From the NCBI GenBank assembly GCA_935421135.1, contig OW285195.1:1736001-1800000 (forward strand): 64,000 nucleotides of DNA, written 5' to 3'. The first letter of the stretch is position 1. Every line of letters starts with the position of its first letter. The position numbers and the translations under genes are program-made. This stretch comes from Bugulina stolonifera (taxonomy: Eukaryota; Bryozoa; Gymnolaemata; Cheilostomatida; Bugulidae). Shown here piece by piece: positions 1-64,000 of this stretch. Below the pieces are notes generated by a model. That model did not search any database. It saw only the letters and a program-made list of their open reading frames with translations, and had not been told where the DNA came from.

Positions 1-712
1 ATACCACTGACTGTATGATATATATTATACCATATAATATACTATACCACTGACTGTATGATGTATATTATACCATATAATATACTATACCACTGACTGT
101 ATGATATATATTATACCATATAATATACTATACCACTGACTGTATGATATATATTATACCATATAATATACTATACCACTGACTGTATGATGTATATTAT
201 ACCATATAATATACTATACCGCTGACTGTATGATATATATTATACCATATAATATACTATACCACTGACTGTATGATATATATTATACCATATAATATAC
301 TATACCACTGACTGTATGATATATATTATACCATATAATATACTATACCACTGACTGTATGATGTATATTATACCATATAATATACTATACCGCTGACTG
401 TATGATATATATTATACCATATAATATATTATACCACTGACTGTATGATATATATTATACCATATAATACTATACCACTGACTGTATGATATATATTATA
501 CCATATAATATACTATACCACTGACTGTATGATATATATTATACCATATAATATACTATACCACTGACTGTATGATATATATTATACCATATAATATACT
601 ATACCACTGACTGTATGATGTATATTATACCATATAATATACTATACCACTGACTGTATGATATATATTATACCATATAATATACTATACCACTGACTGT
701 ATGATGTATATA
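1..712. repeat. 43-bp AT-rich minisatellite (copy 1, cut by window edge)
   Basis: About 16 head-to-tail units of 43 bp, each containing CCACTGACTGTATGAT followed by a TATTATACCATATAATATAC-like AT block. The main unit variants differ at one site (ATATAT or GTATAT). The array lies in the intron just upstream of the exon at 915. The second copy of the segment has the same array at 52806-54716 with about 44 units. ORFs running through it are repeat shadows. Confidence 0.95.
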
Positions 713-914
713 CATGTACAATACAATTGTATAATTATTATTCATTGACTGTATCCTACATACAATGTATGCAACTAGTACTATACCACTGAACGTGATG
801 TTTTGTAGGTCTACATGTATATACGAGTACATGCAGCTAGTGATATGTTTTGTATTTAATACACGGTCTGCAATATGATATATGATATGATATATGTGTT
901 TCATGTATTACCAG

Positions 915-3900
915 TGATATAGAAAGGGTGGTAAAGTTGCAGCAAGTAGCCTGTGATCCACAGTGTCCAATGATGATGGCTAAGAATTGTATAAACCAGT
1001 ACATAGATTCTAGTGGACACATACCATGCAGTTCACTACCTCAGTATAGAGCCTGCGTAGTCAGTTCAATGGATTCCTACAATTGTGCTGGAATGTGTAC
1101 TCCTGCCCAGTCTTTCTATATGCAGGAGATTTCATTCTCTCATGCAATCAGGTAAACCAAGGTTAACTGTGGCATTGTGAGTAGTAGTCTAGCTAAAAGG
1201 AATATGAGAGTAGCTTAAAGGGGAAAATCACAAATTTTGAAGTGATTCTAAAGTGATAGTTCGAAATCTGGCGGTTCCAGACGTCATTTCCACAAATACC
1301 AAAATCCGCGTTTTTATCCAAAAAATCGGTTTATCTGATTGGTCATGGGCGCATCCTTGTTGGTAGTCTAAGATCTGCAGACTTACACCGATATGCGAGG
1401 TGATTAATATATGCCCCGTTAAATCCACTATATTGCTATAGCCGTGCTGTTTCCGGTAAGTTTGCGCATTCACAGTTTACTGGTTTGCGACAGGCACTTG
1501 TGTTTTTTAGTAATTTCCAAAGTTTTCTGCTACTTGCACTTGCTTGTTTTTTATACTGACTAATATAGCTCACGGCATATTCTACAATGCATATTTATCC
1601 GTCGGTAAGAAATCAAATCAAGTTATATTATAATAAGTATTTGTTCATTCTTTTCTAATCCTACTAGATTATTTCCCACCGACTCTGACTGACAGTCACT
1701 GCAGTTTCACTGAACTATAAAAAACGCTAGTTTCAATTTGTTTAAAATAATTATTTATCATCAATTATGTTTGTTTTTATTTACTTATGCACGTAATTAA
1801 TTACTAACTGTTCTACCATGGGTTTCATTGGTAGTTCAGCGGAGCTAGCAGTGACTCTCAGTCAGATTCGGAGCTTGCAGTGACTCTCAGTCAGATACTA
1901 CGGAGCTAGCAGTGACTCTCAGTCAGATTCAGCTAGCAGTGACTCTCAGTAAGTTTCCGTGGGAAATATAACATGAACTCAAGCTGCAATAAAATCACTT
2001 TTATTTCTGTGGCATTAGATTACTGTTGACTAGACACAAGACAAATGAATCACCAGTTACTGCTTACTTGCCGCTGTAAATTAATGATTAAAAGTCAAAC
2101 GATCATATCATATCATTCAATTTATTTCGTGTGTTGCTTTTACTAAAACAGGCTAAATATAAATGATGAAAGCTGTTAGTTGGAAATGGTAAAGCAACAT
2201 TTCCAAAAAAAGACAGTTCCAGCAGGATGTTTCTCAACTGTGTAGATTACATTTATTAGAATACAACTCACCGATAATTAAGTTTAATTGAATGAAAAAT
2301 TAATATTAAAAAGGAAAATTAATGGGTGGGGTTAGGGGTTCAAACTGCCACGGAGAGGTTTAGTTTGGAACTGTCTTTTTCCCATTGTATTGGATTGCAG
2401 TACATCACTTCACCTCCATACTTTCCTGGTGTTCTATTTCTTTCTTTACTGCCTATTTTAATTTTATTTTAATCTTGCTAATTTTCATTTCATGGCGCGC
2501 GTTCAGATAAATAAAATTAAAATAAGCAGCAGTAAGTAAGCCCAATGACTGAAAGAAAAAAACAGAGATGCCAGACTCAGTTAATTCAAGCAACATTTTA
2601 TGGCCTATTAAAAGACTCGTTTCCAAAATAAAACTTGCAAACATCTCTGGAAAAAAACTAGTATCATATGTACATGTATGTTTGTGCAATATTATGAATC
2701 TGTTCCACAATGCTGACCATTAAGAAATTTACTTTAGCCTCAGTGACTGTGACAAACCCTATTGATACTCTTAACTAGTCTCTATAATGGCATAGGCCTA
2801 TGTGACTAAGAATATTGGGCCTACACTGTGGTGACTTGGTGACTACTATATCTAACTACTACTATTCCTATTGATAATTCAACTTCTGTTGATTCTATTG
2901 ATACTGTAGCTACTACTGCTACTACTGGACCCTCTGGTACTACTGCGACAACTTACCACTTTTCTACGACTAACTATTATTGTAACCAACTACTACTATT
3001 ACTACTGCTGATTTTAACTACTTGCATGATTACTACTAATGCAACCTAACTAATTACTGAGATCACCATAATACTGCTACTACACTGCTATCACTTTAAC
3101 TTACTGCTAACTACTACTATAAGTAACTACTCCTACTGCTAATACGAACTACAGCCAACACTTTTATTTTATTTTGCTAGTAAACTGCTGCTGTGACTAC
3201 TAATACTGACGATAGTGGGCATACTATCAATGTTGAGCTGATACTAACACATACAGCTTGTTGACTTGTGTTGTAGGATGTTGCAGTGCCTGCTGCAGTT
3301 GGGCCACCAGATGCTGATATGCTCTCTTACTTTATTCTATGAGTTTGTAGTACTGAAGCACTAATGAGTTTTACCATGCACTAGCCGATGCTTTCAAGAA
3401 AATGCAGTTTCATATCCATATAGCTCTTCAGGTAGGTAGTTGTATGAATAACTACTCGGAATCCTGTATCTTAAACATTGATGCTTTATCGGCGAAGAAG
3501 ATTTAGATGATACTGATACTCCTTTGGTTATTATAGTAATTACACTTACATGAATTATTCATTGTTACACATGAAGACTGTGTGTGTAGGCAGATCTATG
3601 TGCAAATGAAAGTAATACACGAGACAGTCATTTCTTGGTTGCAGATAGATTCTGGTAAGATGTTCCAGACAAAATGTTATAGCCTTGGAATATCGCAAGA
3701 GACACCGATGGAGGGTAAACTATCCAGTTCAACAGGAACAACTTTTGGAAGAAACCTCATTCATCATTGCAGTTGGTCTGGTATCCTTGCTGGCAGTCTC
3801 CTTGAGGTTAAATATTTGTCCATTGCTTTTGCATGTAGGTGCAGTAGTGGTGAAAGCTAGATAGACCTCCTTACTCCTTAGTTGGGGTTTTGGAGAAGGG

Positions 3901-6900
3901 GAATAAATCTAGAAAAAGCGATTTCTGTTTAAGTTTTACTGTAAAACAGAGGTTATCTCAAATTTCTCCACTTCTGCATCTAAACAATTATTGACCTCCA
4001 TGGCCTGAATCTTGCAACCATTTGCTATCAGCCATTATGTTAGCTGTCAACATAATATGGTCAACAAGGTCAGTCTATAACTGTAGGGCTTGCCAGTGAC
4101 CTCTACCTCACCAACTATGCAAGTGTTCAACTGTTGAAACCCAGGCAGTGAAGTTGAAGTTTGATCATAACACAGTCCACTCTGCACTCTGCTGGAACTT
4201 CCTCCACTTGTACACCTCTGCTCTGACTGCTCAATACTCTCTAGCACAATCTGTTGGCTATGTTATAAAACCATAGTAGCACATAAGTGCTACATGGTGG
4301 TAATCATTAGTGCTTTGCCATAGATTCAGCAGTTAAAGCTATCATAGAATCCACAGTAGCCTAGCCACCTGCAGTGTAATATTTTAATGTGTACTTTTAA
4401 TAATACTATTACCAATGTTTTTCATGGGTAACAAAGTGTCAGAAATTATTTCCAATGATATTGTGTAAACCTTTTATACATGCATGTATATGTAGATATA
4501 ATAAAGAATTCGTGATTACATATAATGTTTATACAAATACAGTGTGTTGTGCCATATGGTACTTTCAGCATGTACATGCATGTTTATTTCTCATACATAA
4601 GTTTTATAATGATAAAATGTATATTATATTACTGATACATGTACAGGTATAAATGCATTTGCATTGTTGGCAGACGATGCTAAGGTCTATGTGATTGCAC
4701 TGCACTGACAACTGCAGTCAAGAAATTGAAATGAGAGTAAGGAAAACAAATGCATGTATAATTAGCATAGCAGTATGTTATACGGATAATAGTATAAAGT
4801 TATCTCCCCAGGAATGGTCGATCGCCGGAAACCGTAGTCTCACAAAATAGTATGCCGAAATCTCAAAAAGGAGATAACTCCAAAGTTTTCAATCATTAAG
4901 AAGGAGTTTTAATTTCACTAATTGAGGCATAAGGAGGGTCATAAAATACAAATCCTTTGTTATTAATAAGAGAACATATGTTGATTTAGTATACTGTACA
5001 ATAATTGTTCGAATATCTTGTTTGGAACAGTACAAAAACTAACTTCAAAGTAGGGCACAATTTGTGAATTTCACCTTTAACTAAAGCATTTCAGGGGTAT
5101 TCAACTCTGGCATTGTGATAAAATGAATACACAGTTGTGTGTACGAGCCATAAACGGCTAGAGGGGACACAGTTTGGCATGCAGTGTGGTGCTCATAGCT
5201 TCATACCAAATTATGCGAATATGTTATGCCTATTTTAGGTAATTTGAAGTTATCATTCATTGACTTTGTATGTAATTGATCAAGGCAACCAAAGAATGTT
5301 GTAGGTATTTGAGTGAGTAAAACGTTGTGGGTAGTACATCAGTGAAGCATTCTGACTAGATTATTGTGATAAGCCATGTGAGTAGTACATCAGGTGTGGC
5401 TTTGTGGGTATCTGTTGGTAAATAATATTGAGCTGTTTCACATTCAGGTGTGAGCTCAATGGGAACTGTAGAGATGCTGTTGATGGTCTCTGCTTCAACA
5501 TGCAGACGAGGGAGCAGTGGTTGGCTATGAACCAGTTTACTACAGCACCATTGTTCTGCGGGTATGTTTGTTACGGCACCATTGTTCTGTGGGTATGTTT
5601 ACTACAGCACCATTGTTCTGTGGGCACGTTTACTACAGCGCCATTGTTCTGTGGGTACGTTTGCTACAGCACCATTGTTCTGTGGGTATGTTTACTACAG
5701 CACCATTGTACTGTGGGTATGTTTACTACAGCACTTTTGTACTGTGGGTATGTTTACTACAGCACTTTTGTACTGTGGGTATGTTTACTATAGCGCCATT
5801 GTTTGTAAGTCGGTCAGTTTGAAGTGTTTAATAATAATTTTCACAAATGGTGTACTCTTACATGTAGTTAAACCATGTCTCCATCAGTTCACCTGTGTAG
5901 AACCAGCAGTTGGTCGCATTAAGTGAACATACGGCATTTTGAGCAGACAACTGTTTGAACGTGAGGTGGAACAGTATTGGACTTCATTGACATCTGCGTT
6001 GCTTTTAATACAGGCTGATGGTTGACTTTAGTGCTTGCCTGGCCAATAGTATTCACTCCACTGTGACGCTGCCCAATACTGGACACACCCTTAGCACACC
6101 ATGTTCTGATCAATCAGATGGAGTTAGGGTTGTGGAGCAACATTTACTTGGCTCATTTGACAGTCTGAAGTGTAATGGTCAAAGCCCCAACTGGGCAAAC
6201 ACTTGCAGAGACATTATCTTAGGTGAGAGCCCAACCACCACAGCCAACAGTTCTGCGAGGTCTTCACCAACCACAAGGGGGCCAACACAAAAGACCCGTA
6301 GAACAACTACTACATCTACTCCTACACCAAATGCTCCTTCTTCCAGTGCAGGTTAATTCTCCAATAGTTTCTGTTAAATAAAACTCTTCAATTTAATTAA
6401 TCACTGATGCTAATAATATTGTTTGTGTCTAGTTGTTGTTGTTATAAAATGTCATAGCGATAGTTTTGCTGTAGCTATACACATCATTGTGCTTCTAGGT
6501 GAGGAATTCACTGCATCAGTGAAGTTATCATTAGACGCCGACTACCAGGCAGTCGTAGGAAGCAGAGAGATGCAAGTTCGGAACCAGATAAAACAGCAAA
6601 TTGCCCAAACTCTGGGAATTCCTAAAAGTTTACTGAGGAATGTGAAAATCTCAGCAGGTTGATATCAGTTCACTTTGATATGCTTGTCATGGTGTAATAA
6701 TGTAGTAATTGATGTTCTATATTTACATGTATCAAATCCATCAGGAAGTATTTTAGTGCGTAGTACAACGGGATGGCAGTAACATTTTAGTGGTTACACA
6801 TGCATATATATTTTACAGGAAGCATTGTGGTAGAATTTGACCTTGTTACCTCTGATGAGACAGTGTTTTCCTCAACATCTGCACAACTCACCCAGGGAAT

Positions 6901-9552
6901 CCCTCCTGTAGCCATCAATGGCATCACTTATGAAGCTCGACCAGCCATAGTGAATGTAATTACTGGGCCAGCAGCGGTAACAAATAGCAGCAACCTTGGC
7001 AGTACATTCTCTTCTCGTACGTTTTGTAAGTCTATTATGAATCAAGTCTACTCGAATTCTATATTGAGTCAACACTATATCAAGTCTACTTTATGTTAAG
7101 TCCAGCCTCTATCGTAGAAAGTTGATATTGGTTTTCAGTTGTAAATTATGATATACATGTACATTGACATATATATGTACATTGACATATACATGTACAT
7201 TGACATATATATGTACATGTACATCAACATAAATACATGTACATGTACCTACCTGTATTTTAGTTAGTTTTCAGTTATGCATTATGACATACATTAACTT
7301 ATACCCATTTCAGCTTGCGATGAATGTAGGATGCAACTAGCTCAGATTACAGGCTATGATATACATGCTGGAGAGAGACAGAAGAACATATACAAAGATG
7401 AAATATGCTTGTGAGATACTCATACCCATAGCACTAGTACATAATTTAGAGCTGTATCAACAGTTCACTGACAAAACTAAAACAAATCTGTTTAAGATAA
7501 TATTATATCAACGACAGGCTCAGTAATGTTTTTACAGTTGTATCAGCACTTTACAGACACGTCCTGTATGTTGTACCCTGTATTTTAGACTCCTATTTTC
7601 CCCACATACCTACATGAACTTTGTAAATATTCTCTCTGTTTTTACATAATTCTCATATTTTACATAATTTCTATAGCTTACGTGTTTGAATATTTATTTG
7701 TAATTTTAGGACATTTAACTTAGTCATCTCATGTTTCGAGGAGTGCGTAGAAAAAGATAATTTGCCCATGCCTTTAACACACCCTGACTATGTGAAAGCA
7801 AATGAGCTACACTCGCTCTGGTGTCAGACTGGTGGGTGTTCTCTGTATTTCCAGCTTATAATAGTTGGTTGTTATTTACTAGAATGCTGTAACTAACGCC
7901 CTATTGACTGCATCTAGTTTCCATTCTTTTATATATCTGTTCACTTCATGCATTCAGATCTGAATATCACTATAAATGCTCATACGGAGACAAGGCCTAC
8001 ATGATTGTATAATTATGGGGATGTGGCCAAGTCATCCACTATATATTTTCCCTCCTTTAAACACAATAACATTATACTTGCTAAGCATTGCTATATGCTA
8101 GTGACAGAGATAAGGGTAAATCTGACTCCTGAGGTCCTACCTTTCCCTTCACTGTCATTTCTAAAGTCATGCTGTAATGAGCCCTCCAGGGGCCTCTTAT
8201 GCTAGCTAGTCTTATACAGTTACTGATGCTATAATTCACTTCAATCTTGTAGAATGCGCATTTGCTGACTTTGCATCCTGCTATGCTACTGAAACAAGGT
8301 GTGAACCGCTGGGTACTAACACGTTCGTTGGTTGCTTGCTGGAAGGATACAAACCAGAGTGTAGTGGCGTATGCACTCAGCACCAAAGATATTCCTTAGC
8401 TCAGAAAATACAACGTGTCATCGAATGTTTTCCAACCGATGACATCAAGTGTTCCACCCACGTATCAGTACGTATGTAAAGTATATAAATGTCTTCAAAT
8501 GATGTCTGACTCGGATGAGATGTACAATGTAGATGTGAAATGAAAGAACATACTGCCTGGTAAACTAGTTATTACCACTATGTTATTATTGGACACGGGT
8601 TCCTATTAGAACACACAGTTATCGCTACACTCTGCACATTTTCAGGGGTGTTTCGATTCTCTAAGGGAAGGAGACACTGATGCACTTGGTCAGCTTGTCT
8701 GGGGTCCCGTGTTAGCTCCTACAAACAATCTCAAGGATATATGCAGGTACTTTGTTCTACAATATAAGAATTACATGTGATATCAGCAGTCTAATATTAC
8801 ACATGTATATAAAGTGTAGTATACCTATGTGTACATACATGTATATATAGTGTAGTAATACCTATGTGTACATACATGTATATATAGTGTAGTATCCCTA
8901 TGTGTACATACATGTATATATACAGTAGTGTAGCATGCCAACGCATACAAACATGTGTGTTATGCACGTCATTGATTACAGGTATTTAACTACACCAGTA
9001 GACTGCCTGGTCAACACAAACTTTGCAACAGTTTGCTCACACAATGAGGCTAACGTTAGAAAACTAGCAGATAAATGGAGACAGAATTTCCATGAAGACG
9101 TGTGCTCTGAAGGCGAAGAGGAAATGGTAGGAGTACTAAACACATTACAATAAGCATTACGTTAAACTTCCTTCTGGTATATGGTGTGCTAGGATGGTCA
9201 TACCATACATGCTATAGTATATGGTGTGCTAGGATGGTCATACCATACATGCTATAGTATATGGTGTGCTAGGATGGTCATACCATACATGCTATACTAG
9301 TATATTGTGTACTAGGATGGTAATACCATACATGCTACGTTGTTCATATTTTAGAACCTAGAAGAAAAATGTTCTAACCTGAGAGATAAAAGTGAATCAC
9401 ATATCAAGCCATCAGGCTATGGAAAGCACCTAGAACGAGGTGGAGGTAGTGAGGCTACTGCATCTGAAAATGCTGCTTGCTCACCTATGTCACACTATAA
9501 CATATTAGTGTGTTTAGTAGTACTTATGATATCATTATTATTACATCTCTAG
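915..9552 (+). CDS. Secreted Cys-rich, SEA-like, putatively GPI-anchored protein, copy 1 (3' exons)
   Basis: Eleven exons with consistent GT-AG boundaries and matching phases: 915-1151, 5448-5561, 6014-6351, 6499-6657, 6819-7025, 7314-7410, 7710-7831, 8253-8467, 8646-8746, 8982-9126, 9355-9552 (TAG). Upstream exons lie outside the window; their equivalents are seen in copy 2. The first exons encode helical modules with spaced cysteines (VACDPQCPMM, SYNCAGMC, CELNGNCRDA). A Thr/Ser/Pro-rich linker follows, then an SEA-like alpha/beta module, further Cys-rich exons, and a C-terminus ending in about 17 hydrophobic residues with no cytoplasmic tail. This fits an extracellular, membrane-tethered protein. 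I do not recognise a named orthologue. Intron 1 holds a 3.86 kb transposon and several other introns hold minisatellites. All exons remain open. About ten residues differ from copy 2, mostly conservative. A possible AATAAA poly(A) signal lies at 10099-10104. Confidence 0.8.
1843..1950. repeat. Short tandem repeat inside the piggyBac-like element
   Basis: Four imperfect repeats of GAGCTAGCAGTGACTCTCAG-like sequence of about 26-33 bp. An inverted relative of the same motif (GACTGACAGTCACTGCAG) lies at about 1688-1704, so the motif may be a subterminal protein-binding repeat. Confidence 0.7.
2199..2380. repeat. Short inverted repeat pair inside the piggyBac-like element
   Basis: AAAAAGACAGTTCC near 2206-2219 is inverted as GGAACTGTCTTTTT near 2366-2379. 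The 180 bp between them could be a small nested MITE, but no target duplication was identified. Confidence 0.35.
5538..5808 (+). repeat. 31-bp minisatellite spanning a splice donor, copy 1
   Basis: About 8.5 units of 31 bp. Each contains the last bases of the exon ending at 5561 (CCATTGTTCTGTGG), a donor-like GTATGTTT and then CTACAG, an acceptor-like trinucleotide context. Because 31 is not a multiple of three, all three frames stay open through the array. Units vary at the donor (GTATGT, GTACGT, GCACGT). Confidence 0.92.
6499..7025 (+). CDS. SEA-like domain exon pair of copy 1 gene
   Basis: Exons 6499-6657 and 6819-7025 (both entered in phase 1) encode one module. A strand is read as FTASVKLSL, followed by a helix with QVRNQIKQQIAQTLGI, then LLRNVKISAG, and across the intron a strand SIVVEFDLV. 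This strand-helix-strand order ending in a GS(I/V)VVxF strand is typical of SEA-like ferredoxin folds in extracellular metazoan proteins. No GSVVV-type autocleavage site can be confirmed by eye. The equivalent pair in copy 2 is 56655-56813 and 56975-57181. The domain call is by pattern only. Confidence 0.6.
7150..7245. repeat. ACATGTACATTGACATAT tandem repeat
   Basis: A short intronic array of 18-bp units built on the palindrome ACATGT/TACATGTA. The copy 2 counterpart at 57306-57432 has a different unit order and length. Confidence 0.8.
8808..8934. repeat. 36-bp minisatellite, short allele (copy 1)
   Basis: About three units of AGTGTAGTATACCTATGTGT followed by ACATACATGTATATAT. It lies in the intron before the exon at 8982. 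Copy 2 carries about 13 units at 58990-59456. Confidence 0.85.
9176..9343. repeat. 40-bp minisatellite, short allele (copy 1)
   Basis: Four units of a 40-bp repeat containing GTGCTAGGATGGTCATACCA and TACATGCTATAGTATATG, in the last intron. The same site in copy 2 holds about 59 units (59701-62062), the largest length difference between the two copies. Confidence 0.93.
9355..9552 (+). CDS. Terminal exon with GPI-anchor-like C-terminus, copy 1
   Basis: This 66-codon exon begins after TTTTAG at 9351-9354 and ends at TAG 9550-9552. It carries a hydrophilic spacer with GERGGGSEA-type small residues, then SPMSHYN and a hydrophobic end (ILVCLVVLMISLLL) with only HL after it. Small residues, a short polar spacer and a terminal hydrophobic run without basic tail residues is the usual GPI-attachment layout. 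A tail-anchored single-pass protein is the alternative. The matching exon in copy 2 (62077-62274) keeps the feature with Cys-to-Ser and Met-to-Ile changes in the hydrophobic run. Confidence 0.65.
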   Translation, partial: NLEEKCSNLRDKSESHIKPSGYGKHLERGGGSEATASENAACSPMSHYNILVCLVVLMISLLLHL

Positions 9553-11090
9553 ACTTAACACAATGTATATTATGATTGTTGCTGCTTACTATTTACTGTG
9601 GGTAGATACATAGATGTATGTACATTTGGTGCATGTACAGTAGATATATATGCAGTAGATACATGTTCAATAGCTACATGTACATATGCAGTAGCTACAT
9701 ACACAGTATAAATGTATGTACGAGTATACAGTACATTTGATACGTCATTCAGACTGTACAGTAGCTAAATGTAAATCTGACAGATAGTACAGTATATACA
9801 TACATGTATGTAAATGTATCTACCCGGTTGTGCAGTAGATACTCTGCAGTAGATACATGCACACACATGATATATATTGTTTTAGTGAAATGTGCTTACC
9901 TCAATTTTACCTAATATTTTATTCATTTCTCTTTTCCTACTAGTCTGTGTTATTGTTAGTCATTATTTATTGCTATCCTCATTAATATTTTATAACAGTG
10001 AATTGTCAAATTGTTACCAGCTACATGTAAGTGAGAGCCATCTCTAGGCTTATAGGAAGTTGAGTGAATCATACACATTCATATTGTTCGTTGACGAAAA
10101 TAAATACATTAACCATAATTCATACATGGACATGTAGATGTAAGCATACAGTCATGTACATGAAAATCTGACTTGTTCTTTTAAATTGTAAATTTGCAAT
10201 ACTAAGCGCACTTACAAGTTCAGGAAATTTTTGACTGTTCAAAGCAGAACGTTTTGAAACTGCATCCACAAATTTGAACCAATTTTAATTTTCATTGTTA
10301 TATTTTTCTAATTAATTAATTAAAATCAATCATCTGTAAGTATATTGTTCTTCCGAATGTAATCTATACAGTTTCAAACTGTCCCATTTTGAACTGTCAT
10401 TTTTCGAAAGGCGCCTTACCGAGTAGAGTGGAACTCACTTAATTCGGCCTCGGTTAATTCGAAAACTTGGTTAGTTCAAACTATTAGCCTTGGTCCCTGC
10501 TGAGCATTTTAAAAAAGGCTACACATAATTCATATTTATTATGTATAATTCAAACGTTACAGCTTGGCTTAGCTGGTTTACCTTAAGCTATACAGTATTG
10601 TACAACAAGTATTAGTCACTCCTGGTCAGCTTACTCTACCCAGATTCTCTGATTGGTTGTAAGTCAATAATGCACATAACATGCACCAACCAATAGCAAT
10701 TTCTCCTCAATCAGGGAACCCCAACTGACTTGTTTCTGCTGGTGACTGTTCCATAGCTAACTCCTCCTAGCTGTTCTGATTGGTTGTAAGCTGATAATGC
10801 GATTAATACCACTAACCTATAATAATTTCTCTGCAAACAGAGAAACCTAACTGACTTGTTTTCATTGTTGACCTTTTACATAGTGCCGTTTATAATTAGA
10901 ATCACTGAATTATTTTTAAGCTGTGTTATTGTGATGGTTTCACACAGTCTACCAACTACCTGACAATAACTATATGTGTATCCATGTATATATATCTGCT
11001 TGTATTCGTTACTACTTGGTCGTTTGATAGAAAACACACTGAAAACTTACTTTTTTGCAATATTGAGCATCATCGACGAGTTTGCAAGCT
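9553..11090. other. 3' flank of copy 1 gene, no gene seen
   Basis: This contains dispersed TACATGTA-rich sequence, a possible poly(A) signal (10099-10104), and a stretch at about 10430-10475 with AATTCGGCCTCGGTTAATTC that resembles pogo/Tigger-type TIRs but has no visible partner end. A diverged direct repeat of about 105 bp (10651-10748 and 10775-10880) contains ATTGGTTGTAAG. No convincing coding exon was found. The whole stretch recurs at 62275-63830. Confidence 0.6.
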
Positions 11091-11094
11091 AACA

Positions 11095-11262
11095 ACTCAA
11101 GGAAATCGGATTGATATCAGAGGGAGGGCATCGAATCAACATCGGGTTGACATTGGTATGCATCGGATTGACATCGTGGGGGGCATCAGATTGACATCAG
11201 GGGGGAGGGTGCATCGAGTTGACATCGGTATGCATCGCCGGGCATCGGATTGACATCGAGAG
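11095..11262. repeat. CATCGGATTGACATCG-type degenerate tandem repeat
   Basis: Imperfect 20-30 bp units built around CATCG(G/A)ATTGACATC, ending where the polymerase-like frame begins. The same array is at about 63824-63989. Frames across it are artefacts of the repeat. Confidence 0.8.
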
Positions 11263-11274
11263 AGTTTTTTCAAC

Positions 11275-12690
11275 TCGCTGACTCAGCAAGAATTGAGCGA
11301 GCAAAATTATCGCCACTGCCAGCTCGTGTGGGAAAGAGAGAACATCCGAACGTTCACGGATTTTCTCATCTGGTACAACAACCTCGATGTGGCCCCATTC
11401 ATCGAGGCCATTGCACATCAGAGCTCTATTTATCAACACAAAGGTTTTGACATGGTGAAATCTGCATTCTCGCTTCCAGGCTTGGCTATCAGATGGTTGT
11501 TTATGGAGGTGGAGGCCCGACCTTACTGCTACTCTCCTCCACAAGCCGCTCCTTCGCTGCAAAGGTAAATGTCTCTCCGAGACGACCTTTGCAACTCACA
11601 ACCCATATGTCTGTTCGATGAGGAGAGCAAAAGTTTGTACTATACTCTTCCCGATAACCTCGTGGGAGGGCCAAGCATTATCTTTCACAGATATCATGAG
11701 GTTGGACTGACCTCTCATCTAGAGAAGATGTATGGCACATTCGTAAAACCATGCAGGTCCATTCTGGGAGTTGATGCCAATTCTCTCTGCTTATACTGTA
11801 TGATGGGGGATATGCCTACAGGCTATCCCAGGCGGAGACTAGAGAGTCAAGGCTCAACCTGTGAAAAAGTTGAGCAAAATGGCGCATGGTTGGTTAGAGT
11901 TCCAATCGTAGAAGAGAGGAGAGGTCAACCTTCACCAACAGAATGGAGGAGAAACGAGGATAGGCTGTCACAACCTACCAGGAAATAGTTATAGCGGACA
12001 GAGTTAGACGGCGTGCCAATTCCACGGCTGCTACTGGCATGGACATGAGTGCGAGGTGAGAGGAAAAGAAAAATGTTTCAGAAACATAACGAATGAAAAG
12101 CTCTGGGTGGACACTGCAGCTGCCGCTGGGACTTGGTAATTGGTGTGACCACTGCTATGTTGGATAGGGTTTGTGTGCCTAAGACAATGATGGAAAAAGC
12201 TTTCATCATTGTCTGAAGCAGTGGCTGCTTGGCTTACGTGGGGGTTATGTGGGTTCCAGTGGTTTGATTTCTTCAGTGCGGGTTCAGTTCTTCATAAACA
12301 CACAACCATAATATTAACATCAGTATCAATATCATTTATATAATTATGTAGAAATATTGGAGCACTGAGGTGAGTGTCTTATATTCTTTTATATCATATT
12401 TTATTTGGTACATGTCTTGTTCAACTTTATTTTTTGTAGTATCATTATTCCTTTCTATTGTACTATGTATATCATTAATCCTTTGTTATTTTTATTTTCA
12501 CTCGACCAAAATAAATAGACTAACATCTATAAATTCAACAAGAAAAAACAATTCGATGTAGAGCTCTGCTCCAAAAAATAACCCGTCTACTAGCTGCTGT
12601 GGCAGCAACTATAGCCACTGCGAGAAAAGAAGAATACATCAACGCTCTAGGCTATAAGCTCATCACCATCCGGGAGTGTGAGTGGGATGC
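11275..12690 (+). pseudogene. Degraded family-B DNA polymerase / endonuclease-like gene
   Basis: The frame from about 11275 to 11988 reads FTDFLIWYNNLDVAPF, then NKGF-like HKGFDMVKSAFSLPG, VGGPSIIFHRYH and SILGVDANSLCLYCMMGDMP. The last matches polymerase motif A (DxxSLYP-like) as found in the protein-primed family-B polymerases of virus-like elements in cnidarians and sponges. The frame is broken by an in-frame TAA at 11566-11568 and later shifts. A different frame at about 12000-12050 reads CQFHGCYWHGHEC, the endonuclease-like segment normally downstream of the same protein. After a gap, about 12615-12690 reads EYINALGYKLITIRECEWD, which continues that domain. The gene is dead as seen and probably a remnant of a Polinton-like or related element. 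Confidence 0.68.
12060..12560. other. Interruption within polymerase-like pseudogene
   Basis: About 500 bp separates the two parts of the endonuclease-like region. It becomes AT-rich from 12300 onward. No TIR or target duplication was identified, so it may be an insertion or simply decayed sequence. Confidence 0.4.
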
Positions 12691-12899
12691 ATGAGTTCGT
12701 TCGGATGAAGAGGTTAGGATATTTCTATCCATCTTCTTTTCTTCCCTCTACCCAAAGAGGGGTTGCATCAACCTTGATAAGATAATCAATAACATTCGTA
12801 TCATTTTTTTCACATCCACTCTCTATTGTAAGGGGTCTCCGTCTTCAAAACAGCGTTTTGCCGGTTGTAGCTTTAAAACCGGGCAATAAAACACCAACT

Positions 12900-13960
12900 C
12901 ATACATTACAAACCATTTACATCTCCAAACCAAAGGGGTTGACGGTACTAGCGCAACTTCTGCTCATACTCACCCCGTTGTGTCTATTGCCTTCATTCGT
13001 AGGTGGGGGGTGACACCGCACGCGCACGTTGCGCTCTTCCCTATCAGAGTTTGCTACCCAGGGGAAAGTAGACGCGGTGGTCGCAATTGGTGTGGAGTCA
13101 ACGACATCATCGTAGAGGTGGGTCTATTTGTAACATGATGATGATGACGGTAATGACGAAGAGGAGGAAGAAGAGAGAATATCCATCCATTTATCCATTT
13201 CTACCCCTCCGAGCGAGGACGTCGTCGGCAAACCACCTCGCAAAGTCTACGGTTTGAAGCGCGAAAGAGCCACTTCTTCACCTTTCTCTTGCCGCTCGTC
13301 ACTAGGACATGCGATTTCCCTAGGGGAGGGATCTGGGGGAAACGACAGGTAAGGCGCGAGTCTCTCATTTGAGGTCTGGGAGTGCTCAAACGAAGAGGCG
13401 CGCGGGTGCGATGTTGCCCCGACTAGTTTAGTCTCAACAGTCGGATCGTTCAAGCCATTATCTAGAACCACTACCACCCTGTAAGCTTCTTATAGTAGTA
13501 AGTCAGCGCCATAAACACTGCACGGGCACGACGTCTACGCCTGCCACAAACCCCGGAGCACAATCGTGCATGCCCCCCCTCCCCCGTTTCAGCCGATGGT
13601 CCAGCCGCGAGGGTGGCGACGGGTCGTTTGGGCGGAAGAGCGGCGTGGGGCCACTGCTGGACTCTCAAACAAGGACCGCCGCTATGCGGAGGGCGAGGCG
13701 GAGGAAAGGAAGGGACGGGGTGGAGAGGGACAAGTGAAGGGGAGGATAGGTGGGGTACGCAGAGTAGGAGAAGGGGAGTGCGCCCCCGAGCCGTGGGACA
13801 GGGCGCAGCGGGGTTTGGGGATTGCTCTTTAGCCTGGGTTCTGCAGAACAGTCGATGAGGGTTTGAAACCCCACCCGGGATCGGGGGATAGGTTCTAGGG
13901 CTTTGCACATAGAGTGAGGTTTAGCGGAGAAGAGGAGGCGAGAGGATGGGTATAATGGTA
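12900..13960. other. GC-rich island downstream of the polymerase remnant
   Basis: Base composition changes sharply from the AT-rich surroundings to GC-rich sequence with long purine/pyrimidine asymmetry (for example AGGAGGAAGAAGAG near 13160 and GGCGGAGG-like runs near 13690-13760). Several overlapping frames are open on both strands, but none reads as a known domain. One minus-strand frame contains CGRRRRRARAV. It may be cargo of the same element as the polymerase remnant; that is inference from adjacency only. Confidence 0.45.
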
Positions 13961-13990
13961 GTCCGCCCAAGGGGTTTTCGGGATCTAGGC

Positions 13991-14161
13991 AGTGTTCGAA
14001 GTGGAACAAATGAGGTGGGTACACGGTTCCTACCTGCAATCTTAGGACCTTTCCTAAAGGGTGCATTGGTCACTCAGAATCTGCAGATTATAATTAGAAG
14101 TTATTCTCCCATTTCAGCAAGACAAAACAAGGGAGGACAATTTCTAATTATGGTTGATAGC
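13991..14161. repeat. Dispersed repeat, copy related to 48789-48960
   Basis: About 170 bp beginning CAGTGTTCGAAGTGGAACAA and ending TTATGGTTGATAGC. It matches 48789-48960 with roughly 10 percent difference. Sequence on either side differs, so it is a dispersed repeat or the edge of an older duplication. Confidence 0.75.
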
Positions 14162-14229
14162 TCCTTTACCTCATTACACAGAGTACAGACATGGTACCAA
14201 TGTAGACCATCCCTTATATTTTAAACTAC

Positions 14230-15189
14230 TGAGTGTGCTTTGTGTCCTTCAATTTTGTATTACTGCTGCATTGATTGTAAGAATGAATAGATCTATACTA
14301 TTTAAAACACGATAACTCCCCTTATCTTTCTTTCACTGTTATAAAAGTACATGTAGTCAAAGAGAAAACAACTTCTTTATTTATTACAAAATGCTGAACT
14401 ACAACATTTTACAATTGTATATTTTGTCAAAAGTATATAAACACAAACAACAACAGCATGTAACTGCAACTGTATGAAAACTATAGTAATTCAACAAAAC
14501 AGCTATGACATTGACATCAACACCAGAGAAGGGAAGGAGTTGAAGTTTAATAACAAAATTATAATGAACAAAAGTATTAAACAATAAAATACATGTATTT
14601 CCCTTGTCACAACCTACCTGTAGACTTTATTATTTAACACCAGTAATGTTATTTGAACAACAGCTATAAGGAATAGTTAAAAGGTTGAAGCCTATAAAAC
14701 ATACATAACTGTGTAAAGGAGTTTCACCAATTTATCTAGTATATATACATGTACTACTCACTGGGTTTTCTCCAATATTATTATAATTTTGCTGTAGTAT
14801 CTAATTGCCTCTCACAGTGAGTAGCCTAAATACATTATAATCAAAAATCTACACCAGCATAGCATAATCTTAGAATGGTTTGAAGCTAAACTACATGTGT
14901 AACTAAAAAGAAAGATGATATGGGAGGAAAAATCTAAATTTATTAACGCTGTTAATTATTACTTAAACATTATAATGTAGAACGCTGAATAGTCTTATGC
15001 AAGTTTATAGGCCTACGTCATTTATTTAATTTCTTAGCTATTTCTTAGTTTGTTTAACCACAACTTTCCTAGCCTTTTTACCTACAATAAAATACAGGTT
15101 GAGTTGTAACATTGATTTGTTATTTATACATGTAGGTTGGAGATGAAAGTGAAATCTGGATACCACAATGCACGTTGCCACAACTCTAT
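14230..15189. other. AT-rich stretch, nothing recognised
   Basis: No supported gene, TIR pair or repeat array. Only short open frames and scattered TACATGTA motifs. Confidence 0.5.
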
Positions 15190-15498
15190 CACTGGCTTTC
15201 GATGCTTCGCATTACTGCGAAGTCAGATTTCGTTCGAAGTTGTCCGCTCCATTCGACGTGAGCTGACGGAAATGAGCACTTGCAGCCGACCTTTTGAACT
15301 CACGTTGGAGATTCTTTCCCACAAACCCTGCGAACCGCTTCGAATGAACTATTCCATACTTCGAAGCGATGTCTCACTTCGCATGGCTTCGTAGCGGTCA
15401 TTCGAAGTAAAAATTCATACGAATTCATTCGCAGTATCCCATTTCATGCTTCGCAGGGACAGACAATTCGAAGTACTTCGAAGCATCGAAAGCCAGTG
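15190..15498. mobile_element. 309-bp MITE with CACTG-type TIRs
   Basis: The left end begins CACTGGCTTTCGATGCTTCG and the right end is its exact reverse complement over 20 bp. Flanking bases are TAT on both sides (15187-15189 and 15499-15501), a probable 3-bp target duplication. CACTG termini with a 3-bp duplication point to the CACTA/Mirage/Chapaev group. The interior is crowded with CTTCGAAG/TTCGAAGT palindromes, probably subterminal binding sites. Confidence 0.85.
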
Positions 15499-15892
15499 TA
15501 TGTGTGGTGCTCATCAAGAAGATTATGATTATGAACTCTTTTCCTGGAACATATTTATTTATCTGATATCAATTTGCTAATATACAGTGTACATGTAGGT
15601 CTAGGCCTACATGTACTAGACGGAATATTAATCTCTACTGATGCAGTGAACTTTGAAGAGCTGGCTGACCTAAATATGGCAAGGAGCACTTCTAAAAATT
15701 GAATAATAGTGCTGTATGGTATTTTTATTCAGTAAATGTTTAAAATAGATTTGATCAAAATATTGGCATTTATACTCCATGTTATGGATTGGTTTTGTCT
15801 GTCTACATAAATGTTTTTATTTCTAATATGCAACTTCTGCAAATCTGTTCTAGATAAATATAGAAATACACCCGTTAATGTTTATACTTCCA

Positions 15893-16052
15893 GGATAAAC
15901 CATAGGACTCCCAGGATAAACCACAGGACTCCCAGGATAAACCATAGGACTCCCAGGATAAACCATAGGACTCCCAGGAAAAGTCATAGGACTCCCAGGA
16001 AAAGTCATAGGACTCCCAGGAAAAGCCATAGAACTCCCAGAATAAACCATAG
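15893..16052. repeat. 21-bp minisatellite
   Basis: Eight units of CCATAGGACTCCCAGGATAAA, the later ones with AAAGT or AAAGC in place of TAAAC. The 21-bp unit keeps frames open on both strands. The repetitive 7-residue readings are not evidence of a gene. Confidence 0.92.
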
Positions 16053-17374
16053 GCCGTAGGACAATTAACAACTACAACAGTAGCTTTAGCTGTATTCTAA
16101 TTTGAGGTAAACGTGTTGCTTAATGCTGATAAGTAAAGTAATCTTGCCTACTAAAAGCCAAAATAACTAGAACTAGGAGCTGTGTAATAACAATTTTGTG
16201 ATGTACTAATATACTAGTACACAAAATTTGTAATTACCATGCAGTTACTATCTAAATTACAAAATATAACAAATATAATTAATATGCTGGTCTGAAATAA
16301 TTTGAAAATATGTGTGCAACAAAAAATTTCAGATTATTGGTAGCAAAAAACAAATTTTGACGACTAACTAATTATAGCAAAGCATAGGCAAATAATGTAA
16401 CTCTATGGTTACTACCCTTGGCAGTTCTTGGAGTGAGAGTAGGACAGTACATCAGACCTACAATAAGATATACACCTTACATGTATATACAGTATTGCTA
16501 AGGTGTTCTCTCAGGCATATCTCTGAGCTGCACTGATGAGATGTTAAAACCAAAACAGTACATTACATGCAGATTGAGTATATATACATAATTATATATC
16601 ATCAAGTGCCCTGAAAGTTTACTTTTGAAAGTTGCTGTTGTAGAATTCCCAATAATATGTTGTGGCACGACTCTCATTTATTGATATTTTGAATAGGAAT
16701 TGAAGGTAATCTCAGATGTAAAGACTGCATATAGGACCAGCATTACTAACATTACTATACTTGTATATACAGATATTATGTAGGCACGTGATTCCCTGAA
16801 CTAGCCAATGAAATTGTAAATGACACATGCTCCTAATGACAGTTGCTACTGCTTTGCATCCTCTTATAAATAATGTGTCATGATATTTTTATTCAGTTGA
16901 TATTCTTATGTTGTACTGGCAGTATAAGGTTATTATCTACTCATATTATTATGTAATTTCTTGATAGCTTGATAGAATATTTAGGAATAGGTTTTACTTG
17001 GAATTAATAAATAGCTGCTAACCATGTTCAGAAGTGTATTTCATGATATGATTTATTAAATCAGGCAGTTATGAATCAGATATATTAAAGTTGTAATATT
17101 GAGAAAAGAGTATTGACTTGCGGACAAAACTGGAAATACAAATAAGCAATGATAGTGCCGTGAAATATCATTGAATGTTAGTGGGAATAGAAAGTATTCT
17201 GGATTAATTGGTACATGTAAATATATATATTTGATATAGAAGTACAACTGCTCTTGATTAATTACATTTTTCATGTGTCTATGTGCAAGGTTTGTCCGGT
17301 GGACGTATTAGGTTTCTTTGGTGTCCTTTTGAGATTCTCTTGTCTACCATTGACCGCTCGGACCTTCTGACAGA
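16053..17374. other. AT-rich intergenic sequence
   Basis: No supported gene or element end. The 5' part of the LTR of element C must lie in the last few hundred bases, but its start cannot be placed because no full second copy is present. Confidence 0.4.
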
Positions 17375-17452
17375 ACCCACTATATCTATATCTAAAATAT
17401 AAAATAGCGTCAAATTATAACTTGAATAGACCCCCTAGTCTCGACCATCACA
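17375..17452 (+). mobile_element. 3' end of the 5' LTR of element C, with adjacent PBS
   Basis: These 78 bp recur at 44331-44408 with few changes, and both end in GACCATCACA. Immediately after 17452 comes G and then TGGTGTCAGAAGTGAGA, a typical primer-binding site next to a retrotransposon 5' LTR. The LTR start is not determined. Confidence 0.7.
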
Positions 17453-17500
17453 GTGGTGTCAGAAGTGAGATCTGACTTGTCTCGCTAGTATCACTACAAC

Positions 17501-20500
17501 ATGGCAGAACTGGAGGAGATGCGACAAGAAAGGGATCGACTACGACAGGAAATAGACCAAGAGAGGGAACGACAACAACAGCAACAGGAACTGCTGCGGC
17601 AACAAGGGATGCCCTACAACAACTACAGGTAGAACAGCGGCAACAACAGGATGCCCTAAATCAGGAGGTGCAGAGACTCCAGTTGGCTAATGCAGCCCAA
17701 AATCGTAAGATAGAGGAGCTACTAGGGGATCCACCACAAGGAGCCGGTGGAGATGAAGAAATAGATGAACTACACCAAGACCCACCTCTACTACCCCCAC
17801 AGCTGGCTAGGATGCTGGAACGCATTGACAATAGAATAACCGCCATAGCTCAAAACCCGAAACCAGAGGAGGACCTGTCCCTCAACCCCGATGACCTGCA
17901 GGATCTGGATGAGAATCGAAGTATGGCCGGTTCTCTGGGTAAGTCATACCAATATTAATGGCTAGGCTTTAAGATGGACAAATTCTCCGCCACCTTAGAT
18001 GGGGTAAGTTGGGAAAACTTCCTAGAAGACTATAACCGTTACTGTAGTTACTTTGCCATAGACATGGAAGACCGACTGCCACTGATTAAACACTACATGA
18101 CTGACCATGCAAGAAATTTCTTTAACGAAATATGTAAGGCTAACAAAAACATACCCTATCGTAAGTTCTGTGAAACAATGAAACAAAAAGTCTCAGACGT
18201 GGAAATAACAAACATTAAACAGAAAAGTGAGGAGACAGTCGATCAATTCTACAACCGTTTCATGAAACTCTTGAATTTCTCAGTCGATGAAAAAGTTGGA
18301 CCTTGGTTAAGAAACACATTCAAAAATGCTCACAAACCAGAAATTAGTAGTCGTCTCCATGCTCTTCCATTCCTGAACCTAAATTCACTTAGGACCACTG
18401 CTATAGGTATTGAATCAGGCTTGGCACAGAAAAGTTCACCAGACTTAGCCTCTTATACTGCACAGAACAATGATCCACCACAAAATACCCGGTTCTTCAA
18501 CCCCAATACATTAACATGCTTCAACTGCAAGGGTGTAGGTCATAAAAAAGCTAACTGTCCCAGTAATACACAGCAAAAATCTCACAACCAACCTAGGTAC
18601 AGAAGCAATTTCACTCCTCGGCATCATAATAATTTCAACCGTGCACGTGACTACAGTCCACGTAGTAGGTTCCAACACCCTAGAGGTAGATATCCACAAC
18701 CTCGCAACTATCCAATAGGCTACTCTAACAATACTAGTTACAACCACACGTATTCACCATCTGGATATAATTACCAAAATCACTACGCACCTAGAGATCA
18801 GGGATATAGTAGGTCAATGCACCAAGCACAACACGACCCACCATTTGGTCCCAGAGCCCTACCGGCACCGGGGCCACCACAAACTTCTTACCAACAAAGC
18901 GCTAATCATGCATCCACACCCAGTGCTTAAATTGTAAATTAAGGAGTGGGGGGACTGAGCTGAAGAGGGTGGGAGGGGTGCGGGGGTGGGGTGTGGGCAC
19001 CCCCGCTTAGCCCCCGCGCGAGCGGAAAATTTTGCAAAAAGGCTTCTAGAGACATGTTCTGGGAAAGTCTGAGATGAGCTTTGATGATGTCTTTCTGCAA
19101 GGAATTTGTCTATTGAGCCGTCAATTTTTGCAGATGAGTTTTTGCTTGTAAATTAAATAATAAAAATTTAGCGTTGACTCATACCTTCTGAAAGAAAACA
19201 CCCCTGATATTGGAGATGCAAGACTTACAAGATGCTGCACAAAGGAGCAAACTTCAGGCTTACTTCTAGGTGATTAGAAGTTAGATTTAATTTTTATTAT
19301 ACCATAGAAATATATTTGTTTGCATTAATATTGAGCTCCATGTGAATGCTGCCAGCTTTAAAACATATAGTAAATGCTACCTGATGATGCCTTTACTACT
19401 AGCTCAGTTTAATGTATGGATTGAGCACTGGTGTCACTATCATCCAGTTTCCCTAAGAATGGATGTGTGCATAGAGGAGTAAGAATATGCACGGTACCAC
19501 TACTACTGGTTTTGTTGTTGAAGTAAGCAGTAGCAATACTAGGTAGAATGTACTGATACTATTAGCAGTAGCAGTAAAGAGCAACTACATGTACTTGTGG
19601 TGAGCACTAGCACTATGAGTAAGTCTTTGTACTGCTACTATTGCTACTAAAAGATGTCATTATTGCGCCACTATTATTGTGAGTGAGTGATCAGTAGTGG
19701 CATATTAGTAGGAACTTGCTAGTTAGCAAGCTGTAAAAAGGTTTTTATTACTGCTAGTAGCGAAAAAGTACCAGTACTACTTGTTACTAGTAAAATCTTC
19801 TTCACACTCGCATCATTAGCTATCACCAGTGATCGAAGAGAAACAAATTAAGTGGGTAAGCTCCCAGTCAATATAGTGCAATGCACCCCAGGTGCAGGGT
19901 GGAATCCCGGCCACCAAATGTTTCAAGTCTCTGAGATTTTTAAAATTTCTTTTGCTGGCATTAGCCTACTTGGTACAAAATATTGCATATTTTTTGAATA
20001 GCATGATACTTTTTGAGCTATAGCTAATGCATTGACACCAGAAAATTTTAATTGTTAAGTCATATTGTCTTTACCAGAAGAGATGTCACGCTGAAGCCAC
20101 AGAGTTGATTCAAGGCCAGGGGAGCGTGCCTGATACCCTACTGTTAGCAGTAAACAGTAAGAGACTGTATAGTTAAAATATTAAGAGCACTTTATTGAGC
20201 AACAGCCTACATACAACTGAAGTCAGAATGCAAAATTGTGCACCTTGTATTATGAAATCAGTTTTAAACTAAGGTCAAAAAGTTAACAAGTATATTAGGT
20301 CGGTCTCGGACCAAAAGGGGTGCGAGTTACAGAAAATACAAAACAGTCTCGGATTACAAGCACTGCTACATTTCAGACTAATGAAGATAGTCAATATTAT
20401 AGTGATCAAGGCATGTAGCATCAGCCAATAGCCTGTAGGTTAACAAAAGGTATACAATAAAAGAAACCCGAAGGGGAAACATATATTCACGCTGCAATGC

Positions 20501-23086
20501 ATACGAGTTAAGACAAGATAACGCAATAAGGAGACTGTTTATTTTAAGTTAGTTAGAGTTATAGTCAATCGAGAGTGTCGGCTCAGGACACAACAATATA
20601 CAGTAGCTATCAAACGCTGAGGAATTCAATTGCGATGGCTCTGTACAAGAACTCTCAACTCGGTTTTCTTTGAGAAGCTGTAAAGTGCAACGAATAGAGA
20701 TAACCACAATCAAAATTAGTGAAATCAGAACATAGACCTATTTCACACTAAAACAGTGACATTTTGCTTTCAAAGTCTGAACTTCTGACACCATTTAGTT
20801 TCACAAAATTTAAATAGTAGCTCAAATAACTCTACAAAAATCTTGAGCTAAATAACGAAAGAATTTAACTTGACTTGCAGTTGGTCTAGATAATTTAATA
20901 AAAACTTGAGCTTCTCTTCTGGGGCCATGCAAAGATTTTACTTCTAGCTTGAAAGATTTGATTAGTCATTAAAAATGAATTTACTTGTGACTAAGAATTG
21001 GCCATGGCAACTTGAGTGTCCGGAAGAACACTTGCAGACATCTCTGCCTTTAGCTGTCTTAATTGATGTTGCGTTATCACATATAAGCTCTCTGGTTTGA
21101 TGCTGATTATACGTATGATTACACTTTCTAGCTTAGCAGCCAGTGAGTACCAGTGTCCTATTATGTGCACAGAAAAATTACTGTTTGTTCCTGGTTTACA
21201 TTCAAAATAATTGAACACTTTAGTCGCGCCTGTAATAAAATATATAATTAATAATAAAATAAATAGCATTATTATAATCATTTATTAGTCCTATAAATTT
21301 AACAAAGTACTAAGTATCAAATTAATTAGATTACTTAGCAAATTATGTAACTCAATGATTAATCAAAATGATTGTGCAATGACAAACATGATATAATTTA
21401 TATTAAGTATCCTAGCTACAATCCAGTAATACCTAGCTATCAGCCTGTCTGCACTAACTAAGCCCAGGACAAAGAATAGCCAGCAGAGTAGGCTACCAGC
21501 ACCAATTGTACTGGAAGACTTGTCTAATCATAATCACAAATGTATCGAATTATTTGGATTACTTAGCAAATTATATTATTTAATTTAATAACTAGTAAAC
21601 ATAATTGTACAATGTAAATTGTGATACAATTTATATTTTCTACACTATCCTGGAGCATAAATCTTTCTTTTCAAATCTTATATATACACTTGATTTAATG
21701 AGAGTCACACTTGATATTAACACCAAACATGCTAATGCTTTCAATTCGGTTGCCTGTAATACTAACAAGTTTCTGCACAGCTTTCTAATCGGAACTGTTC
21801 AGGAGCTCCGCTGAGACCATAGAACTAGCAAAAAAAATTTGCAACTGTGATAATTCCTCTTTACTTCTAACCTGGGACCAAGGAACTTAGCCAAGACAAG
21901 ATATCCTAGCTACAATCCAGTAACATCTAACTATGATAGTTAGATAGTTACTATCAGCCTGTCTGCTCTAAGTGAAGGATGAAGAATAGCCAGTAGAGTA
22001 GGCTACCAGCTGGTGTAATCATGAGCACAGTTATAAATACTAAAAATAACGTCAAATTGAAAGCATTGCAGTGCACTGCTAGTTTAAGTTTGTTGTATTT
22101 ACCTCTGACTCTTCGAGTCTTGGTGCCAGAAAAACATTCAAATCCAACTGTGTAGCCAACACTGATAATTATTAAATCTACATGATTTGTGTTATAGAAC
22201 CATTAAAGCTTTTTATTGTAATAACAGAATACACGTGAACGCATTTCAATAACATCAATCGAATCTAATATTATTAAGATTTTAACATGACCATCTTTAG
22301 AAACCGTTGACCAATTACTCAGGAAACTACAAAATAATTAAGAAACTTGAACCAAGAAAGTCATAAATGAAACAAACTTGAAACGGTCCGTTGCTTGTTA
22401 GCTACTTTTGTATCAATAGAACGATACTATGGAGGCGCATATTTAATGACGAAGAGAGAAGACAACTTTCTGGTTATGAAGTGGGGGGACGTAATTGCAG
22501 AGCGTCCCCCTGGCTAATTTTTATTAGGGACGCCGTCCCCCGGCGTCCCCCCACAATTTAAGCACTGTCCACACCTCAAATACCTACAGTAAACACTCCT
22601 AACACTCAGAATACACAAGTGGATAATTACACAATCTTTGACAGTTTGAGTTTTGAACTTTTAGAAGTAGTTCCAGGCGACTCCCCTGTACACAACACGA
22701 CTGACACACTTGTAAACCATGTGAACACTCCTCTCATGCCTGTAGAGATAGTTCCACCAGTTACTGTAATAACACCAGTCCAGTCACAGATAGCAACGTA
22801 TCAGTTCGAAAAATGTACAGTCACTAGTCCACTTCAAGTTCAATTTTGTGACATGGGAACAAACCACAACCGTTTCGCCCAAATGGCAACTGGTAACAGG
22901 ACAAATACAGTAGAAACCAAGGTTGTAGGTAGTAAGGATACCAATGCTGATGCAAACATAACCTGTAGTACAGTGAAGCTGGTGAACCATAGTAGTAGTA
23001 GTAGCATTGAGAAAGAAACACATGATATCAATAGCTTACCTAAGGAGGAAACTCCGTTAGTAGAAGAGCAGGTACCACGTAGACCT
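17501..23086 (+). pseudogene. gag: Gag polyprotein gene of LTR element C, interrupted by a hAT element
   Basis: ATG at 17501 opens a coiled-coil N-terminus rich in Glu, Arg and Gln. The frame shifts by one base near 17610 and continues to an in-frame TAA at 17956-17958. From 17974 it reads a capsid-like region (WENFLEDYNRYC, then EETVDQFYNRFMKLL), followed by one CCHC knuckle (CFNCKGVGHKKANC) and a Tyr/Pro/Arg-rich tail. The apparent stop at 18928-18930 is supplied by the TIR of the hAT insertion at 18921. Beyond the insertion, the frame resumes at 22576 in register and runs to the LTR of element A at 23087. No pol of element C was found. The function would have been particle assembly and RNA packaging; this copy cannot make it intact. 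Confidence 0.82.
18921..22567. mobile_element. hAT-type DNA transposon inserted in gag of element C (3647 bp)
   Basis: Both ends carry CAGTGCTTAAATTGT as inverted repeats (18921-18935 and 22553-22567). They are flanked by a perfect 8-bp duplication TCCACACC (18913-18920 and 22568-22575). CAGTG-type TIRs with an 8-bp duplication are diagnostic of the hAT superfamily. G-rich subterminal blocks (GGGGGGAC) follow both TIRs. No transposase with hAT motifs was recognised, so this is probably a non-autonomous copy. An internal duplicated block (about 21411-21506 and 21904-22011, CCTAGCTACAATCCAGTAA…) suggests internal growth by duplication. Confidence 0.93.
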
Positions 23087-23299
23087 TGTTAAGTTACGTG
23101 GGTCAGGTATGTTCGTATAAGCAGATAAACACACTTACTTGATAGTTACTAGTAGTGGATGTAGAATAAGAAGTCTCTGAAGGCACGTGTTGTTGATCCA
23201 GCATTCAAGACGTAAGAGACTTCCAATATCTCCACGGCTTCCGGGATTACGTCACTTCCGCAAATCGCCAAACCCGTTGACGTCTAGCATCACATTACA
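23087..23299 (-). repeat. 3' LTR of element A
   Basis: 213 bp. On the plus strand it starts TGTTAAGTTACGTGGGTCAG and ends CATCACATTACA. Identical to the other LTR except A instead of G near 23236. Confidence 0.95.
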
Positions 23300-23454
23300 T
23301 GCCCTTCCTTCTTCGTTTCTCTTTTCTCTAAATAGTCAAATGAAGGGCAGCAGTATCTGTCCTTCATACATCTGTTTATGCAGTTGACATTACATAACGT
23401 ACAGACTGAAATACAAGTCATGCATTGGACGTGATCATAACTTACGACTACGGC

Positions 23455-24534
23455 TTAGCCCTTGGACTGTTCCTCTTCCTCCTCGCTGACCTCATCCAGC
23501 AGGTCGCTCAGTCTCTCTCCGGGGCCCGAAGTACCAGTCCCTCCGACCTGCTCACCTGACTCTGCCAAAAGGCTTTCAGGGTCTTGCGTTGTCAGACCAA
23601 GACCTTCCCTCGACTCCTGAGGATCCTCGACGTCCATGGCCGTCTCGGTCGTCCAGGAGGTCCCAGTGTCAGTTTGAACTTCATCCACTGAGAGACCCGT
23701 AGACACCTCAGTGTCAGCCTTAGCTTCATTCACTGAGCTGTTTTCACTTTTACCGTTTTTCTCATTGCTCTTTCCACCACTGCTAGCCTCACTAGCTTTG
23801 TTGGAACTGTCTACTCTGCTGGTTCCACCAGCCGCACCCTGGTCTGCCTTACTAGTGCCCTGGTCCGTGGTGGTAGCCACTACCCGGCGCTTTCTGGCAA
23901 CCTCAATCTCATTGACCGCCTCCATAACTCTCTTGAGAGGGCCCGAGAGGTGTTTAGCCTCTTCTCGATCCTTCAAGAGGTTATTCCTCTCTCTCGTCAA
24001 CTCTGCCAACCTCCTATTATACTCGGCATCGAGTTCATGTTTCCTGGCTTCAAGATCAGCCAACTGGTCATCATAATACCTGGGGGTGGCCAGCTGGCTA
24101 AACCTGGACATGTCGGCCACCATTTCCCTGACACGATCGACCAAGGTTAGACCGGGGTCAATCATCTCGGGAACCTCGTTATGGCATTGGGCCGCTTGAG
24201 CAAACGACCTTTCAGCTCTGGTAGCAGATGATACTGCTGTGCCACCACTGGCCTGGCTTGCCGCCTGGGAGTAAGATTTCCCCTGTTGTGCAGTATAAAC
24301 TTTACTAGTGCTTTCAGTAGCAACACTCTTACCCGTCTGCATCTTTGTAGGACAAGCGATCTGCTTGTGGCCTAGCTGGTGGCAGTAACGGCATCGGGGA
24401 CTAGGGCAGACTGTAGACAGGTGCCCTTTTAACCCACACGCTGTGCAGTTGGCCATTGGACACGACATCGTAGGATGGTCTTCTGATCGGCAGAACGAGC
24501 AGCCGAAGCTGGCCGCCCTCTTCTTTCCAGACAT
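23455..24534 (-). CDS. ORF3 of element A: triple zinc-knuckle coiled-coil protein
   Basis: This 359-residue protein starts MSGKKRAASF and carries three CCHC knuckles in the first 62 residues: CSFCRSEDHPTMSC, CTACGLKGHLSTVC and CRYCHQLGHKQIAC. A Ser/Ala-rich segment (SYSQAASQASGG, SFAQAAQ) follows. Then comes a highly charged coiled coil (about residues 165-225; DLEARKHELDAEYNRRLAEL) and an acidic low-complexity C-terminus ending EEEEEQSKG. It begins 121 bp after the pol stop, in the slot where retroviruses carry env, but has no signal peptide or membrane segment. The knuckles suggest nucleic-acid binding; the role is unknown. Element B has an ORF with the same layout in the same place. Expression would need a spliced or subgenomic RNA, or reinitiation. 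Confidence 0.85.
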   Translation of the reverse strand: MSGKKRAASFGCSFCRSEDHPTMSCPMANCTACGLKGHLSTVCPSPRCRYCHQLGHKQIACPTKMQTGKSVATESTSKVYTAQQGKSYSQAASQASGGTAVSSATRAERSFAQAAQCHNEVPEMIDPGLTLVDRVREMVADMSRFSQLATPRYYDDQLADLEARKHELDAEYNRRLAELTRERNNLLKDREEAKHLSGPLKRVMEAVNEIEVARKRRVVATTTDQGTSKADQGAAGGTSRVDSSNKASEASSGGKSNEKNGKSENSSVNEAKADTEVSTGLSVDEVQTDTGTSWTTETAMDVEDPQESREGLGLTTQDPESLLAESGEQVGGTGTSGPGERLSDLLDEVSEEEEEQSKG

Positions 24535-24655
24535 ACTACAACATAAAGAACAATAAGCAACGCTATAACGTGGTGAACATTTCAGACAAACTACAGTGGA
24601 TAACGAAGCTAATGCGTAATAAACATTTTAGTGTCACTACGTCATAAATACAGTT

Positions 24656-27600
24656 TTAGTAATACTGATAGACGTCCCGATTTGGGCGCTTCACCGTTCT
24701 TCCGTACCTAGTGCGGGTCTCGGGTTCCGATGTTTCTGGTTCTGCAATGGTCTGGGGTTCGGTCAGGTCTGGGGGTTCTTTAGTACCTCCAGAGGTTTGA
24801 GTCCCGGTGGAGGTTTCCCCACTAGTAGGGGCATTTTCTTCCGTTCTCTGCTGGCTTTCTGCTTCGAGATACTGGTTATGGCTAGCCACAAGGTCAGTGT
24901 TCTCGTCTTCGGCCTGATTTTCCGGCACTTGTACGTCTGTGTCGGTTTCTAGATGTTCCGCCTCGTTTTCTGAGGCTCTATTTTCTTCAGAGTTTTCGTT
25001 TGGACGGGACATTGTGTTAGCGTTCTGGGCTTCGCTCTCAAGCTCTAGAGCGTCTGCGTCCTCGAGCTCATAGTGAGCTGAGTTCCCAGGAACTTCTTCA
25101 GCATAACCGCCTTCATGAGTCCCCTCTAAGGAGAACAGATGTTTGCGGTTACGTCTAACTTCACCGTCTCCCACCTTCACCCAGTAGCTATCTGGGTGCT
25201 GGTCTTTTCTGACGACGAATCCTTCTTTCCCCGTATCCGTCGGGGCTTTGATCCACACTCTTTCCCCTATCGCCAACTCATGTTGGGGTTTTGCTCGGTG
25301 CTTAAGTTCCCATTTCTCCCTTGCTGCCGCTTTCCTTTCGTTTTCTGACCTCTCAAACAGCTCATAGTCCACTGGACTGTTCTCTGGCTTACCCAGGCTG
25401 GACCTAACGGCCCTTGCAAACATCAGTTGACCCGGGGAAAATCCCGACTCCAGAGGGGTCGTTCTGTAAGCTAATAGAGCGGCGTCCTTATCACCCCCTC
25501 CAGACCACAGTCTTTTCACCGTCTCGACTGCTCTCTCTGCGAGGCCATTAGACTGGGGATATCTAGGGCTGCTGGTGTCATGAGTAAACCCCCAGCTGTT
25601 AGAAAAATCCCGCATCCTTTCACTCACAAAGCATCTCCCATTATCGCTACGGAGGTTTGTAGGTACCCCATAGCATGCAAATATTCGTTTTAGTTCCCTA
25701 ACCACGGAATTTGAGGATTGGTCCTCAAGCCTGGCGGTTTCTATCCAACGGCTATAGTAGTCCACAACTATCAGGAAATTCTCTTGATCAAATACAAACA
25801 GGTCTGCGGCAACTTGTTCCCAGGGTCCGTTTGGTAGGGGCTGATCGACTACTGGTTGGTGCCTGACCCCAGCCCGCTTAATACAGACCTCGCATGTGGC
25901 AACAAAATTCTCAATGTCGCTAGATACTGTAGGCCACCAGAACAGCTGACAGGCCCGCCTTCTGCATTTTTCAACGCCTTGATGCCCTTCGTGGCATCTT
26001 CTCAAATATTCTAGTCTGAGGCCTGATGGCACGTACACCTTAGAGCCAAACATTATTATGTTTCCGCAGGCGGTCAGGTTGAATCTGCTGCTGTACAGCT
26101 TTTGCAGTTCTTCGCAGGCCTGTTGATGGTCATAATCGGACCATTCGGACTGTAGCAGCATCAAGCAATTGGAAGCGACCTTGTCCTTGTATAAGGCCGT
26201 TACCAGTTCGGTTTCTCTCACGTCATCTAACAAGCGTTCCCTTATATAGTTACACACATATTGCTCCATTAGGTTGCTGCCTACAATGTCTTCATCCGTG
26301 CACTCCATATCTATTAGTCTACTAAGTAGGTCGGCTATATACATTTTTGATCCTGGGGTATGGAAGAATCCATATCCGTATCTCATTAACCTTAATTTGA
26401 ATCGTTGTACCCTTAGCGGCAACTTGGATAGATCCTTTTCACCTAGCAGGGCTACCAGCCCCTTGTGATCGGTTTCTAACTCAAATTCTCGGCCTACCAG
26501 ATAGTAATCGAATTTCTCACAGGCCTATGTAAGGGCGAGGGCTTCTTTTTCGATCATCGCATACTTCTGTTCTGCCATGGTCAGCTTCCTGGAAGCATAC
26601 TCTACCGGCTGCCAAGCACCGTATTCATTTTCTTGTAGTAGGACCGCCCCAATGGTGCCTTTACTCGAGTCAGCCGACACCCTATGCCTCCTTGCTAAAT
26701 CAAAACTAGCCAGGATGGGCAATCGGGACATTTCCGCCTTTATTTCGTTGAAGGCGTTTTCCTGACTGTCTCCCCAATACCACTCCGACTTCTGTCTGGT
26801 GACGGAGTTGATCGGGACTGCTAGTGAGGCTAATCGTCTGCTGAACTTACTCAGATAGTTGACCATTCCCATGAACCTTCTAGCCTCCTTCTTGGTGGTA
26901 GGAGGCTTCATGTTTAGGACTGCTTCGACCTTTTTCGGGTCTGGTTTCACTCCTTGAGCACTAATGATATGTCCCAGGAAACTAATTTCATTTCGGGCAA
27001 ATTCACATTTCTGTTTTTTCAGTGTCATCCCTGCCTCTAGGACCCGGTCAAGCACAAGGTGCAACCTCCTCCAGTGCTCGGCCACGTCTTTTCCGAACAC
27101 CAAAATGTCATCCATTAGGCATATCACTCCTTCTAACCCGCACAGGATCTTTTCCATTGACCGCTGAAAGAACTCTGGAGCAGAGGAGATGCCGAAAGGC
27201 ATTCTCTTGAAACAGAATCTTCCCCACGGGGTAATGAAAGTCGTCAACAGCCTACTTTCGGGGTCCAAGCGCACTTGCCAGAACCCAGAGTTGGCATCGA
27301 GCTTGGAAAAGACCCTCCCTTCCGACAGTCTGGCCAACATGTCGCTAACCCTCGGGAGAGGGTAGGTTTCTCTTTTCACACTCTTATTCAGCCTCGTTAA
27401 GTCAACACACATCCTGATGTCCCCGCTTGACTTCAGTGCAATCGTCAAGCCAGAGCACCAGTCTGTTGGTGTTTCCACTCTCTCGATCACTCCCAATTCG
27501 AGCATCTTGTCTATTTCTGCTCTCGCCTTTTCCCTCAAACCCGCAGCTATCGGTCTAGGACTGAATAGCTGGTAAGGGCTAGCGTCGTCTTTCAAGGAGA

Positions 27601-28003
27601 TCACAAAAATGTCGAGCATGGAGCCCAACCCGGAGAACAGTTTTGGGTACTCCTCCAAAGGGTCAAAAGCTTTGGTTCTAATGCGGTTCACAACTCTTAT
27701 AAGACCGAGTTCTTCAATTTCTTTAATGCCTAGGAGGTTCCGAGACACTCCTTTTACTACGGAAGCAACACACCTGGTAGACTTCGCCGAGCTGGTCAAA
27801 GCGATTGGCGTCTCTCCTAACTGTTCTAGCGTGTTGCCCCCTGCCCCAACCAGGACTCGCCTGGGCGGATTCAGTCGCGTGTTCAAGATCTTGAATGATG
27901 ATTCCATTAAGACTGTCACTTGGGTCCCCGTGTCTAGAGCGAACACGAGGTTCACTCCGTTTACTTGCAGCGTCACTTTGTACTCAAGGCCTCTATCATA
28001 TAG
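24656..28003 (-). CDS. pol: Pol polyprotein of element A (one internal stop)
   Basis: In the same frame as gag, after one UGA. The protease has FALDTGTQVTVL (catalytic DTG). Reverse transcriptase has FSKLDANSGFWQV and CLMDDILVFG (catalytic DD). RNase H has an IETDHK-like core region near 26480, then the integrase zinc finger (HEGHQG … CEVCIK) and the DDE core (AADLFVF, SDNGRCF, and a Glu in NGLAERAVE). A chromodomain-free C-terminus follows, with IGERVWIKAPTD and RNRKHLFSL, then an acidic tail ending in GRTVKRPNRD. A TAG at 26525-26527 falls between RT and RNase H, where element B has Trp. Everything else is open over more than 1100 codons, so loss of function is recent or the base is an error. 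Confidence 0.93.
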
Positions 28004-28006
28004 TCA
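28001..28006 (-). promoter_or_regulatory. Putative readthrough stop UGA-CUA between gag and pol, element A
   Basis: On the minus strand gag ends …CAA TGA CTA and the protease frame continues with no shift. UGA followed by CUA is an established leaky termination context in viral and cellular genes. Element B has TGA CTA G at the same junction (40492-40497). Readthrough itself is inferred. Confidence 0.7.
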
Positions 28007-29224
28007 TTGAGAATCGGCCATCCTGACTCTCCGGTATGGGGTGTGGCCAGGGCTCTGATCCCGGGATCTAAGGGCCTGGCCCGTGTTTCTCGAGCAGTCC
28101 CTGAGGACATGGCCCCGTTCACCGCAGTTTCTACAAACTATGTCAGGGCAGTTTCTAGCCAGGTGCCCTTCTCTTCCACACTCGTAACATTTAGGCCTGG
28201 CCTCTCGGTACTCGTTCCTACTGCGCTGCCTATCTTCGTCTCTCCGCCTAGGCCAGAGGAACTGGCTGCGGTCTGCATGTCCATATCTACCCACTCTTCT
28301 ATCGTTTCCTCTTTGCTCCTGTTGGGGCGAGTGACTGTAGTCCCTGTATCCCCGATAGCTATCTCGAAACGACTGCCCGCTGTCGTTTCTACTTCGGGTT
28401 CTAGTGGTATAGTACCGGTCTCTGCTGGCACTGCTCCTTCTATCATCTCTACCATTGCTACTACCACTACTCCTGTCTCTCGAATAGTCTCGTGACCTAC
28501 GCTGTTCGCCCATTGAGTCACTGTATCTTCCCCTAGAGGGGCTTCTAAACCTATCGCTTACTTCAGCTACCTCCTGCTTAACCGCTGCCGTAGGTTCGAC
28601 AGGGTTCTCTAATCGCCTGGCTGCTTCCGACGCCTTAGACCTAGATTTTAAAGTCTGTCCCAATAGTTCCCATGTTAAAGCATTGTTAGCCATTAACTCC
28701 TTGCGCAGAGCTGAGTCTCTGAGACCGTTGACTGCGAGGGTGAGGCAGAACAGCTCCCTCGACCTAGTCAATGCTGCATTGACATTTGCTTCTGCTGCCT
28801 GCTCAAACGCCCCACAATCCCGACTCAACCGCTCCACTCTAAGCAAGTAGTCTCTGGGGTCTTCTCCATTACCTTGCCTCACGACTACAAGTTTTTGCAT
28901 CCTAACAAAAACGGCCTCTTCCCGTTCATAATGGTCTTTCAGCGAAGCTAATACATTTGTATAAGTGGAAGTAGCATCTAGACCCTTTATTCCCTTTGAG
29001 CGGAGTGCCTCTCGGCCTTCCCTGCCTATCGCTTTCAATAGCGCCAGCAATTTACATCTAGGGGTAAATGCATCTACGCTTTCACCCTCTACCACTTTCT
29101 TCCCTGACTCTACTATTTTTAATTCGATAGCTATTTGAAATTCTTCTAACCACATTTGAAATGATCCCGAAACATCATTAGGATCAATAGCTAGGTTGGG
29201 CCATGCTGTGGGGGCTTTGGCCAT
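28004..29224 (-). CDS. gag: Gag polyprotein of element A
   Basis: I place the start at ATG 29224 (MAKAPTAW), because element B aligns from its MAAAAGVD start; upstream in-frame codons are unsupported leader. The capsid-like region includes MWLEEFQIAIEL and DYLLRVERLSRDC. An Arg/Ser-rich stretch resembling an RS domain follows (YSDSMGEQRRSRDYSRD). Two CCHC knuckles come next: CYECGREGHLARNC and CRNCGERGHVLRDC. The frame ends in a UGA immediately followed by CUA, beyond which protease continues in the same frame. About 406 residues, normal for Ty3/gypsy Gag. Confidence 0.92.
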   Translation of the reverse strand: MAKAPTAWPNLAIDPNDVSGSFQMWLEEFQIAIELKIVESGKKVVEGESVDAFTPRCKLLALLKAIGREGREALRSKGIKGLDATSTYTNVLASLKDHYEREEAVFVRMQKLVVVRQGNGEDPRDYLLRVERLSRDCGAFEQAAEANVNAALTRSRELFCLTLAVNGLRDSALRKELMANNALTWELLGQTLKSRSKASEAARRLENPVEPTAAVKQEVAEVSDRFRSPSRGRYSDSMGEQRRSRDYSRDRSSGSSNGRDDRRSSASRDRYYTTRTRSRNDSGQSFRDSYRGYRDYSHSPQQEQRGNDRRVGRYGHADRSQFLWPRRRDEDRQRSRNEYREARPKCYECGREGHLARNCPDIVCRNCGERGHVLRDCSRNTGQALRSRDQSPGHTPYRRVRMADSQ

Positions 29225-29569
29225 GGTTAGTATAACTGTCACTGGGTTATACCACGACAGCGTACAAGTAAATCTCCTCACTCACTAGTTACCTCAAGAC
29301 TCTTAGAACTCACTACTCAAGACTCAACCCAATTGACTCACTTAACCCAAGTCTCAGTAACTCAATTTTAATTTATTCCCTATTAACTCAAGACTCTATA
29401 ACTCAATTAACTCTATAACCCTATTAACTCAAGACTCTATAACTCAATTAACTCAACTTTATTCACTCCCTTGTTATCACAAAATTATTCTTGAAGCACA
29501 GAATGGAAATTCTGAAATCTCCAAGACAAAGGCTCTTACAATCTTGCGACTACCCCACCCGTGGTACCA
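29225..29569 (-). other. Leader of element A with PBS-like site
   Basis: The coding-strand 5' LTR is followed directly by TGGTACCACGGGTGGGG, a PBS position starting TGG. The leader then holds a degenerate AACTCAA/CTCTATAACTC repeat (about 29285-29465). I cannot assign the primer tRNA. Confidence 0.65.
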
Positions 29570-29782
29570 TGTTAAGTTACGTGGGTCAGGTATGTTCGTA
29601 TAAGCAGATAAACACACTTACTTGATAGTTACTAGTAGTGGATGTAGAATAAGAAGTCTCTGAAGGCACGTGTTGTTGATCCAGCATTCAAGACGTAAGA
29701 GACTTCCAATATCTCCGCGGCTTCCGGGATTACGTCACTTCCGCAAATCGCCAAACCCGTTGACGTCTAGCATCACATTACA
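29570..29782 (-). repeat. 5' LTR of element A
   Basis: 213 bp with the same ends as the LTR at 23087. It is followed by the target duplication GACCT. Confidence 0.95.
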
Positions 29783-29787
29783 GACCT

Positions 29788-31150
29788 CGTAGACGTATGG
29801 CTAGGAACATCAGTAAGTTTTGGAGTAGGATTTGGACTCTGTTACTGTTAAGGACTAGTCACACGGGCACAAAAGTGCCAACGAAACGTGAAACGACAAC
29901 TCCAACTTATTCCTACCAAAACGACAGGCTGGTCACACGGTTGACGATAACAAATTTTTTCGGTGACTGAGATCAACAGAATCGAGCGTTACATTCTATG
30001 CGGTCCTGTTACGAAACAATAACAATACAACTTCCGCTATTAAGTACATGATTGTAGTTGCAAAAGACCAAGACTTTTTCCGGATATATTAAATATAATC
30101 TACTGAGCTAATCTGCATATTGAATAAAAAGCTCTCTTTTTACATTCTCCTTTCGGAATGGAATGGGTTTCGTTTCACATGGTTCTCATTTCGGCAACCA
30201 AATAAGCTACACAAAATGGTTCATTTATTATCACTTTCATTTATTTCACCGCTTTCCAAACTAGCATCCTTCCAAACTAGCATCGATCATTAAATTTTAT
30301 TTTGCATCTTTCTTATAATATTAAGTTTTATATGAAAATTCTATCATCTCTAATAGCTTATCACTTGTTACATTATCACTGTTGTCTATCACTTTTCATT
30401 ATCGCTCTAGTCATTTCAATTCATTAGATTATACATTCTATTCTATTCTTCCCTCCCTCCCCTGGTTACTTGTGTGTTTTATTCAGCGAACTCAAAAAGT
30501 AGGATGTACATATATTAATATTTAAAAAAAATTTTTCATATGAATAATATAAATGTTATGCAGGTTGTTGCATATAAATAGTGACAATTAGTATATTTAA
30601 GAGTTGTCCATTCTTGCGCACTAGATAGGACAGGTATATATAGGAGAGGAGTACCTACACAGTAGAGTAGTCTCAGTAGAGAGATAGATAGATAGATACC
30701 TAGAGTAGACTGTGAAAATGAGGCATGGAGAGACAGCAGTATAGGGGATTTTGGGGTGACCTTGGCAAGGTCGTGTGCAAAATTTTTGTGCTCTTCTGTG
30801 ATTGGTTGAAATCGGAAATACCGCCTTGTGATTGGTTGAAAACAGGGGTCAATGAGTGCGTGTCTGTATAGAAGTGCACTGACTATACTACTGACATCGA
30901 TAACATATACTAGATATTATATGACAACAAGGCCGTAAGAGATAAGGGTTGACAGATAGGCTACATGCATGCCATACACTAATAAATAGCCAATATTCAA
31001 GGGAAAATCTACTATACAAGTAGACTTAGTTCTCAGCCATAACTATATATATTAATAACAGGGCTAATGACAGCTGCACTAGACAGAACATTTTGACTTA
31101 TTTTGGCATATTATACAATATATATTAATTTAGGTGTAACGGATTAGAGT
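29788..31150. other. Unassigned flank downstream of element A
   Basis: The first 100 bp or so may continue the interrupted gag-side sequence of element C. At about 29855 a stretch CTAGTCACACGGGCAC resembles Harbinger-type ends, but no partner was found. Microsatellite-like GATAGATAGATA lies near 30690. No gene is supported. Confidence 0.4.
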
Positions 31151-33200
31151 GAAAACAGCACAAGCTTGGATAGTCACTAATAGACAGCATAAATTATACT
31201 TTCATATAATACTATTACACAGAGTAGTAAATTATTAAGGACATAACAAATTATGATAGTCAACATGTTGGTATGTTGACTAATAACAGTATCTAATTTT
31301 TTTACTTTATCATTTGTAATAATTGTAAGAACACTAAGTGTCAATAAGTTCACAGACTTTATGAAACAGCCATATGCAATTTGTGTGCAATATGTAGACA
31401 GCGGCATTATCAGTTGACATCTATATGGTGGAATAGACATCCATGATACAGGCTAACGATAGCACTGGAAATTACATAGATGAATACTAATAATGACAGT
31501 TCCTTTATCTTGCAACAGTGGTTGGGTTTCAATTCTATGTTGTAGATATACATTAGAAGGACGAGGTCAATGTGCTGATGGAATTCCCAAAAAATGGATG
31601 ACTGCCAAGCTACAAGGAAAATACACTAAACCAATACCAATAGATTATAAGAAATGAAGATAATACAAGCAAGAAGCAATCTGATGAAATCATTACAATA
31701 TGCTAGGAAAGGAATGCTACATGAAACATATATATATGAGTGCATCATTATTGCACCTTGTTGTTGACTGAATGGGAATACAAAAATCCCAAGTATATGA
31801 GGAATAACATAGGAAATATTATATACCTTCCTATGATATGGATTGCTGTTGACCAAGACAATACACATAGGTGTTGGGAAACCCAGGAAAGAGTATATAA
31901 GAAGAAGAGAAAACAATAAGAATAGAGAGCACCTCCAAGGACACATAGAGAGCACATAGAGAGAGAGAGAGAGAGCTCTCATATAGAGCACCTCCAAGGA
32001 AGACACAGACTACATACAAGGAGGACACTATGAGGACATTTCATATAGAGTAAATGCTAAGTGCTCATAATTTTTAAGTATTAATTTTTTTTTTCTGGTG
32101 AAGATATTCAGGAACACAGACTCTCTGTAAGTTTATATATATATTTATATTCCCTTTTATAAAGGAGGCTGATAGACTTGTATCAGTTATAGCAGAGTGT
32201 TTGCTTTATAGTCAAGATTGACTAAGAGATAATTTTTTTTTTGGCAATTATATTATGTACGCAGCAAGTACAGACACTGATAATTGGTTTTTGATCGCAA
32301 ATAGGATTCAGCACATTGAACAATTATTTTGAACACATATTGAGGATTCAGATTCACTGCGTGACTTTCATTGAACTATTGATTTGGAGAATTCGATTGA
32401 ACGAATATTTTTCCAGTGAGAAATTAGTATACATTTCCACTGAGGTGTTATAGTACATATACACTCTGAGGTAGTTTAAATATAACAATTCTTAAACCTC
32501 AAATTGGCCTGCGAAGTGATTGATTTACCAGGTGAATAATTCATAACGTACCTGATACACAGCTCTCTTGAAAGAGATATACTTAAATTGCAGTTGGCTT
32601 GATAATACCTGTTGATAGGGTAACTCATAGAACACATAGATTCTCCAGGAGAGGAAGTCCCAATTCTGTCACTCGGATTATTGTATTCTACAACATAGAG
32701 AGATTACAATTGTATGTCCGCGAGAGGAAATAAATATATTGAGTGCATATGTCCTGAGTGCTACCATTACATTACACATAGAACCTAGAACCAAAGTACA
32801 CTTGTTACATAAATTAATTGATCGCATATAGGAGGTTATACACACACATATAATATTGAACCAAAGAGTCATTGTCAGAAGTTATCTTCTCTCAATAGAG
32901 GTATAATTGGCGTGAGAAGACAACTATCAGTTAGTGAGACAGACATTACATGAGAACCAAAGTTATCTTTTCTTAATTTATTGGAGGTTAACAGGAGAAG
33001 ATAATTCCAAATTACACGGTACATTGCACAAACTATTGAATACAAACACAACCAGTCTATATATTATATATATCACCTAGAACCAGTAGTGTACTAGCAT
33101 ACTTAGTATACGGATTACGTGTATACAATATATATCATAGTACAATATATAACACAATATATACATACATATAAAATCTTGAATTTCCCTCGTGACACAT
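31150..33200. repeat. Left arm of large imperfect inverted repeat
   Basis: This sequence is inverted, with indels and roughly 10-15 percent divergence, at 33650-35465 continuing at 43265-43385. Clear anchors include the block at 32690-33000 (CTATGTTGTAGAATACAATA on the opposite strand), which pairs with 33870-34190, and TTTCCCTCGTGACA at 33184, which pairs with TGTCACGAGGGAAA at 33653. Weaker similarity may continue out to about 30960. Contains a GAGAGAGAGAGCTCTC microsatellite near 31960-31985. Confidence 0.85.
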
Positions 33201-33650
33201 GTGTAATTTACAAATTTATTGGCTATTTCAGTGAATCACGTGCCTACATAATATCTGTATATACAAGTATAGTAATGTTAGTAATGCTGGTCCTATATGA
33301 ATTTATCGGCTATCAAAGCCGCCCGGACCCTTTAACTTTATTTATAAGGGAACGTGAACGCATAAACCATAGACCTGGGTAGTAGATATATAGTTATAGT
33401 AGTGATTATACTTTATTGATTGTAAATTCTCAAAGTAAGTAATGGTTAGTAAAAATATTCTATTAACTGTAAAACCTGAGAGTTCTAACGCCTAGTGATT
33501 CAGATTTTGAGATTGTAATTAGTAGAAGCGCCAATTTGAGTGTTGTTAGCACAATAAATTGTAATGAGACTGATTTGGATGCCTAATCGCTAGTAATTAA
33601 CGCTAACATCAACATGGATAACGTATGTAGAATAGGTAAATATTCAGAGT
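33200..33650. other. Spacer of the inverted repeat
   Basis: About 450 bp between the two arms. Short frames only. A GCCGCCCGGACCC segment near 33318 stands out from the AT-rich background. No known domain. Confidence 0.5.
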
Positions 33651-33783
33651 TCTGTCACGAGGGAAATTTTATAGAATTTTTACGTATGTGATTGTGATTG
33701 TGTATGTTGTAATATGTGATGATGTAATATGTAATGCTAGTATACTTATATTAAGTATGCTATTACACTAATGTTTCTATGTG

Positions 33784-33815
<32 letters not shown>

Positions 33816-35465
33816 GTTGTGTTTGTATTCAATGGTTTGTGCAATGTACTGTGTAATTTGTAATTATCTTCTCCTGTTAACCTCCAATAAATTTAAGAGA
33901 AGATAACTTTGGTTCTCATGTAATTTCTGTCTCACTAATTGATAGTTGTCTTCTCACGCCAATTATATCTCTATTGAGAGAAGATAACTTTTGACAATGA
34001 CTCTTTGGTTCAATATTATGTGTGTATACCTCCTATATTCAATCAACTAATTTATGTATACAAGTGTACTTTGGTTCTAGGTTCTATGTGTAAGGTAATG
34101 GTAGCACTCAGGACGTATGCACTCAATATATTTATTTCCTCTCGTGGACATACAAATGTACTCTCTCTATGTTGTAGAGTATAATAATCCGAGTGACAGA
34201 ATTGGGACTACCTCCCCTGGAGAATCTATGTGTTCTATGTGTTACCCTATCGACAGGTATTTATCAAGCCAACTGCAATTCAAGTATATCTCTTTCAAGA
34301 GAGCTGTGTATCAGGTACGTTATGAATTATTCACCTGGTAAATCAATCACTTCGCAGGCCAATTCGAGGTTTAAAAATTGTTATATTTAAACTACCTCAA
34401 AGTGTATATGTACTATAACACCTCAGTGGAAATGTATACTATTTTCTCACTGGAAAAATATTCGTTCAATCGAATTCTCCGAATCAATAGTTCAATGAAA
34501 GTCACTCAGTGATTCTGAATCCTCAATATGAGTTCAAATTAATTGTTCAATGTGCTGAATCCCGTTTGCGATCAAAAACCAATTATCAGTGTTTGTAATT
34601 GCTGCGCACAATAAGTAATTGTCTTACTAAAAAATAATCTCCAATCTGTCAGTTTTAAAAATAATCATTCAATCTCTGATTATAGCAGCTACAATAATTG
34701 TCAGTCTGCCTCCTTATATAAAGGGAATATATCATATGTATAGACTTACACTGAGTCTGTGTTTCAGAGAGAATATTGGCACAATAAAAATTATTAATCA
34801 TCAATGGTACACTTGAGCACTGTGTAATTACTCTCTCTATTTTAATGTCATCATTATATCCAGTATGTCCTTGTCTGGGTCGTCATCTTGTGCTCTCTCT
34901 CTCTCTCTGCTCTCTCAATGTGCTCTCTGTGAGAGCTCCCACTCTCCTCTCTCAATGTGCTCTCTGTGGGAGCTCCCACCCTGCTCTCTCAATGTGCTCT
35001 GCTTGTGCTCTCAAAAAGCTCTCCTTATATACCCTTCTCCTGGGTTTTCCATGTCAGCAGCAATCGATATTATAGGAGGATGTATACTATTTCTTAAGCC
35101 TTACATCATATTTTGGGATTTTTGATTTCCCATTTTAGTCAGCAAACAAGTTGTAATCTATGAGTCACTCATATCTATGTTTCATACAGCATTCCCTGGA
35201 TTGCTTCATGTTTGTGTTATGTATGTCATCATCTCCTATAAACTCGAGTCATTAGTCTAGTGTGTTTATCTTTCAGCATGGCAGTTAACCATTCCGGGAA
35301 TTCCATTAGTTCTGTGACCTCATCCTTCAAACGTATACCAACTAACGCTGTAAAGAGAAAGAGTCTCTGCATACTAACCATAATGTGTATATGAATGTTC
35401 TAGAAGTTTGTGCACTTATTGACACATAGTGTTCTTACAAGAATTTCAAAAATTATGACACTAAT
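33650..35465. repeat. Right arm of large imperfect inverted repeat (first part)
   Basis: Reverse complement of the left arm. It is interrupted at 35466 by retrotransposon B and resumes at 43265. A (TA)n run at 33785-33812 and a CTCTCAATGTGCTCT repeat at about 34900-35020 lie inside it. Confidence 0.85.
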
Positions 35466-35669
35466 TGTTGAATAGTCAGGTTCGTAATATACTTAGCGTA
35501 GTTAGGTACGTCTTCACTCACCGAAGTTCATGAAGATAAGGGCTGAATAGTCTTCCTAATCCTCTCGGCTTGTAGCGTAGTCCTTCGTCGTCCGGTTGGC
35601 CAATCAGCTCCGACCTTTAGCGTAGTCTCTTACGAGACGCTTTGGGCAGTCGTAATCCACTATATAACA
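35466..35669 (-). repeat. 3' LTR of element B
   Basis: 204 bp, starting TGTTGAATAGTCAGGTTCG and ending CACTATATAACA on the plus strand. Intact, and serves as the empty-site reference for the MITE in the other LTR. Confidence 0.95.
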
Positions 35670-35957
35670 TGCCCCCTTCTCTCGGTCGGGTCTCCCCGTT
35701 TCCTGTAATATACAGATGCGAGTATACACGCAACACATAAACATTACACTCGTGGCCAACATCAGGAGGACCCTGAGTGTCTTGTACTAAGGGCCGTAGT
35801 GCCAGCGTATGGCCCTTCTCACCACTCCCCAGTGGTAGCTTCAAGGATGCTCTCAGATCGAAAGGACTAGCCTTCTGGTGCGTCCCTTCGTTTCATCATC
35901 GAGTTGCTGCAGGTAGGGAACCTGTCAGCCGCTATAAGGCCCTCCCGGCCTTATCCG

Positions 35958-37134
35958 TCACCACCGACTTCTCCAGAGTCCGTGGCTGAGGTGCAAAGGC
36001 CCTGCCCTTCGTCCTCCTCGCTGCCGCATAAAAGTGTCGCTGCTCCCAGCAGGGCTGACACTTCTCATTGTGGTGCGTTCAAGCCTGGAAACCAGACTCG
36101 ACTCACTCCCTGAGCGATGGGCTTCCCAGAGAGACTCCATCTCTGTTAAGTTGTCCTCGACAACATCCCCTCCATGGGCAGAGACAAGGGACCCTTCCCT
36201 TACTGCTGGTGCTTCGCTCCGATGCACCATTTCTCGTTGAGCCTGGGGCTCCTCTTCTGCCGGGGCAGAGCCGCATTCTTGTGCACCCTGCACTGTCTCT
36301 GCGGGTTTGGTCTCCAGGGGAGACTCCACCCTCTCTCGAGTACCAGAAGAGTTCTCGGACTCCGCACTGGTACTTGGTCTTACTGGTGTTACAGGAGCTG
36401 TAGCAACACCAGACGTGGAACCTTGGGTGAACTGCCTGGCAGCCAGTTCTAGGTTCCTGATGGCTTCCCTTACCGGTTCACCATCATCGTACTCTTTCTG
36501 AAGAGCAGCTCTCTCTCTAGCTATCTCACTCAGTCCGAGTTCATATTGGCGCCGAAGTGCCTCTTCTCTTTCACCAAGAGCCGTACTTCTCCTCGAGAAG
36601 TCGTCAGTAGTCATGGCAGAACTACTGCGGATTCCACTCAGGAAGGTGGAAACTTGCGCTAAGAGAAAAGAGCTAGCACTCTTCCCTTTGCCGCTAACCT
36701 TCTGTGCGTAGGACACAGAGGGTTCTACCCCCGACGCTTTGGGTGCTGGCCCCTCAGCGTCTGCCGGGCTAGAAGAGGGGTGCTTCCTCTTCTTGCTATT
36801 GGAGTAGCTAGCTCCTCCGACAGGACATGACCTCATGACATGTCCGCGCTCTCCACACCAGGTGCAAATCACTACCTCGCAGCTGGCAGCGTAGTGTCCC
36901 CATTCGTTGCACTTCCTGCAGACGAATCCGGGGCAGTCCTTAGCTAAGTGGTCCCTTAGCCTTGCGCAATGGTTGCACCATTTTCCGCCTTGCTTGCCAT
37001 AGGCCTTCCGACCCTTGCCGGGTCCGCCTTTCCCCCCCCTTGCCGCTCCCATCGGCAGGGGGACGCGCGCCACCGCCTCCACCAGGCGGCTGACGACCAG
37101 GAGGTTGCCCTCCCCCGCTCGCTACCTCCGTCAT
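35958..37134 (-). CDS. ORF3 of element B: triple zinc-knuckle coiled-coil protein
   Basis: The frame from 37082 down to the stop at 35958 encodes three knuckles (CNHCARLRDHLAKDC, CRKCNEWGHYAASC, CTWCGERGHVMRSC). A basic KKRKH stretch follows, then a SYAQKVSG segment matching the SYSQ/SFAQ segment of element A, and a charged coiled coil (GEREEALRRQYELGLSEIAR). The C-terminus is long and Ser/Glu-rich. The likely start is ATG at 37134, 62 bp after the pol stop. Its first part is in a different frame, with the switch at a run of eight G (plus-strand C run at 37031-37038), so there is an indel there or an assembly error. The shared layout with element A is the main support for this being a real gene. 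Confidence 0.78.
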
Positions 37135-37195
37135 CTGCTATAAAGTAACTCTGTAACTCTGTGATATCTCCAGAAACCTGTAACAACAATAAAAT

Positions 37196-40100
37196 TTATT
37201 GATAGTATACAATATTAGTTTCCTTTCTTTTCTTAACGGTTCTTCCGGAGCGTGTTTTAACCACGTTGTCCTTCGTTGGTTTAAACAACGTAGAACCACT
37301 CCCCTGCCCCTCGGTAATGTCAGGGGGCTCAGGCTCAACCGGGAGATCGGCTGGTGAGGCTGGGGATGGAGTCCCCGAAGGGCCTGCTATAGGCTCACCA
37401 TCAGGGTGGCCACTTGTCTCACTAGGGGCCTGGTCACACACAGTATGGTTAGCAAGGTCACTAGGAAAAGCGTTAGTATCCTGTTCGACATCGTTAGCGT
37501 TAGCACTAGAAGCTGGGGTTACGATAGAGTTATCACCAGAAATGTGTTCACTCCACTCTGGCATATCCTCATCCGAAGATGGAGGCTTGCCGTAGTTAGT
37601 ATCGTAGGGTTCAAACATAATAAATAGGTGTTTTCTATTCCTACGTACTTGACTATCCCCTATCTCTACCCAATAGCTGTGAGGCGTGTTGTCCTTTCGG
37701 ACCACCACTCCTCGATTACCTGGATCAGTAGGGGCTTTAACCCAAACAACATCCCCTATTTCCAATTTAGGTAAAAGGGAAGTACCTTTCCTGTTATCAA
37801 ACTTAGATTTAAATTTTCTGCGTTTAATAGTCTCTTTACATTCAAATGCTTCATAATCAACATCACTGAGGTAGGGGTCCCTAGGTTATTCCTAATGGTC
37901 CTACCAAACATTAATTCACTCGGTGAATACCCTGTGGACAATGGTGTAGTCCTATATACAAGAAGAGCACTATGTTTATCATTAGTTTTCTCCCATAACC
38001 GTTTAATTGTTTTGACAGCACTTTCTGCTAACCCATTAGATTGGGATAGCGAGGGCTGCTCGTGACTAACGTAAAGCCGTGTAAGGAAGCATAATTTCTA
38101 AATGCATGACTAGCAAAGCACCGTTCATTATCTGAACGAAACACTTTAGGCATCCCAAAGCATGAGAATACCCCCTGTAGGGTCTCGATTATCGAGTCTG
38201 ATGAATGAGAGGCAACAGGTTTGGCCTCGATCCACCTAGAATAGTAATCGATAACAACAATGTACGTTTGATTACGGAATATAAATAAGTCAGCCCCTAT
38301 CACCTCCCATGGACCACTGGGCATAGCTGCCAGTGTTAGTGGTTGGTGTTTGACTTCTCTATGCATAATACATATATTACATCTCTCTACATGATATGTA
38401 ATATCGTTATACAGCCCAGGCCACCAAAAATGGCGTTGTGCCCGTCTGTAACTCTTAGAAACACCTTGGTGTCCCTCGTGGCACCTTTCCAGGTACTCTC
38501 TCCTTAATGCTAAAGGTACATACATTCTAGAATTATAGAATACTATTCCGTTATAGATAGATAGCCTATCTCTGCTAGGATATATTGTAAGTAACTCCTC
38601 ATTAGTGATTTTCTTACGTTTAGGCCACCTGTCACTAATATATTCTACCAGTAACTGACAGGCGGGGTCCTGTAACAATACTTTACGTATTTCCTCCTCT
38701 CTACAATCTACGTAGGGTGAGGAGGCTAAGACAGAGCCTATAAACATTTCTGTCTCGTTAGATTTTATTAAATCTACTGTACTATAAGTAGGATTATTGG
38801 GTCTACTTAAAGTATCTGCTAAGTACATTTCTGTACCAGGCGTGTGGAAAATGACATAATCATACCTCATTAACCTCATCTTAAAACGTTGTACCCTAAT
38901 AGGTAAATCAGATAAATCTTTTTCACCTAAGATGGATATTAATGATTTGTGATCAGTTTCGATCTCAAATCGCCTACCTACTAAATAGTAGTCAAACTTC
39001 TCACATGCCCAAGTTATGGCTAGAGCTTCCTTCTCTACCATAGCATATTTTACTTCGGCATCCGTCATTTTGCGTGAAGCATACTCCACGGGTCGGCCAT
39101 TGCCTTCCTCGTCGAGTTGCAGTAAAACTGCCCCTAACGCATTTTTGCTTGCGTCTGCTGAAACACGGTGCCTTTTGTTTAAGTCAAAAGGGCACAGGAT
39201 AGGTGACTTAGTCATCTCCTCTTTTATTTGGTCAAAGGCTTCCTGTTGGGGTGGACCCCACAGCCATTCCGCTTTAGACCCCGAGACTGCGTATATAGGT
39301 ATACTCAGTCCTGCTAATTTGTCACTGAATTTACTAAGATAATTTGTCATCCCAGTAAATCGACGTGCCTCCGATTTATTTTGAGGAGGTTGCATCTCTA
39401 AAATCGCTTTGATTTTATCTGGGTCTGGTTTGACTCCGGTGGAGCTTACCAGATGCCCAAGAAACTTAATCTCATTAACACCGAATTCGCATTTTTCCTT
39501 TTTCAGTGTTAACCCTGCTTTCTCTAATTGTAAGAGTACCTTTCTAAGACGTTGCCAATGTTCATTGGCGGTCTTACCAAAAACCAAGATATCATCCATT
39601 AAACAGATGACACCTGGTAAACCTACTAATATTTTTTCCATAGCACTCTGAAAATATTCAGGTGCCGACGAAATGCCAAAGGGCATGCGATTGAAGCAAA
39701 ACCTTCCCCAAGGAGTCACAAAAGTAGTGAGTAATCTACTCTTGGGTTCCAGTTTCACTTGCCAAAATCCCGAATTTGCATCGAGTTTCGAGAACATCTT
39801 ACAACTAGATAGTTGACTAAGCATGTCAGAAATACGTGGTAGCGGGTATACTGCACGCGCTACACATTTGTTTAGATTTGTTAGATCTATGCACATTCTG
39901 ATCTTGCCCCCTGCTTTGGGAGCAATTGTGAGACCAGAGCACCAATCAGTGGGTTCTTCCACTCTGTCTATAATGCCATCCCGCAACATGTTGTCAAGTT
40001 CCGTTTTGGCCTTATCTCTTAAACCTGCTGCATGCTATAGAACGAGGTGCAAATAAGCATTTGGGTTCTGCATTAGGTCTAAGCTTGATCTTAAATATAC

Positions 40101-40494
40101 CTGGCAATGTGCCCAACCCTGTGAAGAGTTTAGGAAACTCTGACATAGGGTCGAATTCCTTGGTACCTACTATACTATTAACTACAGCTAATAAATTAAG
40201 CCGTCTAATATCGCTCAAGCCTAGGAGATTCCTTTTGGAACCCCTAAGTATGTACATGTCAGTGTCGATACTACTATAAGTACTTTTCACAGTTACAGTA
40301 GTCATACCAAGAACATTAAAGGGACTCCCATCTGCTCCACTAAATAGAGTCTTGGGTTGAGACATAATAGAGTCCAATTGGGAATGGGACTCTTCCGTAA
40401 GAACTGAGACATCTGCCCCAGTGTCTAATACAAAATCAATAGACTTGTTGTTTACTGACAAGGTACGGTTGAGTGTATTTGTTTTACTCTCTAG
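37196..40494 (-). pseudogene. pol: Pol of element B with three frameshifts
   Basis: The protease reads FVLDTGADVSVL. RT has FSKLDANSGFWQV and CLMDDILVFG, RNase H has EIETDHKSL and LADTLSRP, and the integrase zinc finger and core have HEGHQG, CNICIM, GADLFIF and SDNERCF (Glu in place of the usual Gly). The tail has IGDVVWVKAPTD, RNRKHLF and ends GRTVKKRKE. Frame changes occur near 40030 (about four extra bases), near 38040 (one base lost at a C run) and near 37873 (at a G run on the coding strand). Two of the three lie in homopolymers. The integrase core tail and linker are therefore out of frame as assembled. Confidence 0.9.
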
Positions 40495-40497
40495 TCA
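40489..40497 (-). promoter_or_regulatory. Putative readthrough stop UGA-CUA between gag and pol, element B
   Basis: The coding strand reads AGC TGA CTA GAG, with protease continuing in frame. It has the same stop and same following codon as element A, despite different bases on both sides. Confidence 0.72.
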
Positions 40498-41682
40498 GCT
40501 AGGAAATCTGACTCTGTGCACTCTAGAGGGGCTCCTGTAGTCCCTTCTAGATTCCCTCCGTTGCATGGGAGGACTTTGGGGGTCTTTAGGGTGGCGTTCG
40601 CTCCGCCTGGACCGACAATCCCTGGAGATGTGGCCTTTCTTATTACATACATAACAGGTCACCGTAGGGCACTCCCTTGTGTGGTGTCCTTGCTTACTAC
40701 AGTGATAGCAACGAGAGTCTTCTTGTCTATTCCTCCTACTAGGGGAGTATCTAGAATAACTGTCATTGCTAGAATCTCGACGTTGGTAGGATTCCTTACT
40801 CTCATAACTTCTACTTCTAGGTCTATACTTAGAATACCTCCTAGAATTGTAACGACTGTAGGAGCCGTTGCTAGTACTACTATCTCTACTAGTACTTCTA
40901 GGTCTATACTTATGTCTAGATCTGCGTCTAGTTACATTACATACAGATGATTCATCTGATTCGTCAGTATTATATTTGCTTACATTACGGTAGCTCTGTT
41001 TGTCAGAGTCTACCTTGCACACTTCTTGTTTAATGGGTCTATCGGCCCTAGAAGTCTGTTCTACGTTAGACTGCCTGGAGAGGAGGTCATCCTCTTTTTT
41101 AGCAGTATCTCTCGCTTTGAGCACTTTCACCAGGTCTTCCCAGGCGAGTTCAGCTCGCTGGTAAAGTAATTGCCTGAGCGAGCTTTCGCGTAAACCGTTA
41201 ACTGCGACTGAAACAGCGAGGCGCAGCCTATGTACTTCAGCTTGTTCGCCAAAATCCAAATCCCTACTCAATCTTTCTACCCTGAGTAGGTACGTATGAA
41301 ATTCTTCATCACATGCTTGTGATGCAGTAATGAATCTATTATGCCTTAAAAAGAAGCTATCTTTTTGCTCAAAATGATCTTTTAATATTTTAAGACCTCT
41401 ATCGTAGGCATCGTCTGCGTTGTCTTTCAGATCGAAGCCTGAGGCAGTGAGGACAGCTTTGCCATCTCTCCCTGCCGCGCTGAGTAGGGCCAGTAGTTTA
41501 GTCCTACCCCTAAACCTATTCACTCGTGCCTCATTGGGTCCTTCTTTACCCATATTAAAGGTGGCTACTTCCACCGCTATTTCGAAATCTGTTAGCCATT
41601 CAGACCAACAGCCACTTACATCACTCCCTTCAATCTTTAGTTTAGGGAAGCTCGTTAAGTCTACGCCTGCAGCAGCAGCCAT
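40495..41682 (-). CDS. gag: Gag polyprotein of element B
   Basis: A 395-residue open frame starting MAAAAGVDLTSFPKL. The capsid-like region has CWSEWLTDFEIAVEV and TYLLRVERLSRDLDF, aligning with element A. An Arg/Ser/Tyr-rich region (YSRYNSRRYSKYRPRSRS) precedes two CCHC knuckles, CYHCSKQGHHTREC and CYVCNKKGHISRDC. The frame ends VRFPS then UGA CUA G, and protease follows in the same frame. Fully open, unlike pol. Confidence 0.92.
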   Translation of the reverse strand: MAAAAGVDLTSFPKLKIEGSDVSGCWSEWLTDFEIAVEVATFNMGKEGPNEARVNRFRGRTKLLALLSAAGRDGKAVLTASGFDLKDNADDAYDRGLKILKDHFEQKDSFFLRHNRFITASQACDEEFHTYLLRVERLSRDLDFGEQAEVHRLRLAVSVAVNGLRESSLRQLLYQRAELAWEDLVKVLKARDTAKKEDDLLSRQSNVEQTSRADRPIKQEVCKVDSDKQSYRNVSKYNTDESDESSVCNVTRRRSRHKYRPRSTSRDSSTSNGSYSRYNSRRYSKYRPRSRSYESKESYQRRDSSNDSYSRYSPSRRNRQEDSRCYHCSKQGHHTRECPTVTCYVCNKKGHISRDCRSRRSERHPKDPQSPPMQRRESRRDYRSPSRVHRVRFPS

Positions 41683-42241
41683 TTTAGCTCTGCTGTGCTA
41701 CACTCTCTCACACTCTAACTTTACTCTGACTCTAACTCTACTCTAACTCTAACACTTACTTTAACTCTAACACTACTCTCACTCTATCTCTAACACTACT
41801 CTAACTCTAACACTTACTTTAACTCTAGCACTACTCTCACTCTATCTCTAACACTACTCTAACTCTAACACTGCTCTAACTCTAACCTCTCCACTCACGT
41901 AGCCACGCTAAACTGACGTGACTACGCTACTGAAACACTTTACTCTCACGTAGCCACGGTACTCTCGTGTGGCTACGCTACAAAAACTCTCTACTCTCTC
42001 TACTCTACACTCACGTAGTCACGTTACATTCACGTAACTACGCTACCCCTCACGTAGTGCAGTCAAGGACTAGTGAGTCAATAAGTCCTTAAGGCTACAC
42101 TACGCTACTCACTCACAGTCACTCCTCCTTGAGTGACTGCTACTCCTCCCCCGAAGGGTGCTCTTGATTATCTCAGTTGTAACCAGTAATACCTTTCAGT
42201 TTAACAATAATAATAAAAAAATTATCTTGCCAACTGTGCCA
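41683..42241 (-). other. Leader of element B with PBS and simple repeats
   Basis: The coding-strand LTR is followed by TGGCACAGTTGGCAAGAT as PBS. The leader contains two repeat families: a CACGTAG(C/T)CACG type (about 41895-42060) and an ACTCTAACTCTAACAC type (about 41700-41890). It has no coding capacity. Confidence 0.75.
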
Positions 42242-43264
42242 TGTTGAATAGTCAGGTTCGTAATATACTTAGCGTAGTTAGGTACGTCTTCACTCACCGA
42301 AGTTCATGAAGATAAAGGGTATGCTACACGGACGCAAAATTTATGCGAATCGCATAAATTTTGCGTTTTGCGATTACTGATGTTTAACTTTTGCGAAATC
42401 GCATGTTTATTGCATGTTATAAATTTTTAACGTTTCAAAATGCGAATCGAGTGTTGATTGGCTACAGCTAACTTAGATGCTTTGACAAGGTGCTAGCAGT
42501 TGAGTTTAGCTTTTAGGATAATAAAATAAAACCATTGTATAAATTGAAATTGATTTAATAACTTAATTTAAATTTCAATTTGTGCTATATTCTACTGACC
42601 GCAAAATGGACGAAAGCTGTATAGCTATGTTGTTTAAATTAATCCAACAAAAGACCAGCACTGTGGGAAAAGTTCAATCCTTATTATAAACACGAGGTAA
42701 ATAAATTAAATCAACAGTCAAGCTATCGTGTGCATCTTAAACCATAAATTAATTCAAGTCAAGCCTCTCAGGTGCTCGTTACGTATAGGAAACATTTAGT
42801 TGAACTTAGTTTCCACCGAGCAGAACTAATTTAACCTGCGTGTTCCGATATATTGCTAAAATAGTGGAGGTTTTAATTTAAGCTACAATATGGAGGGGCT
42901 AATCCTAAAGAGATTGAATGTAAATGTATCACAACCCCCAATTATTATTTTGTAGGTTCACAGGCTACATTAATTGCTTAGATTCATCTACTCTTGCCTT
43001 CAGTTGAATTAATGAGTAGACAACTTCTTTTGTTTACAATAAAACGCAACTTCTGTGTAGCACCTAACAACGTTTTCCGTTTTTTAAACTGGCGATATTC
43101 GCAGAAGTTGTGCGTCCATGTAGCATACCCTTTAGGGCTGAATAGTCTTCCTAATCCTCTCGGCTTGTAGCGTGGTCCTTCGTCGTCCGGTTGGCCAATC
43201 AGCTCCGACCTTTAGCGTAGTCTCTTACGAGACGCTTTGGGCAGTCGTAATCCACTATATAACA
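42242..43264 (-). repeat. 5' LTR of element B, split by a MITE
   Basis: LTR parts are 42242-42315 and 43135-43264, which together match the 204-bp LTR at 35466 with one substitution. Confidence 0.94.
42316..43131. mobile_element. PIF/Harbinger-like MITE inside an LTR (816 bp)
   Basis: Both ends read AGGGTATGCTACA followed by C or T and GGACGCA as inverted repeats. The intact LTR at 35466 shows the uninterrupted site (GATAAGGGCTG). Three bases are added: TAA on the left (42313-42315) and TTA on the right (43132-43134), fitting a TWA duplication with one change. TIRs beginning (A)GGG with a 3-bp TWA duplication are typical of PIF/Harbinger. No transposase. GCGAATCGCATAAA-type palindromes lie near both ends. 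Confidence 0.88.
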
Positions 43265-43385
43265 CTAATTACTAGTTCACCTACTAACATGTTGACTACC
43301 CTGTTATGTTATTATATCCTTACTGCTTTACTACTCCATGCAGTATTCTATGAAACTATACTTTATGCTGTTATTCTCTAATATA
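43265..43385. repeat. Right arm of the inverted repeat, resumed
   Basis: CTAATTACTAGTTCACC…ACATGTTGACTA onward aligns in inverted orientation with 31180-31300 of the left arm. Weaker, patchy similarity may extend to about 44020. Confidence 0.7.
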
Positions 43386-44059
43386 TAATTATAATGTATC
43401 ACACCAAGCCCTGCTTTCCTAATAATATATTACTATGATAGCCGCGAGTGTCTTGCTCAAAATATATAAAATTTGTGTATTTAACCTACTAGTCTCCTAC
43501 TCTCTTTACTATATCTATATTTTCTTCTGCTAATTTAATATGTGTAATGTGGCCTTTCAACTACCTAGCTTGGCCCTGGGTTCCAAACTTATATAATGTA
43601 CCTGTTAATTAGGCTATTTATAAAAATGATGCTGAGCAAAACTTAATCTCATATACATATACACGATCGCTGTATACATGTATTTTCATCTGTGTATGTG
43701 TCCCATAATAACCAGGCAGTGACCTTGTGGGTGATCATGTTGTGTCTGTATTCAAATTAATATTCCATTTATTTATTGTGTATCTGTGTTATTTTTGGAA
43801 ATATCATAAAGAAAAATTAGTATTAATTTTATTCAATGTCTATCTGCTAATAATCTACTATGAGTAATAGTTATCCTGGTAGTCATAAGTTTGTGTATGG
43901 GTTCCAATTCCTCTCAATATGTATAATATATAGAGTATAGCCATAAAAATGTTATGGCTGGATCTGTTGTTATTATGATAGTCAAGATTTAAGTCTATTT
44001 GTCTAGTAGAAACCCTACTAAATAATGGGTATGCTTTGCTGTGATTGGCTGATACTCTA

Positions 44060-44330
44060 TGTAGGTGTTATATTGGCATTTGGCAATAGCAATAAAAATG
44101 TTATTGATGTCATATCTGACAGTTCGACAACTGAAAAACGGTGTGTTGGAGCTACCGCTGTCGTATGTTCTCTCCAGTGTGCAGGGTGTCTCTGTCTGTG
44201 CTCTCTTTCTACGCATGTGTCGAGTCAAGAGTGCAGCCAGAACTCCCAGAGTGACCAGGGATATGAGCCCGACCACTCCTCCTCCTACTACCCATCCTAT
44301 AGTTTGAGTAGAAATTAGTGATTTGGCAAG
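44060..44330 (-). CDS. Possible exon with one transmembrane segment
   Basis: A minus-strand frame reads a membrane-spanning stretch (WVVGGGVVGLISLVTLGVLA), then a basic stop-transfer stretch RHMRRKRAQ and a polar tail. A possible acceptor CTATAG precedes it near 44301. The layout resembles a type I membrane protein's last exons. It abuts the LTR fragment at 44331, so upstream exons, if any, are cut off. I do not recognise a family, and it may be a gene fragment. Confidence 0.35.
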
Positions 44331-44408
44331 ACCCACTATATCTATATCTAAAAGATAAAATAGCGCCAAATTATAACTTGAATAGACCCCCTAGTCTCGA
44401 CCATCACA
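44331..44408 (+). mobile_element. LTR fragment of element C family
   Basis: 78 bp matching 17375-17452 and ending GACCATCACA. It could be the remains of the 3' LTR of element C, 27 kb away after nested insertions, or an unrelated truncated copy. The 5' part of the LTR is absent. Confidence 0.7.
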
Positions 44409-44629
44409 CATAATTCAATGAGGATTTACCATGGCCAAGTTTGTGCACTAGCGCCCAACCCACCATCATGCAATTTGAGTCGCTAAAGTATGATTCTTCT
44501 ACAATATTATCTCTATATACTGAATGGCACGACAATGGTGATTTAAAACCAATGCCAGTGAAGTGGATAAAAAAGAAACCTTACTCTGTCTAATCACATG
44601 ACCCAACATATACGATAATTACCAGAGTT

Positions 44630-46168
44630 TTAATCTCTGTGCTCTAAGGCTTCTGTAAGACGTTGATTCTCCTTGCTGAGCTGCTGATTCTCCTTGCTGA
44701 CCCGTTTAAATCTTTCCAGATACTCCAGCTCCAAGGATTGAAGTCTTGCGGCGAGCTCTTGCTCATGCTGGAGCTTCATTTTTTCTTGCTCCTGAGTAAG
44801 CTTAAAGTCAAGGGAAGGAAAAAATTAGACTATGCAAAGAGGGTGAATGATGAAAAAAAAGATAAGTCATCAAATACCCACAGGTACAGGTACAGGTTAA
44901 CTGTTGTTATTTTCATGCCAAGAGTAAGAGAAGAGTTCTCCAAGCATAATCTTTGCAGGTGATACTGTTTGGATAAAGATATAGGTGGAGGAACAATTAT
45001 AGGAAAATGTGGATTGTGGCGGAGTCAGGAGGAGAACACCAGCTGCCTGGTCTCGATGGAAAAGAGAGTAATGGACATGGAACTACCTTGAATGAAAAGC
45101 GAGTATCAGTAGTTCGCCAAGACTTAAGATGGGTACTGCAGAGCTGGGTCTAAGTTATAGATTTGACTTTAGTAAAGTCACAAGACAATTTGACTTGGAC
45201 TTGCCAATGTGTTGACTTGACTTTGACTTGCGCATAAATGCGAGTTAACTTGGATGTATGAATGACTGGTGAATTTGAGTTGGACTCTGCTAAGTCAAAA
45301 TTAAAGATAGTAATTTTGTACAGTGTAGACTTAATAGCCAGCATGGAAAAAAGTCTCAATTGTCTATAGATCTATCATTTTTAACTCATCAGTGGTACTA
45401 GCAGTATTTAAAGTAGATCAAGGTTGGCTGTGAGAATATTATTCAGCAAATGAAACATCGAGACTTTGTGTACATGGGACTACGTGGAGCATAGTCAGGT
45501 CGCATGTACACGCAGTGTAAGTAGAATAAGTGCAGTGTAAGTGGTAAATAAAATATACAGTGTAATATATTGCTAATTTATAAAGATTAAAACTGCAGGA
45601 TTTGCCAATGAACACTCAGTGCTTCAATTTTGACGAGTACATGTAAGTAGACAGGTCGACTTAAACTAGACCTGTGGATTACATGACGGCTGACTTGACC
45701 CGAGGCAGCACCGACCTGCCTTGAGCTTCACTTGCCTCCAAAATTTCAAAAATGACTTGACTTGTTGGCTTTAAGTTCAACTCAGATACGTCTCTAGGGT
45801 GTGGAAACATCAGACATTATTTACTTGTATGTATGACCAGAAAGTCAAGCGTACGGTAACAATGCTAGTATCTACCAACCTTCTGATTTATAGAGACTTG
45901 TGTCTCTAGTTCAAGTTGGACTGCTTTCAACTCGCGGCAACTCTCTCCTGTCTGTTCGGAGGTCTCCATCTACAGAGTATAATTATCAATGAAGTTAGAC
46001 TAAACAGAGCTATCGAGAGGAATGATCAAGAAGAATTTACGGACTGAGTTGAGCAAGGCAGAGCAGACAAAGAAATATGACTAAATACGCTTAAGCTCGG
46101 CTATGCAAAAGCATTACAGGTAACTTTCTAGGTGGTGAGAATGAAAATTGCTGTTAGCTCCGTTTTCT

Positions 46169-46200
<32 letters not shown>

Positions 46201-46229
46201 TAACTACTATAACTACTACTACTACTATA

Positions 46230-46291
<62 letters not shown>

Positions 46292-47715
46292 GTATACAAG
46301 CCGATGAAACTATTAAATAACAGAAATAAAGCAACATACTAACAAAAACTTGAAAAATACCAAGAATGGGACAACATTAAGTTCTAAGAAGTGCTATACT
46401 CTTGTAAGCATTAGCAAGCATGAACAGTAGTACATAAATGGGAGCTGACCTACTAGAATTAGAAGGTCAACACAAAAGAAGGAACAGCTCATGTTATAGC
46501 AAAAGACAAGCAGATGAGAGATGCAGTAGGAACAGGCACACGGGCCGACAGACAGGCAATGCTAAATTTTTTGCATTTCAGTTCACAGTAGTTTTTTTTA
46601 AAAATGTTGGTTCAATAAAACTGTTCAACATGTCACCAAATATAATTATAACCAAATTTTCAAGAAAAAACAATTCCAACATAGAAATTATTAGCATCAC
46701 ATCAATTTTGTGAAATGGATCGAAACAATTAAAAGTAAAATATAGTAACAGTCGGTATTGACGTAATTTATATATATTTTGCTAGTATTACAATCATATT
46801 CAGTGATCTATTGGCTAACATTATATTTGTGTAATAGTGTACATGGGTGTTTAGCAGGCGGAAAGCTACTGAATTAAACAGTCTAAAGCACAGGATAGAA
46901 AAAAAAGGAAAGGGGTAAGTAAGGTTTACCAGTCTATCTGCTTGCTAGCACCTACAACGTAGCTGTAAGTAGGTGAGTAATTATTGTAAATATCTTACTT
47001 GTTTTTTTTCTCTTTTGGAGAGCGTCTGCAGGTGGCTACTTATCTGACTTTCACTCACTGTTTTGCCGGTCTGATTTTTTATGTATATGGCGATAAGTTG
47101 AATTCTACCTGCAAACCACCCATGAATGTGAAATATGCACAGTAAATCCGAACTATGAAGTACTAATGAACTCTCGGGTATAAGTTCTTTGCATGAACAA
47201 ATAACACATTTCCTACTGCATCTACATGTACATGTACATGTATGGCCATAATATTATAATATGCCGGTATCATTGTTAAGCTACCTTTAATGACTAATAA
47301 TATTCAATGTATAACCAGATGACAGTTGGAAAGTACCAAGAGCTCATGATAGACCAGGGAAATAAAAATACACAATGCTCAAAGTTGCATGGCATTTCAA
47401 TGGTCATTAAAATTAAAAAGTATCACCTCATTGGACAGGGTAAGGCAATGTCTCATCAATAATCTGTTACTTAACAGCATATTAATGTGATAACATATTC
47501 AATTACGCAGGATTAAATCTAGAGTGTCTGTTGTTTTCAAAGAGATGGTGGTAGCACTTACCATACTTCTCCCCACCTTCTACTATAGCAATCTTTTTTC
47601 TACCACATGGTGGATAAAGTTCCACTGCCTCCTTTAACGATTCTTCAATTTCCTCGGACCATAGGGTCCTACTCGTCTTGCTGTTTGCTGCACCAGCACC
47701 AACTATTCCAGACAT
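44630..47715 (-). CDS. Small TEA-domain protein with coiled-coil tail
   Basis: Four exons on the minus strand with matching phases: 47562-47715 (ATG 47715), 46999-47108, 45880-45969, 44630-44791 (stop TAA 44630-44632). Total 171 residues. Residues about 15-85 form a TEA/ATTS DNA-binding domain: LWSEEIEESLKEAVELYPPC, GRKKIAIVEGGEKYGR, QLIAIYIKNQTGKT and the recognition-helix region SQISSHLQTL, compared with the family's GRNELIARYI and KQVSSHIQVL. The basic residues before the recognition helix (RTRKQ in TEAD proteins) are replaced by VSESQ. Exons 3 and 4 encode a Glu/Gln/Leu-rich coiled coil with a duplicated (L)SKENQ motif. The C-terminal YAP/Vestigial-binding domain of TEAD is absent, and TEAD proteins are usually over 400 residues. 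It is probably a nuclear, dimerising DNA-binding protein. An alternative in-frame start lies at 47751. Confidence 0.82.
44972..45860. other. Intron 3 of the TEA gene
   Basis: Between the exons at 44630-44791 and 45880-45969. It holds a loose TTGACTT/GACTTG-rich region at about 45160-45300 and 45660-45785. No other gene is seen. Confidence 0.5.
46169..46291. repeat. (CTA)n microsatellite
   Basis: About 40 units of CTA with a few TATAA interruptions, in an intron of the TEA gene. It gives poly-Tyr and poly-Ser readings that are not genes. Confidence 0.97.
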
Positions 47716-47751
47716 AGTTACACTGTAGAAAAATGGAGATGACACGTCCAT

Positions 47752-48788
47752 TTATGACAATCAACACAAAAGAAATGAAAGGCTGAGACTAAACTGGGTA
47801 CGAGTTTTACAATGGGGAAATCTATTCAATACCCGCAATGTCAATACTAGTGCAACCCATTGATAAAGAAGAGGGGTAACTTTAAAAGATACTAAAAGCT
47901 CACACATAAGAATTATAATTCCCTATACTATTAGAAAGTTTGGAAAACTGATAACGTGTCAGAGAAAAGCTGTTCAAAACATTATTATAAAATTTAGCCT
48001 CTTGAATGTATTCTTGTAGACCTTTATATCGTTTTGACGTTTAGTATTGCCAAGAATTGTAAGAATTGCAAACAATTTTGCCTGAAAATACCTTTGTTGC
48101 TCATAACTTACTAAATTCACATGTCAATGGATAGGATAAGCAATAAAATTTGGATAAAACCATTAATTTGATAAATTGACATGTCTTGACATTAGGTTTA
48201 GTCAAGGTTTCACTTTTCATGCAGTTAGGTAAAGCTTCATCAATGCAATTGAGAGCAAGATAGGGTTTTATATTTTTCAATCACCATTTTAGAGAGGCAG
48301 TAAGTATATTTTATATTGTAAAAGAATAAAAAGCTTGTTCCTACAATGCACATGACTTGTATAATATCTAACTTATACTCTCCAAGTAAATGAAAAATAA
48401 CTAGAAATTACAAGTAAGTTATCGATTTGCATGTAATAATGATTCAACTTACAAAATGAAGTTACAGTAATAAACTTACATATATGTAGTAGAAGTTCTG
48501 CTAATACAATATGGGAAACTGAATGTCTAGGTGCATTTATACCCATTAGAAAGCTCTATGCTGTGATTTATAGCGAATATATAAAAAGATTTACTCAGCT
48601 TGTTGAGTTAGCAATGAGCTGTTTCATACTTATGTAACAGCAAAACACAGCCATTATATTTTTAGAATAATTTTTGCTTACACATAAATAAACTTAGTTC
48701 TTGGCTCTCAATAGTAACAACACCAGTCACAACATTTTGAATTCTTATTGTTAGATAAAAAATCTAATACATACATATACAGTATCAG
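47752..48788. other. AT-rich stretch between TEA gene and copy 2 gene
   Basis: Presumed upstream region of the minus-strand TEA gene. No element ends or exons recognised. Confidence 0.4.
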
Positions 48789-48960
48789 CCAGTGTTTGAA
48801 GTGAAACAAATGAGGTGGGTATACGGTGCCTACCTGCAATCTTAGGACCTTGCCTAAAGGGTGCATTGGTCACTCAGCAGCTGCAGATGATAATTAGAAG
48901 TTGTTCTTCCATTACAGCAAGACAAAACAAGATAGGACAATTTCCAATTATGGTTGATAG
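48789..48960. repeat. Dispersed repeat, related to 13991-14161
   Basis: Starts CCAGTGTTTGAAGTGAAACA and ends TTATGGTTGATAG. It sits immediately before a possible exon at 48961. Confidence 0.75.
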
Positions 48961-49188
48961 CAACACTTGACTTAGTAGCTAATTGGTCATTGGTTGACGC
49001 AGGTCTTTGTAATGATTTAAATCCCACGCTAACAGACGTCTGTAACAGCAATATTCACAGGTCTATGAGTGACGAGTCTGTGGGTGGTACTCTGGTCATA
49101 CCTGTATTACCTCTTCCAGCTAACTACACTGTCCCACTATCACCTCCAGGTTGGCTATCATATGCTGCTCTAGTGTTCGTTGTCACAG
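48961..49188 (+). CDS. Possible upstream exon of copy 2 gene
   Basis: The open frame reads ATLDLVANWSLVDAGLC, then NPTLTDVCNSN and a hydrophobic end (WLSYAALVFVV). The exon would end at ACAG before GTATCA in phase 1, which fits the phase of the exon starting at 50669. Cysteine spacing resembles the other exons of this gene. It could instead be the C-terminal exon of a separate gene, because the frame also runs on to a TAG at about 49199. Confidence 0.4.
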
Positions 49189-49436
49189 GTATCATATATT
49201 AGAGTAGACAAAAATGATATTATACATGTATATTAGAGTAGACAAATGATATCAGACATTACTAATAACAGAGCTGTAAATATAATTTTTCTCATTCCAC
49301 CACTTTTTCCATCAATTTGCATAAATATTCCCACACCATGAAAACACGCCAAAAGAATCCTTTGAAACCCATTAAGGTAAAAACAGAAAAAGGAATAAGA
49401 TCTGCATTTTATACTGCTGAGGAACTATTTGGTGAG

Positions 49437-50392
49437 CTTGCATACAATAGGCTTCATATACCATATACATGTACCCTTGTATACAATAGGCTTCATATAC
49501 CATATACATGTACCCTTGTATACAATGGGCTTCATATACCATATACATGTACCCTTGTATACAATAGGCTTCATATACCATATACATGTACCCTTGCATA
49601 CAATAGGCTTCATATACCATATATATGTACCCTTGTATACAATGGGCTTCATATACCATATACATGTACCCTTGTATACAATAGGCTTCATATACCATAT
49701 ACATGTACCCTTGCATACAATAGGCTTCATATACCATATACATGTACCCTTGTATACAATAGGCTTCATATACCATATACTGTACCCTTGTATACAATAG
49801 GCTTCATATACCATATACATATCTCCTTGTATACAATAGGCTTCATGTACCATATACATGTACCCTTGTATACAATAGGCTTCATATACCATATACATGT
49901 ACCCTTGCATACAATAGGCTTCATATACCATATACATGTACATGTACCCTTGTATACAATAGGCTTCATGTACCATATACATGTACCCTTGTATACAATA
50001 GGCTTCATATACCATATACATGTACCCTTGCATACAATAGGCTCCATATACCATATACATATACCGTTGTATACAATTGGCTTCATATACCATATACATG
50101 TACCCTTGCATACAATAGGCTTCATATACCATATACATATTTCCTTGTATACAATAGGCTTCATATACCATATACATGTACCCTTGTATACAATAGGCTT
50201 CATATACCATATACATGTACCCTTGCATACAATAGGCTTCATATACCATATACATGTACCCTTGTATACAATAGGCTTCATGTACCATATACATGTACCC
50301 TTGTATACAATAGGCTTCATATACCATATACATGTACCCTTGTATACAATAGGCTTCATATACCATATACATGTACCCTTGCATACAAGAGG
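49437..50392. repeat. 39-bp minisatellite, about 24 units
   Basis: Units of TTGTATACAATAGGCTTCAT followed by ATACCATATACATGTACCC. Because 39 is a multiple of three, long frames are open on both strands (over 300 codons each way), giving a 13-residue repeat. The array starts directly after GTGAGC at 49432, a donor-like site ending a short open frame (49335-49431). Most likely an intronic repeat rather than a protein. Confidence 0.93.
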
Positions 50393-50668
50393 CATACTCT
50401 GATATTACAACGTGCAAGCTTTATAACTAGCAATCTGCAGCAATAACAATTTATTTTATCTAATAACATAGCGCTAGGTTAGGCTGCCTGGTAATATAAT
50501 ATTTTCTGGTAGCAAGGGAGAGTCCCCTTCAAATCAAGCATTAATCACACCTGAATGCTTAAGCTGTGTTCGGATGTTAAAAGCAGTCTTATATGAACTA
50601 GTACAGTTCCGAAAACACCTAATATGTACAACTATCCTGGGTTTTGGTCCTTTTTCATCAACAAACAG

Positions 50669-53600
50669 TATGCAGCCTGCCATCAGCTAGAATGTGTCAG
50701 TCATCAGTAGAGCAGTGCTTTACAAATGTCATCGAAGGATTGTCAGCACCATCAGGATTTATCTTTCTAAAGAATACAACTAGAGTACAGGATTTGTGCC
50801 AGTAGGTCTATTCAACCACAATATATATGTGATATTGTACTGCTGCCTCTACTAGGGAAACACTATAATGTAGGGATTTAGATAAGTAGTAGTATTGTTA
50901 AGGGGTATGGCCATTTTTTCATATAATGATGTACTTAGCTAGTGTAGTGGTAGCATGTTCTGTTCACTGTCCTAGATGATTATGTGCCTTAGAGGCCCTG
51001 GGTTCAAACCCCAGTCAGGGACTGGTATTCTCATGGATTTAAAATAAGTCTCTGCCACCTCAAAAGTCAATTTCTCGCTGAAAAAATACATCATAAGTAG
51101 TAGTATATAATGTGATCATTTCAGAGACTTTATACTCATCGTTTTAGGACACTGGAAGGTCTAGTTGGCTGCCTCAATCAGACAGTCCATGATTCTGTGA
51201 GACTTCCAGCATCAGATGACTACGTACTAGCTCCGTGTGAGGGTGCCGCTATGTAAGTTTCATATGTATAGAGAAGTTATAGTTATGTAATAGGATGGAT
51301 TACAATAGCATAGTGCTGTAAAACTCATGATGGAACTGGCAGTAAATGGAATGTCATGCAAAGCAGATTGTAAGTATAGTCTTATAACCCCTTTTGAGCC
51401 TTAGTTTACTTGGACAGGATGAGTAGCCTAATCCACAGCAAAATTACTATGGATTTACTGGCTAAAATAAACTACTTCTAGCTCACCAATGTAGTAGTTG
51501 TAGCACTATGTTTGCAATACTACATGTATTTGTTTGTAGTCACATTCAAAACACAGTAGGACAGCTTAAAAGAGAGATGGAGGCATTGTCCTGTGCTCAG
51601 CCATCTGTTACCTGGCTTGCAGCATGCCCTGGTGAACACAGGCTAACGGAGACCATATATGTGGAGGAGATGGCTCCTACTGGCACTCTCTATGAACAGC
51701 TAGCCAATCACACGTATGGTAAGTACTTATCTAAGAACAGCTAGCCAATCACACGTATGGTAGGTACTTATCTATGAACAGCTAGCCAATCACACGTATG
51801 GTAAGTACTCATCTAAGAACAGCTGGCCAATCACACGTATGGTAAGTACTCATCTAAGAACAGCTAGCCAATCACACGTATGGTAAGTACTTATCTAAGA
51901 ACAGCTGGCTAATCACACTTAGGGTAACCAATCAAACGGCTAGCCAATCAAATGCATAGTAAGTAGTTGCCTGTGAATATTTAACCAATGAACATGTCGG
52001 CATTTATATAACGATGTTGGAGGCAAAATATTCAACTCCACCTCAAAAACCGTTCTTCACACGTCTATAAATGGTCAACCTACTAGATTAGTCACAATCA
52101 TTATATAATCTTTCCATTAGTCGATCATCAACCAGCCAGAGTTCTGCACTCTTAAGGTGTGCATTATTCTGGTGTAAACTCGCTGTTCATTGGTTCAACA
52201 GCTGGCTAATTATGTCTCTGTAGACAGAGTCAGAGGCACAATGTATTATCATTGAGTTGAATATGTTCCACTTCCCTGGTTTTGGTAAATGCGTGTACAT
52301 ACCATGTACATGTACATGTATTTGTATTCACTCAATCTGCATACAGTGTACTGTTTCGGTGTTTAGCACCTCATCAGTGCAGCTCAGAAATATGCCTGGG
52401 AGAACACCTTAGCAATACTGTATATATCCAGCAAAGCGTATTTGAAAGTGAAACCAAGTTCTCAAGCTGCCAGAGACAGCGAGAATTGCGTAATGCTATC
52501 AGTTCAGTGTATCTCCCAGGTATAAAACTCAAGAATCTGGTATTGCTACCAATTTTGAGCGTAATACTCAATCTGTATACAGTGTACTGTTTCGGTGTCC
52601 AACGACTATCCATACATGTATGGATAGTCGTTGAATTCTGCATATTCATATATGTTTGTCCTTGACCTGTAGATTTAAGAGGAGTTATTGATCGGTGCCC
52701 ATCATGTCGGATGTCATATGTGAATATAGATAAGATAAACTGTGAGGAGATAGACACCTTACTGTCCTGCTTGCAGTTGTGTTCAGTTAGCTCTCTCAGG
52801 TAGTCTGCTATGCCACTGACTGTATGATATATATAACATACATATTATACCACTGACTGTTTGATATATATTATACCATATAATAAACTATACCACTGAC
52901 TGTATGATGTATATTATACCATATAATATACTATACCACTGACTGTATGATATATATTATACCATATAATATACTATACCACTGACTGTATGATGTATAT
53001 TATACCATATAATATACTATACTACTGACTGTTTGATATATATTATACCATATAATAAACTATACCACTGACTGTATGATATATATTATACCATATAATA
53101 TACTATACCACTGACTGTATGATATATATTATACCATATAATATACTATACCACTGACTGTATGATGTATATTATACCATATAATATACTATACCGCTGA
53201 CTGTATGATATATATTATACCATATAATATACTATACCACTGACTGTATGATATATATATTATACCATATAATATACTATACCACTGACTGTATGATATA
53301 TATTATACCATATAATATACTATACCACTGACTGTATGATATATATTATACCATATAATATACTATACCACTAACTGTATGATATATATTATACCATATA
53401 ATATACTATACCACTGACTGTATGATATATATTATACCATATAATATACTATACCACTGACTGTATGATGTATATTATACCATATAATATACTATACCAC
53501 TGACTGTATGATGTATATTATACCATATAATATACTATACCACTGACTGTATGATGTATATTATACCATATAATATACTATACCACTGACTGTATGATAT

Positions 53601-56600
53601 ATATTATACCATATAATATACTATACCACTGACTGTATGATGTATATTATACCATATAATATACTATACCACTGACTGTGTGATGTATATTATACCATAT
53701 AATATACTATACCACTGACTGTTTGATGTATATTATACCATATAATATACTATACCACTGACTGTATGATATATATTATACCATATAATATACTATACCA
53801 CTGACTGTATGATGTATATTATACCATATAATATACTATACCACTGACTGTATGATGTATATTATACCATATAATATACTATACCACTGACTGTATGATG
53901 TATATTATACCATATAATATACTATACCACTGACTGTATGATGTATATTATACCATATAATATACTATACCACTGACTGTATGATATATATTATACCATA
54001 TAATATACTATACCACTGACTGTATGATGTATATTATACCATATAATATACTATACCACTGACTGTATGATATATATTATACCATATAATATACTATACC
54101 ACTGACTGTATGATGTATATTATACCATATAATATACTATACCGCTGACTGTATGATGTATATTATACCATATAATATACTATACCACTGACTGTATGAT
54201 GTATATTATACCATATAATATACTATACCACTGACTGTATGATATATATTATACCATATAATATACTATACCACTGACTGTATGATGTATATTATACCAT
54301 ATAATATACTATACCACTGACTATATGATGTATATTATACCATATAATATACTATACCACAGACTGTATGATATATATTATACCATATAATATACTATAC
54401 CACTGACTGTATGATGTATATTATACCATATAATATACTATACCACTGACTGTATGATATATATTATACCATATAATATACTATACCACTGACTGTATGA
54501 TGTATATTATACCATATAATATACTATACCACTGACTATATGATGTATATTATACCATATAATATACTATACCACAGACTGTATGATATATATTATACCA
54601 TATAATATACTATACCACTGACTGTATGATGTATATTATACCATATAATATACTATACCACTGACTGTATGATATATATTATACCATATAATATACTATA
54701 CCACTGACTGTATGATGTATATACATGTACAATACAATTGTATAATTATTATTCATTGACTGTATCCTACATACAATGTATGCAACTAGTACTATACCAC
54801 TGAACGTGATGTTTTGTAGGTCTATATATGAGTACATGCAGCTAGTGATCTGTTTTGTATTTAATACACAGTCTGCAATATGATCTATGATATGATAAAT
54901 ACATGTTTCATGTATTACCAGTGATATAGAAAGGGTGATAAAGTTGCAGCAAGTAGCCTGTGATCCACAGTGTCCAATGATGGTGGCTAAGAATTGTATA
55001 AACCAGTACATAGATTCAAGTGGACACATACCATGCAGTTCACTACCTCAGTATAGAGCCTGCGTAGTCAGTTCAATGGATTCCTACAATTGTGCTGGAA
55101 TGTGTACTCCTGCCCAGTCTTTCTATATGCAGGAGATTTCATTCTCTCATGCAATCAGGTAAACCAAGGTTAACTGTGGCATTGTGAGTAGTAGTCTAGC
55201 TAAAAGGAATATGAGAGTAGCTTAACTAAAGCATTTCAGGGGTATTCAACTCTGGCATTGTGATAAAATGAATACACAGTTGTGTGTACGAGCCATAAAC
55301 GGCTAGAGGGGATACAGTTTGGCATGTAGTGTGGTGCTCATAGCTTCATACCAAATTATGCGAATATGTTATGCCTATTTTAGGTAATTCGAAGTTATCA
55401 TTCATTGACTTTGTATGTAATTGATCAAGGCAACCAAAGAATGTTGTAGGTATTTGAGTGAGTAAAACGTTGTGGGTAGTACATCAGTGAAGCATTCTGA
55501 CTAGATTATTGTGATAAGCCATGTGAGTAGTACATCAGGTGTGGCTTTGTGGGTATCTGTTGGTAAATAATATTGAGCTGTTTCACATTCAGGTGTGAAC
55601 TCAATGGGGACTGTAGAGATGCTGTTGATGGTCTCTGCTTCAACATGCAGACGAGGGAGCAGTGGTTGGCTATCAACCAGTTTACTACAGCACCATTGTT
55701 CTGCGGGTATGTTTGTTACAGCACCATTGTTCTGTGGGTATGTTTACTACAGCACCATTGTTTTGTGGGTAGTTTACTACAGCGCCATTGTTCTGTGGGT
55801 ACGTTTGCTACAGCACCATTGTTCTGTGGGTATGTTTACTACAGCACCATTGTACTGTGGGTATGTTTACTACAGCACTTTTGTACTGTGGGTATGTTTA
55901 CTACAGCACTTTTGTACTGTGGGTATGTTTACTATAGCGCCATTGTTTGTAAGTCGGTCAGTTTGAACTGTTTAATAATAATTTTCACAAATGGTGTACT
56001 CTTACATGTAGTTAAACCATGTCTCCATCAGTTCACCTGTGTAGAACCAGCAGTTGGCCGCATTAAGTGAAAATACGGCATTTTGAGCAGACAACTGTTT
56101 GAACGTGAGGTGGAACAGTTATTGGACTTCATTGACATCTGCGTTGCTTTTAATACAGGCTGATGGTTGACTTTAGTGCTTGCCTGGCCAATAGTATTCA
56201 CTCCACTGTGACGCTGCCCAATACTGGACACACCCTTAGCACACCATGTTCTGATCAATCAGATGGAGTTAGGGTTGTGGAGCAACATTTACTTGGCTCA
56301 TTTGACAGTCTGAAGTGTAATGGTCAAAGCCCCAACTGGGCAAACACTTGCAGAGACATTGTCTTAGGTGAGAGCCCAACCACCACAGCCAATAGTTCTG
56401 CCAGGTCTTCACCAACCACAAGGGGGCCAACACTAAAGACCAGTAGAACAACTACTACATCTACTCCTACACCAAATGCTCCTTCCAGTGCAGGTTAATT
56501 CTCCAATAGTTTCTGTTAAATAAAACTCTTCAAATTTATTAATTGCTGCTGCGTTGTTTCTGATGCTAATTATATTGCTTGTGTCTAGTTGCTGTTGTTA

Positions 56601-59600
56601 TAAAATGCCATAGCGATAGTTTTGCTGTAGCTATACACATCATTGTGCTTCTAGGTGAGGAATTCACTGCATCAGTGAAGTTATCATTAGACGCCGACTA
56701 CCAGGCAGTCGTAGGAAGCAGAGAGATGCAAGTTCGGAACCAGATAAAACAGCAAATTGCCCAAACTCTGGGAATTCCTAAAAGTTTACTGAGGAATGTG
56801 AAAATCTCAGCAGGTTGATATCAGTTCACTTTGATATGCTTGTCATGGTGTAATAATGTAGTAATTAATGTTCTATATTTACATGTATCAAATCCAACAG
56901 GAAGTATTTTAGTGCGTGGTACAACGGGATGGCAGTAACATTTTAGTGGTTACACATGCATATATATTTTACAGGAAGTATTGTGGTAGAATTTGACCTT
57001 GTTACCTCTGATGAGACAGTGTTTTCCTCAACATCTGCACAACTGACCCAGGGAATCCCTCCTGTAGCCATCAATGGCATCACTTATGAAGCTCGACCAG
57101 CCATAGTGAATGTAATTACTGGGCCAGCAGCGGTAACAAATAGCAGCAATCTTGGCAGTACATTCTCATCTCGTACGTTTTGTAAGTCTATTATGAATCA
57201 AGTCTACTCGAATTCTATATTGAGTCAACACTATATCAAGTCTACTTTATGTTAAGTCCAGCCTCTATCATAGAAAGTTGATATTGGTTTTCAGTTGTAA
57301 ATTATGATATACATGTACATTGACATATACATGTACATTGACATATACATGTACATGTACCTATACATGTACATGTACATGTACCTATACATGTACATGT
57401 ACATCGACATAAATACATGTACATGTACATGTACCTACCTGTATTTTAGTTAGTTTTCAGTTATGCATTATGATATACATTAACTTATACCCATTTCAGC
57501 TTGTGATGAATGTAGGATGCAACTAGCTCAGATTACAGGCTATGATATACATGCTGGAGAGAGACAGAAGAACATATACAAAGATGAAATATGCTTGTGA
57601 GATACTCATACCCATAGCACTAGTACATAATTTAGAGCTGTATCAACAGTTCACTGACAAAACTAAAACAAATCTGTTTAAGATAATATTATCTCAACGA
57701 CAGGCTCAGTAATGTTTTTTACAGTTGTATCAGGACTTTACAGACACTTCCTGTATGTTGTACCCTGTATTTTAGACTCCTATTTTCCCCACATACCTAC
57801 ATGAACTTTGTAAATATTCTCTCTGTTTTTACATAATTCTCATATTTTACATAATTTCTATAGCTTACGTGTTTGAATATCTATTTGTAATTTTAGGACA
57901 TTTAACTCAGTCATCTCATGTTTTGAGGAGTGCGTAGAAAAAGATAATTTGCCCATGCCTTTAACACACCCTGACTATGTGAAAGCAAATGAGCTACACT
58001 CGCTCTGGTGTCAGACTGGTGGGTGTTCTCTGTATTTCCAGCTTATAGTAGTTGGTTGTTATTTACTAGAATGCTGTAACTGACGTCCTATTGACTGCAT
58101 CTAGTTTCCATTCTTTTATATATCTGTTCACTTCATGCATTCAGATCTGAATATCACTATAAATGCTCATATGGAGACAAGGCCTACATGATTATATAAT
58201 TATGGGGATGGGGCCAAGTCATCCACTATATATTTTCCCTCCTTTAAACACAATAACATTATACTTGCTAAGCATTGCTATATGTTAGTGACAGAGATAA
58301 AGGTAAATCTGACTCCTGAGGTCCCACCTTTCCCTTCACTGTCATTTCTAAAGTCATGCTGTAATGAGCCCTCCAGGGGCCTCTTATGCTAGTAGTCTTA
58401 TACAGTTACTGATGCTATAATTCACTTCAATCTTGTAGAATGCGCATTTGCTGACTTTGCATCCTGCTATGCTACTAAAACAAGGTGTGAACCGCTGGGT
58501 ACTAACACGTTTGTTGGTTGCTTGCTGGAAGGATACAAACCAGAGTGTAGTGGCGTATGCACTCAGCACCAAAGATATTCCTTAGCTCAGAAAATACAAC
58601 GTGTCATCGAATGTTTTCCAACCGATGACATCAAGTGTTCCACTCACGTATCAGTACGTATGTAAAGTATATAAATGTCCATAAATGATGTCTGACTCGG
58701 ATGAGATGTACAGTGTAGATGTGAAATGAAAGAACATACTGCCTGGTAAACTAGTTATTACCACTATGTTATTATTGGACACGGGTTCCTATTAGAACAC
58801 ACAGTTAACACCACACTCTGCACATTTTCAGGGGTGTTTCGATTCTCTAAGGGAGGGAGACACTGATGCACTTGGTCAGCTTGTCTGGGGTCCCGTGTTA
58901 GCTCCTACAAACAATCTCAAGGATATATGCAGGTACTTTGTTCTACAATATAAGAATTACATGTGATATCAACAGTCTAATATTATACATGTATATAAAG
59001 TGTAGTATACCTATGTGTACATACATGTATATATAGTGTAGTATACCTATGTGTACATACATATATATGTAGTGTAGTATACCTATGTATACATACATGT
59101 ATATACAGTATAGTGTAGTATACCTATGTGTACATACATGTATATATAGTGTAGTATACCTATGTATACATACATGTATATACAGTATAGTGTAGTATAC
59201 CTATGTGTACATACATGTATATGTAATGTGGTATACCTATGTGTACATACATGGATATGTAGTGTAGTATACCTATGTGTACATACATGTATATGTAATG
59301 TGGTATACCTATGTGTACATACATGTATATACATTTATAGTGTAGTATACCTATGTGTACATACATGTATATATGGTGTAGTATACCTATGTATACATAC
59401 ATGTATATATAGTGTAGTATACCTATGTGTACATACATGTATATATACAGTAGTGTAGCATGCCAACGCATACAAACATGTGTGTTATGCACGTCATTGA
59501 TTACAGGTATTTAACTACACCAGTAGACTGCCTGGTCAACACAAACTTTGCAACAGTTTGCTCACACAATGAGGCTAACGTTAGAAAACTAGCAGATAAA

Positions 59601-62274
59601 TGGAGACAGAATTTCCATGAAGACGTGTGCTCTGAAGGCGAAGAGGAAATGGTAGGAGTACTAAACACATTACAATAAGCATTACGTTAAACTTCATTCT
59701 GGTATATGGTGTGCTAGGATGGTAATACCATACATGCTATAGTATATGGTCTGCTAGGATGGTCATACCATACATGCTATAGTATATTGTGTACTAGGAT
59801 GGTCATACCATACATGCTATAGTATATTGTGTACTAGGATGGTAATACCATACATGCTATAGTTTATGGTCTGCTAGGATGGTCATACCATACATGCTAT
59901 AGTATATGGTGTGCTAGGATGGTCATACCATACATGCTATAGTATATGGTGTGCTAGGATGGTCATACCATACATGCTATAGTATATGGTCTGCTAGGAT
60001 GGTCATACCATACATGCTATAGTATATTGTGTACTAGGATGGTAATACCATACATGCTATAGTTTATGGTCTGCTAGGATGGTCATACCATACATGCTAT
60101 AGTATATTGTGTACTAGGATGGTCATACCATACATGCTATAGTATATTGTGTACTAGGATGGTAATACCATACATGCTATAGTATATGGTGTGCTAGGAT
60201 GGTCATACCATACATGCTATAGTATATGGTGTACTAGGATGGTCATACCATACATGCTATAGTATATGGTGTGCTAGGATGGTAATACCATACATGCTAT
60301 AGTTTATGGTCTGCTAGGATGGTCATACCATACATGCTATAGTATATTGTGTACTAGGATGGTAATACCATACATGCTATAGTATATGGTCTGCTAGGAT
60401 GGTCATACCATACATGCTATAGTTTATGGTGTACTAGGATGGTCATACCATACATGCTATAGTATATGGTGTGCTAGGATGGTCATACCATACATGCTAT
60501 AGTATATTGTGTACTAGGATGGTAATACCATACATGCTATAGTTTATGGTCTGCTAGGATGGTCATACCATACATGCTATAGTATATTGTGTACTAGGAT
60601 GGTCATACCATACATGCTATAGTATATGGTGTGCTAGGATGGTCATACCATACATGCTATAGTATATGGTGTGCTAGGATGGTCATACCATACATGCTAT
60701 AGTATATGGTCTGCTAGGATGGTCATACCATACATGCTATAGTATATTGTGTACTAGGATGGTAATACCATACATGCTATAGTTTATGGTCTGCTAGGAT
60801 GGTCATACCATACACGCTATAGTATATTGTGTACTAGGATGGTCATACCATACATGCTATAGTATATTGTGTACTAGGATGGTAATACCATACATGCTAT
60901 AGTTTATGGTCTGCTAGGATGGTCATACCATACATGCTATAGTATATGGTGTGCTAGGATGGTCATACCATACATGCTATAGTATATTGTGTACTAGGAT
61001 GGTAATACCATACATGCTATAGTTTATGGTCTGCTAGGATGGTCATACCATACATGCTATAGTATATTGTGTACTAGGATGGTCATACCATACATGCTAT
61101 AGTATATGGTGTGCTAGGATGGTCATACCATACATGCTATAGTATATGGTGTGCTAGGATGGTCATACCATACATGCTATAGTATATGGTCTGCTAGGAT
61201 GGTCATACCATACATGCTATAGTATATTGTGTACTAGGATGGTAATACCATACATGCTATAGTTTATGGTCTGCTAGGATGGTCATACCATACACGCTAT
61301 AGTATATTGTGTACTAGGATGGTCATACCATACATGCTATAGTATATTGTGTACTAGGATGGTAATACCATACATGCTATAGTTTATGGTCTGCTAGGAT
61401 GGTCATACCATACATGCTATAGTATATGGTGTGCTAGGATGGTCATACCATACATGCTATAGTATATGGTGTGCTAGGATGGTCATACCATACATGCTAT
61501 AGTATATGGTCTGCTAGGATGGTCATACCATACATGCTATAGTATATTGTGTACTAGGATGGTCATACCATACATGCTATAGTATATGGTGTGCTAGGAT
61601 GGTCATACCATACATGCTATAGTATATTGTGTACTAGGATGGTCATACCATACATGCTATAGTATATTGTGTACTAGGATGGTAATACCATACATGCTAT
61701 AGTTTATGGTCTGCTAGGATGGTCATACCATACATGCTATAGTATATGGTGTGCTAGGATGGTCATACCATACATGCTATAGTATATGGTGTGCTAGGAT
61801 GGTCATACCATACATGCTATAGTATATTGTGTACTAGGATGGTAATACCATACATGCTATAGTTTATGGTCTGCTAGGATGGTCATACCATACATGCTAT
61901 AGTATATGGTGTGCTAGGATGGTCATACCATACATGCTATAGTATATGGTGTGCTAGGATGGTCATACCATACATGCTATAGTATATGGTGTGCTAGGAT
62001 GGTCATACCATACATGCTATAGTATATGGTGTGCTAGGATGGTAATACCATACATGCTACGTTGTTCATGTTTTAGAACCTACAAGAAAAATGTTCTAAC
62101 CTGAGAGATAAAAGTGAATCACATATCAAGCCATCAGGCTATGGAAAGCACCTAGAACGAGGTGGAGGTAGTGAGGCTACTGCATCTGAAAATGCTGCTT
62201 GCTCACCCATGTCACACTATAACATATTAGTGTCTTTAGTAGTACTTATAATATCATTATTATTACATCTCTAG
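50669..62274 (+). CDS. Secreted Cys-rich, SEA-like, putatively GPI-anchored protein, copy 2
   Basis: Sixteen exons with matching phases: 50669-50801, 51148-51252, 51540-51718, 52367-52519, 52673-52799, 54922-55158, 55593-55706, 56159-56493, 56655-56813, 56975-57181, 57500-57596, 57897-58018, 58439-58653, 58832-58932, 59507-59651, 62077-62274 (TAG). This gives about 875 residues, still missing the true N-terminus and signal peptide. The 5' exons add more helical Cys modules (ARMCQSSVEQCF, EGLVGCLNQTV, DRCPSCRMSYV, LLSCLQLCSV) with N-glycosylation sites (NQT, NHT). A Thr/Pro-rich linker, SEA-like pair and hydrophobic C-terminus follow as in copy 1. All exons are open and splice sites intact. 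Relative to copy 1 it lacks the piggyBac-like insertion and one Ser codon in the linker. Probable extracellular adhesion or recognition role, by architecture only. Confidence 0.82.
50933..51021 (+). repeat. tRNA-like sequence, probable SINE head
   Basis: TAGTGTAGTGG at 50940-50950 matches an A box and GGTTCAAACC at 51001-51010 a B box. A perfect 5-bp T stem (CTGGG…CCCAG) encloses TTCAAAC. The expected acceptor stem does not pair, so it is not a functional tRNA. It lies in an intron of the copy 2 gene. The 3' end of a SINE body was not defined. Confidence 0.6.
51693..51940 (+). repeat. 41-bp minisatellite spanning a splice donor
   Basis: Five full units and one decayed unit. Each contains GAACAGCTAGCCAATCACAC plus GTATG, the end of the exon that stops at 51718, and then GTAAGTACTTATCTAA, its donor and intron start. 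One unit reads GTAGGT in place of GTAAGT. The array therefore carries several near-identical functional-looking donors. Confidence 0.93.
52326..52598. repeat. Direct repeats flanking the exon at 52367
   Basis: ACTCAATCTGCATACAGTGT, continuing ACTGTTTCGGTGT, occurs just before the exon (52329-52361) and again after it (52567-52598) with one change. The upstream copy forms part of the acceptor tract. Confidence 0.85.
52600..52633. repeat. Perfect 34-bp palindrome
   Basis: Each 17-base arm (starting CAACGACTATCC) is the exact inverse of the other, centred on ACATGT. It sits 39 bp upstream of the exon at 52673, so the pre-mRNA could fold into a hairpin next to the acceptor. Confidence 0.95.
52806..54716. 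repeat. 43-bp AT-rich minisatellite, long allele (copy 2)
   Basis: About 44 units of the same repeat as at the window start. It fills most of the intron between exons 52673-52799 and 54922-55158 and begins 7 bp after the donor. Several blocks of units repeat in the same variant order, for example GTTTGATAT units. Confidence 0.95.
55222..55225. other. Empty TTAA target of the piggyBac-like element
   Basis: GTAGCTTAACTAAAGC here corresponds exactly to the two flanks of the insertion at 1219-5076. Confidence 0.93.
55683..55955 (+). repeat. 31-bp splice-donor minisatellite, copy 2
   Basis: The same array as at 5538, again about 8.5 units. One unit has lost a base and its donor (GGGTAGTTTA near 55770). 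Confidence 0.92.
57306..57440. repeat. ACATGTACATTGACATAT / ACATGTACATGTACCT repeat, copy 2
   Basis: Counterpart of 7150-7245, longer and with a different inner unit (TACATGTACATGTACCTA). Confidence 0.8.
58990..59456. repeat. 36-bp minisatellite, long allele (copy 2)
   Basis: About 13 units of AGTGTAGTATACCTATGTGT plus ACATACATGTATAT, with longer variants containing ACAGTATAGTG. Only about three units are at the same place in copy 1. Confidence 0.93.
59701..62062. repeat. 40-bp minisatellite, expanded allele with higher-order structure
   Basis: About 59 units of a 40-bp repeat. Unit types differ at three sites (TATGGTGTGC, TATGGTCTGC, TATTGTGTAC; GGTCAT or GGTAAT; AGTATA or AGTTTA). A block of about 12 units at roughly 60540-60960 is repeated in the same order 480 bp later, including the rare TACACGCTAT variant (60811 and 61291). 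It lies in the last intron, just upstream of the terminal exon. Confidence 0.95.
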
Positions 62275-64000
62275 ACTCAACACAGTGTATATTATGATTG
62301 TTGTTGCTTACTATTTACTATTTACTGTGGGTAGATACATAGATGTATGTACATTTGGTGCATGTACAGTAGATATATATGCAGTAGATACATGTTCAAT
62401 AGCTACATGTACATATGCAGTAGCTACATACACAGTATAAATGTATGTACGAGTATACAGTACATTTGATACGTCATTCAGAATGTACAGTAGCTACATG
62501 TAAATCTGACAGATAGTACAGTATATACATACATGTATGTACATGTATCTACCCGGTTGTGCAGTAGATACTCTGCAGTAGATACATGCACACACATGAT
62601 ATATATTGTTTTAGTGAAATGTGCTTACCTCAATTTTACCTAATATTTTATTCATTTCTCTTTTCCTACTAGTCTGTGTTATTGTTAGTCATTATTTATT
62701 GCTATCCTCACTAATATTTTATAACAGTGAATTGTCAAATTGTTACCAGCTACATGTAAGTGAGAGCCATCTCTAGGCTTATAGGAAGTTGAGTGAATCA
62801 TACACATTCATATTGTTCGTTGACGAAAATAAATACATTAACCATAATTCATACATGGACATGTAGATGTAAGCATACAGTCATGTACATGAAAATCTGA
62901 CTTGTTCTTTTAAATTGTAAATTTGCAATACTAAGCGCACTTACAAGTTCAGGAAATTTTTGACTGTTCAAAGCAGAACGTTTTGAAACTGCATCCACAA
63001 ATTTGAACCAATTTTAATTTTCATTGTTATATTTTTCTAATTAATTAATTAAAATCAATCATCTGTAAGTATATTGTTCTTCCGAATGTAATCTATACAG
63101 TTTCAAACTGTCCCATTTTGAACTGTCATTTTTCGAAAGGCGCCTTACCGAGTAGAGTGGAACTCACTTAATTCGGCCTCGGTTAATTCGAAAACTTGGT
63201 TAGTTCAAACTATTAGCCTTGGTCCCTGCTGAGCATTTTAAAAAAGGCTACACATAATTCATATTTATTATGTATAATTCAAACGTTACAGCTTGGCTTA
63301 GCTGGTTTACCTTAAGCTATACAGTATTGTACAACAAGTATTAGTCACTCCTGGTCAGCTTACTCTACCCAGATTCTCTGATTGGTTGTAAGTCAATAAT
63401 GCACATAACATGCACCAACCAATAGCAATTTCTCCTCAATCAGGGAACCCCAACTGACTTGTTTCTGCTGGTGACTGTTCCATAGCTAACTCCTCCTAGC
63501 TGTTCTGATTGGTTGTAAGCTGATAATGCGATTAATACCACTAACCTATAATAATTTATCTGCAAACAGAGAAACCTAACTGACTTGTTTTCATTGTTGA
63601 CCTTTTACATAGTGCCGTTTATAATTAGAATCACTGAATTATTTTTAAGCTGTGTTATTGTGATGGTTTCGCACAGTCTACCAACTACCTGACAATAACT
63701 ATATGTGTATCCATGTATATATATCTGCTTGTATTCGTTACTACTTGGTCGTTTGATAGAAAACACACTGAAAACTTACTTTTTTGCAATATTGAGCATC
63801 ATCGACGAGTTTGCAAGCTAACAACTCAAGGAAATCGGATTGATATCAGAGGGAGGGCATCGAATCAACATCGGGTTGACATTGGTATGCATCGGATTGA
63901 CATCGTGGGGGGCATCAGATTGACATCAGGGGGGAGGGTGCATCGAGTTGACATCGGTATGCATCGCCGGGCATCGGATTGACATCGAGAGAGTTTTTTC
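62275..64000. other. 3' flank of copy 2, duplicate of 9553-11271
   Basis: Almost identical to the copy 1 flank, including the possible AATAAA (62828-62833), the CCAAT-like direct repeats and the CATCGGATTGACATC array. The window ends exactly where the polymerase-like pseudogene would begin. Confidence 0.9.

What the first reader, a model, noticed from the sequence alone, without database searches (positions are those of the whole stretch)
23455..37134. Conserved third ORF (triple zinc knuckle plus coiled coil) in two different Ty3/gypsy families
Elements A (23455-24534) and B (35958-37134) are well diverged in LTRs and proteins, yet both place after integrase an ORF with the same order of parts. 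These are three CCHC knuckles, a basic or Ser-rich link with SYxQ motifs, a charged coiled coil with (E/R)ALRRQYELGLSEIARER or HELDAEYNRRLAELTRER, and a low-complexity acidic tail. It sits in the env position but has no signal peptide or membrane segment. Shared architecture between families implies selection on an accessory protein, perhaps a second nucleic-acid chaperone or a trafficking factor. I know of no named family with this layout.
Basis: partly seen in the sequence, partly recalled or inferred. Interest (0 to 1): 0.78.

Follow-up and report, generated by a model that had tools for sequence, protein, structure and literature searches.

The report
Gypsy retrotransposons' conserved third gene
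Two related but long-separated jumping elements each carry, in the place where retroviruses keep their envelope gene, an extra gene for a nucleic-acid-binding-type protein without any obvious membrane segment, probably a helper that handles the element's own RNA.

Summary
Both elements are minus-strand Ty3/gypsy insertions with near-identical LTRs, 5-bp target duplications, gag, pol, then ORF3. A's ORF3 is 24534-23455 (359 aa). Both have three CCHC knuckles, a link, two predicted helices and a disordered tail. A and B are sister lineages (RT-RNase H 68% identical, gag 33%, ORF3 22%). Their ORF3s resemble each other beyond the knuckles (0 of 1995 full and 1 of 2000 windowed shuffles score as high), favouring one ancestral gene. 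Searches found two more relatives (P0001, P0002), best conserved in the knuckles and, for P0001, the helices; their genomic neighbours are unknown. Splice-acceptor-like sites precede ORF3 in both. Best reading: an RNA-binding accessory protein from a spliced mRNA, working like Cer1 CERV or Rev; the mechanism is inferred. A second nucleocapsid-like chaperone is the main rival. New variant of a known kind. Not tested: other genomic copies (genome search did not complete) and host species.

The parts
23087..23299 (-). Element A 3' LTR (TG..CA, 213 bp)
   Evidence: 212 of 213 identical to 29570-29782; TSD GACCT at 23082-23086 and 29783-29787
23455..24534 (-). Element A ORF3: three CCHC knuckles, link, two-helix segment, acidic tail (359 aa)
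24536..24555 (-). Element A splice-acceptor-like site ending one base before the ORF3 ATG
   Evidence: rank 3 of 642 scored AGs in the element; a score this high is expected in 8% of 120-nt background stretches
24656..26422 (-). Element A integrase ORF
   Evidence: Pfam Integrase_H2C2, rve
26525..27976 (-). Element A protease-RT-RNase H ORF; the pol frame is interrupted by an in-frame stop at 26525-26527
   Evidence: Pfam RVT_1, RT_RNaseH_2; protease below its cut-off
28004..29281 (-). Element A gag (two knuckles); ends in TGA CTA with pol following in the same frame
29570..29782 (-). Element A 5' LTR; donor-like CAA|GTAAGTG with last exon base 29622
35466..35669 (-). Element B 3' LTR (204 bp)
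   Evidence: 1 mismatch in 77 and 1 in 131 bases against the split 5' LTR; TSD CTAAT
35958..37052 (-). Element B ORF3 from its first in-frame ATG (364 aa); frame open from 37121, GTG at 37082
37178..37197 (-). Element B splice-acceptor-like site in the IN-ORF3 gap
   Evidence: rank 1 of 719 scored AGs; background chance 0.003 per 120 nt
37196..37765 (-). Element B integrase C-terminal part
   Evidence: 34% identical to the A integrase C-terminus over 215 columns; no Pfam match
38028..39989 (-). Element B RT-RNase H-integrase; pol frame broken near 40032 and between 38028 and about 37870
40495..41682 (-). Element B gag (two knuckles); ends in TGA CTA with pol following in the same frame
42242..43264 (-). 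Element B 5' LTR, split by an 814-bp insert with inverted ends (42320-43133); donor-like site with last exon base 42298

Best explanation
ORF3 is an accessory gene of one Ty3/gypsy lineage, probably inherited by A and B from a common ancestor and kept by purifying selection. Its protein is a soluble RNA- or single-strand-binding factor: three zinc knuckles grip nucleic acid, the two-helix segment makes it dimerise or oligomerise, and a disordered tail recruits partners. It is most likely made from a spliced subgenomic mRNA (donor in the LTR or leader, acceptor just before ORF3) and acts on the element's unspliced genomic RNA, for example by coating it for nuclear export, in the manner of Cer1 CERV or retroviral Rev. 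Shown: anatomy, sequence similarity, conservation pattern, predicted helices. Inferred: selection (no dN/dS was possible), splicing, RNA binding, oligomerisation, nuclear role.
For: Related ORF3 in A, B, P0001, P0002. Identity of A to P0001: knuckles 2-3 22 of 33, helical segment 62 of 92, link 14 of 52, tail 24 of 86; A to P0002: 25 of 33, 33 of 92, 13 of 50, 18 of 92. Same two-helix layout in A and B. Knuckles match AIR2, LIN28 and retroviral NC chains. Acceptor-like sites: B rank 1 of 719, A rank 3 of 642; background P 0.003 and 0.08. Donor-like sites 52 (A) and 56 (B) nt from the LTR 3' end. Basic clusters at the end of the helices: RKRR in A, RKKR in P0001, KRRR in P0002; KKRK in the link of B. 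Precedents: CERV, a protein from a spliced Cer1 mRNA needed for gRNA export (PMC10309623: abstract, passages and section 9 read); sORF1 of 412, an accessory protein found in a subnuclear compartment (PMC11952523: abstract and section 7 read).
Against: No transcript seen. The splice matrices are generic and recalled. The acceptor of A (P 0.08) and the donor of B (rank 7-8 of 483; P 0.127) are unremarkable alone, and two AGs inside pol of A score above its ORF3 site. Basic clusters and NES-like patterns are common by chance. CERV has a possible C4 finger, a predicted multimerising M domain and a G-protein-like domain, none recognised here, so the likeness is of place and expression, not of sequence. 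P0001 against B alone is weak in the helical part (34 of 1000 windowed, 6 of 1000 full shuffles as high). Triple knuckles fit an NC-like chaperone equally well.
Confidence: 0.4

Rival explanations
1. ORF3 is a second nucleocapsid-like chaperone: born from a copy of the gag NC knuckles fused to a coiled coil, it joins gag in the particle and helps RNA packaging, dimerisation or strand transfer.
For: ORF3 knuckles resemble the NC knuckles of gag (B ORF3 to A gag 50% over 32 aa; A ORF3 to A gag 35% over 52 aa), with the same four-residue spacing between knuckles. The four best viral fold matches of B are gag fragments or gags, all weak (E 0.079 or more); those of A are not.
Against: gag already has two knuckles in both elements; ORF3 is a separate late frame with splice-like signals; knuckle likeness is expected between any CCHC proteins.
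Confidence: 0.3
2. ORF3 is a transcriptional activator of the LTR, with DNA-binding knuckles and an acidic activation tail.
For: Acidic tail with a short C-terminal motif (DLLDEVS in A, DLLDKVS in P0001) and basic clusters.
Against: Tail of B barely acidic (-5 over 158); CCHC knuckles mostly bind single strands (recalled).
Confidence: 0.12
3. ORF3 is an exapted ORF1-like protein of non-LTR elements, or a captured host CCHC protein, kept for RNP formation or silencing escape.
For: Knuckle match to AIR2 (E 3.4e-6). Sharing of ORF3 types between retroelement classes is documented in bdelloids (PMC5408684, abstract and part 1 of 2 of Results read). The layout recalls LINE ORF1 proteins (recalled, not tested).
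Against: In A and B no Pfam family beyond zf-CCHC reaches its cut-off (for P0001 and P0002 one search shows no scores against cut-offs).
Confidence: 0.13
4. ORF3 is a decayed or chance reading frame without function.
For: Only two copies in the window; ORF3 of B has no ATG until 37052.
Against: Open in both copies while pol is broken in both; relatives at 45% and 34% aligned identity to A; coding-frame codon signal.
Confidence: 0.05

Closest known systems
CERV of Cer1 (Caenorhabditis elegans Ty3/gypsy-like element), PMC10309623 (abstract, passages, section 9 read)
   Same: A non-envelope accessory protein of a gypsy-like element, without obvious homology outside nematodes, with a helical zipper region; its place in the env position is partly recalled
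   Different: CERV exons 1-3 share the gag frame, and it has a possible C4 finger and a G-protein-like domain; ORF3 has three CCHC knuckles and two predicted helices. No sequence comparison was made
Bdelloid rotifer LTR element ORF3s (Vesta, Juno), PMC5408684 (abstract, part of Results read)
   Same: Non-env ORF3 after pol, retained within lineages
   Different: Those described in the part read are GDSL esterases, DEDDy exonucleases or membrane proteins; none is described with knuckles
Retroviral nucleocapsid and gag NC of the same elements
   Same: CX2CX4HX4C knuckles in tandem
   Different: Three knuckles at the N-terminus of a separate late ORF, followed by helices and a disordered tail
MDG1-group sORF1/sORF2 (412, Stalker2), PMC11952523 (abstract, section 7 read)
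   Same: Accessory ORFs of LTR elements without env; sORF1 of 412 is nuclear
   Different: About 110 and 70 aa, upstream of gag; sORF2 is a transmembrane protein; no splicing was seen there
AIR2 / CNBP-type CCHC proteins
   Same: Tandem knuckles (AIR2 E 3.4e-6); CNBP likeness is recalled
   Different: The match covers only the knuckles

Membership tests
Ty3/gypsy (Metaviridae) LTR retrotransposon | LTRs TG..CA with short target duplication | tested here: met
   A GACCT, B CTAAT; LTRs 1 of 213 different in A, at most 2 of 204 in B
Ty3/gypsy (Metaviridae) LTR retrotransposon | PR-RT-RNH-IN order | tested here: met
   RT, RNase H, integrase above Pfam cut-offs in that order in both; protease in A below cut-off (E 0.001) and matched in B by similarity to A at 40464-40033
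Envelope glycoprotein | Signal peptide and transmembrane segment | tested here: not met
   Highest 19-residue Kyte-Doolittle mean 0.64 (A), 0.95 (B); highest 8-residue mean near the N-terminus 1.30 (A), -0.19 (B). A simple hydropathy test, not a trained predictor
CERV | Encoded by a spliced mRNA | tested here: inconclusive
   Acceptor- and donor-like sites only
CERV | Sequence homology to CERV | not tested
   No CERV sequence was fetched
CERV | Needed for nuclear export of genomic RNA | not testable with these tools
   Needs an experiment
Nucleocapsid-like CCHC protein | CX2CX4HX4C knuckles | tested here: met
   Three in A; three in B, the first with X5; Pfam zf-CCHC in 3 of 4 members at E 1 or better, not listed for A
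Nucleocapsid-like CCHC protein | Part of the gag polyprotein | tested here: not met
   Separate ORF after integrase
Nucleocapsid-like CCHC protein | Present in virus-like particles | not testable with these tools
   Needs an experiment

The most novel reading that the evidence does not exclude
A gypsy lineage independently evolved a Rev/CERV-like regulatory system: a dedicated spliced accessory gene, built from nucleocapsid-type zinc knuckles joined to a coiled coil, that controls the fate of its genomic RNA. This would be a complex-retrovirus-style expression programme in an env-less retrotransposon, possibly together with gag-pol readthrough at UGA CUA.
Probability: 0.3. Interest if true: 0.7.

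Novelty: new variant of a known kind. Interest (0 to 1): 0.5.

Why it matters
Accessory genes have been named as a feature that separates most Retroviridae from Ty3/gypsy elements (PMC2577118, passages read); CERV is a functional exception. A second, structurally different accessory protein in the env position would suggest that complex gene regulation arose repeatedly, and the small intact ORF offers a direct test of what a non-env ORF3 does. It also warns against annotating ORF3 as env by position.

Tried and rejected
Viral-contig scans with ORF3 A, pol B, integrase A, ORF3 B, the ORF3 alignment and the RT alignment (6 of 8 allowed) and genome-contig scans with the ORF3 and RT alignments gave no confirmed relative. 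The protein search with ORF3 B alone gave none at E 0.01. P0003 (E 0.033) was dropped as knuckles only. Foldseek: no PDB match for A at E 10 or better (B was not run against PDB); viral library: 10 matches for A (E 0.63 or more) and 31 for B (E 0.079 or more). Rfam: 0 matches in the window at gathering scores. Env was rejected. Host species was not determined.

Literature: the listings (0 papers) show no paper that I could recognise, by title and start of abstract, as describing a triple-knuckle ORF3 in gypsy elements. Subscription papers are mostly missing from that library and Repbase reports were not searched.

Full report
Anatomy. Both elements lie on the minus strand. A runs from LTR 29570-29782 (5') to LTR 23087-23299 (3'), with 1 difference in 213 bases and target duplication GACCT. 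B runs from a 5' LTR at 42242-43264, split by an 814-bp insert, to a 3' LTR at 35466-35669, with target duplication CTAAT. Near-identical LTRs suggest young insertions. Pfam finds zf-CCHC twice in both gags, and RT, RNase H and integrase in order in both pols; in the ORF3s only zf-CCHC in B passes its cut-off, and A has only sub-threshold matches such as ASD2 (E 0.014). Pol is broken in both copies: an in-frame stop at 26525-26527 in A; frame breaks near 40032 and between 38028 and about 37870 in B. Assembly error cannot be excluded for these. ORF3 is open in both.

Observation. A ORF3 is as described. Three knuckles in each, a low-complexity tail and the lack of an obvious hydrophobic segment are borne out. 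The tail of B is only slightly acidic.

Relationship of A and B. By BLASTP, RT-RNase H is 68% identical over 326 aa, the RNase H end plus integrase 44% over 293, the integrase C-terminus 34% over 215, gag 33% over 394 and ORF3 22.5% over 280. They are distinct families of one lineage. ORF3 similarity does not rest on the knuckles alone: the part after the knuckles scores 83, reached by 2 of 1000 windowed and 1 of 1000 full shuffles; the helical part alone scores 63, reached by 2 of 1000 and 0 of 1000. P0001 against B is weaker: after the knuckles 23 of 1000 windowed and 0 of 1000 full shuffles, helical part 34 of 1000 and 6 of 1000. A profile of A, P0001 and P0002 gives B 11.7 bits, reached by 0 of the 1995 full shuffles that were reported (2000 made) and by 1 of 2000 windowed shuffles; the E-value that the program itself gives this match is only 0.034. 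Common descent of B's ORF3 with the rest is thus well supported but not overwhelming; same place after integrase in a sister element adds to it.

Relatives. In a database of about 5.8 billion proteins, ORF3 A found P0001 (E 4.9e-51; the only hit at E 0.01 among 7893 candidates). ORF3 B found none (7994 candidates scored, capped). The three-sequence profile found P0002 (E 5e-42) and the knuckle-only P0003 (E 0.033; 7993 candidates scored, capped). P0001 and P0002 begin inside knuckle 1 as called, so only two full knuckles are seen in them. Their contigs could not be read, so linkage to gypsy pol is untested. Identity of A to P0001 is 22 of 33 in knuckles 2-3, 62 of 92 in the helical segment, 14 of 52 in the link and 24 of 86 in the tail; of A to P0002 25 of 33, 33 of 92, 13 of 50 and 18 of 92. 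This is the pattern of constrained modules joined by free linkers, though the helices are much less conserved in P0002.

Structure. AlphaFold2 on four-sequence alignments gives a short and a long helix in both proteins (A 131-148 and 151-223; B 126-145 and 150-211), with ten-residue pLDDT means up to 98 there; the knuckles are at about 50-70 and the rest is mostly low; pTM 0.26 and 0.25. The two jobs used the same four proteins and are not independent. A had no PDB fold match.

Expression. The best-scoring acceptor-like AG of B (1 of 719, inserted segment included) lies in the IN-ORF3 gap at 37178. The third best of A (of 642) ends one base before the ORF3 ATG; the two better ones lie in pol. 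In non-element window sequence such scores occur by chance in 0.3% and 8% of 120-nt stretches; in gag-pol sense sequence scores of 4.2 or more occur at 2 of 450 AGs (A) and 3 of 379 (B), and of 7.9 or more at none. A donor-like GTRAGTG lies 52 and 56 nt from the LTR 3' end in A (tied rank 2-3 of 400) and B (tied rank 7-8 of 483) (chance 3% and 13% per 210 nt). Together this suggests a spliced ORF3 message, but no RNA was seen and the matrices are generic and recalled.

Mechanism. Knuckles plus helices plus a disordered tail on a soluble protein fit an RNA-coating factor. CERV shows that a gypsy-like element can use an accessory gene for genomic RNA export: a cerv-specific stop mutant kept nuclear foci of genomic RNA but had none detected in the cytoplasm and lacked GAG (PMC10309623, section 9 read). 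An NC-like chaperone is the main rival, since ORF3 knuckles resemble those of gag.

Known kinds. Non-env ORF3s in LTR elements are documented in bdelloids (GDSL, DEDDy; PMC5408684, abstract and part 1 of 2 of Results). I recognised no description of a triple-knuckle, coiled-coil ORF3 in the listings of eight searches. I therefore call it a new variant of a known kind.

Limits. The genome search did not complete (13 tries), so copy number, selection among copies and the host are open.

Noticed in passing
28004-28006 (A) and 40495-40497 (B): In both elements gag and pol share one frame, separated by a single TGA followed by CTA. UGA CUA is reported as the consensus for high stop-codon readthrough in humans, highest with G next (PMC4359377, passages read); B has that G. 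This suggests gag-pol by readthrough rather than frameshifting.
   Followed up: partly
42320-43133: 814-bp insert with inverted terminal repeats inside the 5' LTR of B, MITE-like.
   Followed up: no
22562-23092 and 29764-29970: Element A sits inside a plus-strand open frame: codons begin at 23087 in the left frame and at 29788 in the right frame, so the frame would run on across the empty site (by arithmetic). Host exon or older element unknown.
   Followed up: partly
17974-18930: A different gag-like ORF on the plus strand (zf-CCHC above its cut-off; Retrotrans_gag E 0.0067, below its cut-off); the next plus-strand ORF of 120 aa or more in the list is 22619-23092, of unknown kind.
   Followed up: no
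29530-29569 and 42202-42241: Sequences just after the 5' LTRs, the primer-binding-site position, differ between A (TGGTACCACGGG) and B (TGGCACAGTTGG), suggesting different primer tRNAs; that of A resembles a tRNA-Leu 3' end (recalled).
   Followed up: no
1-711, 49437-50393, 52808-54722, 59702-62059: Tandem-repeat arrays with offsets of about 39-43 bases, and long near-identical segments shared by the two ends of the window (5077-8956 with 55222-59141, 96.7%; 9177-11271 with 61902-64000, 98.8%).
   Followed up: no
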